Notes: generated by a model not told the origin, from the sequence alone. Shown: positions 1-64,000, counted from the first letter of the stretch. The stretch: 64,000 nt of DNA from an uncultured Bacteroidota bacterium (GCA_913060705.1 CAJXTX010000003.1:1-64000); one strand, 5' to 3'. Numbers and translations: made by a program.

Positions 1-271
1 TACATTGTTAGTGTAAAAGGAACTACCGTTCAAGTACATCAAAAAGTGATCAGAAGGTAGAATTTCACGCAAATCTGTACCATTGAATGGTACAATAATG
101 GTCACACATCAATACAGTATTATGTCGTGAGTGTTACAGATTAGCCACCACTAACGTGGTGACTTTTCTTTTACATCCCGAAGTCTACATAGAAAAAACA
201 AGCGCTTTCAGCGCGATAAGTTTTGCGCCTTTCGACTGTTTGCAAGTAAACTTGCCACAGCCCAAAAACAC

Positions 272-299
272 AAAACCCATGCCTGAGCATGGGTTTTTT
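272..299. terminator. Rho-independent, probably bidirectional terminator downstream of tRNA-Val
   Basis: AACCCATGC-ctga-GCATGGGTT hairpin followed by TTTTT on + and by T-rich sequence on -. Confidence 0.7.
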
Positions 300-311
300 C
301 TATGCTTTAGT

Positions 312-385
312 GGGTGTTACAGGATTCGAACCTGTGACCTCTACCCTGTCAAGGTAGCGCTCTAAACCAACTGAGCTAAACACCC
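312..385 (-). tRNA. tRNA-Val (anticodon GAC)
   Basis: Reverse complement GGGTGTTTAGCTCAGTTGGTTTAGAGCGCTACCTTGACAGGGTAGAGGTCACAGGTTCGAATCCTGTAACACCC: paired acceptor stem, D-arm, GGTTCGAATCC T-arm, anticodon loop TTGACAG. Confidence 0.95.
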
Positions 386-390
386 TTTTC

Positions 391-1803
391 TTAGTCTAAA
401 TCGGGGGCCCTGTGTAAGGCCATTTCTGCAATATGCACTTTGTCGCGAGCGTTTACCACTTCAAAGGCTACAGCAGAAATTTCCTGGGGCGTAAAGGTAA
501 TCATACGTTTGTTTCCAACCGTAGTTCCGTCATAGACTTTTTGCCATTGGCCTGAAGTGTCGGCAATGAAAAAGCTAAAGGATTCAATATGCTGTCCAAG
601 CTGAATGGCCTCTTGGATAACGAACAGATTGGCCTCGACAGGATTTTCTAGCCTGACTTCAATGCGATTTGATCGAGAAGCTGAAAGTTCTAAATAGGTC
701 TCTCTGTTGTTATCTGTGAGACTTTGATCCGCATCCGAATCGAGGAGATTGTTGGCAAAGGTGGCATCGATTTGTGACTTGAGACCCATCAGTCGCTCTA
801 CATCGGTTTCATGAACTAGGCCGCGTCGATCTACCGGCAGGTTGAGTAATAGGTTACTATTGAGCCCAACAGAGTTGAGATAGATGTCCCAGAGATGTGC
901 TACCGTTTTCACCTTGTCGTCTTCAGAGGCGTGGTAGAACCAACCCGGGCGAATCGAAACATCGGTTTCGGTGGGCACCCAATGGGTACCGTCTCTTTGT
1001 CCTGCAGAGAAGCGATCAAAATCAGGCATACCTGCATAGACGCTATCGCGGTAAAGGGTTGACCAAGTTGTTTGGTTGGCATATCCCTTTTCATTTCCTA
1101 CCCAACGAATGTCTGGTCCGGCGTCTGAAAACATAACGGCATCAGGCTGATATTTGCGCACTAGCGCATGGGTATTGGGCCAATCGTAGTAGGTGAGTTT
1201 GTCCACCTTACGCTCTTCGTTGGCTCCGCCGTAATATCCGTCACCCCCGTTCGCTCCATCGAACCATACTTCAAATAGCGGTCCGTATTGAGTGAGTAGC
1301 TCGGTGAGCTGGTTGCGGTAATAGGTGATGTACGCTTCGGTGCCGTAATCGGGATGATTGCGATCCCACGGAGAGAGGTATACTCCCATTTTCAATCCGT
1401 ATGCATCGCATGAGGCCCTTAATTCTTTCAGTAAGTCTCCATTTCCATCACGCCAAGGGCTGTTTTTTACCGAATGTTCGGTATAGGCACTTGGCCATAG
1501 GGCGAATCCGTCGTGATGCTTGGCGGTAATGATAATGCCTTTCATGCCGGCTTCTTTAGCCACTCGTGCCCACTGATCGGTATCGAGTTCAGAGGGATTA
1601 AAAAGTTCAGGCGACTCATCTCCAAAACCCCATTCTTTATCGGTAAAGGTGTTGATACTAAAATGGACAAAGGCGTAATACTCGAGGTCTTGCCAATTCA
1701 ATTGACGAGCTGATGGTACCACCGTCTGCTTTTTTGACGCTGAAGGAGCGCAAGAGTTTAAAAGAAGTGCTAGGCTAAACAGCCTTATGTAAAAGGATCT
1801 CAT
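391..1803 (-). CDS. alpha-L-fucosidase, GH29 family, lipoprotein
   Basis: ITAKHHDGFALWPS, GVYLSPWDRN, EVWFDGANG motifs typical of GH29; lipobox LLNSC if started at MRSFYIRL (1803) rather than the 1968 ORF start. Confidence 0.9.
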   Translation of the reverse strand: MRSFYIRLFSLALLLNSCAPSASKKQTVVPSARQLNWQDLEYYAFVHFSINTFTDKEWGFGDESPELFNPSELDTDQWARVAKEAGMKGIIITAKHHDGFALWPSAYTEHSVKNSPWRDGNGDLLKELRASCDAYGLKMGVYLSPWDRNHPDYGTEAYITYYRNQLTELLTQYGPLFEVWFDGANGGDGYYGGANEERKVDKLTYYDWPNTHALVRKYQPDAVMFSDAGPDIRWVGNEKGYANQTTWSTLYRDSVYAGMPDFDRFSAGQRDGTHWVPTETDVSIRPGWFYHASEDDKVKTVAHLWDIYLNSVGLNSNLLLNLPVDRRGLVHETDVERLMGLKSQIDATFANNLLDSDADQSLTDNNRETYLELSASRSNRIEVRLENPVEANLFVIQEAIQLGQHIESFSFFIADTSGQWQKVYDGTTVGNKRMITFTPQEISAVAFEVVNARDKVHIAEMALHRAPDLD

Positions 1804-1906
1804 ATCACAAACTTGTATAAAAAATCGATAGCTCCCAAATAGAATAGATCGGGTCTTTCTTTTAGGCTTTAACACTCTTGAGCAGATAAATTGTGCATCT
1901 TGCCGT

Positions 1907-3118
1907 ATGCAACCCAACCAAAGACCTCTACGTAAGGCACGGTCGTTCGTACTTTTTGTATTTCTCATCTCGATTGCAAGCTCTTGCGTTGAAGCAGTAG
2001 CTCCAGAATTTGACTTTCAAGACGACTTAATTATCATCGATGCGCTTGCCTCAACAGCGGCGGGCACAAGCTATGCAACGGTGCAACAAACCAGTTACGA
2101 ATTCGGCCTCTATCGCTCAAAAACAATCAGTGGATGCACGGTAACACTTGTTAATGCGGATACGCAAGAACGAGAGAGCCTCTTTGAAAGTGAGGGCAGC
2201 TATATCTCTGATCCTTCGTTTAAAGTCGAAACCAAATCGCGTTGGTATATAGAAGTGCAATTGCCCAATGGCCAAACCTTCAAGTCATCGGTAGAGACAA
2301 CACCTGAAGAGGTACAAATTCAAGCTATCAAGGACAATTTCAATCTTGAAATGATCTACGATGAGGGGAGCGAAGATTATACCTCGGGGCACGAAATACG
2401 CATCGACTTCAATGATCCGGCAGATCAGCGCAATTTCTTTTTTTATCAATACCGCGCCTACGAGCAAGAATTGTATTGCAAGCTTTGCGAGTACGGGGTC
2501 TATCGCAATGGAGAGTGTCTTTCACAGATTAATAATCCGGCATTGACCAAAGAATATTACACCTACCTCTGCGACGTGCCCTGTTGGAAAATCAGTTACA
2601 ATCAAGACATCAATATCTTCAGTGACGAGTTCGCAAACGGAAAGACTGTCGAAGACCTTCTCGTGGCCAAGGTACCCTTTACTTCAAACCAAGACATCTT
2701 GGTTGAGGTCTTACAACTAAACGTTTCTCAAGATGCCTACAAACACTTCAGGACGATAAAAGACTTGGTAGACAATAACAGCGGATTCAACGCGCCTTTA
2801 CCGGCAGCCCTCATCGGAAACTTTACAGATGTGAACGATTCTGAACAAATCGCTTTAGGCCGATTTACTGCTGCCGCTGCCACCACTGAAACACTATTTA
2901 TTCGCCGAAGTCTTAGAAGTGAACCTTTGAGCGGAGATTTAAAGTCCCCCCAACCTGAGATTTTAGGAGATCCCATTCCTCAACCCCTTACCTATGTGGC
3001 GCCTTGCATTGAAAGTATCTACCGCACTTCAGATCTAGAAGCAGAGAGGCTTCGCTATTTTCAAGGGACATCGATTCTCGAGGGATCTCATCCCACTAAT
3101 ACCCCTCAAACCCCATGA
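1907..3118 (+). CDS. DUF4249 domain-containing lipoprotein
   Basis: Lipobox SIASSC, DUF4249-like N-terminal region and CWxxSYNQDINIFSD motif; ATGA overlap with following TonB receptor. Confidence 0.85.
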   Translation: MQPNQRPLRKARSFVLFVFLISIASSCVEAVAPEFDFQDDLIIIDALASTAAGTSYATVQQTSYEFGLYRSKTISGCTVTLVNADTQERESLFESEGSYISDPSFKVETKSRWYIEVQLPNGQTFKSSVETTPEEVQIQAIKDNFNLEMIYDEGSEDYTSGHEIRIDFNDPADQRNFFFYQYRAYEQELYCKLCEYGVYRNGECLSQINNPALTKEYYTYLCDVPCWKISYNQDINIFSDEFANGKTVEDLLVAKVPFTSNQDILVEVLQLNVSQDAYKHFRTIKDLVDNNSGFNAPLPAALIGNFTDVNDSEQIALGRFTAAAATTETLFIRRSLRSEPLSGDLKSPQPEILGDPIPQPLTYVAPCIESIYRTSDLEAERLRYFQGTSILEGSHPTNTPQTP

Positions 3119-5526
3119 GAAATAGTCTCCACGCTTGTTTTGTTTGGATTTTTCTTCTTGGCGGATTGACCTTAGGATACGGACAAGAATATGCGCTTTC
3201 AGTAAGTGTAACCGATCAAGAAACCAACGAACCCTTAAGCGGCGTAACCGTCTACATTACGCAATGCGAATGCGGAGGAATCACCAATCCAAGCGGTCTT
3301 TTTGTGAAGCGCTTAGCATCCGGAACCTATGATCTGACCCTCGATTACTTGGGGTATGCTACGCAACAAATCAAGGTTCAGTTATCGGGCAATCAGACCA
3401 TTAAGGTAACCATGGAGGTGGTGCAAGAGCAGTTGTCAGAGGTTGTTTTGACGGCTAAAAAGCGAAACCAAAATGTCGAGAGCCCCCAGATGGGAGTATT
3501 CGAATTAAGCAGTAGAGAATTGGCGAAAATGCCTGCTGCCTTGGGAGAGTTTGACGTGTTGCGAAGCATTACTATGATGGCCGGGGTAAATAATGCCGGA
3601 GACATTAGTAATGGGGTTTCAATACGTGGAGGATCACTCGACCAAAACCTAATGCTGCTTGAATCAGCACCTGTTTTTAATCCCACCCACCTTTTTGGTT
3701 TGTTCTCTGTATTCACTCCAGAGGTGATCTCTGGGGTTGACATCTATCGCGCCAATATTCCTGCCAAATACGGAGGACGTATCGCTTCGGTAGTCGATGT
3801 GAAAATCACCAATCCGTATACCGACCGTTTCAAGCTCGAAGGAGGCATAGGATTGATTTCAAGTCGATTGTCACTCACAACCCCCTTGATTAAAGACAAG
3901 CTCATGCTTCTTGCAGGAGGAAGGGTTGGTTTTAGTGATCTTTTATTTCCGTTGTTGGTCCCTCGACTCAAGAACACACGGGCGAATTTCTCAGATCACA
4001 CCATCAAACTGCTTTATTTGCCCAGTGCAGACGATCAGATCACTTACACCAATTTCTACTCCAAAGATTTCTATCAACTCGATCTGATTTCTTCTATTGA
4101 GAACATAGTGTCGTCGGCGAATCAATACGATTTCAGCACGATGAACCATTCGATGAAATGGCTGCATACCTTCGACAACAACACCAACCTGACGACCAAA
4201 TTAGTCGCGAGCGATTACCAACCCAAGAACCTCTTTCCTGAAGTAGAAAGCGACAATGTGATTCGCTTTGAATCGCGCATTCGCTACCTCAGCGGACAAA
4301 TCGAATACTTCAACAACCAAACCTCGAAAGTCGACTATTACCTAGGGGGGCAATTCAATCGCTACCTCATCGAACCTGGTAGTCTAGATCCCGGTAGCGG
4401 AAACTCGATCAATCCGGTGCGCTTGGGTGAAGAGACAGGAGACGAATGGTCTGTCTACGGAAGCGCAGATTTCGCACTCACTCCAAAACTTACTTTGTCA
4501 AGTGGATTTCGCCTCTCTCAGTTCAATTTGGTTGGGCCCTACGAAGAAGCCCTGTACGACGCCGATGAAAACTTTGTAGACACACAGAATTATCAAGCAG
4601 GCGAAAAGGTGATTAGCTACACCTATCCAGAGCCGCGCTTAGGTCTGAATCTAAAAGTGGGTGAACGGGCCTCTTTAAAGGCAAGCTATGCTCGCATGTA
4701 CCAGTACATCCAAAATATTTACAATACAAACACCCCTCTGCCCACCTCGCGTTGGAAGATCTCAGACCGCTATGTAAAGCCACAACAAAACGACACCTAC
4801 GGCTTTGGTTTTTACAAAGACTTTGACGATGCGGGGTTAGAATTGTCAGCAGAAACCTATTACCGTAATACGAGCAATAACCTCACCTACAAACCAGGAG
4901 CTAATTTCTTTCTTTCAAGGGCTATTGAAACAGAAGTGGTACAAGCCGATGGACGCTCGTACGGCCTAGAGTTTGGCTTGCATAAGAACACTGGAAGATT
5001 CAACGGGTTTTTGAACTACACTTGGGCACGTAGCCTTTTAAAAACCAACGAGGCAGCGCCAGAAGATCGAATCAATAACAATCTTTGGTACGCCTCTGAC
5101 TTTGACCGTCCGCATACGGTAAATGCAACCCTCAACTTTGAAGGCGATCTCTACAATAAAATCAGCTTCAATTTTGTAGGACAAACCGGAAGGCCTTACA
5201 CCATTGCCAACGGAGTCTACAAACAACAAAACGTTACCATCCCGATTTATTTGAATCGAAATAACGCACGGCTTCCCACTTATCACCGTCTCGATTTTTC
5301 ATGGACCATCGCCTACAGCAAAGATCCCAAGCGCAGGTTCAAAGGAGATTGGGTATTTACCGTCTACAATATTTATGGACGTAAAAACCCATTCAACATT
5401 TATTACGCCCAGCGCAACGGAGGGGTAGACGGAAATGTGTTTCTGAGCAGTCCGTTGGGTGCATATGAACTCACGGCGCTAAGAGGCACCCTGGTTTCAC
5501 TTTCGTATAATTTTAGGTTTCAATAG
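3115..5526 (+). CDS. TonB-dependent receptor with N-terminal carboxypeptidase-regulatory-like domain
   Basis: CarboxypepD_reg-like N-term, plug (SIRGGSLDQNLMLLESAPVFNPTHLFG), beta-barrel ending in aromatic FRFQ. Confidence 0.92.
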   Translation: MRNSLHACFVWIFLLGGLTLGYGQEYALSVSVTDQETNEPLSGVTVYITQCECGGITNPSGLFVKRLASGTYDLTLDYLGYATQQIKVQLSGNQTIKVTMEVVQEQLSEVVLTAKKRNQNVESPQMGVFELSSRELAKMPAALGEFDVLRSITMMAGVNNAGDISNGVSIRGGSLDQNLMLLESAPVFNPTHLFGLFSVFTPEVISGVDIYRANIPAKYGGRIASVVDVKITNPYTDRFKLEGGIGLISSRLSLTTPLIKDKLMLLAGGRVGFSDLLFPLLVPRLKNTRANFSDHTIKLLYLPSADDQITYTNFYSKDFYQLDLISSIENIVSSANQYDFSTMNHSMKWLHTFDNNTNLTTKLVASDYQPKNLFPEVESDNVIRFESRIRYLSGQIEYFNNQTSKVDYYLGGQFNRYLIEPGSLDPGSGNSINPVRLGEETGDEWSVYGSADFALTPKLTLSSGFRLSQFNLVGPYEEALYDADENFVDTQNYQAGEKVISYTYPEPRLGLNLKVGERASLKASYARMYQYIQNIYNTNTPLPTSRWKISDRYVKPQQNDTYGFGFYKDFDDAGLELSAETYYRNTSNNLTYKPGANFFLSRAIETEVVQADGRSYGLEFGLHKNTGRFNGFLNYTWARSLLKTNEAAPEDRINNNLWYASDFDRPHTVNATLNFEGDLYNKISFNFVGQTGRPYTIANGVYKQQNVTIPIYLNRNNARLPTYHRLDFSWTIAYSKDPKRRFKGDWVFTVYNIYGRKNPFNIYYAQRNGGVDGNVFLSSPLGAYELTALRGTLVSLSYNFRFQ

Positions 5527-5527
5527 A

Positions 5528-6085
5528 CTACTGCCTCCAGTCCCAAAGCACTACATCCCATCTAGATTTTTCATGCTCTAGAGATCCGACAACTTCGAAT
5601 CCTGTCTTGAGATGCGCTTTTAGAGAGCGTGGATTTTGACTGTCTACATCGGTCACCAGATAGTCGTAGTGTGAAGCATGTTCGTCGCGATAGGCATTGT
5701 ACATGCGCTGCACCAATCCTTGCCCGGTATGTGTCTTAGAAACACACAATTGACCGACTAGGCAATAAGAACTGTCATAGACTGCTTTTCCGTTATAGAA
5801 CACATTCGAAAGTTGAGCGACAAAAGCAGTGATGAGCGGGTGCAATTTTTTGCTTTCTGGGGTGACTACCAGCGCATAGCCTACCACCTCACCCTCGTCA
5901 ACCGCGATCACTGACGGATGTACTTTATGAATCGTCTGAAGAAACTCTAGCGTATACTCAAAGGTCACGAACCCTTGTTCTTTTTGCTCCTCTGGAGTGA
6001 GATTCTTCTTAAGGTTTAAATCGTGCAGCCTCTTAATCCCCTTGATTTCTTCAAGAGAATCAACAAATTTAATCGTTACCGCCAT
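5528..6085 (-). CDS. GNAT family N-acetyltransferase
   Basis: LCVSKTHTGQGLVQRMYNAYRD acetyl-CoA binding motif; NPRSLKAHLKTGFEVVG. Confidence 0.82.
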   Translation of the reverse strand: MAVTIKFVDSLEEIKGIKRLHDLNLKKNLTPEEQKEQGFVTFEYTLEFLQTIHKVHPSVIAVDEGEVVGYALVVTPESKKLHPLITAFVAQLSNVFYNGKAVYDSSYCLVGQLCVSKTHTGQGLVQRMYNAYRDEHASHYDYLVTDVDSQNPRSLKAHLKTGFEVVGSLEHEKSRWDVVLWDWRQ

Positions 6086-6088
6086 GTA

Positions 6089-7381
6089 TTATTCACCAGA
6101 CCATCCCGCACTAACGGCTTCAACCTCATCTAAAACACGCAGTAGATTCGCTCCCCACAACTTCTCAATTTCTTCCTCCGTGTATCCGCGTTTTACCAAT
6201 TCGGTGGTCACATTTTGAGTCTCAGAAGCATCGCTCCAACCCGTGATTCCACCCCCTCCATCAAAGTCAGATGAAATACCAACATGATCGATTCCAATAA
6301 GATCTACCATGTAATCGATATGATCTACAAAATCAGCCACAGTAACTCCCTCAGGAGCCTCAGGATCAGAAGCTGCAATCGTTTCAGCCTCTTCGTATAT
6401 CGCATAGGCGTACTCCATAAAGGCTGCTCTTTCTTCAGCGCTTAATGCACGCATTTCGCGACGCTCGTACCAAGGCAATTCTTTCTCTTCAGCTAAGCGT
6501 TTGCGCAATTGACTCATGTATTCATTTCTCGCGTTGTGCTTCTCGGTATTGACATACGATGAAAAGGCAACGGTCTGCACGACTCCTCCATTTTCTTTCA
6601 GCCACATCAATTGCTCGTCGTCTAGATTTCTAGAATGATCGCACAAGGCTCTCGCCGATGAGTGTGAGGCAATAATCGGAGCCTTACTCAAAGCGATCAT
6701 CTGACGCATGGCCTCTTTAGACGGATGCGATACATCGATCATAATTCCTAATCGGTTCATCTCAACAACGGCGGATTTTCCGAGCTCGCTTAAGCCGTTA
6801 TGTAAAAAACCATCAGCCTCTCCCGTATTCGAGTCTGAAAACTGACTATGTCCGTTATGTGACAAGGATACGTAGCGTGCCCCTAGGGCATGGTATTTTT
6901 CGAAGTTGGCTAAGTCTTCACCCATGGGGTAAGCGTTCTCTACACCAATCATGGCCACCTTTTTGCCTTCAGCTATTGCCGCCTTCACCTCTTCAGAGGA
7001 GGTCGCTAGTTGAATTTGATCAGGGGCGATTTCACTTGTCAATCGGTGAATCGCCTCAAATTTAGCCATGGCATTTTCTTCGGCAGCAGCATAGCCTTCT
7101 GGTGTCAATTCTCCCTGGCCTGTATAAACGATGAGCCACGCCACGTCGAGTTTTCCTTCGTCCATTTTCGGAAGGTTGACCTGTGTATTTAAGCGCTGGG
7201 TGTAATTGATGCTATCTGTAAAGTTGGCGACATTAATATCGTCATGGGTATCAATAGTGATTACCTTTTCATGAATAAGTGCCGCTTTTTCTTCTAGCGA
7301 AACCGCTTTTGTCGATTCACTCTTTGAAGCACAAGAGGTCAAAATAAGCGCCAGTGCTCCGGCTTTAACGAAGTATTTCAT
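6089..7381 (-). CDS. membrane dipeptidase (M19), lipoprotein
   Basis: TIDTHDDIN, SLSHNGHSQFSDS, DVSHPSKEAMRQ, ASHSSARALCDHSRN, DHVGISSDFDGGGG motifs; signal LILTSCAS. Confidence 0.92.
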   Translation of the reverse strand: MKYFVKAGALALILTSCASKSESTKAVSLEEKAALIHEKVITIDTHDDINVANFTDSINYTQRLNTQVNLPKMDEGKLDVAWLIVYTGQGELTPEGYAAAEENAMAKFEAIHRLTSEIAPDQIQLATSSEEVKAAIAEGKKVAMIGVENAYPMGEDLANFEKYHALGARYVSLSHNGHSQFSDSNTGEADGFLHNGLSELGKSAVVEMNRLGIMIDVSHPSKEAMRQMIALSKAPIIASHSSARALCDHSRNLDDEQLMWLKENGGVVQTVAFSSYVNTEKHNARNEYMSQLRKRLAEEKELPWYERREMRALSAEERAAFMEYAYAIYEEAETIAASDPEAPEGVTVADFVDHIDYMVDLIGIDHVGISSDFDGGGGITGWSDASETQNVTTELVKRGYTEEEIEKLWGANLLRVLDEVEAVSAGWSGE

Positions 7382-7386
7382 TGGTG

Positions 7387-8814
7387 TTACTGATTAATGG
7401 GTGGAGGACCGTCAATCATAGGCTCGTACACGACATCACCCTTGCGCTCCTTAAATTCTTGTTTGATTTCGTTTACCGCTTTTGGATTTTGAAACAGGTC
7501 AGCCATGGTCATCCCCATTGCCTTAGCAGCGTGCACCATTCCTTTGTGACCAATGCTCATTCCTCCGCAGGCAACCACTGCCCACGAATGCCATGGGGTA
7601 TCTTTTGGGGCAACGGTAACACTCAAGTTGATATTCGGAACATTCCAGCTGACATCTCCTACGTCGGTCGACCCACCTCCTGGATTTTCACGAGTAGGTA
7701 ATAGCGGATGAATCGCGCTATCCATTCCCACCTGGGGTTTTCCGGTTGCGGCTTGAATTGCTTTTCCGAAAGCTTCTTCCTCTTCGGTATAGGTCAATGG
7801 CCCTAAAAGTTCGAGGTTGTTCTGCATGAGCTCGCCTCCGCGTCTATTGGGCAACACTTCGTAGATCCCTGAAATCAATGAGATCTTGTAATCTACATTG
7901 GCCATGATGGCAGCACCCTCGGCCATTTCACGAACACGTTCATACACAGGCTTCATGCCCTCGCGTTTTGAATCACGTACCCGCACCCACAACTTCGAGT
8001 AATCAGGCACAACATTGACGACTTGGCCTCCATCTTGAATGTGGTAATGAATGCGCACTGTAGGTTTAATATGTTCGCGGTAGTAGTTGATACCGGTGGT
8101 GTACAATTCTAAGGCATCTGAAGCAGAGCGGCCATTCCACGGATCAGATGAGGCATGCGCCGCCTGTCCGAAGAACTCAACCTTAAAGTCTACCAGCGCT
8201 AAAGTACTTTGCACGTCGGCCTCAGTATTTGCTCCGGGATGCCAGCTTACATTTACGTCAACACCGTCCCAAATACCTTCTTTGACCATCCATATTTTTC
8301 CGAAAAACTTTTCTTCAGAAGGGGTTCCAATAAACTTCACCGTTCCCTTCAGCCTTCCGGCTTCAATTTGTTCTTTAATGGCTATTGCAGCCCCTAACGA
8401 GGCAGCACCAAATAAGTTGTGGCCGCATCCGTGCCCTGCAGCCCCTTCATTTAACGGATCCTTCACAGGGGAGGCTTTTTGAGATATTCCTGGGAGCGCA
8501 TCAAATTCACCCAGAACCGAAATTACAGGAGAACCGCTTCCGTAAGTGGCAACAAAAGCTGTCGGAATTCCAGCGACTCCACGTTCTACTTCAAGGCCCT
8601 GTGCTTCTGCATAATCAGCCAAAATTCGAGCAGACTCATGCTCCTCAAAGGCGGTTTCGGCGAGTGCCCAAATCGAGTCACTAATGGCTATTAAGGCCTG
8701 CTCGTGAGCTTCGACAGAGGCAATAATGGCCTTTTTCTCACGGTTGAGCTTTTGAGCAAAACTTGAAGCGCTAAACACAAGCGCAACAAGGGTAATAAAA
8801 ACAGATTTTTTCAT
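7387..8814 (-). CDS. M20-family amidohydrolase (AbgB-like), secreted
   Basis: GEFDALPG, GCGHNLFGAA, STDVGDVSW motifs; signal peptide if started at MKKSVFITLVALVFSASSFAQ (8814). Confidence 0.88.
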   Translation of the reverse strand: MKKSVFITLVALVFSASSFAQKLNREKKAIIASVEAHEQALIAISDSIWALAETAFEEHESARILADYAEAQGLEVERGVAGIPTAFVATYGSGSPVISVLGEFDALPGISQKASPVKDPLNEGAAGHGCGHNLFGAASLGAAIAIKEQIEAGRLKGTVKFIGTPSEEKFFGKIWMVKEGIWDGVDVNVSWHPGANTEADVQSTLALVDFKVEFFGQAAHASSDPWNGRSASDALELYTTGINYYREHIKPTVRIHYHIQDGGQVVNVVPDYSKLWVRVRDSKREGMKPVYERVREMAEGAAIMANVDYKISLISGIYEVLPNRRGGELMQNNLELLGPLTYTEEEEAFGKAIQAATGKPQVGMDSAIHPLLPTRENPGGGSTDVGDVSWNVPNINLSVTVAPKDTPWHSWAVVACGGMSIGHKGMVHAAKAMGMTMADLFQNPKAVNEIKQEFKERKGDVVYEPMIDGPPPINQ

Positions 8815-8849
8815 ACGAACGATTTGATGAAAGATACAAAAATGAAGTC

Positions 8850-9836
8850 TCAACGCAGAGACTGAATATACTGTTCTCTGACGCGTTTTGCGGTCTTGTG
8901 GTCACCTTCGTGACTCCAACCTGGCGGCATAAAAATGTAGGCCACCTTGTTGGCCAGTCCTGGAGCATTCCAAACGTCTTTAGCGAGCGCTATAATTTCT
9001 CCAAAATAAACATCCACAAAACTCCCACTATTTATCTCACGTGTAATCCCGTATTCGGGCTTTTGTTGCATATCTTCTTCTTGATAGGTCTTGAAAACGC
9101 GATCCCAAATGTTTAAGAGGTTGCAAAAATTGGTGTCCATATAAAGCGGGTTGCGCGCATGATGCACTCGGTGGTGCGAAGGCGTCAAAATAAAATGGTT
9201 CAACCATCCAAAACGGGCGTCTTTAATGAGGTTTTCGCCCACATGAATAAAGGCTCCATAGGTTCCATCAATGAACATAATCAAGAAAAGAAGTTCAGGT
9301 CGAATACCCAGGAGTATGCAAATAGAAGTACGAATGGTGTCTGCGTAAGGCGCCTCTAGAAAGAAGTGTGCGTGCGTTACTGATAAGTTCATGTCTTCAG
9401 GCGAATGATGGGTGGCATGAAGGCACCAAAACAAGCGCACCTTGTGGCCTAAATAATGATAAATGAAGTGTGCAAACTCCCAAACAATGTATCCGTAAAT
9501 AAACCAATACCAAGTTCCCGAAGTTTGAAACGGAGCAATAGGCTGAAGCCATCCGATCAAAAATCCGACCATACCTATGGCAATAAAGCGTCCAACGATA
9601 CGGTTGAATACATAAATCAGAAAATTCACCTTGTAGACCTTGGTCTGTGGTTTCTTGTAGACCAGTCCCAAAATAAATTCCAATAAGATGAGTAAAGGAA
9701 TAATAGGGTAAATCAGCGAGACGACACCGTCATAAGTTTTAAGCGCCTCGTAATTGCCGGTGCTTAAAATATCCCAGAGCGATCGTATACCAAGAAATCC
9801 TACAATTTCTTGGTAGAGCGTTTCAAGAAATTCCAT
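8850..9836 (-). CDS. sterol desaturase / fatty acid hydroxylase family protein
   Basis: Histidine boxes HFIYHYLGHK, HATHHSPE, HRVHHARN plus several TM segments. Confidence 0.9.
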   Translation of the reverse strand: MEFLETLYQEIVGFLGIRSLWDILSTGNYEALKTYDGVVSLIYPIIPLLILLEFILGLVYKKPQTKVYKVNFLIYVFNRIVGRFIAIGMVGFLIGWLQPIAPFQTSGTWYWFIYGYIVWEFAHFIYHYLGHKVRLFWCLHATHHSPEDMNLSVTHAHFFLEAPYADTIRTSICILLGIRPELLFLIMFIDGTYGAFIHVGENLIKDARFGWLNHFILTPSHHRVHHARNPLYMDTNFCNLLNIWDRVFKTYQEEDMQQKPEYGITREINSGSFVDVYFGEIIALAKDVWNAPGLANKVAYIFMPPGWSHEGDHKTAKRVREQYIQSLR

Positions 9837-9906
9837 AAAAATCAAGTTGTCTTTTGTGAGGCTTATCTATCTTAAGCTCTCAAAAGCTAACGAATTCTAT
9901 CGTCTT

Positions 9907-11397
9907 ATGCTAAAGTCTTCGGGGCAAAATGGGCCCAGTTTAAAAAGACAAATGGGTCTTTTCGCGGTGATTGCTACTGGGGTGTCCTCAATGGTTGGCG
10001 CATCAATCAATGTAGTTCCTATTATGATTCACCGCAGTGTTCCAGAAATTGGACCTTACGTAATACAGGCCTTTTTATTTGCGGCCATACCTGCCTTGCT
10101 TGCAGGTTTGGCCTACGCTATCCTCGGATCAGCTATGCCGCGCGCTGGAGGTAGCTATTTGTATGCAAGTAGAGGGTTGAGTCCGTACTGGGGGTTTATT
10201 GCAAGCTTTTCTCAATGGTTCGGACTTTCGATCGTTATCGGAGTGATTGCCTACATCAGCATCCCCTTCATTCGCGATATCGCTAACAATGCCGGATGGA
10301 TCGAGTTAGCCAATCTTCTCAATCAATCCTGGGTTCGCGTGATCTTAGGCCTCTCTTTAATCTGGGGATTTGTGTACGTCAATATTCGTGGAGTGAAGTC
10401 GTATACGCGATGGCTGATTCCGATGGTGGTATTGATCTTCACTTTGGGATCGATCGTGATTGTATCTGGATTGTTTTACGACAGTAACGACTTTATTCAA
10501 GCGCTTGCAGAAAAGCAATCCCTATCGTTCTCACCCACCAATGAAAAGGACTTTCAATGGCCCGTTTTTTTATCCGCGGCAGCGGTACTGTTTTCGAGCT
10601 TTATCGGTTTTGACGCGATTGCCCAGACCGGAAGCGAAGCCGTCAAAGCCTCACGAAACATACCCTTGGCGATCCTCATCGCTATTTTCGGTGTAGGCTT
10701 GTTTTATGTTTTATTCACACTATCTGTCTACCATATTGTTCCTTGGAGCTACGTCGCTTCTGAAGCTCAAACACAAGACATCACAGCCCCCGGATTGTTG
10801 AGTTTGGTCCTGCCAAAAGGGGTTGACGTTCTCATCTTAGCAGGCGCAGCTATTGCACTGATCAATGACCTTCCGGCCATGCTCTTATCGGTTTCTCGCT
10901 TGATGTTTGCATGGGCAAAGGACGCCATCTTTCCGCATGCCATCACTCGGGTTCACCCTACCTATTTTAGCCCTCATATCGCCTTGAATACAGCCGGTGC
11001 CATGGCCTCAATAGGAGTTCTGGGGTCACATTTTGCAGGTGATTTCTTTTTGGGCATTGATATCATGGTGACCTCTATGTTGGTCAATTTTCTCCTCATG
11101 TGTTTGACCGTACTCACTTTGCCCAAGGTGAATCCCACTCTCGCTCAAGAAATCGCCGTCTTTAAACACAGAGGTGTCCAACGATTTATAGGAGTAACAG
11201 GGATTATCTCTATCAGTGGATTCTTGGTTATCCATGTATTCAAAGACCTCAACCAGCAAGACATTCCGTGGTACTTTCACTCTACCTACATCTGGCTTAT
11301 TGTCATGCTTTTAGGGAGTGTGCTGTACACTGTTTCGTATCTTCGATCTCGCTCTATACGAGCTGAAGACCATTTCAAATCATTACCCAGTGAATAG
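9907..11397 (+). CDS. APC family amino acid permease
   Basis: About 12 TM segments, GVSSMVGASI and AMPRAGGSYLYASRGLSP motifs; ATG at 9907 (MLKSSG) preferred over the TTG at 9847. Confidence 0.87.
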   Translation: MLKSSGQNGPSLKRQMGLFAVIATGVSSMVGASINVVPIMIHRSVPEIGPYVIQAFLFAAIPALLAGLAYAILGSAMPRAGGSYLYASRGLSPYWGFIASFSQWFGLSIVIGVIAYISIPFIRDIANNAGWIELANLLNQSWVRVILGLSLIWGFVYVNIRGVKSYTRWLIPMVVLIFTLGSIVIVSGLFYDSNDFIQALAEKQSLSFSPTNEKDFQWPVFLSAAAVLFSSFIGFDAIAQTGSEAVKASRNIPLAILIAIFGVGLFYVLFTLSVYHIVPWSYVASEAQTQDITAPGLLSLVLPKGVDVLILAGAAIALINDLPAMLLSVSRLMFAWAKDAIFPHAITRVHPTYFSPHIALNTAGAMASIGVLGSHFAGDFFLGIDIMVTSMLVNFLLMCLTVLTLPKVNPTLAQEIAVFKHRGVQRFIGVTGIISISGFLVIHVFKDLNQQDIPWYFHSTYIWLIVMLLGSVLYTVSYLRSRSIRAEDHFKSLPSE

Positions 11398-11400
11398 CTT

Positions 11401-12852
11401 ATGAATCCTTATTGTGACTTGTCGCCTTCATTGCGCATCCCCAGAATGTTGATTGGCCTGTGGCAAATTGCCGATATCGAGCGCAAGAAAGGAACGCTCG
11501 ACCCTACTGAGGCGGCCGCTTACATGCGGCCTTATGTCGAAAATGGACTGTATGCCTTTGACATGGCAGACCACTATGGATCAAGCGAGATCATAACAGG
11601 AACATTTAAGAACAACTATACGGGTTCAGAGCAGGTAAAACTTTTTACCAAATGGGTGCCTGAACCGGGTAAAACTAGTCGCGACATCGTAAGGGCAGCA
11701 GTAGAGAAAGCGCTTGAACGCATGAAACAGTCTTCTATCGATCTCATGCAATTTCATGCTTGGCACTACCCCGATCCTAGCTACCTAGATGCCTTGTACT
11801 TCCTGAACGAACTGCGTGAAGAAGGGCTTATCGAACACCTAGGGCTGACGAATTTTGATGCAGCACATTTGCGAATTGTCGCCTCATCTGGTATCAAAGT
11901 GGTAAGCAATCAGGTTTCGCATTCTGTCATTGATAGGCGCGCCAACCACAAGTTGCGAGAGGTTTGTGAAGCATACGATATCAAGCTGCTGGCCTATGGA
12001 ACACTCGCGGGCGGATTTCTCTCAGACAAATGGTTACGCCAGCCTGAACCCCAAGCAGAAGCATTAAGTACCTGGTCGCAAATGAAATACAAACGCTTTA
12101 TAGACGCGGCTGGAGGTTGGTCTGTGTTTCAAGAAGTCCTAGAAGCCTTACATACGGTGGCCCAAAAGCATCAAAGCAGTATTGCCAGTGTTGCCAGTCG
12201 ATTTGTCTTAGAAAATCCGGCTGTAGGAGCCATCATTGTTGGTGCGCGACTGGGTGAACGTTCTCACATAGAAGAACACAAGAACTGCTTAGCTCTTGAA
12301 TTGGATGAGAACGATATACAGGGTATTCAAGAGGCACAGTCTAAACTAAGCCCCATACCTGGGGATTGTGGAGACGAATATAGAAAACCACCCTTCTTAA
12401 CCGCATCCGGTGATCTAAGCCATCATGTAGAAGCTATTCCAGCGGTCTTTGAGCCTGTTTCAAAGGGGCCCAACCATCAGAAGGTATACAGCAATACGGT
12501 ATGGGAAGGCTTTGCTGGATACTGTAGGGCCGTACGAAAAGGAAACACGATTCATGTTTCGGGCACCACTGCTACTCACGAAAGCGCACAGATCGGTATG
12601 AATGATGCCGCCGCTCAGACCCATTATATCATCGACAAGATTGAAGCCTCTTTGAATGCTTTGGGCGGATCGTTGAACGATGTAGTCCGCACCCGAATCT
12701 TTGTGAATGAACTCAAAGACTGGGAGGCCGTTGCACGTGCACATGGGGAGCGTTTCTACGGTATCGATCCGGCCAACACTCTGGTAGAGGCTAGGCTCGT
12801 TGGCGAGGGGTATTTAGTCGAAATCGAAGCCGAGGCTATTCTAGACGCTTAA
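11401..12852 (+). CDS. fusion: aldo/keto reductase (N-term) + RidA/YjgF-like domain (C-term)
   Basis: N-term AFDMADHYG, KLFTKW, DLMQFHAWH, LGLTNF; C-term HVSGTTA...LNDVVRTRIFV...VEARLVGEGYLVEIEAEAI. Confidence 0.88.
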   Translation: MNPYCDLSPSLRIPRMLIGLWQIADIERKKGTLDPTEAAAYMRPYVENGLYAFDMADHYGSSEIITGTFKNNYTGSEQVKLFTKWVPEPGKTSRDIVRAAVEKALERMKQSSIDLMQFHAWHYPDPSYLDALYFLNELREEGLIEHLGLTNFDAAHLRIVASSGIKVVSNQVSHSVIDRRANHKLREVCEAYDIKLLAYGTLAGGFLSDKWLRQPEPQAEALSTWSQMKYKRFIDAAGGWSVFQEVLEALHTVAQKHQSSIASVASRFVLENPAVGAIIVGARLGERSHIEEHKNCLALELDENDIQGIQEAQSKLSPIPGDCGDEYRKPPFLTASGDLSHHVEAIPAVFEPVSKGPNHQKVYSNTVWEGFAGYCRAVRKGNTIHVSGTTATHESAQIGMNDAAAQTHYIIDKIEASLNALGGSLNDVVRTRIFVNELKDWEAVARAHGERFYGIDPANTLVEARLVGEGYLVEIEAEAILDA

Positions 12853-15844
12853 GAAACGCCTCCACTTGATTCACGTAGTTATCTATTTCTTTTTCGGCCG
12901 CTTCTAATCGGGCGTATTCTTGGTCTGAAATAGGCTGGGTTCTTGCTCTTCCGATTTTTAGAAGGCCGCTCAACACTTTATGAGGTGTTCTTTTAGTGCT
13001 TTGCCACGCACCCACCTGTCGATCAACAGGACGGTCTCGACCCTCGAGCAGCCACTTCTTAGCCATCAGTTTTTCTGGGCTATCTTCTTCTAATAAAGAC
13101 TCGGCCGCAGTCAAGCGATTGTAGACCTCAGCAAAGCGCGCTACTAGATTATCGAGTTGCTTGTTGAATGTATATAGCTCTTGCTCCACAGCTTCATCAA
13201 TGACAAAACGAGGATCGTTAATGACTTCAACCTTCGAAGAAGTGCTGTAATCGTTATAGGTAAGCTCGGCGGTATAAGTGCCCGCTAGCACCGGAATACC
13301 CCTAGATTCTTCGCTCACCCATGCCCCGGGCAGACGATGCATTTGTTCGTCTAACTTCCATTGCACATAATTCAATCCTTGTGTAAGATTCCCCGCTTTA
13401 AGCTGTTGAATAACACGAGACGAAGCGTCTTTAATAGTCAGCTGAATACTGTCGTTCTCCTCAGGGGTATCGGTTACATAAAACGGTATCTCAGCACGCT
13501 GAAAGACTCGGTTTTCTCCTTCAAAGGTGGTGTGAAATCCGGTCCAAATATTTCCGGGTGGATTGATAAACAACCCCTTTACCTGTACCACCTCATTCAT
13601 TGGTAAGGCCTGAAGAGGCGCTGTAAGTTCACCGGCAGCAATCGCCCTTAAACTGAGTAAATCGTCGAGTACCCATATGGCGCGTCCAAAAGTTCCCACC
13701 ACCAAAGCCGACTCGGGTTCTTGAATGAACAAATCGCGGGTAGAAACCGAAGGAAAGCCATTCTTGAATTGAACCCAATGCGCTCCGGCATCAATCGTAA
13801 TATAAAGTCCGTGTTCAGTGCCTAAAAACTGTAAAGCAGGCACCTCGGGGTCTTGGACGAAAGCTAAAGCGTATCCTCTAACCCCCTTGTCTTTCAACAC
13901 ATTGGTCCATGTCTTTCCTTGGTCGAGCGTTTGAAATAGATACGGACTGTAATCGCCTTGGCGGTAGTTGTTCACCACTAGCCAGGCTATGTTTGCGTCA
14001 TGCGGTGATGCATGAATACGGGCAATCCATGCCTGTTCTGGTAAGCCTTTGATCCGTTTGGTTAGATTCTTCCAATGGGCTCCTCCATCGGTAGTCACGT
14101 GTACTTGACCGTCATCACTGCCCGTCCATATAAGATTTGGATCAATACGGCTAGGCGCGATAGACAGAAGACTGTTATAGTTTTCGGCCCCTGAGATGTC
14201 GAGAGTGAGTCCTCCGTAGTCGCCCTTTTGATGTTCTGGATTATTGGTGGTGAGGTCAGGTGATAACACGCTCCAGCTGGCGCCCTTATCTTCTGATCTA
14301 TGCACAAATTGTGATCCGTAATACACCGCGTTCGGGTTGAACGGATCTTTCGCAAAGGCAGCATTCCAATTAAAACGCAAAGGAGTTTCGGGGTCCTCTG
14401 TGGGCGGCTGAATACTCTGGTAATAACCGGTGAGCTTGTCGTATCGATACAGATCTCCATTTTGAGAAGTTCCGTAACCGAAACGAGGATTGTCTAAGTC
14501 AGGAGCGATGTAAAATCCGTCTCCGCCTACCAGATATTGCCAGTAAAGAGTTCGTATTCCGCCGCGCTTCCAGGTATAGGCCGGACCCGACCAGTTTCCG
14601 TTATCCTGCATCCCTCCATAAACATTGAAAGGACGTTCATGATCGGCGCTGATTTGATAAAACTGGGCTACCGGAATGGTCTCTGGAAAATACCAACTAC
14701 GACCGTGGTCGTAGGTAATACCTAGGCCTCCATCACCCCCTATCACAAAGTGCTTCGGATCAGCAGGATCGATCCACATCGCATGAAAGTCGGCGTGAAT
14801 CCCTTTGGTTTCGTCGGCCGGAATCATGGGCACAGGGTCAAAACTTTCACCTCCGTCATAACTCACTGATAGAGGCTGGTAAATATTGTAAAGACGGTCA
14901 GGGTCTTTTGAATCAACGGCCAGATCTTGAAAATAAAAAGGGCGGTTATTCGTGAATTTAGGATTGTCGTTGATCAGTGTCCAAGAACGTCCTCCATTTT
15001 CGCTTCTGTACAAGGCGTTCTTTTCGGCCTCAATCTTCGCATACATGCGATCGGGTTGAGAGGGTGCTATAGCTACTCCTATACGTCCTAAGACCCCCTC
15101 AGGCAAGCCGTGTTCAGGACCCAATTGAATCCAATTCGCTCCGCCGTCTTCTGTAACAAACAACCCTGATCCTGCCCCTCCAGAAACAAAAGAATACGGA
15201 GTTCGGCGATGGTCGTACATGGCCACAAACAAGCGTTTAGGATTTTCAGGGTGCATCACCATATCTGCAACACCTGAGGTTTGATTGGTATACAATAGCC
15301 GTTCAAAATGCCGCCCTCCATCACTAGTTTTGTATAATCCCCGATCTGTATTGGGCGTGAAAGGATCTCCATGTGCCCCTATGTACGCGGTATTTGAATC
15401 TATGGGGTCGATGAGAATGCGATGAATAGACTTGGTTTTTTCTAGCCCCAGATGCTTCCAGGTGGCACCTCCATCTTCGCTTTTAAAGAGGCCCATTCCA
15501 AGGTTGACTGAATTGCGCGGATTTCCTTCACCCGTTCCTACCCAGATGATATCCGCATTGTTTGGATCAATCGCCACCGCCCCGATGTTTTGGGTGGGTT
15601 GATCGTCGAAAATAGGTTCCCATGCCGATCCGCCGTTTGTAGACTTCCAAACCCCTCCAGAAGCGGCTCCAACCACCATGATTTTAGGGTCAGTTACAGC
15701 AACAGCTATGGCTGTGATTCGTCCGCTCATATTTGCCGGACCTACATTGCGGATTTTAAGCTGTTTAATCTGACTGAGGTCAAGTTGCTGCGCGGTTACA
15801 AAAAGAGGAAGCAGTGCAAAAAGCAATAGGAATTTCTTAAACAT
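12836..15844 (-). CDS. VPS10/sortilin-type BNR-repeat protein (WD40/YVTN/BNR-like), secreted
   Basis: Repeated SxDGGxxW Asp-box motifs (KSTNGGSAWEPI, KSEDGGATWKHL, RSENGGRSWTLI, VTTDGGAHWKNL); N-terminal signal peptide ending in AQ. Confidence 0.9.
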   Translation of the reverse strand: MFKKFLLLFALLPLFVTAQQLDLSQIKQLKIRNVGPANMSGRITAIAVAVTDPKIMVVGAASGGVWKSTNGGSAWEPIFDDQPTQNIGAVAIDPNNADIIWVGTGEGNPRNSVNLGMGLFKSEDGGATWKHLGLEKTKSIHRILIDPIDSNTAYIGAHGDPFTPNTDRGLYKTSDGGRHFERLLYTNQTSGVADMVMHPENPKRLFVAMYDHRRTPYSFVSGGAGSGLFVTEDGGANWIQLGPEHGLPEGVLGRIGVAIAPSQPDRMYAKIEAEKNALYRSENGGRSWTLINDNPKFTNNRPFYFQDLAVDSKDPDRLYNIYQPLSVSYDGGESFDPVPMIPADETKGIHADFHAMWIDPADPKHFVIGGDGGLGITYDHGRSWYFPETIPVAQFYQISADHERPFNVYGGMQDNGNWSGPAYTWKRGGIRTLYWQYLVGGDGFYIAPDLDNPRFGYGTSQNGDLYRYDKLTGYYQSIQPPTEDPETPLRFNWNAAFAKDPFNPNAVYYGSQFVHRSEDKGASWSVLSPDLTTNNPEHQKGDYGGLTLDISGAENYNSLLSIAPSRIDPNLIWTGSDDGQVHVTTDGGAHWKNLTKRIKGLPEQAWIARIHASPHDANIAWLVVNNYRQGDYSPYLFQTLDQGKTWTNVLKDKGVRGYALAFVQDPEVPALQFLGTEHGLYITIDAGAHWVQFKNGFPSVSTRDLFIQEPESALVVGTFGRAIWVLDDLLSLRAIAAGELTAPLQALPMNEVVQVKGLFINPPGNIWTGFHTTFEGENRVFQRAEIPFYVTDTPEENDSIQLTIKDASSRVIQQLKAGNLTQGLNYVQWKLDEQMHRLPGAWVSEESRGIPVLAGTYTAELTYNDYSTSSKVEVINDPRFVIDEAVEQELYTFNKQLDNLVARFAEVYNRLTAAESLLEEDSPEKLMAKKWLLEGRDRPVDRQVGAWQSTKRTPHKVLSGLLKIGRARTQPISDQEYARLEAAEKEIDNYVNQVEAFLKRLE

Positions 15845-15914
15845 GGAATGAGATTTTCGCTTTTACAATGTAAGTGAAAATTTGTTTCTTTAATCCTATT
15901 CCAAGTACTCCATT

Positions 15915-17591
15915 ATGCCGCTACTCCGCTCTCATTTTAGAAGTATCAGCCTGATATTTTTGTTTCTAGGCACCACCGTCGCCCTTCGTGCACAAGAACA
16001 AGCGTTGATCGATTTGTTCACTGCATGGCGCGCCTTTGAGGTTCCCGCTACCGATGAGGCCCCCTTTGATTATTCAGAACAAGCCTTTGAGGCGCGATGG
16101 CCAGAATACCTCGACCTTAGGGCTCAACTAGAAGCGTTTGACCGTACTGACTGGTCGGTGAAGTCGCAAGTAGATTGGATGTTGTTATGGGCTGAGATGA
16201 ACGGATACGCCTTCAATCAACACATCCTCAAACCGTGGCAAAGAGACCCTGCCTTTTATAAAGTCTTATGGACAGACCAAAGCGACGTACCCGCCCATGA
16301 AGGCCCAACCAATCATGCGGTTATTGAATGGTGGCAGTACAGCAAGCCATTTTCTAAAGAGGACCGCGCCGAGCTACTTTCAAAGCTCTCGTACATTCCG
16401 ACTTTTTATGATCAGGCCAAACGCAATCTAACGGGGAATGCGCGAGAATTATGGGTCGCAGGCATTAGAGATATCGAACAACAAGCTAGAGCCTTGCGTG
16501 AACTCTCCTCAGATGAAGTATTTCAGAAAAACAGAGCACTAAACAAAGCCCTCAATCAAGCAATAGGGGCCACTGAAGATTTGAAAGAGTGGCTAGAACG
16601 CGAAGCACCCAAAAAAACAGGGGCATCTGGAATCGGAAAAGCGTATTATTCATGGTATCAACGCAATGTGCATCTCGTACCCCTAAACTGGAGCGACGAA
16701 GTTATGTTGCTTAAGCGCGAATTGGCGCGAGCTTGGTCTTCTCTGACCCTTGAGGAACACAAAAATCGAAACCTGCCTCAACTAAAGGCGGCCGATTCAG
16801 AAGAAAGCTACCATCAGCAGGCTTCTCAGGCTGCAGATGAGCTAGTCGATTTTTTAGCGCGCAATGATATCGTAAGCGTTAAATCGTATTACCGTCCAGC
16901 CCTTGAACCTCATTTGGGTCGATACATTCCTGCCGATCGGCGCAATTTCTTTTGGATTACGGCGCATCTAGATCCCAAACCGCTCTACTCTCATTTTTAT
17001 CATTGGTTTGAGTTGGCACGAATGGAGCAAGAACCGCATGCCGACCCTATTCGAAGAGGGGCACTGCTTTACAACATCTTTGACTCTAGAAATGAAGGCA
17101 TGGCCACCGCCGTAGAGGAGTTCTTTATGCAAGCCGGACTGTATGAGAACAACCCGAGAGCCCGAGAGATTGTATACATTCTCATTGCACAGCGCGCGGC
17201 CCGTGGACTGGGATCACTCTATGCACACGCCAATCTGCAAACGATGGAAGAAGCCGGAACGATCCACTCAGAATACACCCCAAGAGGATGGATGAAAACA
17301 GAGAAAGAGCTCCTGCTTTTTGAACAACATTTATACCTCAGACAACCCGGGTACGGCACCAGTTATATTACTGGAAAATATTTGATGGAACACACCTTAA
17401 TGGCTTATGCCAAGTCGAAAGAACAAAGCGACTCAAAAGGACTTCTTCGCTCTTACTTCGATGGATTAAATGCTATCGGAAACATTCCTGTCTCATTAGG
17501 GCAATGGGAGCTCACAGGTTCTTCTGCCTTAATCGATGAAATTTTAGAGCAATATATTCCGCTAGAACAACTCATAAAACATCAGGAATAA
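15915..17591 (+). CDS. DUF885-like secreted protein (M32-like fold), atypical active site
   Basis: Signal peptide; EGMATAVEEFFMQAGLYE resembles the DUF885 EGWALYxE segment and QPGYGTSYITGKYLM resembles its C-terminal QPGQAxSYKIG segment. Confidence 0.55.
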   Translation: MPLLRSHFRSISLIFLFLGTTVALRAQEQALIDLFTAWRAFEVPATDEAPFDYSEQAFEARWPEYLDLRAQLEAFDRTDWSVKSQVDWMLLWAEMNGYAFNQHILKPWQRDPAFYKVLWTDQSDVPAHEGPTNHAVIEWWQYSKPFSKEDRAELLSKLSYIPTFYDQAKRNLTGNARELWVAGIRDIEQQARALRELSSDEVFQKNRALNKALNQAIGATEDLKEWLEREAPKKTGASGIGKAYYSWYQRNVHLVPLNWSDEVMLLKRELARAWSSLTLEEHKNRNLPQLKAADSEESYHQQASQAADELVDFLARNDIVSVKSYYRPALEPHLGRYIPADRRNFFWITAHLDPKPLYSHFYHWFELARMEQEPHADPIRRGALLYNIFDSRNEGMATAVEEFFMQAGLYENNPRAREIVYILIAQRAARGLGSLYAHANLQTMEEAGTIHSEYTPRGWMKTEKELLLFEQHLYLRQPGYGTSYITGKYLMEHTLMAYAKSKEQSDSKGLLRSYFDGLNAIGNIPVSLGQWELTGSSALIDEILEQYIPLEQLIKHQE

Positions 17592-17594
17592 AAA

Positions 17595-17622
17595 AAGGGC
17601 CTCTTAACAGAGGCCCCCTTCG
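17595..17622 (-). terminator. Rho-independent terminator for the minus-strand DUF1080 gene
   Basis: GGGCCTCT-taac-AGAGGCCC; on the - strand the hairpin is followed by TTTTTTT. Confidence 0.75.
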
Positions 17623-17646
17623 ACTTAAACAAATGCGAGTGTTAGT

Positions 17647-18600
17647 TTAGTCTTTAGGTACCGAAATGGTTAGATTTCGGTATTCGATTGGACCATGATC
17701 TCCTTGAAGTAAGATCGGCCCTGGTTCTCCCTCTTTAGAATCGAGTGCGCCTCCAGTGATTCCGGGAATCAATGCATCGGTGATGACAGATTTTCCGTTC
17801 AACACCACAGTGACACGCCTTCCTACTAGAGTAATATCATAAGTTTGCCATTCTCCGGCAGGCTTAGAAGCATTTTCATTCGGCGTTAGAAATCCATACA
17901 GACCGCCTATGTAATGCGAATTCGGAACGCGTCCGTAATTGTCTTCAACCTGTACCTCATAACGACCACGCAAATACACCCCTGAGTTAGATCCCTCAGG
18001 ATATCTGAATTCAAGATGTAATTTAAAATCGTCATAGACCTCTTCAGTCATCAGATTCACACCTGATTCTGGATTGGTTAGCACTCCATCAACTGCCTTC
18101 CATTGGTTTGAGCGATTGGTGGTTTGCGGTTTCCAGCCAGCAAGACTTTCACCGTCAAAAATAGGCTGAGGTTTGGTCCATTTTTTAGGAGCTTCTCGCT
18201 CTAAAGATGGAGCACGCACACCGGTAAAGGTAACTGCCTGCCCAGTGTTCATGATAATATTCCCTTGAAGCGTATCACCGTCTCTGGTTCCGCTTAAATG
18301 CATGTATTGATTCCCCATCCATTGAGGCGGAATACTGAAGTTAAAACTGTCGCCGTTTTCAAACACCTCAGCAATAGGTCTGGCCGATCCTGCAAAACTC
18401 ACATAGCGTCCGATAAGGGTTCGAGTTCCTGAAAACTCTACCTCGAGCCATGACGGCAGTATAGTGTCGCCGTATTGTATCTCTAAGTCCCACGATCCGA
18501 TTAAGGGAGAATTGGATTGAGCTTTGAGTTGACTAGAGAAGCCTATGAATAATAGAAAAAAGACTCCTAGGTAAATTGCAAGGTTCTTTTGAGTGCGCAT
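17647..18600 (-). CDS. DUF1080 (3-keto-disaccharide hydrolase / LamG-like) protein, secreted
   Basis: IFDGESLAGWKPQ, LHLEFRYPEGSNSGVYLRGRYEVQVEDNYG, GEWQTYDITLVGRRVTVVLNGK; Sec signal from MRTQKNL. Confidence 0.88.
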   Translation of the reverse strand: MRTQKNLAIYLGVFFLLFIGFSSQLKAQSNSPLIGSWDLEIQYGDTILPSWLEVEFSGTRTLIGRYVSFAGSARPIAEVFENGDSFNFSIPPQWMGNQYMHLSGTRDGDTLQGNIIMNTGQAVTFTGVRAPSLEREAPKKWTKPQPIFDGESLAGWKPQTTNRSNQWKAVDGVLTNPESGVNLMTEEVYDDFKLHLEFRYPEGSNSGVYLRGRYEVQVEDNYGRVPNSHYIGGLYGFLTPNENASKPAGEWQTYDITLVGRRVTVVLNGKSVITDALIPGITGGALDSKEGEPGPILLQGDHGPIEYRNLTISVPKD

Positions 18601-18706
18601 ATCAATTGGTTTATTATGAAAAAATATAGGCATATTAGGCTTCTGATCAAGCGATTCATTAAGGATTTACACAAAATACCCTAGTTTTAACACTCTTTTT
18701 AACTTT

Positions 18707-19819
18707 ATGTTGAGCTTTTGGGAGAAATCATCGCTACTCGATTTTGACTACACCGTCATAGGCGGAGGCTTGGTTGGATGTTTTGCCGCTTTGACCTATA
18801 AAGAAGCTCATCCGGCCGCCAAAGTAGCGCTGCTTGAAAGAGGTTTATTACCTAAGGGTGCCAGCACTAAAAATGCTGGTTTTGCTTGCTTCGGTTCGTT
18901 GTCTGAACTTCAAGACGACCTCAACGATTGCAGCCTAGATGATTTGGTTTCGCTCACCGAAAGACGCTATAAAGGAATACTACATCTAAGAGCTTCATTA
19001 GGAGATGAAGCCATTGGCTACGCCCCAGTAAAGGGGTTCGAACTCTGTTTAGACCAAGTGAACCTCGAGCAAATGGCTTTTTTTAATAACGCCTTGCGCT
19101 CGGTATTTGGGTCAGAACCCTTTAGCGATCACTCTTCAAATCTTAAAAGTTATCCTTTTGACAGTCAAATCAAGGGACTTATTGCACATGCTTTTGAAGG
19201 AACGGTTCATACGGGGAATCTAATAGACACCCTCTATAAAAAGCTCGGTGAAATAGGTGTCCGTGTTTTCACGGGGACAGAACTTATAGCTTATACGGAA
19301 AGCGAATCGAAGGTTCAACTAGAGGTGACTTCTGGTCACCAGGGTCTTAACCTAAATGCTCAAAAAGTTGCTTTTTGTACCAATGCCTTTACCCCATTGT
19401 TTTTTCCAGAGCTAGACATACATCCGGGTAGAGGACTTGTACTGGTGACCAAACCCATAGAAGGCCTTCATCTCGAAGGGTCTTTTCATTACCACAGTGG
19501 CTACAATTATTTCAGAGCTATAGATCAAAGAATCTTACTGGGGGGAGCACGCCATCTCGATAAACTTACTGAGACGACCCATGAGTTCGGAACGAATCCT
19601 TTGCTCAGAACCCAATTAGTGAAAGATTTGAATGAATTGATCCTTCCTGGATACTCGGTAGAGGTGGATTACGAATGGTCGGGCATCATGGCCTTCGGAA
19701 AAAACAAGCAGCCCATCATAAAGAAGATCTCAGACCGCGTTGCAGTAGCCGCACGTCTCGGCGGAATGGGGGTAGCACTGGGCTCTTTGGTAGGCAAAGA
19801 AGTTGCCGACTTGGCATAA
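18707..19819 (+). CDS. FAD-dependent oxidoreductase (DAO family)
   Basis: DYTVIGGGLVGCFAALTYKEAHPAAKVALLERG Rossmann motif; STKNAGFACFG; C-term EVDYEWSGIMAFGKNKQPII. Confidence 0.88.
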   Translation: MLSFWEKSSLLDFDYTVIGGGLVGCFAALTYKEAHPAAKVALLERGLLPKGASTKNAGFACFGSLSELQDDLNDCSLDDLVSLTERRYKGILHLRASLGDEAIGYAPVKGFELCLDQVNLEQMAFFNNALRSVFGSEPFSDHSSNLKSYPFDSQIKGLIAHAFEGTVHTGNLIDTLYKKLGEIGVRVFTGTELIAYTESESKVQLEVTSGHQGLNLNAQKVAFCTNAFTPLFFPELDIHPGRGLVLVTKPIEGLHLEGSFHYHSGYNYFRAIDQRILLGGARHLDKLTETTHEFGTNPLLRTQLVKDLNELILPGYSVEVDYEWSGIMAFGKNKQPIIKKISDRVAVAARLGGMGVALGSLVGKEVADLA

Positions 19820-19822
19820 AAA

Positions 19823-19851
19823 AATCGCCCCTCTCAGGGCGATTCGTTTTT
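19823..19851. terminator. Rho-independent terminator
   Basis: AATCGCCC-ctctca-GGGCGATT followed by CGTTTTTT; A-tract on the other side. Confidence 0.75.
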
Positions 19852-19870
19852 TCTCAGTGAGATAAGGGAC

Positions 19871-20269
19871 TTACTTCTTGGTAGTGATAATGACTACACC
19901 TCCAGCACCCATGAATCCGTACTGTGCTAAATCTTGTGGATTCTTAAGCACTCTGATTCTTGCTATTTCTAAAGGATTGATGGTAGATGAGGCTTGAGAA
20001 AAGTCTCCAACCTGCGTACCGTCTACAATGAATAAAACTTGTTTTGGGTTGTTCACACTAGAAACCCCACGCATAAATACTTGGGCGCTTGAATCACTTC
20101 CGCGAATGATCAAGCCTGCTTGTTGTCTCAGTCGATCTAAAAGGCTGACGTTTCCTAGATTTTGTTCTTCGCTTGTCTCGGCAGCTGCAGCAGTTGTTGT
20201 TTTAGTACTAGAGCAACTCGCAAGAACTGCGGTTAAGCACACAACAGCTAGGCCTTTAAAAATTTTCAT
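19871..20269 (-). CDS. stand-alone TonB-dependent receptor plug-domain lipoprotein
   Basis: Lipobox AVLASC; plug signatures LIIRGSDSSAQVFMRGVSSVNNPKQVLFIVDGTQVGDF...IARIRVLKNPQDLAQYGFMGAGGVVIITTKK, then stop; no barrel. Confidence 0.85.
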   Translation of the reverse strand: MKIFKGLAVVCLTAVLASCSSTKTTTAAAAETSEEQNLGNVSLLDRLRQQAGLIIRGSDSSAQVFMRGVSSVNNPKQVLFIVDGTQVGDFSQASSTINPLEIARIRVLKNPQDLAQYGFMGAGGVVIITTKK

Positions 20270-20383
20270 GTCAATTGGTTTTAAAGGTCAAAAGGTAGGC
20301 TTTAAATCGCTTTTTACAGGGTATAGAACTGTTAAAGTCAACAGATTGGACTGTTAAAAAACGAAGGATGTTCGGCATGATTC

Positions 20384-20414
20384 TTTGACACTACCTGAGA
20401 CTATCTTATCTTTT
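20384..20414 (+). promoter_or_regulatory. putative Bacteroidota-type promoter (-33 TTTG / -7 TATCTTTT)
   Basis: TTTG (20384-20387), N19, TATCTTTT (20407-20414; 7/8 to TAnnTTTG); expected TSS would lie about at the start codon. Confidence 0.35.
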
Positions 20415-20419
20415 CGAGT

Positions 20420-21487
20420 ATGACCGATAATAAACCCATTAAAATCCTAGTTGTAGGCTGCGGCAACATGGGGGCCTCCCATGCGAAAGCGTATGAAAAA
20501 CATCCTGGCTTTGAAATATGTGGTTTGGTCTCTAGGGGGTCTAGCAATCAAACGCTCAACGATGCGCTTCACGTTTCTTACCCCTTATACAACGATTACG
20601 AAAAAGCCTTAAGTGCAAGTAAGCCCGATGCCGTTTGTATTTCAACCTATCCTGAAACACACGAACCGTATACCTTAATGGCCTTAGAACACGGATGCCA
20701 TGTGTTCTTAGAGAAACCTATTGCCACAACGGTTGAAGGCGGACGACGCATTAGTGAAAAGGCCCATGTGCTTGATAAGAAAGTGGTTGTTGGCTACATA
20801 CTCAGACATCATCTTGTGTGGAAGCGCTTTATTGAAGAAGCGCAAAAGATGGGAAAACCACTTGTGATGCGCATGAACCTGAATCAACAAAGTCAAGGCT
20901 ACATGTGGGACGTACACCGCAGTTTAATGGCTTCTTTGAGTCCTATTGTAGATTGTGGCGTACATTATTTAGATGTCATGTGTCAAATGACAAAAGCCAA
21001 ACCCGTAAGTGTATCGGCTATAGGGGCGCGACTGACAGACGATATTCCTACAGACAATTACAATTACGGACAACTCCAAATTCGTTTTGACGACGGATCG
21101 GTTGGGTGGTACGAGGCCGGATGGGGACCAATGGTAAGCGAAACCGCCTTTTTCGTTAAAGATGTATTCGGCCCAAAAGGAAGCGTTTCACTCACTCAAG
21201 ATCAACAACGTTCTGATTGCGTAGACGGTCACTCGAAGGCAGATTTGATGCACATCCACCATGCAGCCATTGATGAAAACAACACCTTTCTTAAAGAAGA
21301 CGAGTATATTCGATTCGACCAAAGTCCAGACCATCAAGACTTATGCGACAACGAGCAGGCGTATTTCTATGATGCCATTACTCAAAATATAGACCTTAGC
21401 TCACATTTAAACGATGCGGTTACAAGCCTTCAAATTGCCTTGGCCTGCGATCAATCTGTAAAAGAACAACAAACCATATTACTTTAA
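20420..21487 (+). CDS. Gfo/Idh/MocA family oxidoreductase
   Basis: KILVVGCGNMGASHAKAYEKH Rossmann; HVFLEKPIATTVEGG (EKP motif). Confidence 0.92.
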   Translation: MTDNKPIKILVVGCGNMGASHAKAYEKHPGFEICGLVSRGSSNQTLNDALHVSYPLYNDYEKALSASKPDAVCISTYPETHEPYTLMALEHGCHVFLEKPIATTVEGGRRISEKAHVLDKKVVVGYILRHHLVWKRFIEEAQKMGKPLVMRMNLNQQSQGYMWDVHRSLMASLSPIVDCGVHYLDVMCQMTKAKPVSVSAIGARLTDDIPTDNYNYGQLQIRFDDGSVGWYEAGWGPMVSETAFFVKDVFGPKGSVSLTQDQQRSDCVDGHSKADLMHIHHAAIDENNTFLKEDEYIRFDQSPDHQDLCDNEQAYFYDAITQNIDLSSHLNDAVTSLQIALACDQSVKEQQTILL

Positions 21488-21497
21488 TTTTCTCCAT

Positions 21498-22973
21498 ATG
21501 AAAAGACTTCTTACCCTTTGTGTATTGATTATGGCAGGCACTGCGATAGCGCAGCGCAGCTTACCCGCCGACACCCTATCCATTAAAACAGACCGCATCC
21601 GTGTAGGGTCGGAGTGGCTAGAATATTCTGTTGAAGTAGGCACTCAGCCCGTTTGGGATACTGATGGCAGTGAAATTGCCTATTTGCAATACACCTATTA
21701 CAAACGCTCTGGCGTGAATAGCGAAACGCGTCCGCTGATCATGAGCTTCAATGGGGGCCCTGGATCTGGCTCAGTATGGATGCATTTGGCGTACACCGGG
21801 CCAAAGGTATTAGTGGTTGACGACGAAGGATTTCCCGTTCAGCCCTACGGTGTAAAAGACAATCCTCATACGGTGCTCACCGAGGCTGATATCGTGTTCA
21901 TCAACCCGGTGAATACGGGTTATTCTAGAACGATTCCGCTTTCAGGCAAAGAAGTAGACCGCAAGAAGTTCTTCGGAATCGATGCAGACATCACCTATTT
22001 GGCAGAGTGGTTGAACACCTTCGTTACGCGACACAATAAATGGCGTGCACCGAAATACATTATAGGAGAAAGCTATGGAGGCACACGTGTAATGGGATTA
22101 GCACGAACGCTTCAAGAAGCGCAATGGATGTATTTGAACGGTGTGATCATGGTAAGCCCAGCAGACTATCAAGTCTTGCGTGTGGGTGGCCCAGTTTCAG
22201 AAGCCCTCAACCTCCCTTACTACTCTGCAGCAGCCTGGTACCACAAGCAGCTCTCTGCTGACTTACAGCAAATGCCTTTAGAACAACTTCTTGAAGTCAC
22301 AGAAGGGTTCACGGTAGACACACTGATCCCCGCATTATCCAAAGGAGGGTCGCTTGCGGATGATGAGCGCAACCAGATCGCAGCCGACATGGCTCGTTAT
22401 ACGGGTCTAAGCAAACAAGACATTATGGGTCTAAACCTTTCGGTTCCTACAGGCTTCTTCTGGAAGAATTTACTTAAAGACGAAGGCTTCACAGTCGGAC
22501 GCCTCGATAGCCGTTACAAAGGTATTGACAAAGAAGGCGTAGGAATGAGACCCGACTACAATTCTGAGCTCACCTCATGGTTGCATAGCTTTACTCCGGC
22601 GATCAATTATTATTACAACGAAGTCTTAGGATTCAAAACGGATGTGAAATACAATATGTTCGGACCCGTTCGTCCGTGGGAAGACGATCGCGTCAATACC
22701 CGTGAAGACCTTCGCGCCGCAATGGCCATGAACCCCTATTTACACGTTTTGAATCAATCGGGATACTTTGACGGAGCGACCACTTATTTCAATGCGAAGT
22801 ACACCTTGTGGCAAATCGATCCGAGCGGAAAACTCAACGATCGAATGGAATTCAAAGGGTACCACTCAGGGCATATGATGTACCTGCGTTCAGAAGACCT
22901 CAAGTCAGCGAATGCCGATCTAAAGTCATTTATCAAAAAGACCCAAACCAACGGAAAGCCCGCTAAATACTAG
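21498..22973 (+). CDS. S10 serine carboxypeptidase family protein, secreted
   Basis: MSFNGGPGSGSVWMHLAYTGP, IGESYGGTRV, C-terminal YHSGHMMY. Confidence 0.92.
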   Translation: MKRLLTLCVLIMAGTAIAQRSLPADTLSIKTDRIRVGSEWLEYSVEVGTQPVWDTDGSEIAYLQYTYYKRSGVNSETRPLIMSFNGGPGSGSVWMHLAYTGPKVLVVDDEGFPVQPYGVKDNPHTVLTEADIVFINPVNTGYSRTIPLSGKEVDRKKFFGIDADITYLAEWLNTFVTRHNKWRAPKYIIGESYGGTRVMGLARTLQEAQWMYLNGVIMVSPADYQVLRVGGPVSEALNLPYYSAAAWYHKQLSADLQQMPLEQLLEVTEGFTVDTLIPALSKGGSLADDERNQIAADMARYTGLSKQDIMGLNLSVPTGFFWKNLLKDEGFTVGRLDSRYKGIDKEGVGMRPDYNSELTSWLHSFTPAINYYYNEVLGFKTDVKYNMFGPVRPWEDDRVNTREDLRAAMAMNPYLHVLNQSGYFDGATTYFNAKYTLWQIDPSGKLNDRMEFKGYHSGHMMYLRSEDLKSANADLKSFIKKTQTNGKPAKY

Positions 22974-22990
22974 CGGGTTTCCCCTTTTTT
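22955..22990 (+). terminator. Rho-independent terminator
   Basis: CCCGCTA-aatac-TAGCGGG followed by TTTCCCCTTTTTT; the stem contains the S10 stop codon. Confidence 0.65.
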
Positions 22991-23010
22991 ATACCTAACC
23001 ACACCGCTTA

Positions 23011-25179
23011 ATGAATCGTTATTTTCCCCTCGCCCTGCTCCTGTTTCTAGGAGGGCTTTTGGCACCCTTAAATGCTCAGGTAAATGCCAAAGATTATAGA
23101 TTGGCTATAGAAAAGATCAGTGAAAAGATTGTCATTGACGGTGTTCTAGACGAACCGGCTTGGAATAGAGCTCAAGTGGCTAAAGACTTCTTTATGATCA
23201 CGCCGGTGGATACCGGCAGAGCACGGCAGCATTCAGAAGCACGGGTAGCTTTTGATGACGAATACCTCTACATTTCTGTCGTCTTTTATAATAACGCCGT
23301 GAAAGGCCCCTACGTGGTCGAATCGTTCAAGCGCGATTTTTCATTCGGAAAGAACGACAACTTATTAATCGCCATAGATCCTTTTGACAATCAGACCACC
23401 GGCTTCTCATTCGGACTCAACGCCTACGGCGCCCAATGGGACGGAACCATGTTTGACGGACGAGGCGTTGACCTCAACTGGGACACAAAGTGGTACTCTG
23501 AAGTGCGCTTTGACGAAGACAAGTGGGTGGGTGAGATGGCCATTCCGTTTAAATCGATTCGTTACGACGAAACCATTAAAGAATGGGGAATCAACTTTGG
23601 CCGACTCGATCTAAAGGCCAGCGAAAAATCAAGCTGGGCACCCGTTCCGAGACAATTTCCTTCGGTTTCGTTGGCGTTTGCTGGGCGATTGGTATGGGAC
23701 ACCCCTCCTCCTAAGCAAGGCGTAAATGCTTCGTTCATTCCTTATGTGTCGAGCATTTCAGAAGGAACCAATCTCACCGAAGACGATAGTAAAGTAAAAA
23801 TGGGGGCAGACCTCAAATACACCCTTACTACGGCTTTGAACCTTGATGTTACGCTTAATCCTGATTTCTCTCAAGCAGAGGTCGATCAGCAGGTGACCAA
23901 TCTTGATCGTTTTGAACTGTTCTTTCCCGAGCGACGCCAGTTCTTTCTTGAAAACGCGGATCTATTTTCAAACTTCGGTTACCGCACCATCCGCCCTTTT
24001 TTCTCACGTCGTATAGGTCTTAATGTGCCTATTGTTGCCGGTGCGCGTCTCAGCGGAAATCTCGATGAAAACTGGCGTGTGGGGCTTATGAACATCCAGA
24101 CCAAAGCTGATGAATTACAGGGCCTTGGTGCCGAAAACTACGGTGTAATTAGTCTTCAGCGAAAGGTTCAGGAGCGGTCAAATATTAACTTCTTGCTTGT
24201 CAACAAAGAAGCGCCCAATACCGATGCCTCGGTCTCAGAACGCTACCATAGAAACGCCGGGATTGAATACAACTATTTCTCTGAAAACAACCAATACAAC
24301 GGAAAAGTGATGGCGCTGCGATCAATCAATCCAGACCCTGCTAAAACGGGGACAGTGATCGCCTCTCACCTTGAACATCAGTCTATCCGATGGATATGGC
24401 GTATACAACAAGAATACGTGTCAAACACCTTCAGTGCTGACGTAGGTTTCGTACCCCGAACCAACTACCATAAATTCGAAGGCTCTTTGGGTCACCTGGT
24501 ATATACAGCTTCTAAAACCAATCCTTTGCTGTCTCATGGTCCAAGCTACACGCGTACCTATTTCTTTGACCTCGATTGGCACAAGACCGATCAGGTAGAC
24601 ACCTTCAGCTATATTTTTAATTTTCAAGACCGCAGTCGATTCGTACTAGCAGGAGCGCGAAGCGCCATTGATCTTTTGAGCGATTTTGATCCGCTTCGAA
24701 ATGGTATAGCAGAATTAAAAGCCGGAACCTCTCATGAGTGGACGAATCTTCGACTTTCTTACGATTCAAAACCTCAAAATCTTTTCACGTATTCGCTAGA
24801 CGCCATTTTAGGAGGCTACTATGCTAACGGAAAGCGCAATGCTTTTATCGGTGAATTTGGCTACCGCGTTCAGCCCATACTCGAATTGAGTTCGGTCATC
24901 AATTACAACCAATTTGACCTCCCGCAACCGTGGAACGATCAATCGTTTTGGCTGGTCGGCTTGAAGGCGAACCTGACACTAACCGACAATTTATTCTTCT
25001 CGAATCTGTATCAATATAACGAACAGGTTGATCTATGGAATTTCAACTCAAGACTGCAATGGCGCTATAAGCCTGCCTCTGATATTTTCTTGGTCTTTAA
25101 TAGCAATGAGGTCACCATTCCTTCATTTTCGAGTGGATGGAATCTCACCTTTAAAATCAACTATTGGCTCAATCTATAA
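23011..25179 (+). CDS. DUF5916 domain-containing protein (CBM9-like N-term plus C-terminal beta-barrel-like region)
   Basis: KIVIDGVLDEPAWNRAQVAKDFFMITPVDTGRA; DVTLNPDFSQAEVDQQVTNLDRFELFFPERRQFFLENADLFSNFG. Confidence 0.9.
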   Translation: MNRYFPLALLLFLGGLLAPLNAQVNAKDYRLAIEKISEKIVIDGVLDEPAWNRAQVAKDFFMITPVDTGRARQHSEARVAFDDEYLYISVVFYNNAVKGPYVVESFKRDFSFGKNDNLLIAIDPFDNQTTGFSFGLNAYGAQWDGTMFDGRGVDLNWDTKWYSEVRFDEDKWVGEMAIPFKSIRYDETIKEWGINFGRLDLKASEKSSWAPVPRQFPSVSLAFAGRLVWDTPPPKQGVNASFIPYVSSISEGTNLTEDDSKVKMGADLKYTLTTALNLDVTLNPDFSQAEVDQQVTNLDRFELFFPERRQFFLENADLFSNFGYRTIRPFFSRRIGLNVPIVAGARLSGNLDENWRVGLMNIQTKADELQGLGAENYGVISLQRKVQERSNINFLLVNKEAPNTDASVSERYHRNAGIEYNYFSENNQYNGKVMALRSINPDPAKTGTVIASHLEHQSIRWIWRIQQEYVSNTFSADVGFVPRTNYHKFEGSLGHLVYTASKTNPLLSHGPSYTRTYFFDLDWHKTDQVDTFSYIFNFQDRSRFVLAGARSAIDLLSDFDPLRNGIAELKAGTSHEWTNLRLSYDSKPQNLFTYSLDAILGGYYANGKRNAFIGEFGYRVQPILELSSVINYNQFDLPQPWNDQSFWLVGLKANLTLTDNLFFSNLYQYNEQVDLWNFNSRLQWRYKPASDIFLVFNSNEVTIPSFSSGWNLTFKINYWLNL

Positions 25180-25188
25180 GCAGCTCTT

Positions 25189-27792
25189 ATGAAATACACT
25201 AGTGCGTTTTTTATCGTTCTTTTTAGCCTCCTTTCTAGCCTAAAACTCAGTGCGCAAGAAATCGATTGGCGCTTTCAAGACACCGACTTAAGCTTTGAAA
25301 CACGCACAGAGATCCTCGTCAAGCAGCTTACCCTTGAAGAAAAAATCAGTCAATTGGTCCATGAGGCTCCTGCAATAGAGCGGCTACATATTCCTTCGTA
25401 CAATTGGTGGAATGAAGCCCTCCACGGGGTAGCCCGCAGCGGGTATGCTACGGTTTTTCCACAGTCGATTTCGGTTGCGGCCTCCTTTGACAAAGACCTT
25501 CTCGAGCGTATCGGCTCAGTGACATCAGACGAAGCACGTGCCAAGCACCACGACTTTATTCGCAAAGGAAAGCGAGGAATTTACACTGGGCTCACCTTCT
25601 GGTCTCCGAACATCAATATCTTTAGAGACCCACGTTGGGGACGCGGCCATGAAACCTATGGTGAAGACCCTTACCTCACCGGAATGCTCGCCTCTTCATT
25701 TATCAGAGGACTACAAGGAGACGATCCACGGTATTTGAAGACCATTGCCACCTCAAAACACTTTGCCGTGCATTCAGGGCCAGAGTCTTTGCGACACGGA
25801 TTCGACGTTGACGTTTCAGATGTTGACCTCTACGAGACCTATTTAGAGGCATTTCGCATGACGGTGGTCGATGCCAAAGTGCAATCGATCATGAGCGCGT
25901 ACAATCGTTTCAGGGGTGACCCAGCATCCGCCAGTTCTTTTTTACTAGACGAGGTGCTTCGTGAGCGTTGGGGATTCGAAGGATACGTGGTATCAGATTG
26001 TGGTGCCATCGGTGACATTCTCTACAATCACAAAATTGTAGATACGAAAGAAGAGGCTGCACGTATCTCACTCGAAGGCGGATGTGACCTCAACTGCGGA
26101 TCTACCTATCTCAGTCTTTTATCGCTCTCCGAACAAGGGCTATTGAATCAAGAAGCTTTAGACAAAGCGGTGTCACGACTCTTCTTAAGTCGTTTTAAAT
26201 TGGGTATGTTCGATCCTGAAGAAAAGGTTCCCTTCAGTAGACTTCCCATAGATCTTGTAGGCGCCCAAACACACCTTGACCTCGCAAGAGAGGCTGCTCA
26301 AAAAAGTATTGTGCTCCTTAAAAACGAGAACAATCTACTACCACTAGATAAGAACAAACTCAAAAAAATAGCGGTCATCGGCCCGAATGCCGACAATTGG
26401 GAGTCACTTGTAGGCAACTACCACGGGACACCTATCGATCCTGTGACTTTCTTAAACGGACTAGAGCGCAAGTTGAGCCCTGCCGTCGAGATCGAATATG
26501 CGAGAGGATCTCATTTCAGTGACGAGGTCTTTGCTCTAGAACCCATCGCCTCCGTATTTTTTGAAACAGCCGACGGACGTCAGGGGCTGGATGCTGAATA
26601 TTACGATAATATGGAGTGGAAAGGCGAACCTGTCTTAAGACGCCGAGACGACGCGATTGATTTTTGGTGGGAACACGACCCTATTTCAAAAGAACTTTCT
26701 GATTTTTTTTCGGTTAAATGGACCGGATACCTCATCCCGCCGGCCACAGGAGAATACGAATTGGCCACTTTCGCAAAAATGGGCATGAGCCTTCAAATTG
26801 AAGGCATTGAAATCAGCAACGGAAAAGGCATGGTCCACGAGACTACTTACGCTAGAGAAAAGATCCGACTCGAAAAAGGTAAACGCTATCCCATTGAGGT
26901 GCGCTATTTCAGCGACGACTCGAATGCAGAATGCCGATTGCTCTGGACCCGAACAGATACAGACCTAGCATCGGAGGCCATAGAACTTGCTCGAGAAGCA
27001 GATCTAAGCATTATCGTTTTGGGACTCAGTCAACGGTTAGAGGGTGAAGGTGGCGATCGTGAAGACATCGCCCTTCCGGAGGTTCAAACTGACCTTCTCA
27101 AGGCCATTCATGCTACCGGAAAACCTGTGATAGTGGTGCTAAATGCAGGTTCTGCACTAGCCGTGAATTGGGCTAAGGAGCACGTAGACGCTCTTTTAAG
27201 TGTAGGGTATCCGGGAGAGCAGGGGGGTAACGCACTTGCCGACGTGCTTTTAGGAGATTACAACCCCGCAGGAAGATTACCCATTACCTATTACACCTCT
27301 CTTGAAGAGTTGCCCGCCTTCGAAGACTACGACATGCGTGATCGCACCTATAAATATTACAAAGGAGCGCCCTTGTTTCCGTTTGGATATGGATTGAGTT
27401 ACACCCGTTTCAGCTACAGCGACCTGAAGACTGCTTCAAGCCTTAAGGCCGGAGAACCCCTTACGGTCAAATTCACCTTGACCAACAGCGGAGAACGTGC
27501 CGGAGACGAGGTGGTGCAACTCTACCTTAGCGACCTTAAGGCAAGTACCCCAAGACCGCAACACCAGCTAGTCGCTTTTGAGCGCGTTCACCTGCAACCT
27601 AAGGAGCATCGTGAGCTTGAGTTTCAAATCGATCCGCGCGCCTTTTCACTTATTAATAGCGAGGGTAAAAGAGTCATTGAACCCGGAGCTTTTGAGTTAC
27701 ATATAGGTGGAGGTCAGCCACAATTTATCGATTCTGATCAGCGTATTCAGAAGCGCATTAGCGTAAAAGGACATCATTCATTAGCGCTCTAA
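25189..27792 (+). CDS. glycoside hydrolase family 3 protein with inserted PA14 domain and C-terminal Fn3-like domain
   Basis: NEALHGVARSG, FSPNINIFRDPRWGRGHETYGEDPYLTG, YVVSDCGAIGD; PA14-like GLDAEYYDNMEWKGEPV...VKWTGYLIPPATGEYELAT; FPFGYGLSYTRFSYSDL. Confidence 0.93.
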   Translation: MKYTSAFFIVLFSLLSSLKLSAQEIDWRFQDTDLSFETRTEILVKQLTLEEKISQLVHEAPAIERLHIPSYNWWNEALHGVARSGYATVFPQSISVAASFDKDLLERIGSVTSDEARAKHHDFIRKGKRGIYTGLTFWSPNINIFRDPRWGRGHETYGEDPYLTGMLASSFIRGLQGDDPRYLKTIATSKHFAVHSGPESLRHGFDVDVSDVDLYETYLEAFRMTVVDAKVQSIMSAYNRFRGDPASASSFLLDEVLRERWGFEGYVVSDCGAIGDILYNHKIVDTKEEAARISLEGGCDLNCGSTYLSLLSLSEQGLLNQEALDKAVSRLFLSRFKLGMFDPEEKVPFSRLPIDLVGAQTHLDLAREAAQKSIVLLKNENNLLPLDKNKLKKIAVIGPNADNWESLVGNYHGTPIDPVTFLNGLERKLSPAVEIEYARGSHFSDEVFALEPIASVFFETADGRQGLDAEYYDNMEWKGEPVLRRRDDAIDFWWEHDPISKELSDFFSVKWTGYLIPPATGEYELATFAKMGMSLQIEGIEISNGKGMVHETTYAREKIRLEKGKRYPIEVRYFSDDSNAECRLLWTRTDTDLASEAIELAREADLSIIVLGLSQRLEGEGGDREDIALPEVQTDLLKAIHATGKPVIVVLNAGSALAVNWAKEHVDALLSVGYPGEQGGNALADVLLGDYNPAGRLPITYYTSLEELPAFEDYDMRDRTYKYYKGAPLFPFGYGLSYTRFSYSDLKTASSLKAGEPLTVKFTLTNSGERAGDEVVQLYLSDLKASTPRPQHQLVAFERVHLQPKEHRELEFQIDPRAFSLINSEGKRVIEPGAFELHIGGGQPQFIDSDQRIQKRISVKGHHSLAL

Positions 27793-27832
27793 TTCTAAGA
27801 ATGACTATATTAAAGTATTGATTAACAGAGAG

Positions 27833-28948
27833 ATGAAGCTATTTAAGGTATTTTTTTTAGCCCTAGCGTTGAACGCATTCGCCGTTTCAAGTGCACTGGC
27901 TCAATCTTCAGAAGAGGAACCCAAACTTAGATTAGGAATAATTGGACTTGTTCACGACCACGTCCATTGGATCTTCAATCGAGACAATCAAGATCTTGAG
28001 GTGGTGGGAATTGTTGAGACTAACCAGTCTGCAATCGACAAATTCAAAGGCCGCTACGACCTCGATGATTCGTTGTTTTTCTCAAGCTATGAGGAGCTCA
28101 TGCGCAAGGCGCAACCACAAGCAGTTTCTGCCTTTAACGAGACGGCTGAACACCTCGAGGTGGCTGCGTTCTTTTTGCCAAAAAATATCCCGGTAATGGT
28201 TGAAAAACCCTTGGCCACCTCGTACAAAGATGCACAGCAGATGGTGCAGCTTTCTGAAAAACACCAAGTTCCACTGCTCGTCAATTACGAGACCTCTTGG
28301 TACGAAAGCACCTACGAAACCAAGGCCTTAATCGAAGACGGAACATTCGGAAAACCAAAGAAGCTCGTCTTCAATACAGGCCATATGGGGCCGGTAGAAA
28401 TTGGCTGCTCTCCTGAATTTCTAGCGTGGCTCACCGATCCAGTGTTAAACGGAGGTGGAGCTGTAACCGATTTTGGATGCTACGGGGCCAATATCAGCAC
28501 ATGGCTTCTGGATGGAAGAACCCCTGAGCGTGTTACGGCTGTCCTCAAACAAAGCAAGCCTTCGATCTATCCAAAGGTAGACGACGACACGACGATCATT
28601 CTCGATTACAAAGACTTACAGGTAGTCATTCAGGCCTCATGGAACTGGACACATCACCGTAAAGACATGGAGGTCTATCTCAACAAGGCCTCGATTTATG
28701 CCCTTGATGCTAGCCGTATGCGGATATTAGATTACGATTCAGGTAAAGAGCAATCGCACCAGCCTGCTTCGATTGAAGCCTACCAAAAAGATCCTTTTCG
28801 TTTATTGGTAGAGGTAGTACAACAGGGCAGAGAAATCGACCCGCAATCGCTCTACGGCACTGCCAACAATCTAACGGTGGTCAAACTTTTAGAACTCGCA
28901 AAACGCTCGGCCGAATTAGGACGCACAGTAGCGTGGTCAGAGCTGTAA
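27833..28948 (+). CDS. exported Gfo/Idh/MocA family oxidoreductase
   Basis: Sec signal MKLFKVFFLALALNAFAVSSALAQ; LRLGIIGLVHDHVHWIF; VMVEKPLATSYKDA; ATG at 27833 preferred over TTG 27818. Confidence 0.85.
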   Translation: MKLFKVFFLALALNAFAVSSALAQSSEEEPKLRLGIIGLVHDHVHWIFNRDNQDLEVVGIVETNQSAIDKFKGRYDLDDSLFFSSYEELMRKAQPQAVSAFNETAEHLEVAAFFLPKNIPVMVEKPLATSYKDAQQMVQLSEKHQVPLLVNYETSWYESTYETKALIEDGTFGKPKKLVFNTGHMGPVEIGCSPEFLAWLTDPVLNGGGAVTDFGCYGANISTWLLDGRTPERVTAVLKQSKPSIYPKVDDDTTIILDYKDLQVVIQASWNWTHHRKDMEVYLNKASIYALDASRMRILDYDSGKEQSHQPASIEAYQKDPFRLLVEVVQQGREIDPQSLYGTANNLTVVKLLELAKRSAELGRTVAWSEL

Positions 28949-29620
28949 TTAAAAGTCAAAATAAGTGTCCGGAAAAGGCTCGTCGGCTAAGGTGTAATGC
29001 CACCATTCTTGAGCATAATTAGTAAAACCAAAGTGTGTCATCACCTCATAAAGTAGTTTGCGATTTTGCTGCTGCTCATTGGTCAGACTTTCAAAAAAGG
29101 TGGCAGACTCTGGACCGAAGTAGTCAAAAGGCGTACCCATATCGAGCGCTTCACCCTTTCGATCTCCGGTGAGGTACATCAAGGTAAGATCAACTGTGCT
29201 GCCCCGGGAGTGACCCGAACGCCGGGCGATGTATCCTTGCTCAAACAGTTCGTTTTTAGGAATATTAGGGTAATAGACCTTCTTCATAAGGGTATCTGAC
29301 AACTGTTCAGACCACAGCACAAAATAATTCACCGCGCGCTGCGGACGGTATCCGTCGAACAGCTTTAAACCTAACCCTCTTTTGTGCAAAGAGTCTTGTA
29401 CCTTTTGAAGTGCTCGCAGCGTAGGAAGGGTAAGTACTTTTTTGGCAGGCCTATACCCTTCAACCACCGTTCCCGTAAAATTAGAGGTGCTCGCATAGCG
29501 CAAGTCTAAGACAAGGCTCGGAATAGTCTCAGAAATGGATTGAAAACCCTCGGGCACCTTCTGAGCCGCTATGTGTACTGTCATCAAGCAACCGATCACA
29601 ATAAAAACTGTTTGCTTCAT
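28949..29620 (-). CDS. D-alanyl-D-alanine dipeptidase (VanX/DdpX-like, M15D), secreted
   Basis: LDLRYASTSNFTG, FDGYRPQRAVNYF, SGHSRGSTVDLTL, EWWHYTL metal/active-site motifs. Confidence 0.9.
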   Translation of the reverse strand: MKQTVFIVIGCLMTVHIAAQKVPEGFQSISETIPSLVLDLRYASTSNFTGTVVEGYRPAKKVLTLPTLRALQKVQDSLHKRGLGLKLFDGYRPQRAVNYFVLWSEQLSDTLMKKVYYPNIPKNELFEQGYIARRSGHSRGSTVDLTLMYLTGDRKGEALDMGTPFDYFGPESATFFESLTNEQQQNRKLLYEVMTHFGFTNYAQEWWHYTLADEPFPDTYFDF

Positions 29621-31668
29621 AAGCTGACATTAAATCCGAGGTAGAGCTGACGGGGTAAGCCAAGTTCGTAAAATCGCGACCCAAATGCATTAATTCGGAT
29701 ATTATCCGCATACCTCACATTAGCCATATTTTGAACCCCAATGACGGTTGAAAATCCCATCGACTGAGAAGTCCATTGCTTTTGAAGACTGAGATGATCA
29801 AGCCAAAACCCCTTCACCTTATGCTGATTCTCATCATCGGCATATAAAGCGCCCCTGCGCAATCGCTGATAGTTTAATCGCAGCGAGTCAGAGAGTTGAT
29901 ACGAAAGCTGTAAACTTCCAGATTGCCAGGGTACTCCCGGAAGATGTCTATTCGCAATGCTAGGCTCACTTTCTTCTGCAAACCTGAGATCTAGATACGC
30001 ATACACGAGGTCTAATTGCAGCCTATCGAATTGTCTTTGGTAAGAAAGCTCGATACCCGACCGCTTCGTCTGACCGGCATTTCGGTAAAAGCTCCTACCA
30101 GGATAAGCCTCTAACTCATATGGAACAATATCGTTTGTGGTTTCACCCGTAAAGAAAACCACCTCCCAGTTTACCTGTGATCCACGCCTGTTCAGCCCCA
30201 ACTCGAGCATTTCAGTCTGTTGAATGCCCAGCTCGTCATTGAACCCCCCATTGCTGTACGGAGGGGTAATGAGTTCGCTTAATGCAGGCGTCTCATAGGC
30301 TTTAGACGCATTCGCAAAGAGTGAAAGTTCAGAAGCAAGTTGAAATGAAAGTCCCATTTGCGGACTAAACGCATTGAGATTTATGGCATCTGAATCGTCT
30401 ACTCCATCAGATAGATCGTTGTCTTCAAGTTCTAAATTATTGCGATCAAAACGGACGCCTCCCTGCACGAATAAACGCTTTGCTTTTAATTCATAGAGCA
30501 AATAAGATCCTAGACTTGAAAAGCGCTCGTATTGATCAAGACTAAGAGCGCCCCGTTGACCCGATAGGTTCTCATAACGCCTTCTGTGATCTCTTTGATG
30601 CGCCCAATCGTACCCTGCAATGAGATCGTGACGGATTTGATTCTTGTTCGAAAGTGACCGCCTCAATGAAGCCCCCTGACCTGCATACTGGCGCTCTAAA
30701 TCAACAGCCCCACCATTGGCAAAAGGGAGAAATCCGTCAAAATTTCGACCGGAGAAAAACCCATAGGTGGTCAGTTCATAAATGTCAGACCGGTAATTCA
30801 GCGAGCTTCCGACCTTGAAATGGCGAATAGACTCCCCTGCACCAAATGCCACGTTCTGGCTTCGAGCTTGAAAAGGATCGGAATTAAAGTCTTCAAGAGT
30901 AATAGCTCCGGGGTCTTCAGCTAGAGGACTGTCGGTATAATTGGCCTGAATCACCCATTTTGAATCGTTTGAAAAACGCCTCACGTATTTTAGATTCGCC
31001 ATAGAAGTACGGGTGGTACTATGGGTCCTATACCCCTCAATGTCTTGGTGTGAAAGGTGTAGGAGCAATCCGCCCTTCTGTAAACCGACTCCTGCCGTGT
31101 AGGTAAATTGCCGCTGTCCAAAGGCCCCAATACGCGAGGTCAATCGGTGTCGATCTGAAGAAATAGCTTCTCGTGTATCGATGCTGATTACTCCACCAGA
31201 GGCATTCCCATAGCGCATAGAAGAAGGACCTCTAAGTACTGAGATGGTTTCAATCAGATCAAGCGGAAGGTTGTCGAGTTGGCCTTGACCGTCTGGAGTA
31301 GTTTCAGGAATATGATCGACCACTAGTTTGATTCCGCGAATACCGAAGGCTGCCCGTGCACCAAATCCTCGAATTGAAACACGAAGGTCTTGGGCATAAT
31401 TTGAACTGTTGAGCGCAACCAAACCCGGTACTTGATACAAGTACTCCTGAAGTGATCGCTGTGTGCCTTCGTAATCAGAAGAAAAAGAACGAATCGTAAG
31501 TGCCGCCGGAACGTTCTCTAGAGCGATACGTTGCCTTAGTGCCGTAACGGCAACTTCTTCGAGTTCAACCTCGGCAATAGAATCGTTGCCGCTTTGAGCA
31601 AAAGTAGAAGCGGATGCGAGAAGACCCAATAGGCCAGCAAAAGCATTCCGCAAAGAAGGGTTACACAC
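29617..31668 (-). CDS. TonB-dependent receptor
   Basis: TonB-box-like EEVAVTALRQR, plug SIRGFGARAAFGIRGIKLVVDHIPETTPDGQGQ, VLRGPSSMRYGNASGGVISI; terminal barrel strand GFNVSL. Confidence 0.92.
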   Translation of the reverse strand: MCNPSLRNAFAGLLGLLASASTFAQSGNDSIAEVELEEVAVTALRQRIALENVPAALTIRSFSSDYEGTQRSLQEYLYQVPGLVALNSSNYAQDLRVSIRGFGARAAFGIRGIKLVVDHIPETTPDGQGQLDNLPLDLIETISVLRGPSSMRYGNASGGVISIDTREAISSDRHRLTSRIGAFGQRQFTYTAGVGLQKGGLLLHLSHQDIEGYRTHSTTRTSMANLKYVRRFSNDSKWVIQANYTDSPLAEDPGAITLEDFNSDPFQARSQNVAFGAGESIRHFKVGSSLNYRSDIYELTTYGFFSGRNFDGFLPFANGGAVDLERQYAGQGASLRRSLSNKNQIRHDLIAGYDWAHQRDHRRRYENLSGQRGALSLDQYERFSSLGSYLLYELKAKRLFVQGGVRFDRNNLELEDNDLSDGVDDSDAINLNAFSPQMGLSFQLASELSLFANASKAYETPALSELITPPYSNGGFNDELGIQQTEMLELGLNRRGSQVNWEVVFFTGETTNDIVPYELEAYPGRSFYRNAGQTKRSGIELSYQRQFDRLQLDLVYAYLDLRFAEESEPSIANRHLPGVPWQSGSLQLSYQLSDSLRLNYQRLRRGALYADDENQHKVKGFWLDHLSLQKQWTSQSMGFSTVIGVQNMANVRYADNIRINAFGSRFYELGLPRQLYLGFNVSL

Positions 31669-32092
31669 GGTGGTAGTCGCCTTTCCAGTTTTTAATTTTT
31701 GCCTTTATCTCCTTGGCTGGGAGCTTGTCTTTTACGGCCTGCTCAACCAATTCGAGATACTCCTCGTCTGAAGCAAAGCGCAGTGCAATTATTTGGGAGA
31801 GTCTAAGCGAAGATGGTAGCGGTTTTTGGGTGAGTAGGTAATGTCTAAAGTTCTCTTCAGCACGTATAGCCCGGTCTTGAGCTTTAAGCGCAAAGGTTCT
31901 AGTAAACCACATCAATAGAATTAAAATCGGCGCAAGAATCACCAGCAGTGACGCGAGATAGTAATTGTCTTCTGAGGCATGGGCCCAATAATTTAAAGCT
32001 CCGCCAAAAAAGAGGACGATAAGGATGAAAAGGGCCCCATGGAAGCCTTTTACCATTCTAGTATGATTTTTGAAATTTTGAGCTTGTGCCAT
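31661..32092 (-). CDS. DUF6526-like small membrane protein
   Basis: Two TM segments, QNFKNHTRMVKGFH start, LPSSLRLSQIIALRFASDEEYLELVEQA. Confidence 0.7.
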   Translation of the reverse strand: MAQAQNFKNHTRMVKGFHGALFILIVLFFGGALNYWAHASEDNYYLASLLVILAPILILLMWFTRTFALKAQDRAIRAEENFRHYLLTQKPLPSSLRLSQIIALRFASDEEYLELVEQAVKDKLPAKEIKAKIKNWKGDYHRV

Positions 32093-32112
32093 ATTCGAGT
32101 ATGTTTAAATCC

Positions 32113-32140
32113 TTGTTAGACCAAATTAACGCTAATTTTA
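32113..32140 (+). promoter_or_regulatory. possible Bacteroidota-type promoter
   Basis: TTG (32113-32115), N17, TAATTTTA (32133-32140; 7/8 to TAnnTTTG) upstream of the NIPSNAP gene. Confidence 0.3.
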
Positions 32141-32162
32141 ATCACACCATAATTCAATCCTG

Positions 32163-32909
32163 ATGAAGAATCGCATTCTGCTTACCCTAATGGCCTTTAT
32201 GGGTCTAACTGCTATGAACGGTCAAGTGGCCTCTGCTTCAAAAGAGCTCGTAGAGCTTAGAACCTATGAGGTGAAGACCGGCGCAAAAATGAATCTACTC
32301 GTCGATTATTTAAAAGACGTTCTGACCCCTACGCTAAAATCAAAAGGCGCCACAGAAGTTGCCCTTTTTAATGAATACGGAAACGCTGAGCCTCGAAAAC
32401 TGTATTTGATGGTGGCCTACCCCAGTTCTGAAGCCTTCATGAACAGTCAAGAGCTTCACAAAGACCCCTCTTATACGCAGGCAGCAGCCTCTTACAATGG
32501 TATTGGAATTGAAAACACCTTATACAATCGAATAGAATCTATGTTATTACTCTCGTTCGATGCCCTACCGAAAATGGATCCGCTTAAACCGGACTCAACG
32601 CTTTTCGAATTGCGCACCTACGAGAGCTACAGCGAAGATGCAAACCGAAGAAAAATTGACATGTTTAACCATGAAGAGTTAGAGCTCTTCTATGAGGTCG
32701 GGCTTCATCCTGTATTTTTCGGAGAACAAATCATCGGTGCCCAACGCCCCTGTTTGACCTATATGATCCAATTCAAAGACATGGAAGAGCACGATGCGAA
32801 TTGGAAGAAATTCATCGACGCCCCTGCTTGGAAAGAAATGTCTTCTAAGGCCATCTATGCAGACACCGCCACAAAAATCCACAAAGTATTCTTGAACAGG
32901 GTATTTTAA
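32163..32909 (+). CDS. NIPSNAP family protein, secreted
   Basis: Two ELRTYE repeats (VELRTYEVKTGAKM, FELRTYESYSED); signal peptide. Confidence 0.9.
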   Translation: MKNRILLTLMAFMGLTAMNGQVASASKELVELRTYEVKTGAKMNLLVDYLKDVLTPTLKSKGATEVALFNEYGNAEPRKLYLMVAYPSSEAFMNSQELHKDPSYTQAAASYNGIGIENTLYNRIESMLLLSFDALPKMDPLKPDSTLFELRTYESYSEDANRRKIDMFNHEELELFYEVGLHPVFFGEQIIGAQRPCLTYMIQFKDMEEHDANWKKFIDAPAWKEMSSKAIYADTATKIHKVFLNRVF

Positions 32910-32913
32910 ACAG

Positions 32914-32939
32914 AAAAAGCCGCTCGAAAGCGGCTTTTT
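32914..32939. terminator. bidirectional Rho-independent terminator between convergent genes
   Basis: AAAAAGCCGCT-cgaa-AGCGGCTTTTT. Confidence 0.85.
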
Positions 32940-32960
32940 AGTTTTACCCTATATAGGTAC

Positions 32961-33470
32961 TTACATAGCAGGTTGAATCTTAGCGGAAGCCTTTCCGTAT
33001 TCCCAACGCACCTCAAATCCGTCTTCATTTACTTCGTATACCAGACGCTCTTCAAAGTTGCTGCCTTGACCGGCATATACATTGACGCGAAGCTGATCCT
33101 GTTCAGCATCGTAATTAAAGGCGCCCCATTGATCTGCCACCTTATTAAATACGAAAGTAGATTGATACTCATTGGGGATGATGAAGAAGCTGTAAGTTCC
33201 GGCTGGTAATCGCTTTCCTTCGATAAGGATATCCTTCTCGGTAGTAAAGCGGGTAGCCTCGTTCGCCCCTGCACGCCAAATCTGCCCTAGAGGAACAAGA
33301 TCCCCCCAAATGACACGACCTTTTACAGCCGGAGACGAATAATTAATCGTAATGGCACTGCCCCCAGCTACCCCCTCAGCGACACGCGCGGGGCTTGCCT
33401 TTTCTTGTGCAAAAGACAACGAAGCAACTAAAACAGCTGCAAGCGATAAGATGAAATTTCTTTTTGTCAT
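32961..33470 (-). CDS. DUF2911 domain-containing protein, secreted
   Basis: ITINYSSPAVKGRVIWGDLVPLGQIWRAGANEATRFTTEKDILIEGKRLPAGTYSFFIIP. Confidence 0.92.
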   Translation of the reverse strand: MTKRNFILSLAAVLVASLSFAQEKASPARVAEGVAGGSAITINYSSPAVKGRVIWGDLVPLGQIWRAGANEATRFTTEKDILIEGKRLPAGTYSFFIIPNEYQSTFVFNKVADQWGAFNYDAEQDQLRVNVYAGQGSNFEERLVYEVNEDGFEVRWEYGKASAKIQPAM

Positions 33471-33579
33471 AATAGAATTTTTAAGACTATGAAGTTAGTT
33501 AAAACTAGAATGCGCTTGTGACCTATGTTACATAGTTCACGTTATGATAGTGGTAAATTTGTATTCAAATAACAGAACC

Positions 33580-33942
33580 ATGCCAACAGTTAAATTGACC
33601 ACTCAGAAATTCAAAGAAGAAATCTTTGATTATACGCAAGAACGCGAATGGAACTACAAGGGAGCTAAACCCGCCATCATCGATTTCTATGCCGACTGGT
33701 GTGGCCCTTGTAAAATGGTTGCCCCGATACTTGAAGAACTTAGCGATGAGAATCCAGAAATTATTATCTACAAGGTAGACACCGAAGTAGAGCAAGAATT
33801 ATCTGCAGTTTTTCAAATTCGCAGCATTCCAAGCATCTTGTTTATTCCTAAAGACAACCGTCAACCGATGATGCAACCCGGAGCACTGCCAAAGCAAGCC
33901 CTTCAGGAAATCATCGATAAAGAATTAGTTCAAACGGCTTAG
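33580..33942 (+). CDS. thioredoxin family protein
   Basis: IDFYADWCGPCKMVAPILEELS; IRSIPSILF; ATG at 33580 (MPTVKL) preferred. Confidence 0.93.
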   Translation: MPTVKLTTQKFKEEIFDYTQEREWNYKGAKPAIIDFYADWCGPCKMVAPILEELSDENPEIIIYKVDTEVEQELSAVFQIRSIPSILFIPKDNRQPMMQPGALPKQALQEIIDKELVQTA

Positions 33943-34913
33943 AGTGCAGCGGATGCCTTAATCAAAAGGTCTCTTGTTGCTTTAATCCCTTCAATCTCTG
34001 AGAGACGACTTCCTTCGTATTCAACACCTATGAATCCGTCGTAACCATTCTCTTTAGCGATCTGAAGCATGCGTCCGTAGTCAATAAAGGTTTCGTCTCC
34101 GTTCTCATCGAAGTCATTTGACTTAGCACTTAGGGCCATCGCTTTAGGCATCATCTCAGAAACTCCTTGGTAGATGTCATACACCTCAGCGCAGCTTCCG
34201 TCGAATACAGATCCGTAGCCCTCTTCGGCAATACAAAAGTTACCAAAGTCGGGTAGTGTCCCACAATTCGCAGCATCTACGCCATTGATGACCTCCATGA
34301 GCGCGGCGGCATTAGAGCTGATGCGTCCGTGATTTTCTACTAATACATTGATTCCTTTAGGAGCCGCATAGGCCGAAAGTGCCGAAAGACTTTCAATAGA
34401 ATTGGCCTTCCAAAGTTCAGGATCCTTTTCTCCGTAAAGATTAAGGCGTACCGCAGAACATCCCATGTCTGATGCCGCGTCAATCCATAACTTGTGATTT
34501 TCAATAGCTTCTGCACGCGCATCTGCATCAGAAGTTGAAAGTGCCCCTTCGCCGTCGATCATGATCAATACATTGGTCAATCCGTATTGAGCAGCCAATT
34601 CGTTATTCTTGGCAACAAATTCAGCTACTGCAGCTGGTTTATCCTCAGCTCCCACTACATCGGTATACAACTGATTCACGTACTCGAGCCCAGAGAATCC
34701 AAGGTCGTGTGCCTGTTTGGCAAAGTCGTAAGGAGACATCTCGCCTGAGCGAATCGCCTTATGCAAAGACCACTGTGCTAGAGATAGTTTTACTTCGCTT
34801 TGTGCCTCTGCCTGCGCGCTTGTGTCTGCCGATTGTTTTGGTGCTTGGTTGCAGCTAAAAAGCATGATTGAAGCCGCCAAAACTGCAGCCCCTTTAACAT
34901 ATAGTGTTCGCAT
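33939..34913 (-). CDS. sugar phosphate isomerase/epimerase (xylose-isomerase-like TIM barrel), lipoprotein
   Basis: LFSCNQAP lipobox; LSLAQWSLHKAIRSGEM, LVENHGRISSN, GFIGVEYEGSRLSEIEGI. Confidence 0.87.
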   Translation of the reverse strand: MRTLYVKGAAVLAASIMLFSCNQAPKQSADTSAQAEAQSEVKLSLAQWSLHKAIRSGEMSPYDFAKQAHDLGFSGLEYVNQLYTDVVGAEDKPAAVAEFVAKNNELAAQYGLTNVLIMIDGEGALSTSDADARAEAIENHKLWIDAASDMGCSAVRLNLYGEKDPELWKANSIESLSALSAYAAPKGINVLVENHGRISSNAAALMEVINGVDAANCGTLPDFGNFCIAEEGYGSVFDGSCAEVYDIYQGVSEMMPKAMALSAKSNDFDENGDETFIDYGRMLQIAKENGYDGFIGVEYEGSRLSEIEGIKATRDLLIKASAAL

Positions 34914-34948
34914 AATTTAAAATTTGATTAGAAAATGTACGGATTATT

Positions 34949-37159
34949 TTAAAGCGCTCCTGCGAGCTCTCCTAGAAAATCAATCATCGCATTAAAGTCT
35001 GAAACACGGTATTGCGCGGCAGTGGCCTTGGCACCAACTTTAATACTCACCGCGCTTGATGGCAAATACGTAAACATATCCTCATCCGTCACATCATCTC
35101 CTGCCGCAAGAACGAAATCATAAGAAGAACTATTGTAACGCTCTACAGATGCCGTTCCCTTATTCACACTACTACTGACTACTTCGATGATCTTGTCTCC
35201 GTTCATCAAATGAACCTCATTAGAAACCATACTTCTCAAAGTAGTTTTAAGTTCTTCTGACTTTATAATTCCCAGTTCAGGGTCTGTTTTGCGATAGTGC
35301 CATACCAATGCATTCTTTTTCACCTCAACAAAGGTCCCTGGCGTATTGTCTGCGAATTGCTGCATAACCGGAAGCACATGCGCGATCCACTCATCACTAC
35401 TCATGTTTTTCTCTTTCCAGTCTGTACTTCCCTTAAGTCGCGTCAAATGTCCATGCTCTGCGATGAGATCAATGGGAAGGTGTCCGAAATGTTTCTCTAA
35501 AAAATCAGGCGGACGCCCACTGATCACCGCAATATGCGTGGCTGGATCTTGACTCAGTCTTTGCAGAATGGAGAGTACCTCAGAACTCGGGATAGCCTTT
35601 TGATGATTGACATGAAATCCGGTTAAGGTGCCGTCATAATCCAATAGCAACAGACGCTTCTTTGATGCTTTAAAGGTCTTTTTGAGTTCTTCTTTTTGTT
35701 TGGTTCGAATGCGAACCGTGTGCTCTTCGGGAGCCTTGTCGGCGATGCGATTAAGCTCCTCCATAAAACGCTTCGACCACTCGTGCACATCGTAACGGCG
35801 GATCCGCTCACGCATTGGGCGATTTCGTTCAATCTGTTCGTCTTCACTCATCTCAACGGCCTCGTGAATCGCCTCAGAGAGCGCATAAGTGTCGAAAGGA
35901 TTCACCAATAAGGCGTGGTGCAGTTCTTTGGAGGCACCAGCCAGCTCACTCAGAATGAGGACACCTTTAGAATCGAGCTTTGTCGCCAAGAACTCTTTGG
36001 CCACCAAATTCATTCCGTCTCTCAAAGGGGTCACCATGGCTACCTCGCAGCCTTTATACAGATCGATGAGATCTTCAAAGTCAAACGAACGGTAATAGTA
36101 CCAGATCGGCGTCCAATTTACCGTAGAATACATCCCGTTTACGCGACCGATGCTCTCATCGGTTTTTTTCTTGAGCGCCTTATAATGCGACACCTCCGCA
36201 CGCGAAGGAACAATGACCATAACGAGTCTGATCTTCTCGTGGTATTCAGGATAGCGCTTCAAAAAGAGTTCAAATGCCTCTATCCGATTGAGAATACCCT
36301 TGGTGTAATCGAGACGGTCTATAGAAAGAATGAGCTTGCCATTTGACTGAGCGCGATGAGAAGCTAGTTGCGTGCGAACATCTGAAAAATCACCCGGTTG
36401 CTTTTCATCGTGAGCTTTAGATACGGCCTCAAATTTCTCGGTATCTATACCCATCGGAAAGGTGTTGACTATAACCTCTCTACCTCCATCATTAATCGTA
36501 TTGAAATTGACTTCTAGGTGCAAGATTCGTTTGACTGAACTCACAAAATGACGCTGGTAATCGTAAGTGTGAAAACCGATAAGATCAGCTCCCATAAGAC
36601 CGCGTAACACTTCTTGTCGCTTTGGAAAAATCCTGAAAATTTCAAAGGAAGGAAACGGAATATGCAAAAAGAATCCGATAGTGACATCTTGAATCTTTTG
36701 GCGGATCAAATCCGGAACCAAAAGCAACTGATAATCGTGTACCCAAACCGTGTCACCAGGCTGTACCTCTTCTACAACAGCCTGTGCGAACTGCTCATTG
36801 ACCTGTTTATAGGCCTCCCATTGGTTATCGTCAAAAACGACATTTTGTTTGAAGTAATGAAAAAGCGGCCAAATGGATTTATTCGACAATCCGAGGTAAA
36901 AATCTTCTACTTGTTCTTGATCGAGATGTACCGGTTTGAAATTCATTGCACCGAGCGAGGTCTTCACCTCATCGATCTGCGTTGCTTTGAGTTCTTCTTT
37001 TGGAACTCCGGGCCAACCGATCCAAAGGGCATTGCCACTTTCATGAACACTCTTGAGCCCCGTTGCCAATCCGCCACTCGTAGGGCTAAAAACTATGGAT
37101 TGTTCATTTTTTTCAACTTTTAGTGGCAATCGGTTCGATACAATGACAATTTTTTTCAA
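34949..37159 (-). CDS. otsAB: bifunctional alpha,alpha-trehalose-phosphate synthase (OtsA) / trehalose-phosphatase (OtsB)
   Basis: KKIVIVSNRLPLKV, VWVHDYQLLLVPDLIR, DRLDYTKGILNRIEAFE, LLLDYDGTLTGF, AAGDDVTDEDMF; only plausible start codon is TTG. Confidence 0.93.
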   Translation of the reverse strand: MKKIVIVSNRLPLKVEKNEQSIVFSPTSGGLATGLKSVHESGNALWIGWPGVPKEELKATQIDEVKTSLGAMNFKPVHLDQEQVEDFYLGLSNKSIWPLFHYFKQNVVFDDNQWEAYKQVNEQFAQAVVEEVQPGDTVWVHDYQLLLVPDLIRQKIQDVTIGFFLHIPFPSFEIFRIFPKRQEVLRGLMGADLIGFHTYDYQRHFVSSVKRILHLEVNFNTINDGGREVIVNTFPMGIDTEKFEAVSKAHDEKQPGDFSDVRTQLASHRAQSNGKLILSIDRLDYTKGILNRIEAFELFLKRYPEYHEKIRLVMVIVPSRAEVSHYKALKKKTDESIGRVNGMYSTVNWTPIWYYYRSFDFEDLIDLYKGCEVAMVTPLRDGMNLVAKEFLATKLDSKGVLILSELAGASKELHHALLVNPFDTYALSEAIHEAVEMSEDEQIERNRPMRERIRRYDVHEWSKRFMEELNRIADKAPEEHTVRIRTKQKEELKKTFKASKKRLLLLDYDGTLTGFHVNHQKAIPSSEVLSILQRLSQDPATHIAVISGRPPDFLEKHFGHLPIDLIAEHGHLTRLKGSTDWKEKNMSSDEWIAHVLPVMQQFADNTPGTFVEVKKNALVWHYRKTDPELGIIKSEELKTTLRSMVSNEVHLMNGDKIIEVVSSSVNKGTASVERYNSSSYDFVLAAGDDVTDEDMFTYLPSSAVSIKVGAKATAAQYRVSDFNAMIDFLGELAGAL

Positions 37160-37188
37160 CTTGGGCTCAGGTGATTTAAGGGTTGGTT

Positions 37189-38973
37189 ATGCATTTAGAC
37201 AATTTACATTACGGTATTATCGGAAACGGAGCCTCTGGAGCGTTAATTTCAAAAGACGGTGCCATTGACTGGTTCTGTTTACCTCATTTCGCATCGCCCT
37301 CTGTATTTGGGAGACTCTTAGATTCAAAGGCAGGATGGCTCGGTATTGAAACCGTAGACGAAGCCGTAATTCAACAATCGTACCTTGAAAATACAAATAT
37401 TTTAAAGACTGTATTTGAGACAGATGAATGGGCTTTTGAGCTACTTGATTTCATGCCGCGCTACCAAAAGGTTTCTGGCTCGTATTACTATCCGCCCGAG
37501 TTGACGCGCATCATAAAGCCACTCAAAGGCAACCCTAAGATTAAGGTAATTTACGAGCCTGCCTTAGAGTATGCCAAGGGGCATACGGTGACGCATCACA
37601 AAGAAACCCACCTGATCAGTATACTTGAGAATGAGACGCAGTACGACGCCCTTTACCTGTACTCCAACACAGCGCTTAATCGCATACGCAATCAAGAATT
37701 TATAAGCCTTGATGAAACCTTGTTTCTAACCGTGTCGTACAATGAAAAATTAGATTCACCTACTGTAGAAAAAGCCTGGTACGATTTCGATTTAACCAAG
37801 GCCTATTGGCTGAATTGGGTACAACGCACTAAGGAGTACGAGCATTATACAGACGAAATAAAACGCAGTGCACTAACCCTAAAATTGTTGTCGTATGACA
37901 AAACGGGAGCAATCATTGCAGCCCTCACCACATCACTACCCGAGACCATTGGCGAGGTACGAAACTGGGATTACCGTTTCTGTTGGATTCGAGATTCATC
38001 GATGGTCATTAAGGTGCTGTCTCAACTCGGACATCGCAAAATCGTGCGAAGGTTTATCGACTACATCATCGATCTAATTCCTGAGAAGGACGAGAAGCTT
38101 CAGATCATGTATGGCATTCATGGCGAACGGACGCTAACTGAAGAGACGCTAGAACATTTAGAAGGATACCACCACTCAAAACCCGTACGCATAGGCAACG
38201 ATGCCTACCACCAGAAGCAGAATGACATTTACGGAATTTTGATGGACGCGATTTATGTAGAACTCGCCCAATTCACGCTCGATTTTGAACGTAAAGAAGA
38301 GCTTTGGGAGGTAGTGAAGAACATCGTTTGGATCGTAGCGCATAACTGGGAAAAACCCGATAAAGGCATCTGGGAATTTAGAGGAGAAGACAAACACTTC
38401 ACCTTCTCTAAAGTGTTGTGCTGGGTAGCACTAGATCGGGGCATCAAAATCGCGGAACTTTTAAATAAAAAGAAACCCAAATGGGAAACGATTAGAGAAC
38501 AAATCAAGGCACAGATAGAAGAACACGCCTGGAATGAAGAGGCCAATGCCTACACTCAATACTACGGAGCCACTGCGCTTGATGCCTCGGTCTTGCTCAT
38601 GGAGCAATACGGCTTTGTAGCGCCAGAAGATCCAAGGTTCATTGCAACGGTTAAGGCTACCGAGAAAGAGCTATTGCGGGACGGCCTGATGTACCGCTAC
38701 AAAAACCAAGATGATTTTGGCGAACCTTCATCTTCGTTCACCATATGCACCTTCTGGTTCATTCGAAGTCTTATTAAAATAGGAGAAGTCAAAAAGGCGA
38801 AAACCTATTTTGATCAGTTATTATCGTACTCCAATCACTTAGGCCTATTTAGCGAAGACGTCGATTTCAATTCAAAACGACTCTTGGGAAACTTTCCTCA
38901 GGCCTATTCGCATTTGGCACTTATCGATACCGCGATTCAATTCAATGAAACATCGAGTAAAGCCCCACATTGA
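37189..38973 (+). CDS. glycoside hydrolase family 15 protein (glucoamylase/trehalase-like)
   Basis: YGIIGNGASGALISKDGAIDWFCLPHFASPSVFGRLLD; EVRNWDYRFCWIRDSSM; TICTFWFIRSL. Confidence 0.92.
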   Translation: MHLDNLHYGIIGNGASGALISKDGAIDWFCLPHFASPSVFGRLLDSKAGWLGIETVDEAVIQQSYLENTNILKTVFETDEWAFELLDFMPRYQKVSGSYYYPPELTRIIKPLKGNPKIKVIYEPALEYAKGHTVTHHKETHLISILENETQYDALYLYSNTALNRIRNQEFISLDETLFLTVSYNEKLDSPTVEKAWYDFDLTKAYWLNWVQRTKEYEHYTDEIKRSALTLKLLSYDKTGAIIAALTTSLPETIGEVRNWDYRFCWIRDSSMVIKVLSQLGHRKIVRRFIDYIIDLIPEKDEKLQIMYGIHGERTLTEETLEHLEGYHHSKPVRIGNDAYHQKQNDIYGILMDAIYVELAQFTLDFERKEELWEVVKNIVWIVAHNWEKPDKGIWEFRGEDKHFTFSKVLCWVALDRGIKIAELLNKKKPKWETIREQIKAQIEEHAWNEEANAYTQYYGATALDASVLLMEQYGFVAPEDPRFIATVKATEKELLRDGLMYRYKNQDDFGEPSSSFTICTFWFIRSLIKIGEVKKAKTYFDQLLSYSNHLGLFSEDVDFNSKRLLGNFPQAYSHLALIDTAIQFNETSSKAPH

Positions 38974-40250
38974 TTGAGGTACTCTAATTCGGCAAGTTTG
39001 GCGGTAAATTTCGCCTGAACCCCAGAGAGTTCTGCATTCAACAAGTTGATCTGTGCTTGACGTAATTCGATAGAGGTGATCTGTCCGAGATCAAATTGAT
39101 TTTTTGAACGTTCGAAATTATCAGTAGCGGTCAAGATATTGTCTTGCTGCAGGCGGTATACCTCAATAGCATTCCGATAGGCGCCTTCAGCATTCAATAG
39201 ATCGCGAAGCACCTCTTGCTCGATTTGCTTTTCTTGTAATTCGGTAGTGGCCAAGGCAATCTTGGCATTTTTTATTCCCACTTGCTGCGCGCCTTGACCG
39301 AACAAATTCCAGTTAAGCGTTAGACCGGCCGATAGTCCTGTTGACTGACTAGATGCCAAAAATCCGGTCGCCGGAAACATCCCCTCGTTGTACCCGTATC
39401 CTGAGCTCAAAGAGAGCGTTGGGTATAAGGTCGACCGTTGTGATTTTAGATTCAAGGTGTTGATCTTTTCATTCGATCGTACCTGAAGTAGACGCACATT
39501 TTTTGAGGCATACGCTTCGCGCTGCTTGAGCAATACCTCTTCGTCAACAAACCGCACCATTGGATTTACCTCAAAATCTGTTTCTAGCTCTCGAGCCAAA
39601 ATTACATTGAGGTTGCGCTTTGCGTTGGTCAGGGATTGGCGTTGCTGAATAAGATTAATGCTATCGGTGTTGAGGTCTACTTTAGCATTTAATAACTCTA
39701 AGCGCGTTGAAGAACCAAATTCAAATCGCTTCGCGGCACGCTCAACCCTGCGCTTCGAGTTCTCAAAAGTCTGATCCAATATACGGACGCCTTCTTCAAG
39801 GCGGGCCACCTCGTAATACGCTGAGAACAATTGCAAGACCGTCTGCTCGATGGTTTGTCTGACCCCTAGAGAAGACAACTCGTACTGCTCTTTCAAACGC
39901 TTGTAGTTGTACAAACGACCCATCCCATCAAATAGCGTCACATTCATATTGATAGAAGCATTGTAACGGGTAGTCTCTGCGCCATCAATCACACGAGTCT
40001 GTCCGTCTTGAAAGGTGGCCTCCTGATTGTCAACGGCAATGTTCGCACCCGATGTGGCTGAAAGAGTCGGAAGAAAACGACTGTTCAATAGCGACGCATT
40101 GTTCTTTGCCTGAGCCTGGTCATTCTTTGATACTAGAATCCCAAAGTTGTTTTCTAAGGCTATCGCCATAGCCTCGTCGGGCTGTAAGATCTCTTGAGCG
40201 TACCCAAAAGTGCAGGCGCTTATTAGCAGAAAAGATAGAACTCTATTCAT
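38937..40250 (-). CDS. TolC family outer-membrane efflux protein
   Basis: Signal peptide MNRVLSFLLISACTFGYAQ; LQPDEAMAIALENN, repeated coiled-coil TolC pattern; FDLGQITSIELRQAQINLLNAE. Confidence 0.92.
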   Translation of the reverse strand: MNRVLSFLLISACTFGYAQEILQPDEAMAIALENNFGILVSKNDQAQAKNNASLLNSRFLPTLSATSGANIAVDNQEATFQDGQTRVIDGAETTRYNASINMNVTLFDGMGRLYNYKRLKEQYELSSLGVRQTIEQTVLQLFSAYYEVARLEEGVRILDQTFENSKRRVERAAKRFEFGSSTRLELLNAKVDLNTDSINLIQQRQSLTNAKRNLNVILARELETDFEVNPMVRFVDEEVLLKQREAYASKNVRLLQVRSNEKINTLNLKSQRSTLYPTLSLSSGYGYNEGMFPATGFLASSQSTGLSAGLTLNWNLFGQGAQQVGIKNAKIALATTELQEKQIEQEVLRDLLNAEGAYRNAIEVYRLQQDNILTATDNFERSKNQFDLGQITSIELRQAQINLLNAELSGVQAKFTAKLAELEYLNQCGALLDVSLN

Positions 40251-43200
40251 GTGTTTGTTGTTCTTTAACCGCACGTTCAACAGACTCGCGCGTGGGTTTA
40301 GTTCCTGTAATCAACCACTTGACTTGAACTTTAATTGAGTTGCTAAACATCAAAAAGAGTGGAAGCATAATCAAGGTCAAAATGGTAGCATATCCGATAC
40401 CGTAGGCAATCGCTACCGCCATTGGTTTTAAAAATTGTGCCTGACGGCTTTTTTCTAAAAGCAATGGAGCCAAACCTGCGATTGTGGTCACTGAGGTTAA
40501 GAAAATTGCTCTGAAACGAGATCTTCCGGCTTCGTAAAGCGCCTTTTCAAAGCGCATACCAGCCTTCAGGTTGTTGTTGAATTTACCGATCAGAACGAGG
40601 CCGTCGTTGACCATGATACCGATCAACGCTATGATTCCGAGTAGTGAAAGTATGTTCAGCGGAAATCCGTGAATCTTATGTCCCCATCCTACCGCGGTGA
40701 TGCTAAAGGGCACCAATAGCAGTAACAAGAAGGGCTGAGAGAAACTTCTGAAAGTGAATGAAATGGTCACAAAGATTAAGAAGAGAGCCGTAAACCCGAC
40801 AAGTCGCAAAGAGTCAACCAATTTTCCAGCTTCTCTGTTCTGGCCTTCATACGAAGGAGAGACCGTGGGGTATCTGGCCAAAATATCTGGCATCACCTCA
40901 GAGCGTATCCATTCTAGTATTTCTGTGGGAGTGGTTTCGTCCGGGTTGTCTAAATCTGCATTGATTTGTATCTCTCGCTGACCGTCAAGGTGATTTATGG
41001 CTACATCTCCTCGTTCTATCGAGTAGGTCGCGATTTCTTGAAGCGGAACCTTGTCTCCTGAAGGGGTGCTGATGCGCATCTGGTCGAGATCTACTATCGA
41101 TGATCTATTGTCGCGATCGTAACGCACCCAAACGCGAATCTCATCTTGTCCACGCTGAAAACGTAAGGCTTGTGCTCCAAAGAATCCAGAACGCACCTGA
41201 TTCATAACGGTACGCAAATCGAGCCCGAGTAGATACGCGCTCTCCTTCAATTCGAGCCTGATCTCTTTGATTCCTGAAGGATCATTATCGGCAACATCTT
41301 TAAGAAGGCCGTTATCGAGCATAGCCGTTTTGAGCAACTCTTTGGCCGATTTCAGTTCTTCAATGTTGTTCCCTAGCAACGATACGCTGACAGGTGATCC
41401 TCCAAAGTTTCCGCCCGAACCAAACACAAGGCTTTCAACTCCGAGTACAGGTCCGACCAATTCACGAATGCGTGCTGTTACCATGTTTGAACGAATCGCA
41501 TCCGGACGTTCTTCACCAGGCAACAAGTTGATCTGCAGGCTAGCCGCAGAAGACCCTGGTCCTACGCGTCGAATGGTATTTTCGTAAAGCTCCTTGCCCG
41601 TTCCTTTCAGGTAGGTGTTGGTGAACTCGTCATTTACTATCAACGCCTTTTGTTCGATCATACGAATGATCGAGTCAGTGATTTTTTCATTGGTCCCATT
41701 GGGCATCTGAAGCGTAATACTCACCTGGTCAGAAGCGATACGCGGAAAGAAAGCAGTTTGTATAATTCCACCACCAATAGATCCGAATGTGGTGATCAGC
41801 AAGGCCACAAAGAGCATTACCGTGAAAAAAGAATTACGAATTGAAAAGCGAAAGAATGGGCTATATACTTCATCACGCATCCATACCATGGCACGATCTC
41901 CCATTTTATTGATGATCCGCATTTTAGCGAATCCTTTACCGATCAACGATGTGGGTTCTTTTTGAGGCTTAAGAGCCTTCGAGTGCGCCAAGTGAGACGG
42001 CAGAATAATGAGCGCTTCAACCAATGAAACGACTAGAGTCAGAATAACAATGACTGAAACCTCTGAGAAAAATTCCCCGATACGACCGTCTAAGAACAAG
42101 AGGATTCCAAAAGCCAAAACAGTTGTCAAAATCGCAGAGACAATGGGAGGTATTACCTCAAGTGTTCCGTCAATGGCGGCGCGAACCGGGCTTTTTCCTT
42201 TTTCGTAATGCTGATAGATATTTTCTGCAATCACAATACCATCATCTACGAGAATACCGATCACAATGATCATTCCAAACAATGACAGTACATTAATCGT
42301 GACCCCAGCGAATGGCGCCACAATGAACATTCCTAAGAAGGCTACTGGCAATCCAAAAGCTACCCAGAAGGCAAGTCTTGTATTCAAAAACAGCGATAAG
42401 AATACCAAGACCAAAATCATTCCCATGATCGCGTTCTCAGTAAGCAATTCGGTACGCTGAACAAGAGTGGTTGAAAGATCATTCACCACATCAAGACGGA
42501 CATTTGATGATCGCGCATTGAAATCTTCAATGTAGGCCTTGACCGCCTCAGCGGCACCAATTAAGTCTTCTGTATTCGTCGAGGTAACCGTGACTGTTAT
42601 AGCGCGATTTTCATTGAAAAAAGTGGCGTTGGGTGTTTCTGAAAAACGATCGCGTACCTGTGCAATGTCAGAGAGTACCAATTTTCTTCCATCTGGTAAG
42701 GCCTTGACAACAATTGAAGAGAGTTCATCGGCATAGTACAATCTGTTATTGGCGCGGATCAGGTATTCTTCGGAATCGGTTTTAATGGTCCCCCCTGTAA
42801 TGAGAAGGTTGCTCGAAGCCACCTTTTGGGCCACTTCACTAAAACTCAAATTATAGGCGAGCAGTTGATCTTCGTCTAAAGCGATTTCAATTTCTTCATC
42901 GGGATAACCTGAGACCTCAATTTGAGAAATACCTTCAATGGCTCTTAAGTCGTTTTCGACCTGGCGACCCACTTGTTTCAATACCGCTAAAGGAATAGAC
43001 TCACCGCTAATCGCAAAACTAATCGTTTGGCGAACCACTTCTTGCTTGGCGACCACAAGGGGCTCCATCCCAGTAGGATAGTTGGGAACCCGATCGACCG
43101 CGTTCTTCACTTCAAGCAACATAAAGTCGATGTCGCGGCCCTTTTCGATCTCTACATTGATGCTCCCCGAGTTCTCGCGAGAGGTTGAGGTAACGCGATC

Positions 43201-43434
43201 AATTCCCTGAAGACCCTTAAGGTTGTCTTCAATTTTCAACACCACCCCTTCCTCAATCTCTTGAGGAGAGGCGCCCGGATATACCACCGATATGAGAATG
43301 TTCTTGGACTCTGATAGTGGAAAGAACGAAGACTTGAGCGAAAACGCTCCAATCAATCCAAAGAGTACGAAGGCGATGATTACGATATTGACCGCAACCT
43401 CATATTTGATAAAATATTCAATTAGTTTTTTCAT
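40243..43434 (-). CDS. RND family efflux transporter permease subunit
   Basis: 1063 aa; SVVYPGASPQEIEEGVVLKIED, ITVTVTSTNTEDLIGAA, FGMIIVIGILVDDGIVIAENI, SLLGIIALIGIMVNDGLVLI. Confidence 0.95.
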   Translation of the reverse strand: MKKLIEYFIKYEVAVNIVIIAFVLFGLIGAFSLKSSFFPLSESKNILISVVYPGASPQEIEEGVVLKIEDNLKGLQGIDRVTSTSRENSGSINVEIEKGRDIDFMLLEVKNAVDRVPNYPTGMEPLVVAKQEVVRQTISFAISGESIPLAVLKQVGRQVENDLRAIEGISQIEVSGYPDEEIEIALDEDQLLAYNLSFSEVAQKVASSNLLITGGTIKTDSEEYLIRANNRLYYADELSSIVVKALPDGRKLVLSDIAQVRDRFSETPNATFFNENRAITVTVTSTNTEDLIGAAEAVKAYIEDFNARSSNVRLDVVNDLSTTLVQRTELLTENAIMGMILVLVFLSLFLNTRLAFWVAFGLPVAFLGMFIVAPFAGVTINVLSLFGMIIVIGILVDDGIVIAENIYQHYEKGKSPVRAAIDGTLEVIPPIVSAILTTVLAFGILLFLDGRIGEFFSEVSVIVILTLVVSLVEALIILPSHLAHSKALKPQKEPTSLIGKGFAKMRIINKMGDRAMVWMRDEVYSPFFRFSIRNSFFTVMLFVALLITTFGSIGGGIIQTAFFPRIASDQVSITLQMPNGTNEKITDSIIRMIEQKALIVNDEFTNTYLKGTGKELYENTIRRVGPGSSAASLQINLLPGEERPDAIRSNMVTARIRELVGPVLGVESLVFGSGGNFGGSPVSVSLLGNNIEELKSAKELLKTAMLDNGLLKDVADNDPSGIKEIRLELKESAYLLGLDLRTVMNQVRSGFFGAQALRFQRGQDEIRVWVRYDRDNRSSIVDLDQMRISTPSGDKVPLQEIATYSIERGDVAINHLDGQREIQINADLDNPDETTPTEILEWIRSEVMPDILARYPTVSPSYEGQNREAGKLVDSLRLVGFTALFLIFVTISFTFRSFSQPFLLLLLVPFSITAVGWGHKIHGFPLNILSLLGIIALIGIMVNDGLVLIGKFNNNLKAGMRFEKALYEAGRSRFRAIFLTSVTTIAGLAPLLLEKSRQAQFLKPMAVAIAYGIGYATILTLIMLPLFLMFSNSIKVQVKWLITGTKPTRESVERAVKEQQTHE

Positions 43435-43447
43435 AAAACGGTCGCGC

Positions 43448-44560
43448 TTAAGGGGCTATCACTTTGACGGGCATATTCTTCTGCGCCCCCGGTAATGGTT
43501 TGTCTAGTAAGACCTCCCCTTCTTCAACACCCTGAACGATCACGGTATTTTCATTGAAATGAACAGGGGTGACCGTAATAAGATCTAAGATCCCGTCTCT
43601 TATGACAAAAAGTTCGTTCGAATCCAGTAAGAGACTTCTGTCTACCTCAACCGCTTGTTCTACCGATTGAACTTCAAGCACCGTTCTTAAGTACTGTCCT
43701 TCTTTCAAGCTGTTGCTTTTAACCGCAACAAAAACAGAAATCATCTGTGTTTCTTGATCAATCGCCGGATTCACCCTAACCACGGTTCCTTCAAAATGCT
43801 GAGACTGATCTAAAGAAGTGAGCTCCACCTTTTTTCCGAGCGCTACAAAAGAGGCATACGATGCGGCAATCGGAATTTCAATCTCATACTGTCCGCCTTC
43901 AATAAAGGTCCCTAGATTTTGTCCTGAACGTACCAAAGTACCTTCTGTAACGGTTGCAGCCGACAAGGCACCATTAAAAGGCGCGCGGATCACGAATTTA
44001 GACAGTCGCGTTTCGAGGTTAACCACATTGTAATAAGCATTTACTATCCCTCTGCCCGAAACAAAAAAGCGCTCCTTTTCTGAATCAAAATCAGGGAGTT
44101 TTGGAGTGGTCTTATTTAGATCAAATGAGGCCACATAAGCGCTCCATTTATCGTAAACTTCAGGGAAATCCAAAGCGATATCGGCTAGTGTAGTACTTAA
44201 GGTGTTTAAGAAATTACTCTTTGCAGACTGAACAGAAGCGCTAAACTCCGTGGCATCAATCGCCAAAATGGTATCGTTTTTTTGATAGGTTTGACCTGCT
44301 CTGAACGCACGATCTTTCAACAGTAAAACTCCTTGTACTTCAGAAAACAACTCAACACGTCGTTGGGCAACAAGTCGACCGTTGCTGGTCAACTTTACCG
44401 GTAATGTTTGCAATACAGCCTCACGAGCAAAAACTGATTTCACTGTTTTCTCTATCGCAACTTGAGGTCGTTTGTTCGAGCTTACAAGTTTAGAGGCTAA
44501 AAAAACCGCTGCTACAACCAATAAAAGGCCGGCCAGAGGTAATATGATTTTTCGATTCAT
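43448..44560 (-). CDS. RND efflux periplasmic adaptor (membrane fusion) subunit
   Basis: RRVELFSEVQGVLLLKDRAFRAGQTYQKNDTILAID; FVIRAPFNGALSAATVTEGTLVRSGQ; first gene of adaptor-RND-TolC operon. Confidence 0.92.
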   Translation of the reverse strand: MNRKIILPLAGLLLVVAAVFLASKLVSSNKRPQVAIEKTVKSVFAREAVLQTLPVKLTSNGRLVAQRRVELFSEVQGVLLLKDRAFRAGQTYQKNDTILAIDATEFSASVQSAKSNFLNTLSTTLADIALDFPEVYDKWSAYVASFDLNKTTPKLPDFDSEKERFFVSGRGIVNAYYNVVNLETRLSKFVIRAPFNGALSAATVTEGTLVRSGQNLGTFIEGGQYEIEIPIAASYASFVALGKKVELTSLDQSQHFEGTVVRVNPAIDQETQMISVFVAVKSNSLKEGQYLRTVLEVQSVEQAVEVDRSLLLDSNELFVIRDGILDLITVTPVHFNENTVIVQGVEEGEVLLDKPLPGAQKNMPVKVIAP

Positions 44561-44628
44561 CGATGATAATTTAAGCGTCCGAAGACGAATTAGCGGATCC
44601 TTTCAAGAACCACGCTGCAAAGCTAGCC

Positions 44629-44652
44629 AAAACCATGCCAAACCTTGGTTTT
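44629..44652. promoter_or_regulatory. inverted repeat, candidate operator
   Basis: AAAACCA-tgccaaacct-TGGTTTT in the 178-bp divergent intergenic region upstream of the RND operon. Confidence 0.3.
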
Positions 44653-44738
44653 CATATCATTATCTCTTTAACATGAGGGCGTTTCAATATTTTATACCTT
44701 TCAAAAACACCTAACACGAACAAAACTTAATCTGTACC

Positions 44739-45707
44739 ATGAATAGAAAAACATTTATCCAGCAGATCTCGGCATTGAGCTTGGGTCTAGGAATGGCCCC
44801 TTCATTGAGCGCATCCATGCTTCAATCTCAAAAAATTAAAAAGGTAGGATTAGGCCTTTTTAGCGCACCACGCCTGTTTCAAGATAATGTCGAGCAAGGA
44901 ATTGCGACTTTGGCCGAGCTGGGTATCCAAGAATTTGAAACCTATGGCCCTTACACCTTCTCTGATGCAAGAAATCAGGCCTCATGGAAGGCGCTCACTC
45001 CTCAGCTCGGTTTTGATATTAGTGGTTTTCTAGGATTAGAGGTGAACGAATTTCAAGCCTTACTAAAGAAATACAACATCTCAGTACCTTCGATGCATAC
45101 CGACCTTTACACACTTGAAGGAAACATAGGGGCGCTCGCAGAAGCAGCGAACACCTTAGGGGCAAAGTATGTGGTACTACCTGCCATTCCCGAATCTGAA
45201 CGCAGCACCCTAGACGATTACAAGCGCATTGCAGAGCGCTTCAATGCTATTGGAGCGGCGGCCAAAAGTGAAGGAATTGCTTTTGCCTATCACAATCACG
45301 GTTACGGGCTGATCCCTAATGAACAAGGAATCAAGCCGGTCGATCTCATCTTTGACGGCACTGACCCTCAACTTGTCTTTCTAGAAATGGATGTGTTTTG
45401 GACGGTGGCCGGAAGGGCAAACCCTATCGAACTCATTCAAAAGCACTCAGGTCGTTACAAGATGTTTCATTTGAAAGACATGAAAGAGCTGACCTATTTT
45501 GAAGGGGCCGGATCTACGGCACCTGAATGGATGGCCTTGTTTCCAAAACTAGTCTCGGCCGGGTCAGGGGTTATCCCCATTGATGCCATTGTTGAGACCG
45601 CGAGTGCTCACGGTGCAGAGCACTTCTTTATCGAGCACGATTTTGCGCCTGAACCCATCGATAACATAGGTGATGCTTCTCGCTACCTTAAAGGACTAAG
45701 GTGGTAA
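44739..45707 (+). CDS. sugar phosphate isomerase/epimerase (TIM barrel), export signal
   Basis: MNRKTFIQQISALSLGLGMAPSLSAS; FAYHNHGYGLIPNEQG, LEMDVFWTVAGRANPIELIQKHSGRYKMFHLKDM. Confidence 0.88.
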   Translation: MNRKTFIQQISALSLGLGMAPSLSASMLQSQKIKKVGLGLFSAPRLFQDNVEQGIATLAELGIQEFETYGPYTFSDARNQASWKALTPQLGFDISGFLGLEVNEFQALLKKYNISVPSMHTDLYTLEGNIGALAEAANTLGAKYVVLPAIPESERSTLDDYKRIAERFNAIGAAAKSEGIAFAYHNHGYGLIPNEQGIKPVDLIFDGTDPQLVFLEMDVFWTVAGRANPIELIQKHSGRYKMFHLKDMKELTYFEGAGSTAPEWMALFPKLVSAGSGVIPIDAIVETASAHGAEHFFIEHDFAPEPIDNIGDASRYLKGLRW

Positions 45708-45710
45708 GCC

Positions 45711-47546
45711 TCACAGCGAATAGCGTAAAGAAAAACTCACATTTCTGCCGGGCATCGGAATAAAACTGGTCTCCCAATAGGATTGATTGAGCAGGTTGTT
45801 TAGAGATGCCTGGAGTCTAAAATTTCCGAATTGTTGAGACAGGTGGGCATCCAAAACGGTATAGGTGCGTCCTGAAGTGCGCTCAATGTAGCGGAGGTTG
45901 AAATCTGCATTGCGCTTCGTGTTCATAGCCGCATTTAATCGCACAATCAGTTGATGCTTTAAGTCGTTATCTATCGAATAACGCGAGAAGGTTGCAGCCT
46001 CTTCACTGAGGCGTTGTGCCATATAGGTGTAGCTCAAACCGTACCCAACAGCAAAGGCTTGGCTGCTAGTTGCTAAGCGATCAAAAGATAACTCTACCCC
46101 AGATGTTTGCAGTTCTTGAATGTTTTGAGCTTGAAACTTTTCAGCTTCGTTCTCTTTTACATAGTCTATGAGGTTGGTTGATTTTCGAGTGAACGCCACG
46201 GCGGATGCACTTATATTATGTTGGGCATAGCGCAAGCCCCATTCCAAGGAAGTAGCGCTCTCAGCTACGAGATTTTCATTACCTAGAGTAGTTGGATCTG
46301 CATAATACAGGTCGGTAAAGGTGGGTACCCTGAAGGTGGTCCCCCAGTTGATATAGGTGCGATAAGCAGCTCCTATAGGAGCTCCAATTTCAACTCCCGG
46401 AAACAACTTAGATCCAAAGTCAGAGACATAGGTATACACTAGGCCTGGTGTGACATCTAGTGCGCCATCCCCTAATCGGATGAGTTGCTCTGCAAATAGA
46501 TTGACAATGTCTCGTGAACGTTCTCCGAGATTGTTGCTTTGGATACTGCTTCGAGAAACATCAACGCCCAGTCCGCTCGTTCCGATCTTAGAGTCGTGAC
46601 TCACATCCACAGCCGCTCCCACTTTATGCGTGATATGCATATTGCGATAGATATCAGGACGATCGCGCACATACTCATACATGTCTTGTCCTCTTCTCCA
46701 GTAGATTCTTGGAGTGATGCGCGTATTGTTCTGTGTAATGCGCTTAGTGATCGCAATCAGGCTTGCTTGGGTTTCTTCGTATTGATCAACCGCAGAAGGG
46801 CTGGCATAAAATCCGTTGGCACCAAATTTTCGTGGCGAAAAAAATCCCAATACGCGCAGCGCATTTTCAGTAGATCCTTGAGAAAGTGATACCAGGTACT
46901 GTCTTTGAGTAAAATCCGTGTTGTAGCGGTAGCCGGCAGAGCCTAAACTTGAAGCTTGAGCGAGTAGTCGGGTGTTGGGAGTCTGATAACCCGTAAGAAC
47001 TTCGGCTCCTGTGGTTTCAAACGATCCGCCATTCAGCTGAACCTGAAGCGTAGACTCCACGCTCGTTTTAGTGATGATATTAATAGCACCAGAAAAAGCA
47101 TTTTGACCGAAGATTCTTGCCGCTGAACCTCGCACAATTTCAATGCGTTCGATGAGCGCAATGGGCGGGAAGAAATTTGATAAATGATGGCCCGTTTGAG
47201 CATCCTCAAGGGGAATCCCATCAATTAAGAGCAGGGTTTGATCAAAGCTACCCCCTCTTAAATTAAGATCCGCCTGGGTAGGCCCTACCCCTCTTCTTCG
47301 CACATCAAGACCCACCACACGTTGTATGAAATCAACGAGATGAGTCGCTCCGCTTTGGGCAATCTCTGCACTGCTAATGACCTGTATTGATTTTGAAAGG
47401 TCGCGGTAGCTGTCAGCGATCCTGCCGCTCACTACGACTTCGTCTAATAATTGAGTGGATAGGGTATCCGGAGTTGATTGAGCCCAAAGCACTATTGGTC
47501 CTAACCCAAAAAAACTAAGAATAAAAGTCCTAACAACCCCAACCAT
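45711..47546 (-). CDS. TonB-dependent receptor (BtuB-like architecture)
   Basis: EVVVSGRIADSYRDLSKSIQVIS, plug LNLRGGSFDQTLLLIDGIPLEDAQTGHHL, VRGSAARIFGQNAFSGAINIIT; terminal barrel strand SFSLRYSL. Confidence 0.92.
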   Translation of the reverse strand: MVGVVRTFILSFFGLGPIVLWAQSTPDTLSTQLLDEVVVSGRIADSYRDLSKSIQVISSAEIAQSGATHLVDFIQRVVGLDVRRRGVGPTQADLNLRGGSFDQTLLLIDGIPLEDAQTGHHLSNFFPPIALIERIEIVRGSAARIFGQNAFSGAINIITKTSVESTLQVQLNGGSFETTGAEVLTGYQTPNTRLLAQASSLGSAGYRYNTDFTQRQYLVSLSQGSTENALRVLGFFSPRKFGANGFYASPSAVDQYEETQASLIAITKRITQNNTRITPRIYWRRGQDMYEYVRDRPDIYRNMHITHKVGAAVDVSHDSKIGTSGLGVDVSRSSIQSNNLGERSRDIVNLFAEQLIRLGDGALDVTPGLVYTYVSDFGSKLFPGVEIGAPIGAAYRTYINWGTTFRVPTFTDLYYADPTTLGNENLVAESATSLEWGLRYAQHNISASAVAFTRKSTNLIDYVKENEAEKFQAQNIQELQTSGVELSFDRLATSSQAFAVGYGLSYTYMAQRLSEEAATFSRYSIDNDLKHQLIVRLNAAMNTKRNADFNLRYIERTSGRTYTVLDAHLSQQFGNFRLQASLNNLLNQSYWETSFIPMPGRNVSFSLRYSL

Positions 47547-47580
47547 GAACGCTACTTTTGGAGCCACAAAACTAAGCAAG

Positions 47581-48654
47581 CTATTTCAACTGCAAAGGAT
47601 TTCCATAACCCTCACCAATAACTTGAGTCAAACCCAATAATTGACGCACGGTTGGGGCTATTTGATTCGTGAAAAGTTGCTCAGATTTTATCACCTCTCC
47701 GAGAGGTGCCACCTCATTTCCGAAGAGGATCAGCCAGGTTTGATCTGCTCCCTTAATTGAATTACCATGGCCTCTCCAGGTTTCTAAAGGCACTGTACCC
47801 CTCCCGTGATCTGTGGTGATGATAAAAGTAGTTTGGTCTTTGTAATAGGCGTCGTTCTGCACAAAACCCCATAAATCTTCGATGAGCTTATCCGTGTTGT
47901 GTGCCGCTTTCAGATAGGCTTCGTAGTCTCCATCATGAGCAAAATCGTCGGTCTCACCATACGAGATATAGACCAGATCAGGGTGGTGCTTCTTCAAGTA
48001 TTCTTTCGCGTATTGATGCGTGAATCCGTCAAGGCGCACGCTGCCCCATGGGCTTGGAATCTGCGGCTGTAATTCATTGAGCAACCGTTCGTTTGCAGAA
48101 AGCGGAAGATCAGTAGACAGATCAAATCCGCTATTGGTATAAACCCCTGAGCGCTCTTCGTTGACGATGAAATCAAAAACATCCCAGCTTCCAAAAGCTG
48201 CCACCTTATGAGCAGCATTACGCTCTTGAACAAACTGCTCTAGAACCGTAGTGTTAGGATTTGGGAGTTTATCGTTGCTGCTAATGCGCTGGTCATCTGC
48301 CCTCCCCGTAAGAATCTCGTTATAGCCCGGATAAGAGAACCACATACCGTTGGTCAGGTTGACCTTGCTTGCTTTGGCACGGTTTCCATGAAGTTGTCCG
48401 ATTTTGGCCACAGTTCCCCAAATGAAGGGAGTAAGGGCTTGCCGACGTGCATCAGCAGTCGGCCTCCAGAATAAATGCGTGAGTTCGTCTGTATTCGAAA
48501 CATAATCTTTATTCGCAACTAATAGCGAATCTGCTCCACCAAAAAGCTCTTGCCATCGGTATCCGTCTAGGGTGATGAGAAAAACCTTATTGTTCTGCTG
48601 CGCATTGAGATTTAGCCCTAGCAACAAGGCGAAAAAGAGTATCTTTTGTGACAT
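47581..48654 (-). CDS. alkaline phosphatase superfamily protein (phosphodiesterase/sulfatase-like), secreted
   Basis: KVFLITLDGYRWQELFGGAD, FSYPGYNEILTGRAD, TFIITTDHGRG; start MSQKILFF at 48654. Confidence 0.88.
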   Translation of the reverse strand: MSQKILFFALLLGLNLNAQQNNKVFLITLDGYRWQELFGGADSLLVANKDYVSNTDELTHLFWRPTADARRQALTPFIWGTVAKIGQLHGNRAKASKVNLTNGMWFSYPGYNEILTGRADDQRISSNDKLPNPNTTVLEQFVQERNAAHKVAAFGSWDVFDFIVNEERSGVYTNSGFDLSTDLPLSANERLLNELQPQIPSPWGSVRLDGFTHQYAKEYLKKHHPDLVYISYGETDDFAHDGDYEAYLKAAHNTDKLIEDLWGFVQNDAYYKDQTTFIITTDHGRGTVPLETWRGHGNSIKGADQTWLILFGNEVAPLGEVIKSEQLFTNQIAPTVRQLLGLTQVIGEGYGNPLQLK

Positions 48655-48681
48655 AATCTTAAAGATATACGGAAAAGCGCT

Positions 48682-49869
48682 ATGATACGTATTCACAGCA
48701 TGCCATTTGCCGTTTTGGGGCTGATCTTTCTCATTGGCTGCAGCCCATCGCACCCCTTAGAGGCTGTTTTTGAATCGGCTTCTCCTGAATTTCATGAAAT
48801 ACTAAACGATCCAAAGCACGAAGTTCAGATCCGTTACACCCAAATCACAAGAGACAGTTCAGGTCTTCCTCAATTTAGTACTACCAGTTACGGAGAAAAC
48901 AGTGACACCTATTTTTATCCGGCGAGCACCGCAAAGCTCCCCATAGCTGCATTAGCGCTTCAAAGAATCAACGAATTAAAAGCTCAAGGGGTAGCCATTG
49001 ATATGCACACCCCATTTAAAATATATACCGATCGGTTTAATACTCCCGTAGCTCTTCAAGACAGCACAAAAGCTGATAATCACCTGACCGTTGCGCACTT
49101 GATTAAAAAAATATTTCTAGTGAGCGACAATGACGCCTACAATTATCTGTTTGACTTTCTAGGAAAGGATTACATCAATGCTTCTCTGAAAGAAAAGGGT
49201 CTCAATCATACCGACATCCAGCACAAGTTTTTGTTTGGAGCAGACAACACCCACACCTGGGACTATGTGTTTTTAAAAAATGGAGATACAGTCTACAAAC
49301 AACCGTCTATCACTAGTGAACTTGAAGTACTCAATACGGCAACCATTGGGGTGATAAAAGGAGTGGGGTTTCAATCGAATGATAGCATTGTAAGAGAGCC
49401 CTTCGATTTTCGCCTGAAGAATAGAATCGCTCTAGAAGATCTAGAAGGCATCATGAAGCGATTGGTATTTCCGGAGGTGTTTTCTGAAAGCCAGCGCTTC
49501 AATCTGACCAAAGAAGATTATGCGTTCATGAAGTATTGGATGAGTCGAAACACCCTCGAAAGTGACGAACCTAACTACAACAACGACGAAGAATATTACG
49601 ACAGCTACGGAAAGTTTTTCATTTATGGCGATCGCAAAGGAGAGATGACCGATGCCATCCGAATACACAACAAGGTCGGATACGCCTACGGCACCCTCAC
49701 CGATGTCGCTTACATCACCGATCGCGAAAGTGGAGTCGAATTTCTTTTATCGGCAACGATTTTAGTCAACGAGAATCAAATTTTTAATGACAACCAGTAC
49801 GAATACGAAGAGAAGGGTATTCCGTTTCTAGCTGAATTAGGGCGTCTGGTATTAAGGGCCGCCCAGTAA
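48682..49869 (+). CDS. class A beta-lactamase-related serine hydrolase, lipoprotein
   Basis: PASTAKLPIAALAL (SxxK), VSDNDAYNYLFDFLG (SDN), HNKVGYAYG (KxG); lipobox LIGC. Confidence 0.82.
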   Translation: MIRIHSMPFAVLGLIFLIGCSPSHPLEAVFESASPEFHEILNDPKHEVQIRYTQITRDSSGLPQFSTTSYGENSDTYFYPASTAKLPIAALALQRINELKAQGVAIDMHTPFKIYTDRFNTPVALQDSTKADNHLTVAHLIKKIFLVSDNDAYNYLFDFLGKDYINASLKEKGLNHTDIQHKFLFGADNTHTWDYVFLKNGDTVYKQPSITSELEVLNTATIGVIKGVGFQSNDSIVREPFDFRLKNRIALEDLEGIMKRLVFPEVFSESQRFNLTKEDYAFMKYWMSRNTLESDEPNYNNDEEYYDSYGKFFIYGDRKGEMTDAIRIHNKVGYAYGTLTDVAYITDRESGVEFLLSATILVNENQIFNDNQYEYEEKGIPFLAELGRLVLRAAQ

Positions 49870-49874
49870 AAACC

Positions 49875-50432
49875 TTAATCTTTTTTGGCTGGATTCTTTT
49901 TCGGAGCAGCCCAAAGAAAATAGCCGCTTAATGAGAGTGCAAGTAGTCCAAGACCCACTAGGGTAGAGTAGATCATTTTTACGGTATCGGTCTGTTCTGC
50001 GTAAAACTCTACGATAGATCCGTCATGAATACGCTCTATAAAATGATCGCCGCGCTGGCGCACCGAAAGAATTTCTCCAGTAGATCCGGCCACCTGTAAT
50101 TCCGTGAAATGACGCTTAAACAGCACCTTAGCAATGCCTTTGTCGATCCGCACGTCAACCCGGTCGATAAGGGTGTCCAATTGCTGGGCCTTAGCATAGG
50201 CGATGGCGTTAGTATTGATCTGTTGAAGCGAAACCCATTCGTTCAAAGAAAGCACCTCAGCCTTTGCGGTGCTAGGCTTTAACCCTAAGACATCTTTGAG
50301 TCCGAGCAGCACTCCCGTGAGTGCCATTACAAAAAAGAACAGCAGTAGGCTGACCCCAATAGTCTTATGCCATTGCCGAAATGCGCGAATGCGCTTTGCT
50401 CTTTTTTTACGACGTTGAATCAATGGCGACAC
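49875..50432 (-). CDS. PepSY-associated TM helix protein
   Basis: RAFRQWHKTIGVSLLLFFFVMALTGVLLGLKD...EWVSLQQINTNAIAYAKAQ...LVGLGLLALSLSGYFLW; start uncertain (GTG 50432 or further upstream to 50480). Confidence 0.78.
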   Translation of the reverse strand: MSPLIQRRKKRAKRIRAFRQWHKTIGVSLLLFFFVMALTGVLLGLKDVLGLKPSTAKAEVLSLNEWVSLQQINTNAIAYAKAQQLDTLIDRVDVRIDKGIAKVLFKRHFTELQVAGSTGEILSVRQRGDHFIERIHDGSIVEFYAEQTDTVKMIYSTLVGLGLLALSLSGYFLWAAPKKNPAKKD

Positions 50433-50471
50433 GAGACAGAGATTGTTACTGATTGAAAAGTTGAAAAACGA

Positions 50472-50491
50472 AGCTAGCAAAAATTCTAGCT
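50472..50491. promoter_or_regulatory. inverted repeat AGCTAG-N8-CTAGCT, candidate operator
   Basis: Perfect 6-bp arms between divergent PepSY and metalloprotease genes. Confidence 0.3.
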
Positions 50492-50522
50492 ATATTCATG
50501 TGTTCAAATGACCAAAGATCGC

Positions 50523-52838
50523 ATGAGAAACACCTTCACCTTTGCCCTGATCGCATTCAGCTTTTTTGCCCAAGCGCAGAAAAAAACCATCGATTCATTA
50601 ACGATAGATTACACCGCTGATAAAGGAATACTCACCACTTACTTCAACCCAGAAAAAGGCAAGTTATTACTGGCCTTAAACGACAGTGTGCTTGAAAAGC
50701 CATTGTTAATGGTGACACGATATGTGAAACTTCCGGCCAATTACTCCGCGTATCGAAACGCCGGATCGAAGACAGCCGAAAGTGTCATCAGCTTTGAATT
50801 AAAAGAAGGTAAATTACTCTTGCGGCAGCTTTCTTATGTGAACCTCGCAGAGGATGCTGATCCCATCGCTCAGAGCGTCGTCCAAAACAATCTGCCACCC
50901 ATTCTAGCGGTGTTCGAAAAGATGAATAGTGAAGAAGGGTTTCATCTCGTCGATGTTTCGGATTTCTTCTCAAAAGACTCCCCTGGGTTTAATGCAGTAG
51001 GAGAAACCGAGAAGAAGAATTATAAGATAGGTTCTCTAGACAGTAAGCGCTCGTTTATCGACCGCGTAAAGAGCTTTCCGCGCAATACAGAAATCACACA
51101 TACCCTCACCTATCCGGCTGCAGCTGCTCCGCGTTCAAACCGAAGCGAAACGCTGAGTTTTCAGCTCAATCATTCGATCATCGCCTTACCCGAAAAACCG
51201 ATGAAATCGAGAACGGTTGATCATCGCGTAGGATGGTTTTCACTCGAAAAATACAACTACTCTTCTGAAGCGCTGAAGTCAGACAATTACCGCATAGCCT
51301 CTCGATGGAAGCTAGAGCCGAAAGACAAAGAAGCCTATGCACGAGGCGAACTGGTAGAACCCATTAAACCGATTGTCTTTTATCTCGACCCGGCGACGCC
51401 CATGAAATGGCGACCCTATTTCAAAAAGGGTATAGAAGATTGGCAAGGACCTTTTGAAAAGGCCGGATTTAAAAATGCCATAGTAGCAAAAGACCCTCCG
51501 ACAAAAGAAGAAGATCCTGATTTTAGTCCCGAGGACGTGCGTTATTCTGTCGTGCGCTATGTGGCCTCAACGACAAGAAACGCGACAGGACCAAGCGTTA
51601 AAGATCCGCGCAGCGGAGAAATCATCGAAAGCGATGTGATTTGGTATCACAATCATTTGCGCTCGTACCGCAATCGTTACCTCTTAGAAACCGGAGCTGC
51701 GAATGAGAAAGCGCGCACGCTGAATACGCCTGAAGAAGAGATTGGTGAAATGATGCGTCGTGTCATCGCTCATGAGGTTGGGCATGCATTAGGACTTCCT
51801 CACAATATGAAGGCCAGCTCGGCCTACCCGGTGGACTCATTGCGCTCAGGAAGTTTCACCCAGAAAATGGGAATCGCTGCGACCATCATGGACTATGCGC
51901 GCTACAATTATATCGCCCAACCCGGAGACGAAAATATTCGATTCGTTCGCCAAATGGGGCCTTACGACGATTATGCCATTGAGTGGGGCTACCGCTACTT
52001 CGAATCAGATGCAGCAGAAAAGAAATGGTTAAAAGACTTTGTAGACACCCACAGCCTAAATCCGATTTACCAATTTGGATCAAGAGGCAACGACCCCAAT
52101 GCACAGACCGAAAATATTGGAGATGACCCCGTTAAGGCCACGGCATATGGCCTGAGTAATCTCAAGATTGTTGCAGAGAACCTAGAAGAGTGGACCACCC
52201 AAGACGGTCAAACCTTTGACGATCTTCAAGAACTCTATATGGAGCTCATTGGTGTGTACCGCCGTTATATCTATCATGTGGTCGCTTTAATTGGAGGGGT
52301 AAACGAAACGCGGATCGTAAAGGGCCAAGAAGCTATTCCGTATTACAATGTTTCGGTTCAAAAACAGCGAGAAGCCCTTGCCTCTTTAGATCAAAATCTA
52401 TGGAAAACACAAAAATGGCTTTTAGAGCCAGAGCTGATTTCTAGGTTTGAGAATGAGGGACATCTTGATCTTATCGCAAACCTTCAAAAGGCTGCACTGT
52501 ACCGCATTCTGAATCAAAAGCGCCTGAATACCATGCTGTCAACCCAACTTACGCTAATGGGACAGGGCTTAGAGCCATCAGAGCTCATTGCTTCTTTGGC
52601 GTCTTCGATTGTCATCACTAAAGAACAACCCGACCTGCTAGAACGTCAACTTCAGATTGCTTTTATTGAGCGTTCAAAAGAGTTACTTGAAGATGATAAG
52701 ACCCATAGTGACATACGGGCAGCCCTAAACCAGACGAATCAAAACATTGAACGTTGGTTGCGGAAACAGAAAAACGCATCTTCTGAAACACTAAAAAATC
52801 ATTTCAGATTTGCGCATGCAATGCTTGAAGAAAAGTAG
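50523..52838 (+). CDS. zinc-dependent metalloprotease (DUF5117/DUF4953-type), secreted
   Basis: VIAHEVGHALGLPHNMKAS zinc motif HExxHxxGxxH; ESDVIWYHNHLRSYRNRYLLETGAA; signal MRNTFTFALIAFSFFAQAQ. Confidence 0.9.
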   Translation: MRNTFTFALIAFSFFAQAQKKTIDSLTIDYTADKGILTTYFNPEKGKLLLALNDSVLEKPLLMVTRYVKLPANYSAYRNAGSKTAESVISFELKEGKLLLRQLSYVNLAEDADPIAQSVVQNNLPPILAVFEKMNSEEGFHLVDVSDFFSKDSPGFNAVGETEKKNYKIGSLDSKRSFIDRVKSFPRNTEITHTLTYPAAAAPRSNRSETLSFQLNHSIIALPEKPMKSRTVDHRVGWFSLEKYNYSSEALKSDNYRIASRWKLEPKDKEAYARGELVEPIKPIVFYLDPATPMKWRPYFKKGIEDWQGPFEKAGFKNAIVAKDPPTKEEDPDFSPEDVRYSVVRYVASTTRNATGPSVKDPRSGEIIESDVIWYHNHLRSYRNRYLLETGAANEKARTLNTPEEEIGEMMRRVIAHEVGHALGLPHNMKASSAYPVDSLRSGSFTQKMGIAATIMDYARYNYIAQPGDENIRFVRQMGPYDDYAIEWGYRYFESDAAEKKWLKDFVDTHSLNPIYQFGSRGNDPNAQTENIGDDPVKATAYGLSNLKIVAENLEEWTTQDGQTFDDLQELYMELIGVYRRYIYHVVALIGGVNETRIVKGQEAIPYYNVSVQKQREALASLDQNLWKTQKWLLEPELISRFENEGHLDLIANLQKAALYRILNQKRLNTMLSTQLTLMGQGLEPSELIASLASSIVITKEQPDLLERQLQIAFIERSKELLEDDKTHSDIRAALNQTNQNIERWLRKQKNASSETLKNHFRFAHAMLEEK

Positions 52839-52839
52839 A

Positions 52840-53286
52840 TTACTTCTTGGCCTGTTTGTACCAAGTCTGAGTACGTCCTAAAAGAGAAATTCCGAGATAG
52901 CCTCGCACGTTTAGCGTGGTCGGATCTTCTAAAGTTAGGGTGCAAGAATACTGCTTTCCGTTTGCGGGATCCAATATCTTTCCATCTGTCCAGGCTTCAC
53001 CGTCCCACTCAAGTCCTTCGATGATAGTCAACCCTTCGATGGGCTGATTCTTTTTAGCTCCCTTGCACTCAACACACAGCTTGCCTTGATCCTCTTCAAG
53101 CAGCAGTCTTGAGATTTGTCCGTACAGTTTTCCATTCTCAACATAAATGGTAATCTCTGACTTGCGCTGATTGGTGACATCGTCAACCGAAACCCAATTT
53201 CCTTCAAAATCACTTTTTGATACGCTTTGTGCTCCAAGGGGTAGCGCACAGAGCAGCGTAAGTGCAACAATAACAATTCTCTTCAT
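52840..53286 (-). CDS. DUF2147 domain-containing protein, secreted
   Basis: GNWVSVDDVTNQRKSEITIYVENGKLYGQI...GKILDPANGKQYSCTLTLEDPTTLNVRGYLGISLLGRTQTWYK. Confidence 0.9.
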   Translation of the reverse strand: MKRIVIVALTLLCALPLGAQSVSKSDFEGNWVSVDDVTNQRKSEITIYVENGKLYGQISRLLLEEDQGKLCVECKGAKKNQPIEGLTIIEGLEWDGEAWTDGKILDPANGKQYSCTLTLEDPTTLNVRGYLGISLLGRTQTWYKQAKK

Positions 53287-53293
53287 ATCTCTT

Positions 53294-53971
53294 TTATTTC
53301 AGCAGTTGATTTAAAGTATTCATCACAATGGGCTCCATCACCTTGTATCCTTCTTCATTCGGATGGACCGGATCGTAGCCCCACTCTGGTTTCAACCCCT
53401 TCTTATCGTCTACCATCGGGCTGTAATAATCGACATAAGGCACCTGATAGTGCTCGGCCATTTCTCGAAGCATGCGATTGAGCTCTATAACGCTCTCTGT
53501 TGGCGTGATCCGTTGTCTCCACGGGAATGAATTTGCGGGTAAAACCGAGCACAGCACAGGAGTGATCTCATTGGCGAGAGACAGCTGAACCATACTTTCG
53601 AGATTCTTTGCAATATCTTCTAATGAAATCGGTCCAGTGTTCTCAGCAATGTCATTGATTCCGGCAAGGATAACGACCGCCTTAGGATTGAGATCAATCA
53701 CGTCTTGCCTGAATCTTAGCAACATTTGAGGAGTGGTTTGTCCGCCAATCCCTCGGTTGATGAAGTGATTGCGACTGAAAAATTCGGGGCGCATTGAAAT
53801 CCATCCTTGAGTAATTGAATTGCCCATAAATACCACCGAAGTCTGGTCGGTTAGCTGCATGAGCGAGTCATTTTTAGCCTTGAAATATTCCATTGCAGGC
53901 CAGTCTTGAGCCTGAAGGGGTCCGGCAGCGAAAAAAAGCGCTAAAAACGCTAGAGTTATCGTCTTATTCAT
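53294..53971 (-). CDS. SGNH/GDSL hydrolase family protein, secreted
   Basis: VVFMGNSITQGW, FINRGIGGQTTPQMLLRF, VVILAGINDIAENTG, YDPVHPNEEGY blocks I, II, III, V. Confidence 0.93.
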   Translation of the reverse strand: MNKTITLAFLALFFAAGPLQAQDWPAMEYFKAKNDSLMQLTDQTSVVFMGNSITQGWISMRPEFFSRNHFINRGIGGQTTPQMLLRFRQDVIDLNPKAVVILAGINDIAENTGPISLEDIAKNLESMVQLSLANEITPVLCSVLPANSFPWRQRITPTESVIELNRMLREMAEHYQVPYVDYYSPMVDDKKGLKPEWGYDPVHPNEEGYKVMEPIVMNTLNQLLK

Positions 53972-54734
53972 ACATATTGGTTTGATCAAGCTCACATAAA
54001 TCGCATATAAGCTCTGAAATTTTATCGGTCACATCTTCGACATAACGTTGGCCCTTTTCAGCAGTAGATCGACGCGGATCCCCTATACCTGTATCGGCAC
54101 TCACTGCAGACCATTTACGCTCTGCCCAAGCCCATCGTTCTCGAATGGCCTTGACCTTGTGCTTGCGCTCAGCACCGTCTCCGGCTTCTTCAAGCGGCAA
54201 TACTAAATCAGGATGAAGGTGCATCATGATAGAGGTCTCCATTTCGTCGGCATGGTCACCCTCCTTTTCAAAGTAAAGACGCTTGTCGAGCATTTGAAAC
54301 CAACTGCAGGTGACTAACATCATCTCCGGAAAAAGCAGTCCAAGCTCTCGCAACATGGTCTTAAAATCGTTTCCACCGTGGCTGTTAAAGACGAGAAGTT
54401 TCTTGACTCCTTGACGATCTAAAACGGTAATCAGGTCTTTTAAGATGGCCAACTGAGTGCTCGGGTTGAGATTCATGTCGAGGTAAATATCACTCTGACC
54501 GGTATTGACTCCGTAAGGCATGGTAGGTAAGACCACAAAATTGGCCCCTTTGGTGAGCGCTTTTTCTCCGGCTATTCGCAATAAACCATCTGCCTCGTAC
54601 ACATCGGTTCCGTAGGGCAAGTGATAATTATGAGCTTCTACGGCACCCCAACCTAAGATAGCGAGCTCAAAACGGTGCGTTTTGAGCCGCTTCCAGTTAC
54701 TCTCTTTCAGATCAAATAGAGAAGCGTTGGTCAT
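53964..54734 (-). CDS. creatininase family protein
   Basis: LAILGWGAVEAHNYHLPYGTDVYEADGL, VLPTMPYGVN, LLVFNSHGGNDFK, DHADEMETSIMMHLHPDLV. Confidence 0.92.
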   Translation of the reverse strand: MTNASLFDLKESNWKRLKTHRFELAILGWGAVEAHNYHLPYGTDVYEADGLLRIAGEKALTKGANFVVLPTMPYGVNTGQSDIYLDMNLNPSTQLAILKDLITVLDRQGVKKLLVFNSHGGNDFKTMLRELGLLFPEMMLVTCSWFQMLDKRLYFEKEGDHADEMETSIMMHLHPDLVLPLEEAGDGAERKHKVKAIRERWAWAERKWSAVSADTGIGDPRRSTAEKGQRYVEDVTDKISELICDLCELDQTNMYE

Positions 54735-54737
54735 CGA

Positions 54738-56084
54738 TTAGAAACTTCGGTAATCGCCACTCAAATACTGGTTGGCCTCTTCTTCTTCAAAAGCCGAAGC
54801 CTGCTTATTGTAGTGGAGGGTTTTACCCGGGAACCTTCCTGCAATGACTCCTAATAGAATGGTCTCTGTAAGTCTCGCAGAATAATCAAATGGTGCAGAA
54901 GTTTCTGCTGTTCCGAGACAAGCGTCTATGAATTGATGGTAGTGTTTAGGGGATTCAGCCGCGTAATCGCGCACGGGTTCTCCCATAATACCATCAGTAT
55001 CGTAGTCTGCTATGGTATACTCTGCATAGGACCCATCAACAATCAGTTTAGGAAGTTGCTGAAAGTGAGGTAACAACAAGCGTTGACCGTTCTCACCGAT
55101 GAACATAGCACCTTGATCAGGCAATGCATCTCCATTAGGCAATACCAATTCGTCGGTAATCACTGGACCCTCAACGCCATCAAACCATACCCACTCAAAT
55201 TCAGGAGTCGTATAGGCAGTACCCTCGAAGGTATAGTGAACCTCGTTACGCTCGGGATAACCGTATCCGTTTGACTCACGGCAATAGGTAGTGATGGTAT
55301 CCGGAACATCGATATCTAACGCATTGTACGGGGTATCAAAAATGTGAACACCCATATCGCCAAGTGTTGCACAGCCGTAATCCATTAGTTTTCTCCAGTT
55401 CATCGGATGGTAGTAACCGTCTTTGTAGGGACGCTCTGATGAGGTTCCTAACCACAAGTTCCAATCCAATCGTTCAGGGACAGCATCTGCTCCTTCTGGA
55501 ACGGGGCCGTCGTATCCCCAATTCTTATTCGACCAGGCGATGACTTTGCTCACCTTTCCGATGATCCCTTTGCGAATCAATAAGGTGGCAAGTTTGTAAT
55601 CGTAGAAAGAGTGTACTTGAATTCCCATCTGTGTAATGAGGCCTTTCTCGTTTGCAACGCGGCGCATTTCACGCGATTCAGACACATAGTGTGTCAAAGG
55701 TTTCTGACAATACACAGGCTTATCGTATTCCATGGCCAACAAAGAGGCCGGAGCATGGGTGTGATCAGGTGTTGAAACCACGACAGCGTCAACCTGGTCA
55801 GCAAACTGTTCCATCATGGTTCTGTAATCGGCAAACACCTGTGCATCTGGAAAGAGCGCATGTGCGGCCTTTAAGTGTTCGCTGTCTACGTCGCATAAGG
55901 CGGCAACCTTTACCTGCGGATGCGAGGCAATAGCCTCAAGATCAGCCATCCCCATATTTCCGACGCCAACATGAGCCGTTCGAATCATTTTTGGTGCAGA
56001 AGAACCGCACGACCAAATCGATAACGGTAGAGCTGTGGCTCCTGCCGCTAGCGTCATCGTTTTTAAAAATTCTCTTTTTTTCAT
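54738..56084 (-). CDS. Gfo/Idh/MocA family oxidoreductase with Tat/lipo-type export signal
   Basis: MKKREFLKTMTLAAGATALPLSIWSCGSS; IRTAHVGVGNMGMADLEAI; YDKPVYCQKPLTHYVSESREM. Confidence 0.92.
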   Translation of the reverse strand: MKKREFLKTMTLAAGATALPLSIWSCGSSAPKMIRTAHVGVGNMGMADLEAIASHPQVKVAALCDVDSEHLKAAHALFPDAQVFADYRTMMEQFADQVDAVVVSTPDHTHAPASLLAMEYDKPVYCQKPLTHYVSESREMRRVANEKGLITQMGIQVHSFYDYKLATLLIRKGIIGKVSKVIAWSNKNWGYDGPVPEGADAVPERLDWNLWLGTSSERPYKDGYYHPMNWRKLMDYGCATLGDMGVHIFDTPYNALDIDVPDTITTYCRESNGYGYPERNEVHYTFEGTAYTTPEFEWVWFDGVEGPVITDELVLPNGDALPDQGAMFIGENGQRLLLPHFQQLPKLIVDGSYAEYTIADYDTDGIMGEPVRDYAAESPKHYHQFIDACLGTAETSAPFDYSARLTETILLGVIAGRFPGKTLHYNKQASAFEEEEANQYLSGDYRSF

Positions 56085-56086
56085 CG

Positions 56087-56866
56087 TTATAATTCTTTGA
56101 TTTTGATATTTCTAAACCAGAGTGAGCTGCCGTGATCTTGAAGCCCAATAAACCCTTTTTTGAACTTGCCGTAATCCGGAGCTAATCCCCATTTTCCGTT
56201 CGATTTTTTCGCATTCCAGTCTTCAGACCAAGGAACAAAACTCAGCAACAACTCTCCATTTAACCAATGCTCAACACGTTCAGGAGTAAAGACGATTTTT
56301 GACGAATTCCACTCTCCTGCTGGGTTCAGGTGCTTCTTTTCAGGGTCTGGAGTATACATCGCATAATCGGCCCCTGTGGATTGCAAGGGCTGTAATTTTT
56401 CAGGGTTTTCAGTTACTCCGATGCTGCGGTTGTACCCTTCAATATCATGAAAGTCGGTATAGTGAAGATCATCGATCAATTGGTATTCAGGAGACACTTC
56501 AGGAATTCCCGAATAGCCTTCTTGTACGTGGTAGAAGATTCCACTGTTTCCTCCAGGAGGGATCTTCCATTCGAGATAGAGTTCAAAATTCTCAAATTCT
56601 TTCGCCGCATAAATCAGATCGCGACTGCCTTTGTAGTCGTAATCCTCTTCTTTCACCATTTCAGTGCTAAAGGTGAGCTCTCCGTCGACAATCCCCCATC
56701 CCGGAGGCAAGCGATCGCCGTTGTAGGCACGCCATCCGTCAAGACTAGATCCGTCAAAAAGGGTGATCCACTCTGAAGTCGCTTCGGCCTCATTACTTTT
56801 TTCTGCAGCAGGTCCGCACGAGAGCAAGAGCAGGGTGGCACATCCGAATGCTAAAATGTTTCTCAT
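56087..56866 (-). CDS. DUF1080 (3-keto-disaccharide hydrolase) protein, lipoprotein
   Basis: LLLLSCGPA; LFDGSSLDGWRAYNGDRLPPGWGIVDGEL; LYLEWKIPPGGNSGIFYHVQEG; GFIGLQDHGSSLWFRNIKIKEL. Confidence 0.92.
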   Translation of the reverse strand: MRNILAFGCATLLLLSCGPAAEKSNEAEATSEWITLFDGSSLDGWRAYNGDRLPPGWGIVDGELTFSTEMVKEEDYDYKGSRDLIYAAKEFENFELYLEWKIPPGGNSGIFYHVQEGYSGIPEVSPEYQLIDDLHYTDFHDIEGYNRSIGVTENPEKLQPLQSTGADYAMYTPDPEKKHLNPAGEWNSSKIVFTPERVEHWLNGELLLSFVPWSEDWNAKKSNGKWGLAPDYGKFKKGFIGLQDHGSSLWFRNIKIKEL

Positions 56867-56869
56867 AGT

Positions 56870-57457
56870 TTAAAGTTCAGTGAGTTGAATATTACGCCAT
56901 TTTACTTTGATACCGCCTCCGTCGTGAATTTGAAGGGCGATACCACCTTTTCCATCGCCTATCTTTTCATCAGTCAGGCTAACCATCTCATGTCCGTTTA
57001 AAAAGGTGGTAACTGTATCTCCATTGCAGATAATACGCATGTGATTCCACTCTCCCATCTTGAGGTAGGCGTCCTTTTCTTTTTCTGGCTTAATAAGCCA
57101 CCCCCGTCCGTACGACTCGTAAATTCCACCGGTGTCGTGATCTGGCGGAGCTACCTCAACTTGCCATCCGCTTACAACAGTACCTTCAACCGTTGATCTG
57201 AAAAAGACACCGCTGTTACCGTCTGCCTCTTGTAAAAACTCTAACTCGAGCACAAAATCATCGTAATAGGCGTCGGTAGAGAGATAGCCATAGGCCTTGT
57301 CTGGCCCACTTTCGCAAACTAAAAGTCCGTCTTCTACATACCATTTCTCGGTGCCGTTAATGGTCCATCCGTCGAGGTTTTTACCGTTGAACAATGAGAC
57401 TTGGGCCGACATTCCGACCGTCGCACAGGCCAATAAACTGAGTAAAAGGTGTTTCAT
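56870..57457 (-). CDS. DUF1080 protein, secreted
   Basis: VSLFNGKNLDGWTINGTEKWYVEDGLL; LELEFLQEADGNSGVFFRS; GGIALQIHDGGGIKVKWRNIQLTEL. Confidence 0.92.
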   Translation of the reverse strand: MKHLLLSLLACATVGMSAQVSLFNGKNLDGWTINGTEKWYVEDGLLVCESGPDKAYGYLSTDAYYDDFVLELEFLQEADGNSGVFFRSTVEGTVVSGWQVEVAPPDHDTGGIYESYGRGWLIKPEKEKDAYLKMGEWNHMRIICNGDTVTTFLNGHEMVSLTDEKIGDGKGGIALQIHDGGGIKVKWRNIQLTEL

Positions 57458-57467
57458 TGAAATTGAG

Positions 57468-58562
57468 TTATAGTTTGATATAGATTTTCTTCTTAAAAAG
57501 GTACCAGGTTGGCAATCCGATCACCCCTACGTAGAGGAGCGCGTAGACTAGTGAGGCCAGTTTAGCGGCAATTCCCCAACTAGTTAAGGCCCCAACAAAG
57601 AGTTTACTGATCGAAAATCCTAGAAAGAAGTCGCTGTAAAAGATTGAAATAAGCACGCTCGATAGCGCATACGATACAATAGGATTTTTGCCAAAGGCTT
57701 CTGCTAATTGGATAGAACGTCCTGCTTTATTTTGATCGAACAGTAAACTGCATAGTACCCAGCCTTGAAGAGATACCCCCGCCGTTACCAGCACAAACGA
57801 GCTAGACCATAAGGCCTTATTGATAGGGAACAAATACCCCAATAGATAACCTGCACCTAATAAAAGAGCACCCAGCCTCATCATCCGGAACAATTTGGTC
57901 GTCTGCTCTTCTCTCTTTAAATAGAGATGTGCGGCAGTCATTCCAAGCAAGGTCGTACACACAGCACCAACGGTGCTTAATAAGCCCTCAGGATCCCAGG
58001 TTTTCTGATAAAGCACCCCAGGCAAAAGGAGATTGTCTAGGTAGTTTGCCCAGTTTGCCATTGGTTTTGAAAGGTCTGGCATTCCTACCCCCGGAACAGG
58101 AACGAATACCATGATTACCGTATACAACGCAAGCAACCCAAGCGCTAAACGTAATTGATCTGAACGCTTGGTGAACAGATAAATACTCGCGCATATAAAG
58201 TATACCGTAGCAATGCGTGGCAAAACGCCAACAAAGCGCACATGGCCCAGATCAAAATCGGGCCATATCCATAAAAAAATTCCAACCGCATAAATCTTCA
58301 GACTTCTGAAAAAGATCTTCCTAAAGGAGGCGCCCAAAGCTTGCGCTTCGATGCGCTTGTGCATCGACAATACAATCGAAACCCCAACAATGAAAAGAAA
58401 GCTCGGAAAGACCATATCGGTGGGTGTAATTCCGTTCCATTCGGCGTGTAATAAGGGAGCATAGACAGCACTCCAGCTGCCAGGACTATTGACCACGATC
58501 ATTAACATGATCGTCAATCCCCTTAAGATATCCACCGACAAGACTCTTGCGTTTGTAGACAT
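57468..58562 (-). CDS. NagX/DUF5009-like multi-pass acyltransferase-family membrane protein
   Basis: RVLSVDILRGLTIMLMIVVNSPGSWSAVYAPLLHAEWNGITPTDMVFPSFLFIVGVSI plus about 10 TM segments. Confidence 0.85.
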   Translation of the reverse strand: MSTNARVLSVDILRGLTIMLMIVVNSPGSWSAVYAPLLHAEWNGITPTDMVFPSFLFIVGVSIVLSMHKRIEAQALGASFRKIFFRSLKIYAVGIFLWIWPDFDLGHVRFVGVLPRIATVYFICASIYLFTKRSDQLRLALGLLALYTVIMVFVPVPGVGMPDLSKPMANWANYLDNLLLPGVLYQKTWDPEGLLSTVGAVCTTLLGMTAAHLYLKREEQTTKLFRMMRLGALLLGAGYLLGYLFPINKALWSSSFVLVTAGVSLQGWVLCSLLFDQNKAGRSIQLAEAFGKNPIVSYALSSVLISIFYSDFFLGFSISKLFVGALTSWGIAAKLASLVYALLYVGVIGLPTWYLFKKKIYIKL

Positions 58563-58620
58563 GGTTTAATGGTTTTTCTGGGGTATCTTTAAGTAATCCT
58601 TAAAAATTGCTATTAATATT

Positions 58621-59892
58621 ATGAAAAATGAACTCGGTATCCTAAAAAAGGTTGGGCTTGGAATCGTTTTCACACTATTCTGGAGTGTTTCAATAACTGC
58701 TCAATCCAATCGACTTTTTACCATCAAAGGAGAGGTCTACGATGCACAAACCAATGAGGTGCTTTCGTTGGCTTCAATTCGTCTCGAAGGCACCTCGTAT
58801 ACCACCGTCAGCAATGACGACGGGGTATTCAGTATTAAGTACAATGAAAACGAGAATCCCACGCATCTCGTTGTTTCTTATTTAGGATATAGAACAGCAC
58901 GCATCGCTCTAGGCGAGAACGACAGTCGTAAAGAAACCTTGAGGGTCGGATTAATTAGCGATACAATCCGCCTTGAAGGAGTGGACGTCAACAACAGCGA
59001 AGATGCCAAAGCGATCGTCTTAAAAATGCTGGACACTTACGACAAACAAAAGCCCTTTCAGTCTAAGACCGCTGTCTCTTTTTTTAGAGAACGCATCAAT
59101 CGCCGCAACCGAAATCTCTCGATTACCGAGGCTGTAATTGAAATCCAGAAAGACCATATGAGAGAAGGACTCAATGGGGCCTACGTTATCGAGTCTAGAA
59201 AACGGAACGACTACAAACCTCTTGATACCATTGCCTTAAAGTTACAGGGCGGACCCTACAACCTCCTTTATCTTGATTTACTGAGCCATCGCAACGACAT
59301 CTTAGACGACGAGAGCATCGATAAGTATAACTTCAGGCTGGATGGCACAGTGCGTTACGACGACCAAGACGTTTTCATCATCCACTTTGAGCAGAGAGAA
59401 GAGGTTTTCGAACCCCTATACAAAGGTGAATTGTACATTACCGTTGGTTCGTACAAACTGGCGCGCTCTAACTTCGAGCTGAACATTACCAACAGTGATG
59501 AGGCGGCCAAACTCTTTGTGCGTAAAAAGCCGAAATCTCTTCAAATCGAGCCGACACGAGTCGCCTATCGTATCGACTACGGCGTGTCAGATTCAGATCC
59601 AATACTGAACTACGCAGACCTGCAAATGGATTTCACCATCAATTGGAAGAGACGTCTCTTCAATCGAAACTACACCGTGAGCGCCGAAATGGCATTCACT
59701 CAATGGGACGCGTCTGAAAAAGAAGAGGTAAAGCCACGAAGTGAGCGTCTTAGACCCACGGTGATCATGGTAGATTCTGAAAGCGGATTCACCGACCCTA
59801 ACTTTTGGAGAAATTACAATGTGATTGAGCCCGACCAAACCATAGAAACTATCTTAAAGCGTATCGAAAGACAGCTTCGACGTGCGCGATAA
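58621..59892 (+). CDS. carboxypeptidase-like regulatory domain-containing protein, secreted
   Basis: FTIKGEVYDAQTNEVLSLASIRLEGTSYTTVSNDDGVFSIKYNENENPTHLVVSYLGYRT. Confidence 0.85.
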   Translation: MKNELGILKKVGLGIVFTLFWSVSITAQSNRLFTIKGEVYDAQTNEVLSLASIRLEGTSYTTVSNDDGVFSIKYNENENPTHLVVSYLGYRTARIALGENDSRKETLRVGLISDTIRLEGVDVNNSEDAKAIVLKMLDTYDKQKPFQSKTAVSFFRERINRRNRNLSITEAVIEIQKDHMREGLNGAYVIESRKRNDYKPLDTIALKLQGGPYNLLYLDLLSHRNDILDDESIDKYNFRLDGTVRYDDQDVFIIHFEQREEVFEPLYKGELYITVGSYKLARSNFELNITNSDEAAKLFVRKKPKSLQIEPTRVAYRIDYGVSDSDPILNYADLQMDFTINWKRRLFNRNYTVSAEMAFTQWDASEKEEVKPRSERLRPTVIMVDSESGFTDPNFWRNYNVIEPDQTIETILKRIERQLRRAR

Positions 59893-59927
59893 GCTCAGAA
59901 ATTAAGCGTAAAAAATCCCCTTAAAAG

Positions 59928-59958
59928 TTTGTTCTGACGGGATAAACCAATACTTTTC
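59928..59958 (+). promoter_or_regulatory. putative Bacteroidota-type promoter of nagB
   Basis: TTTG (59928-59931), N19, TACTTTTC (59951-59958; 7/8 to TAnnTTTG), about 35 nt before the ATG. Confidence 0.45.
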
Positions 59959-59992
59959 TCGCTCAGTCTTTTTTAATAAAAATACACCGCTG

Positions 59993-61918
59993 ATGGCTAC
60001 GACTCCTACGACAGAGCTTACCTATAAAGCTCCGGGAACTCATGAAGAAAACCGTTACGAAAAACTGCACAATGTTATAGTCCCTTCTGCCGCAAAAGGC
60101 TCTGAACTCATCGCCCAAGAAATTGCCGACATCATTCGCGCAAAACAAGCGAAAGGAAAAAATTGTGTACTGGGTCTTGCAACGGGCTCTTCTCCTCTTA
60201 GCGTATACGCTGAATTAGTGCGTATGCACAAAGAAGAAGGCTTGAGCTTTCAGAACGTGATCACCTTTAATCTGGACGAATATTGGCCGATGACCAAATC
60301 AAATCTGCAGAGTTATCATTACTTCATGCATGAAAACCTCTTTGACCACATCGACATCAAGCCAGAGAATATTCACGTGCCTGACGGAGAAGTCAAAGCG
60401 AATCAGGTACGCAGCTATTGTCAAGATTACGAGGCAAAAATTGCGGCTGCAGGAGGACTCGATTTTCAGCTTCTAGGAATTGGTAGAACAGGGCATATTG
60501 GGTTCAATGAGCCCGGATCAAACCAAAACTCTAGAACCCGCTTGGTAAACCTTGACCACATTACAAGAGAAGATGCGGCCGAAGGGTTTCAAGGATTAGA
60601 GTTTGTGCCTAAACGCGCCATCACCATGGGTATTGCTACAGTTCTTTCTGCAAAACGCATCGTGCTTATGGCCTGGGGGCAAAAGAAAAGCGCTGTAGTA
60701 CAACAAGCCATTGAAGGGTCTGTAAGCAGTCAATTGCCTTCGTCCTTTTTACAAATGCACAAGAACACCACCTTGGTGCTCGATGAAGAGGCTGCTGCAG
60801 AACTAACCCGCATCAAAACACCATGGATTGTTCAAACCTGCGACTGGAACGACAAATTAAAATATCAAGCCGTTGTATGGCTTTGCCGCAAGACAGGTAA
60901 ATCGGTGTTAAAACTCACCGAGTCTGACTACAATGAAAACTCCCTCGCCGACCTCCTAGAAATGCAATCGGTATACGATCTAAACATTGAGATTTTTAAC
61001 CGCCTCCAACATACAATCACCGGATGGCCAGGCGGAAAACCCGATGCAGACGATTCACACCGACCAGAACGCGCCCGACCTAAATCAAAGAGAGTAATTA
61101 TCTTCAGTCCTCACCCCGACGACGATGTAATCTCTATGGGGGGCACATTAGATCGATTGATCTCTCAAGGCCATGAGGTACACGTAGCCTACCAGACCTC
61201 GGGTAGCATTGCCGTGTCCAACCAAGAGGCCCTAAAGTTTATAGAAGTTGCTTGCGACATGATGCTTGGCGCTGAGAGTAAAACCATCCGAGAGTTACGT
61301 TCAAAAATTGAAAAACTCAAAGACGGAGAGATTCCATCTGCAGAAATTCGCAACCTCAAAACCATTATTAGACAGCGCGAAGCAATCGCTGCGACCCGCT
61401 ATCTCGGTCTTCCGGATGAAAATGTTCATTTCATGAAATTGCCGTTTTATGAGACTGGGGCAGTTAAAAAATCTCCTATTTCGCAAGACGACATCGACAT
61501 CATGAATCACTTGATCAAGAGCATTCGACCCCACCAGATCTATGCCGCAGGTGATTTGGCTGATCCACACGGAACGCACAGATTGTGTATCGAAGCGCTT
61601 CAACAATCGTTAAGTCAATTGCGCAAAGAGCCCTTCTTGAAAGACTGTTGGGTGTGGTTGTATCGCGGCGCATGGCACGAATACGAGCCCTACGAAATCG
61701 ATATGGCTGTGCCGATGAGTCCTGCTCAAGTGCGAAGAAAGAGACGTGCCATTTTCTTCCACCAAACGCAAAAAGACGGTGTCATGTTCCAAGGGAACGA
61801 CGCTAGGGAGTTCTGGGTAAGGGCCGAAGACCGTAATCGTGAAACCGCAGATATTTATCGACAATTAGGACTGTCTGATTACGCTGCCATTGAAGCCTTT
61901 AAACGTTATTACTATTAA
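59993..61918 (+). CDS. nagB: fusion: glucosamine-6-phosphate deaminase (NagB) + PIG-L/LmbE deacetylase domain
   Basis: N-term LGLATGSSPLSVYAEL, VITFNLDEYWPM, GIGRTGHIGFNEPGS; C-term IIFSPHPDDDVISMGGTLDRL and DPHGTHRLC. Confidence 0.92.
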   Translation: MATTPTTELTYKAPGTHEENRYEKLHNVIVPSAAKGSELIAQEIADIIRAKQAKGKNCVLGLATGSSPLSVYAELVRMHKEEGLSFQNVITFNLDEYWPMTKSNLQSYHYFMHENLFDHIDIKPENIHVPDGEVKANQVRSYCQDYEAKIAAAGGLDFQLLGIGRTGHIGFNEPGSNQNSRTRLVNLDHITREDAAEGFQGLEFVPKRAITMGIATVLSAKRIVLMAWGQKKSAVVQQAIEGSVSSQLPSSFLQMHKNTTLVLDEEAAAELTRIKTPWIVQTCDWNDKLKYQAVVWLCRKTGKSVLKLTESDYNENSLADLLEMQSVYDLNIEIFNRLQHTITGWPGGKPDADDSHRPERARPKSKRVIIFSPHPDDDVISMGGTLDRLISQGHEVHVAYQTSGSIAVSNQEALKFIEVACDMMLGAESKTIRELRSKIEKLKDGEIPSAEIRNLKTIIRQREAIAATRYLGLPDENVHFMKLPFYETGAVKKSPISQDDIDIMNHLIKSIRPHQIYAAGDLADPHGTHRLCIEALQQSLSQLRKEPFLKDCWVWLYRGAWHEYEPYEIDMAVPMSPAQVRRKRRAIFFHQTQKDGVMFQGNDAREFWVRAEDRNRETADIYRQLGLSDYAAIEAFKRYYY

Positions 61919-61928
61919 ACGAATCGTT

Positions 61929-63437
61929 ATGCTACGTTCTTTGTCCTTACTATCTCTATTTACGCTTCTGTTTGTTTCTTGCACCCCAACAGTACCGGAC
62001 GGCAAGGTGTACGAACAACTTATGCCGGTAGCAGAAACGGTCGAACTTAAAGACGGAAGTTTTACGCTAAAAGGCAGCACTACCTTTAGCTTGAATGGTT
62101 TTGACCAAGAAGCAGCATCTTCTTTCAGTGCGGTGCTTCTTGACCAAGGAGGCATTCATAATTTGAATCTGATCCAAGCAGAAGAAAACGAAGCTGCATT
62201 GAGATTCACGATTGACACTGATTTAGAAGAAGAGGCTTATGAATTGAACATCGATTCATCCGGAATAACCGTTGAGGCAGGAGCCGCATCCGGCGCTTAT
62301 TTCGGTTGGCAAACCATAAGACAAATCCTACTGCTTCAGGCAGACACAGAGCAATCTCAGGTGCTAAGAGCAGTTCACATCTCAGATCAACCCCACTACG
62401 GATATCGCTCGGTGATGTTAGACGTGGCGCGTCATTTTTTTGATGCCCCGACGGTAAAAGAATTGATCGATCAAATCACGCTTTACAAGGTAAACACCCT
62501 TCACCTGCACTTATCTGACGATCAAGGTTGGCGCATTGAAATCAAGAAATGGCCTAATCTAACCGCTCATGGCGGCCTCACCGAAGTGGGCGGAGGTGAA
62601 GGAGGATACTACACTCAAGAACAGTACAACGACCTGGTAGCATATGCCCAAGATCGATTCATTACGGTGGTTCCAGAAATCGATCTTCCTGGTCATACCA
62701 ATTCAGCGCTCTCTAGCTATGCTGAATTAAACTGTGACGGAGTGGCTCCTGATTTGTACACCGGTATTGAAGTAGGATTCTCAACTCTCTGTGCCGACAA
62801 AGAAATCACCTACACGTTCTTGAGTGACGTCTTTGAAGAGTTGGCACAGATGACTCCTGGACCTTATTTACACATTGGAGGTGACGAATCTCACGTCACT
62901 GAAGAAGACGATTATGTGAAAATAGTAGACTTCGCCTTGAATAAGGTGAAAGAACTTGGTAAAACACCGGTGGGCTGGGATGAAATTTCACATGGGGCGA
63001 TTGACCAAACGACCGTGTCTCAATACTGGGCGAGTCAAGAAAACACTAAGAAAGCATACGACAAAGGAGCACAGCTCATCATTTCGCCTGCCATTCACGC
63101 CTATCTTGATATGAAGTACGATTCCCTGACGCCTATCGGATTGAAATGGGCAGGGTACCTACCTATTGACAAGGCCTACGATTGGTCACCCGATCAATTG
63201 GTGGAAGGAATTTCTCCAGATCGTATCATCGGTACCGAGGCACTCTTATGGACTGAGACCGTAACAACATCTGCAGATATTCAGTACCTTATGTTTCCAA
63301 GAGTACTCGGAATAGCTGAAATTGGTTGGACCTCGTCCGAGCAACGCGACCTCGCTTCGTACCGTACGAGGCTCAAAAGCCAGTTGAAAGTATTAGATCA
63401 ACTTGGTATTGGTTACTACAGCGATTCAGAGGAATAG
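61929..63437 (+). CDS. beta-N-acetylhexosaminidase, GH20, lipoprotein
   Basis: GYRSVMLDVARHFF, LHLHLSDDQGWRIEIKKWPNL, VVPEIDLPGHTNSAL, LHIGGDESHV (catalytic D-E); LFVSC lipobox. Confidence 0.94.
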   Translation: MLRSLSLLSLFTLLFVSCTPTVPDGKVYEQLMPVAETVELKDGSFTLKGSTTFSLNGFDQEAASSFSAVLLDQGGIHNLNLIQAEENEAALRFTIDTDLEEEAYELNIDSSGITVEAGAASGAYFGWQTIRQILLLQADTEQSQVLRAVHISDQPHYGYRSVMLDVARHFFDAPTVKELIDQITLYKVNTLHLHLSDDQGWRIEIKKWPNLTAHGGLTEVGGGEGGYYTQEQYNDLVAYAQDRFITVVPEIDLPGHTNSALSSYAELNCDGVAPDLYTGIEVGFSTLCADKEITYTFLSDVFEELAQMTPGPYLHIGGDESHVTEEDDYVKIVDFALNKVKELGKTPVGWDEISHGAIDQTTVSQYWASQENTKKAYDKGAQLIISPAIHAYLDMKYDSLTPIGLKWAGYLPIDKAYDWSPDQLVEGISPDRIIGTEALLWTETVTTSADIQYLMFPRVLGIAEIGWTSSEQRDLASYRTRLKSQLKVLDQLGIGYYSDSEE

Positions 63438-63458
63438 GGACCTTAAAACCTCATTTCG

Positions 63459-64000
63459 ATGGAACTTAAAAACGAACATCTAGAAATCCCGGGCAATCCT
63501 TCGGTCGACAAATCGAGTAGTTATCGCCTGAATCATCGCGAGAATGGAGAGCCGTTAAAATCGCTGACAGAAGAGCAATGGAGCTTTTGGAAAGAAAACG
63601 GCTACGTTGTAATCAAACAGGCTATTTCTCGGACGCAGGCTGAAAAAACAGCGGCTTTCTTATGGGAATTTGAAGAGAAAGATCCCAATGATCCCGCTAC
63701 TTGGTATACCCCTGCCCGCGCTGAAATGCAAATGAAAGAGCTCATTGGAACGGGTATGGTAGAAGTTTACAACCATCCTTTACTGTGGGAAAACAGACAA
63801 AGTCCGAAGATTTACGAGGCGTTCAGAGACATCTGGGGAAGAGACGAACTTTGGGTGACCATAGACCGTGCCAACCTCAACTTTCCTATCAGACCCGGTC
63901 ACGAGCAAAAAGGCTTTATCCATTGGGATTACGATCCAGAGACCAAGCCTCAAAACGTGCAAGGAGTACTCGCTTTGGCTGACCAAAACGACCCGAATAT
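63459..64000 (+). CDS. phytanoyl-CoA dioxygenase family protein (partial, runs off right edge)
   Basis: Open frame from ATG 63459 with no stop: MELKNEHLEIPGNPSVDKSSSYRLNHRENGEPLKSLTEEQWSFWKENGYVVIKQA...GFIHWDYDPETKP (HxD Fe ligand pair). Confidence 0.85.
   Translation, partial: MELKNEHLEIPGNPSVDKSSSYRLNHRENGEPLKSLTEEQWSFWKENGYVVIKQAISRTQAEKTAAFLWEFEEKDPNDPATWYTPARAEMQMKELIGTGMVEVYNHPLLWENRQSPKIYEAFRDIWGRDELWVTIDRANLNFPIRPGHEQKGFIHWDYDPETKPQNVQGVLALADQNDPN

Follow-up and report, generated by a model that had tools for sequence, protein, structure and literature searches.

A seven-gene operon from an uncultured Bacteroidota bacterium that probably joins stepwise glycoside cleavage to amino-sugar salvage

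Gene content and boundaries of the block

The DNA analysed here, referred to below as the window, is a 64,000-nucleotide stretch from an uncultured Bacteroidota bacterium with a 1.59-Mb assembly in 66 contigs, for which near-identical orthologues come from Flavobacteriaceae MAGs. ORF calling placed seven co-directional open-reading frames on the minus strand at 52840-58562, the same positions as in the original prediction, which had been made from the sequence alone, and Pfam confirmed all seven families above cut-off. The recomputed gaps, in the order from NagX to DUF2147, were 10, 3, 2, 3, -8, and 7 nt, so that the predicted block was borne out in families and spacing as well. The genes, the region upstream of them, and two context genes are as follows.

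57468..58562, minus strand: gene 1, NagX-like polytopic acyltransferase (PF07786, 32.1 bits)
56870..57457, minus strand: DUF1080a, exported, 3-keto-disaccharide hydrolase family, 195 aa (PF06439, 145.3 bits)
56087..56866, minus strand: DUF1080b, lipoprotein, 3-keto-disaccharide hydrolase family, 259 aa (PF06439, 164.8 bits)
54738..56084, minus strand: Gfo/Idh/MocA dehydrogenase, exported, 448 aa (PF01408 and PF19051)
53964..54734, minus strand: creatininase-fold metallohydrolase without a signal peptide (PF02633, 187.7 bits)
53294..53995 (probable start 53971), minus strand: SGNH/GDSL acylhydrolase, exported (PF13472, 106.2 bits)
52840..53286, minus strand: DUF2147 protein, exported, last gene (PF09917, 106.2 bits)
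58563..58620, no strand: divergent intergenic region of 58 nt, sole candidate upstream promoter region (ORF coordinates and sequence)
59993..61918, plus strand: context gene, glucosamine-6-phosphate deaminase/PIG-L deacetylase fusion, NagB-PIG-L (PRK02122, 1021.7 bits)
61890..63437, plus strand: context gene, GH20 beta-hexosaminidase family (PF00728, 280.1 bits)

The block is bounded on one side by the stop of a convergent metallopeptidase gene at 52838, with the DUF2147 gene 1 nt away, and on the other by the 58-nt divergent region. Judging from this layout, the seven genes are very likely carried on one transcript, and gaps in relatives are equally tight (11, 1, and 1 nt between NagX, DUF1080a, DUF1080b, and Gfo at locus L045, for example). 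Promoter-like and terminator-like patterns inside the block were not in excess (6 against 8.5 expected and 6 against 6.3, respectively). Pattern scans found no clear promoter motif in the 58 nt upstream of NagX; the Bacteroidota-type promoter TTTG-N18-23-TAnnTTTG had 0 matches there, and its matches across the window were at chance level. A terminator-like hairpin at 53951-53937 was also rejected, as it lies within the signal-peptide codons of the SGNH gene and the count of such hairpins was not above chance. No SusC/SusD gene, transporter, kinase, or TIM-barrel hydratase lies within the operon.

The SGNH gene was mechanically called from a GTG, whereas the ATG at 53971 yields the signal peptide MNKTITLAFLALFFAAGPLQAQ and leaves an 8-nt overlap with the creatininase-family gene. 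Export signals were read by eye in the DUF2147 protein, the SGNH protein, and DUF1080a (SPase I type), in DUF1080b (lipobox LLLSC), and in the Gfo protein (Tat-like KREFLK), in agreement with the earlier statement that all products except the creatininase and the membrane protein carry them. Some Gfo orthologues begin with RRxF[LVI]K, and the genome encodes TatC. No signal peptide was seen in the creatininase-family protein, which is therefore predicted to be cytosolic, and the single periplasmic pathway first envisaged is not supported.

Conservation of the dehydrogenase and DUF1080 genes

The Gfo residues K128, D243, and H247 were invariant across 17 aligned orthologues; from general knowledge of the family, we take Lys128/Asp243/His247 to be the catalytic set. 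The best NCBIfam model was the BT_2158_fam glycoside 3-dehydrogenase (NF058561) at 268.5 bits, below its equivalog cut-off of 750, and the nearest structures were the dehydrogenases 8tdf/8tdh. Pfam did not find the GH109 C-terminal domain PF21252 in the window Gfo. Both DUF1080 proteins exceeded the PF06439 cut-off of 26.8 bits; DUF1080b was closest to structure 3u1x and also matched 8rr2 and 8tda, and orthologues of DUF1080a at 61-73% occur in several further families of Bacteroidia. A 2024 study on stepwise oxidative glycoside cleavage is reportedly the source of the 8td- entries. BT2158 acts in the periplasm as a glycoside 3-dehydrogenase (PMC11300592), and hydrolysis of 3-keto-glycosides is a known or proposed activity of DUF1080 proteins (PMC9007349).

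Conservation was counted over 89 non-redundant Bacteroidota loci that carry a close orthologue of the Gfo. In 71 of these, spread over Flavobacteriaceae, Saprospiraceae, Cytophagales, and Chitinophagaceae, the gene immediately upstream of Gfo on the same strand was a DUF1080 gene. Family membership, the invariant Gfo residues, and this conserved pair together support the 3-keto-glycoside core that had been predicted. At some loci the pair lies beside a GMC oxidoreductase and a Gluconate_2-dh3 subunit (L058; GMC also at L060 and L119) or beside a second Gfo and an AP_endonuc_2 TIM barrel (L055, L058, L059, L065, and L119), and both sets of neighbours are components of known 3-keto pathways (PMC9007349, PMC10628242). 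A separate locus in the source genome (G000:C9) holds a symporter, a Gfo, an AP_endonuc_2 TIM barrel, and a double-DUF1080 protein.

DUF1080a was present at 15 loci, mostly in one sub-clade. On the Gfo tree its presence needs 2 changes, against a mean of 15.1 for shuffled labels (none of 500 shuffles gave so low a value), and 14 of the 16 DUF1080a rows, window included, fall in one Gfo sub-clade that reaches Saprospiraceae, with weak support for its deepest branch (88/36). The order NagX-DUF1080a-DUF1080b-Gfo was found in two lineages, the source genus and Candidatus Arcticimaribacter (L045), and also at L048; in Ca. Arcticimaribacter the gaps are 1-11 nt and the identities 56-75%. The full set of seven was found only in the source MAG and four congeners (G001, G003, G007, and G008). 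Three others (G004, G009, and G010) keep DUF1080a-DUF1080b-Gfo-SGNH, with NagB-PIG-L and GH20 divergent, and NagX elsewhere in the genome in G009; in a further three (G002, G005, and G006) the site holds only DUF1080a-DUF1080b-Gfo, and the genes for NagX and the creatininase-family protein lie elsewhere. The history is a nested one, as the conservation of each set indicates, with a Bacteroidota-wide pair, a triad in a sub-clade, a four-gene set in two lineages, and seven genes in one genus. The seven genes as an ancient unit were rejected, since the set is limited to five congeneric MAGs, and the expectation of one conserved system failed with it; of the proposed check on neighbourhood conservation, the core passes, at 71 of 89 loci, and the full set does not extend beyond congeners. 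The gene content, the conserved catalytic residues, and the conserved pair, triad, and four-gene order are direct observations.

The NagX-like protein and the remaining genes

The first gene product scored above the PF07786 cut-off of 22 bits and reached 164 bits with the NagX model NF046061, below the equivalog cut-off of 480. Its Asn25/His39 align with Asn286/His297 of HGSNAT (structures 8vkj/8jkv, E 1.5e-18). NagX has been proposed to acetylate periplasmic glucosamine, with fitness data tying it to glucosamine use (PMC9007349), and the window protein, like NagX/HGSNAT enzymes, should add acetyl groups to amino sugars, not remove them. Linked NagX proteins form one clade (99/95) that includes the displaced G009 copy, which fits one old linkage that was later partly dispersed; together with the four-gene order kept in Ca. 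Arcticimaribacter, this makes the linkage look old and not accidental.

Relatives of NagX are found directly after GH20 (L216, L217, L221, and L156; genomes G002, G005, G006, and G238), directly after NAGLU (L174; G300), directly after a GH3-beta-lactamase gene with ROK and NagB-PIG-L nearby (L172; G055), and adjoining NagB-PIG-L (L166; G363). In the window, NagB-PIG-L and GH20 are divergent from the operon, beyond one gene. An amino-sugar link, as originally predicted, is supported but unproven by the catalytic His of NagX, the GH20, NAGLU, GH3, and NagB contexts of its relatives, and the adjacent NagB-PIG-L and GH20. NagB-PIG-L lay near the core at 5 of 89 loci, and the 2 of these outside the source genus are, on a rough estimate, little above chance; its proximity was rejected as proof of amino-sugar specificity, being too weak alone. 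A GH109-like gene (PF21252) occurs just upstream of the DUF1080b-Gfo pair, as a separate neighbour, at 7 of 89 loci, and at L031 the pair lies among sulfatase, GH20-like, GH109-like, and GH2 genes. Most pair loci have no NagX, NagB, or GH20 gene, and the core is thus not necessarily specific for amino sugars. A literature search on 3-keto-GlcNAc catabolism returned only a UDP-sugar paper.

The creatininase-family protein reached 70.3 bits with TIGR04448 against an equivalog cut-off of 235, and fell below the cut-offs of the MftE and IolN models too, IolN being a weak match. Its nearest structure is 3lub (E 1.3e-59); an HGGN segment aligns with HYEN of creatininase 1q3k, and the HxE motif is absent. 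The family includes the 3-dehydro-scyllo-inosose hydrolase IolN, active on keto-inositol, and amide cleavage should therefore not be assumed. Removal of acyl and amide groups, an earlier theme, suits neither this protein, with its 70 bits against 235 and no HxE, nor an acetyl-adding NagX/HGSNAT-type protein. The creatininase gene was rejected as an informative pathway part and no role can be assigned to it, since its orthologues have scattered contexts (beside a fatty-acid hydroxylase, alone, or beside Gfo in G577). In G225 an orthologue adjoins an SGNH gene in an N-glycan locus with PNGase F, GH92, GH29, and GH2. The structures nearest to the SGNH protein (3p94, 4iyj, and 4hf7) are uncharacterised GDSL proteins, none with a known substrate, and a literature search on DUF2147 yielded no informative paper on function.

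Proposed working and relation to known systems

In our reading, the operon probably encodes an exported, stepwise ("3-keto") glycoside-cleaving module, likely redox-neutral, and links it with the salvage of amino sugars. The Gfo/Idh enzyme with NAD would oxidise C3 of a glycosyl residue, and both DUF1080 proteins would cleave the 3-keto-glycoside by elimination and hydration or by hydrolysis. By reducing the freed 3-keto sugar, the same Gfo may then recover its NAD+, in which case the net reaction would be hydrolysis and no external electron acceptor would be needed. Oxidation, elimination, hydration, and reduction have been described as a single route (PMC10628242), and the bound NADH of the Gfo enzyme DgpA is recycled with 3-oxo-glucose (PMC11239390). 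NagX would move acetyl from cytosolic acetyl-CoA onto an amino sugar in the periplasm (glucosamine or one closely related to it), and the N-acetylated sugar could enter the N-acetylglucosamine route, to which the GH20 and NagB-PIG-L genes next to the operon belong. The SGNH protein might strip O-acyl decorations, and a cytosolic product might be the substrate of the creatininase-fold protein. The chemistry and its redox neutrality are inferred, as are the specificity for amino sugars and what the last three genes do. A dedicated 3-keto route for HexN/HexNAc glycosides, with Gfo and a DUF1080 eliminase/hydratase and with the NagX of the same operon N-acetylating the freed amino sugar across the membrane, is a speculative proposal that we regard as rather unlikely.

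A reading that we also place on the unlikely side has the 3-keto module acting on ordinary glycosides of the glucose type, with NagX and the others serving separate housekeeping or amino-sugar functions, sharing a promoter by chance gene shuffling. The pair and triad mostly occur without NagX, NagX lies elsewhere in the genome in G002, G005, G006, and G009 and the creatininase gene in the first three of them, and the characterised DUF1080/Gfo partners use glucosides and disaccharides (PMC11300592, PMC9007349), all of which suits such an arrangement; the tight four-gene order in Ca. Arcticimaribacter and the single clade of linked NagX proteins with its one displaced copy argue against it. It is distinctly improbable that the NagX-like protein imports the periplasmic cleavage product, an idea that draws on NagX being distantly related to TfMurT, a putative MurNAc transporter (PMC9007349), and on the operon having no other transporter. 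Among other flavobacterial NagX genes, many lie beside or after sodium-solute (SSF) or MFS symporters, which can be counted for import but would also make a second importer redundant, and the window protein retains the His and Asn that are catalytic in HGSNAT. A membrane acyltransferase with an SGNH hydrolase is also an envelope-modification pattern, and this, with the absence of SusC/SusD from the operon, would suit a system that modifies the cell's own envelope glycans, not food glycans, by C3 oxidation, NagX acetylation, and SGNH deacylation. That role is extremely improbable, as glycosyltransferase, flippase, and biosynthetic genes are absent among the neighbours examined, which include GH20 and NagB, and a SusC-type TonB receptor precedes the related triad locus L057.

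BT2156 is the TIM-barrel partner (AP_endonuc_2) in the BT2156-BT2159 pathway. With this glycoside 3-oxidation operon of Bacteroides thetaiotaomicron (PMC11300592, PMC9007349, PMC12385236) the window shares an exported Gfo/Idh adjoining DUF1080, but its Gfo is far under the BT_2158 equivalog cut-off (268 against 750), it has two DUF1080 genes, its operon is without an AP_endonuc_2 TIM-barrel partner (Pfam) or a second dehydrogenase, and it adds NagX, creatininase-fold, SGNH, and DUF2147 genes. The LacABC and DUF1080 pathway for lactose and glucosides in Caulobacter and Pedobacter (PMC9007349) likewise places C3 oxidation before a periplasmic DUF1080, although LacABC is a membrane-bound GMC-type dehydrogenase and the window has an NAD-type Gfo/Idh; the relatives L058, L060, and L119 carry a GMC gene as well. 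The Agrobacterium GlycDH/OGE and Bacillus levoglucosan deglycosylation operons (PMC10628242) follow the same oxidation-elimination-hydration-reduction logic, using sugar-phosphate-isomerase-like (TIM-barrel) eliminases/hydratases where the window has DUF1080 proteins. NagX, a transmembrane glucosamine N-acetyltransferase (PMC9007349), shares with the window protein the HGSNAT-type domain, the catalytic His, and amino-sugar gene neighbours, whereas the window protein stays at 164 bits against 480 and heads a 3-keto-glycoside operon.

The sugar-splitting core belongs, as a new branch, to a type of system already known, and the combination alone is local and new. Cleavage of glycosides by stepwise oxidation has been recognised only recently as an alternative to the classical glycosidases, and few of its substrates are known from outside the gut. 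A DUF1080-Gfo pair that is spread across Bacteroidota, differs from BT2157/BT2158, and in some lineages has amino-sugar genes beside it offers a concrete hypothesis for its substrate, HexNAc/GlcN glycosides, that is sharp and testable with three or four proteins.

Creatininase-family and SGNH genes in other loci

A creatininase-family gene adjoins an SGNH gene at 8027-15991 of L191, inside an N-glycan locus of another genus whose gene content includes PNGase F, GH92, GH29, GH2 and a GH20-like enzyme. An SGNH relative, 46-47% identical, is present in L045 from Ca. Arcticimaribacter (369-1103) and in L048 (161-898), in both loci 2.4 kb from the NagX-DUF1080-Gfo block and on the opposite strand.

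Neighbors of the pair, the triad and the seven-gene set

Directly after the DUF1080b-Gfo pair in L058 (9216-15344) lie a Gluconate_2-dh3 subunit and a GMC oxidoreductase, followed by sugar-kinase-like and aldolase-like ORFs, both judged by their N-termini only. In L057 (3669-15602), DUF1080a-DUF1080b-Gfo comes after a TonB receptor and a likely SusD, and NagB-PIG-L lies 2.3 kb further downstream. In the congener G001 (L013, about 4614-6889), the convergent gene for the met-zincin is present as two overlapping frames, possibly the result of a frameshift or an assembly error.

Further possible 3-keto regions in the same genome

Apart from the operon at 52840-58562, the window contains a second DUF1080 and Gfo/Idh region at 17647-28948, possibly another 3-keto/glycoside locus. 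This region also carries genes for DUF5916, for an S10-like protein and for an enzyme of family GH3.

17647-18633, DUF1080 with an N-terminal extension
20420-21487, first of two Gfo/Idh genes
27818-28948, second of two Gfo/Idh genes

Elsewhere in this genome, L192 (G000:C9, 5024-9884) has the makeup of a more canonical 3-keto operon: it encodes a symporter, a Gfo/Idh protein, a TIM barrel of the AP_endonuc_2 type and a protein of 476 aa in which the DUF1080 domain occurs twice.
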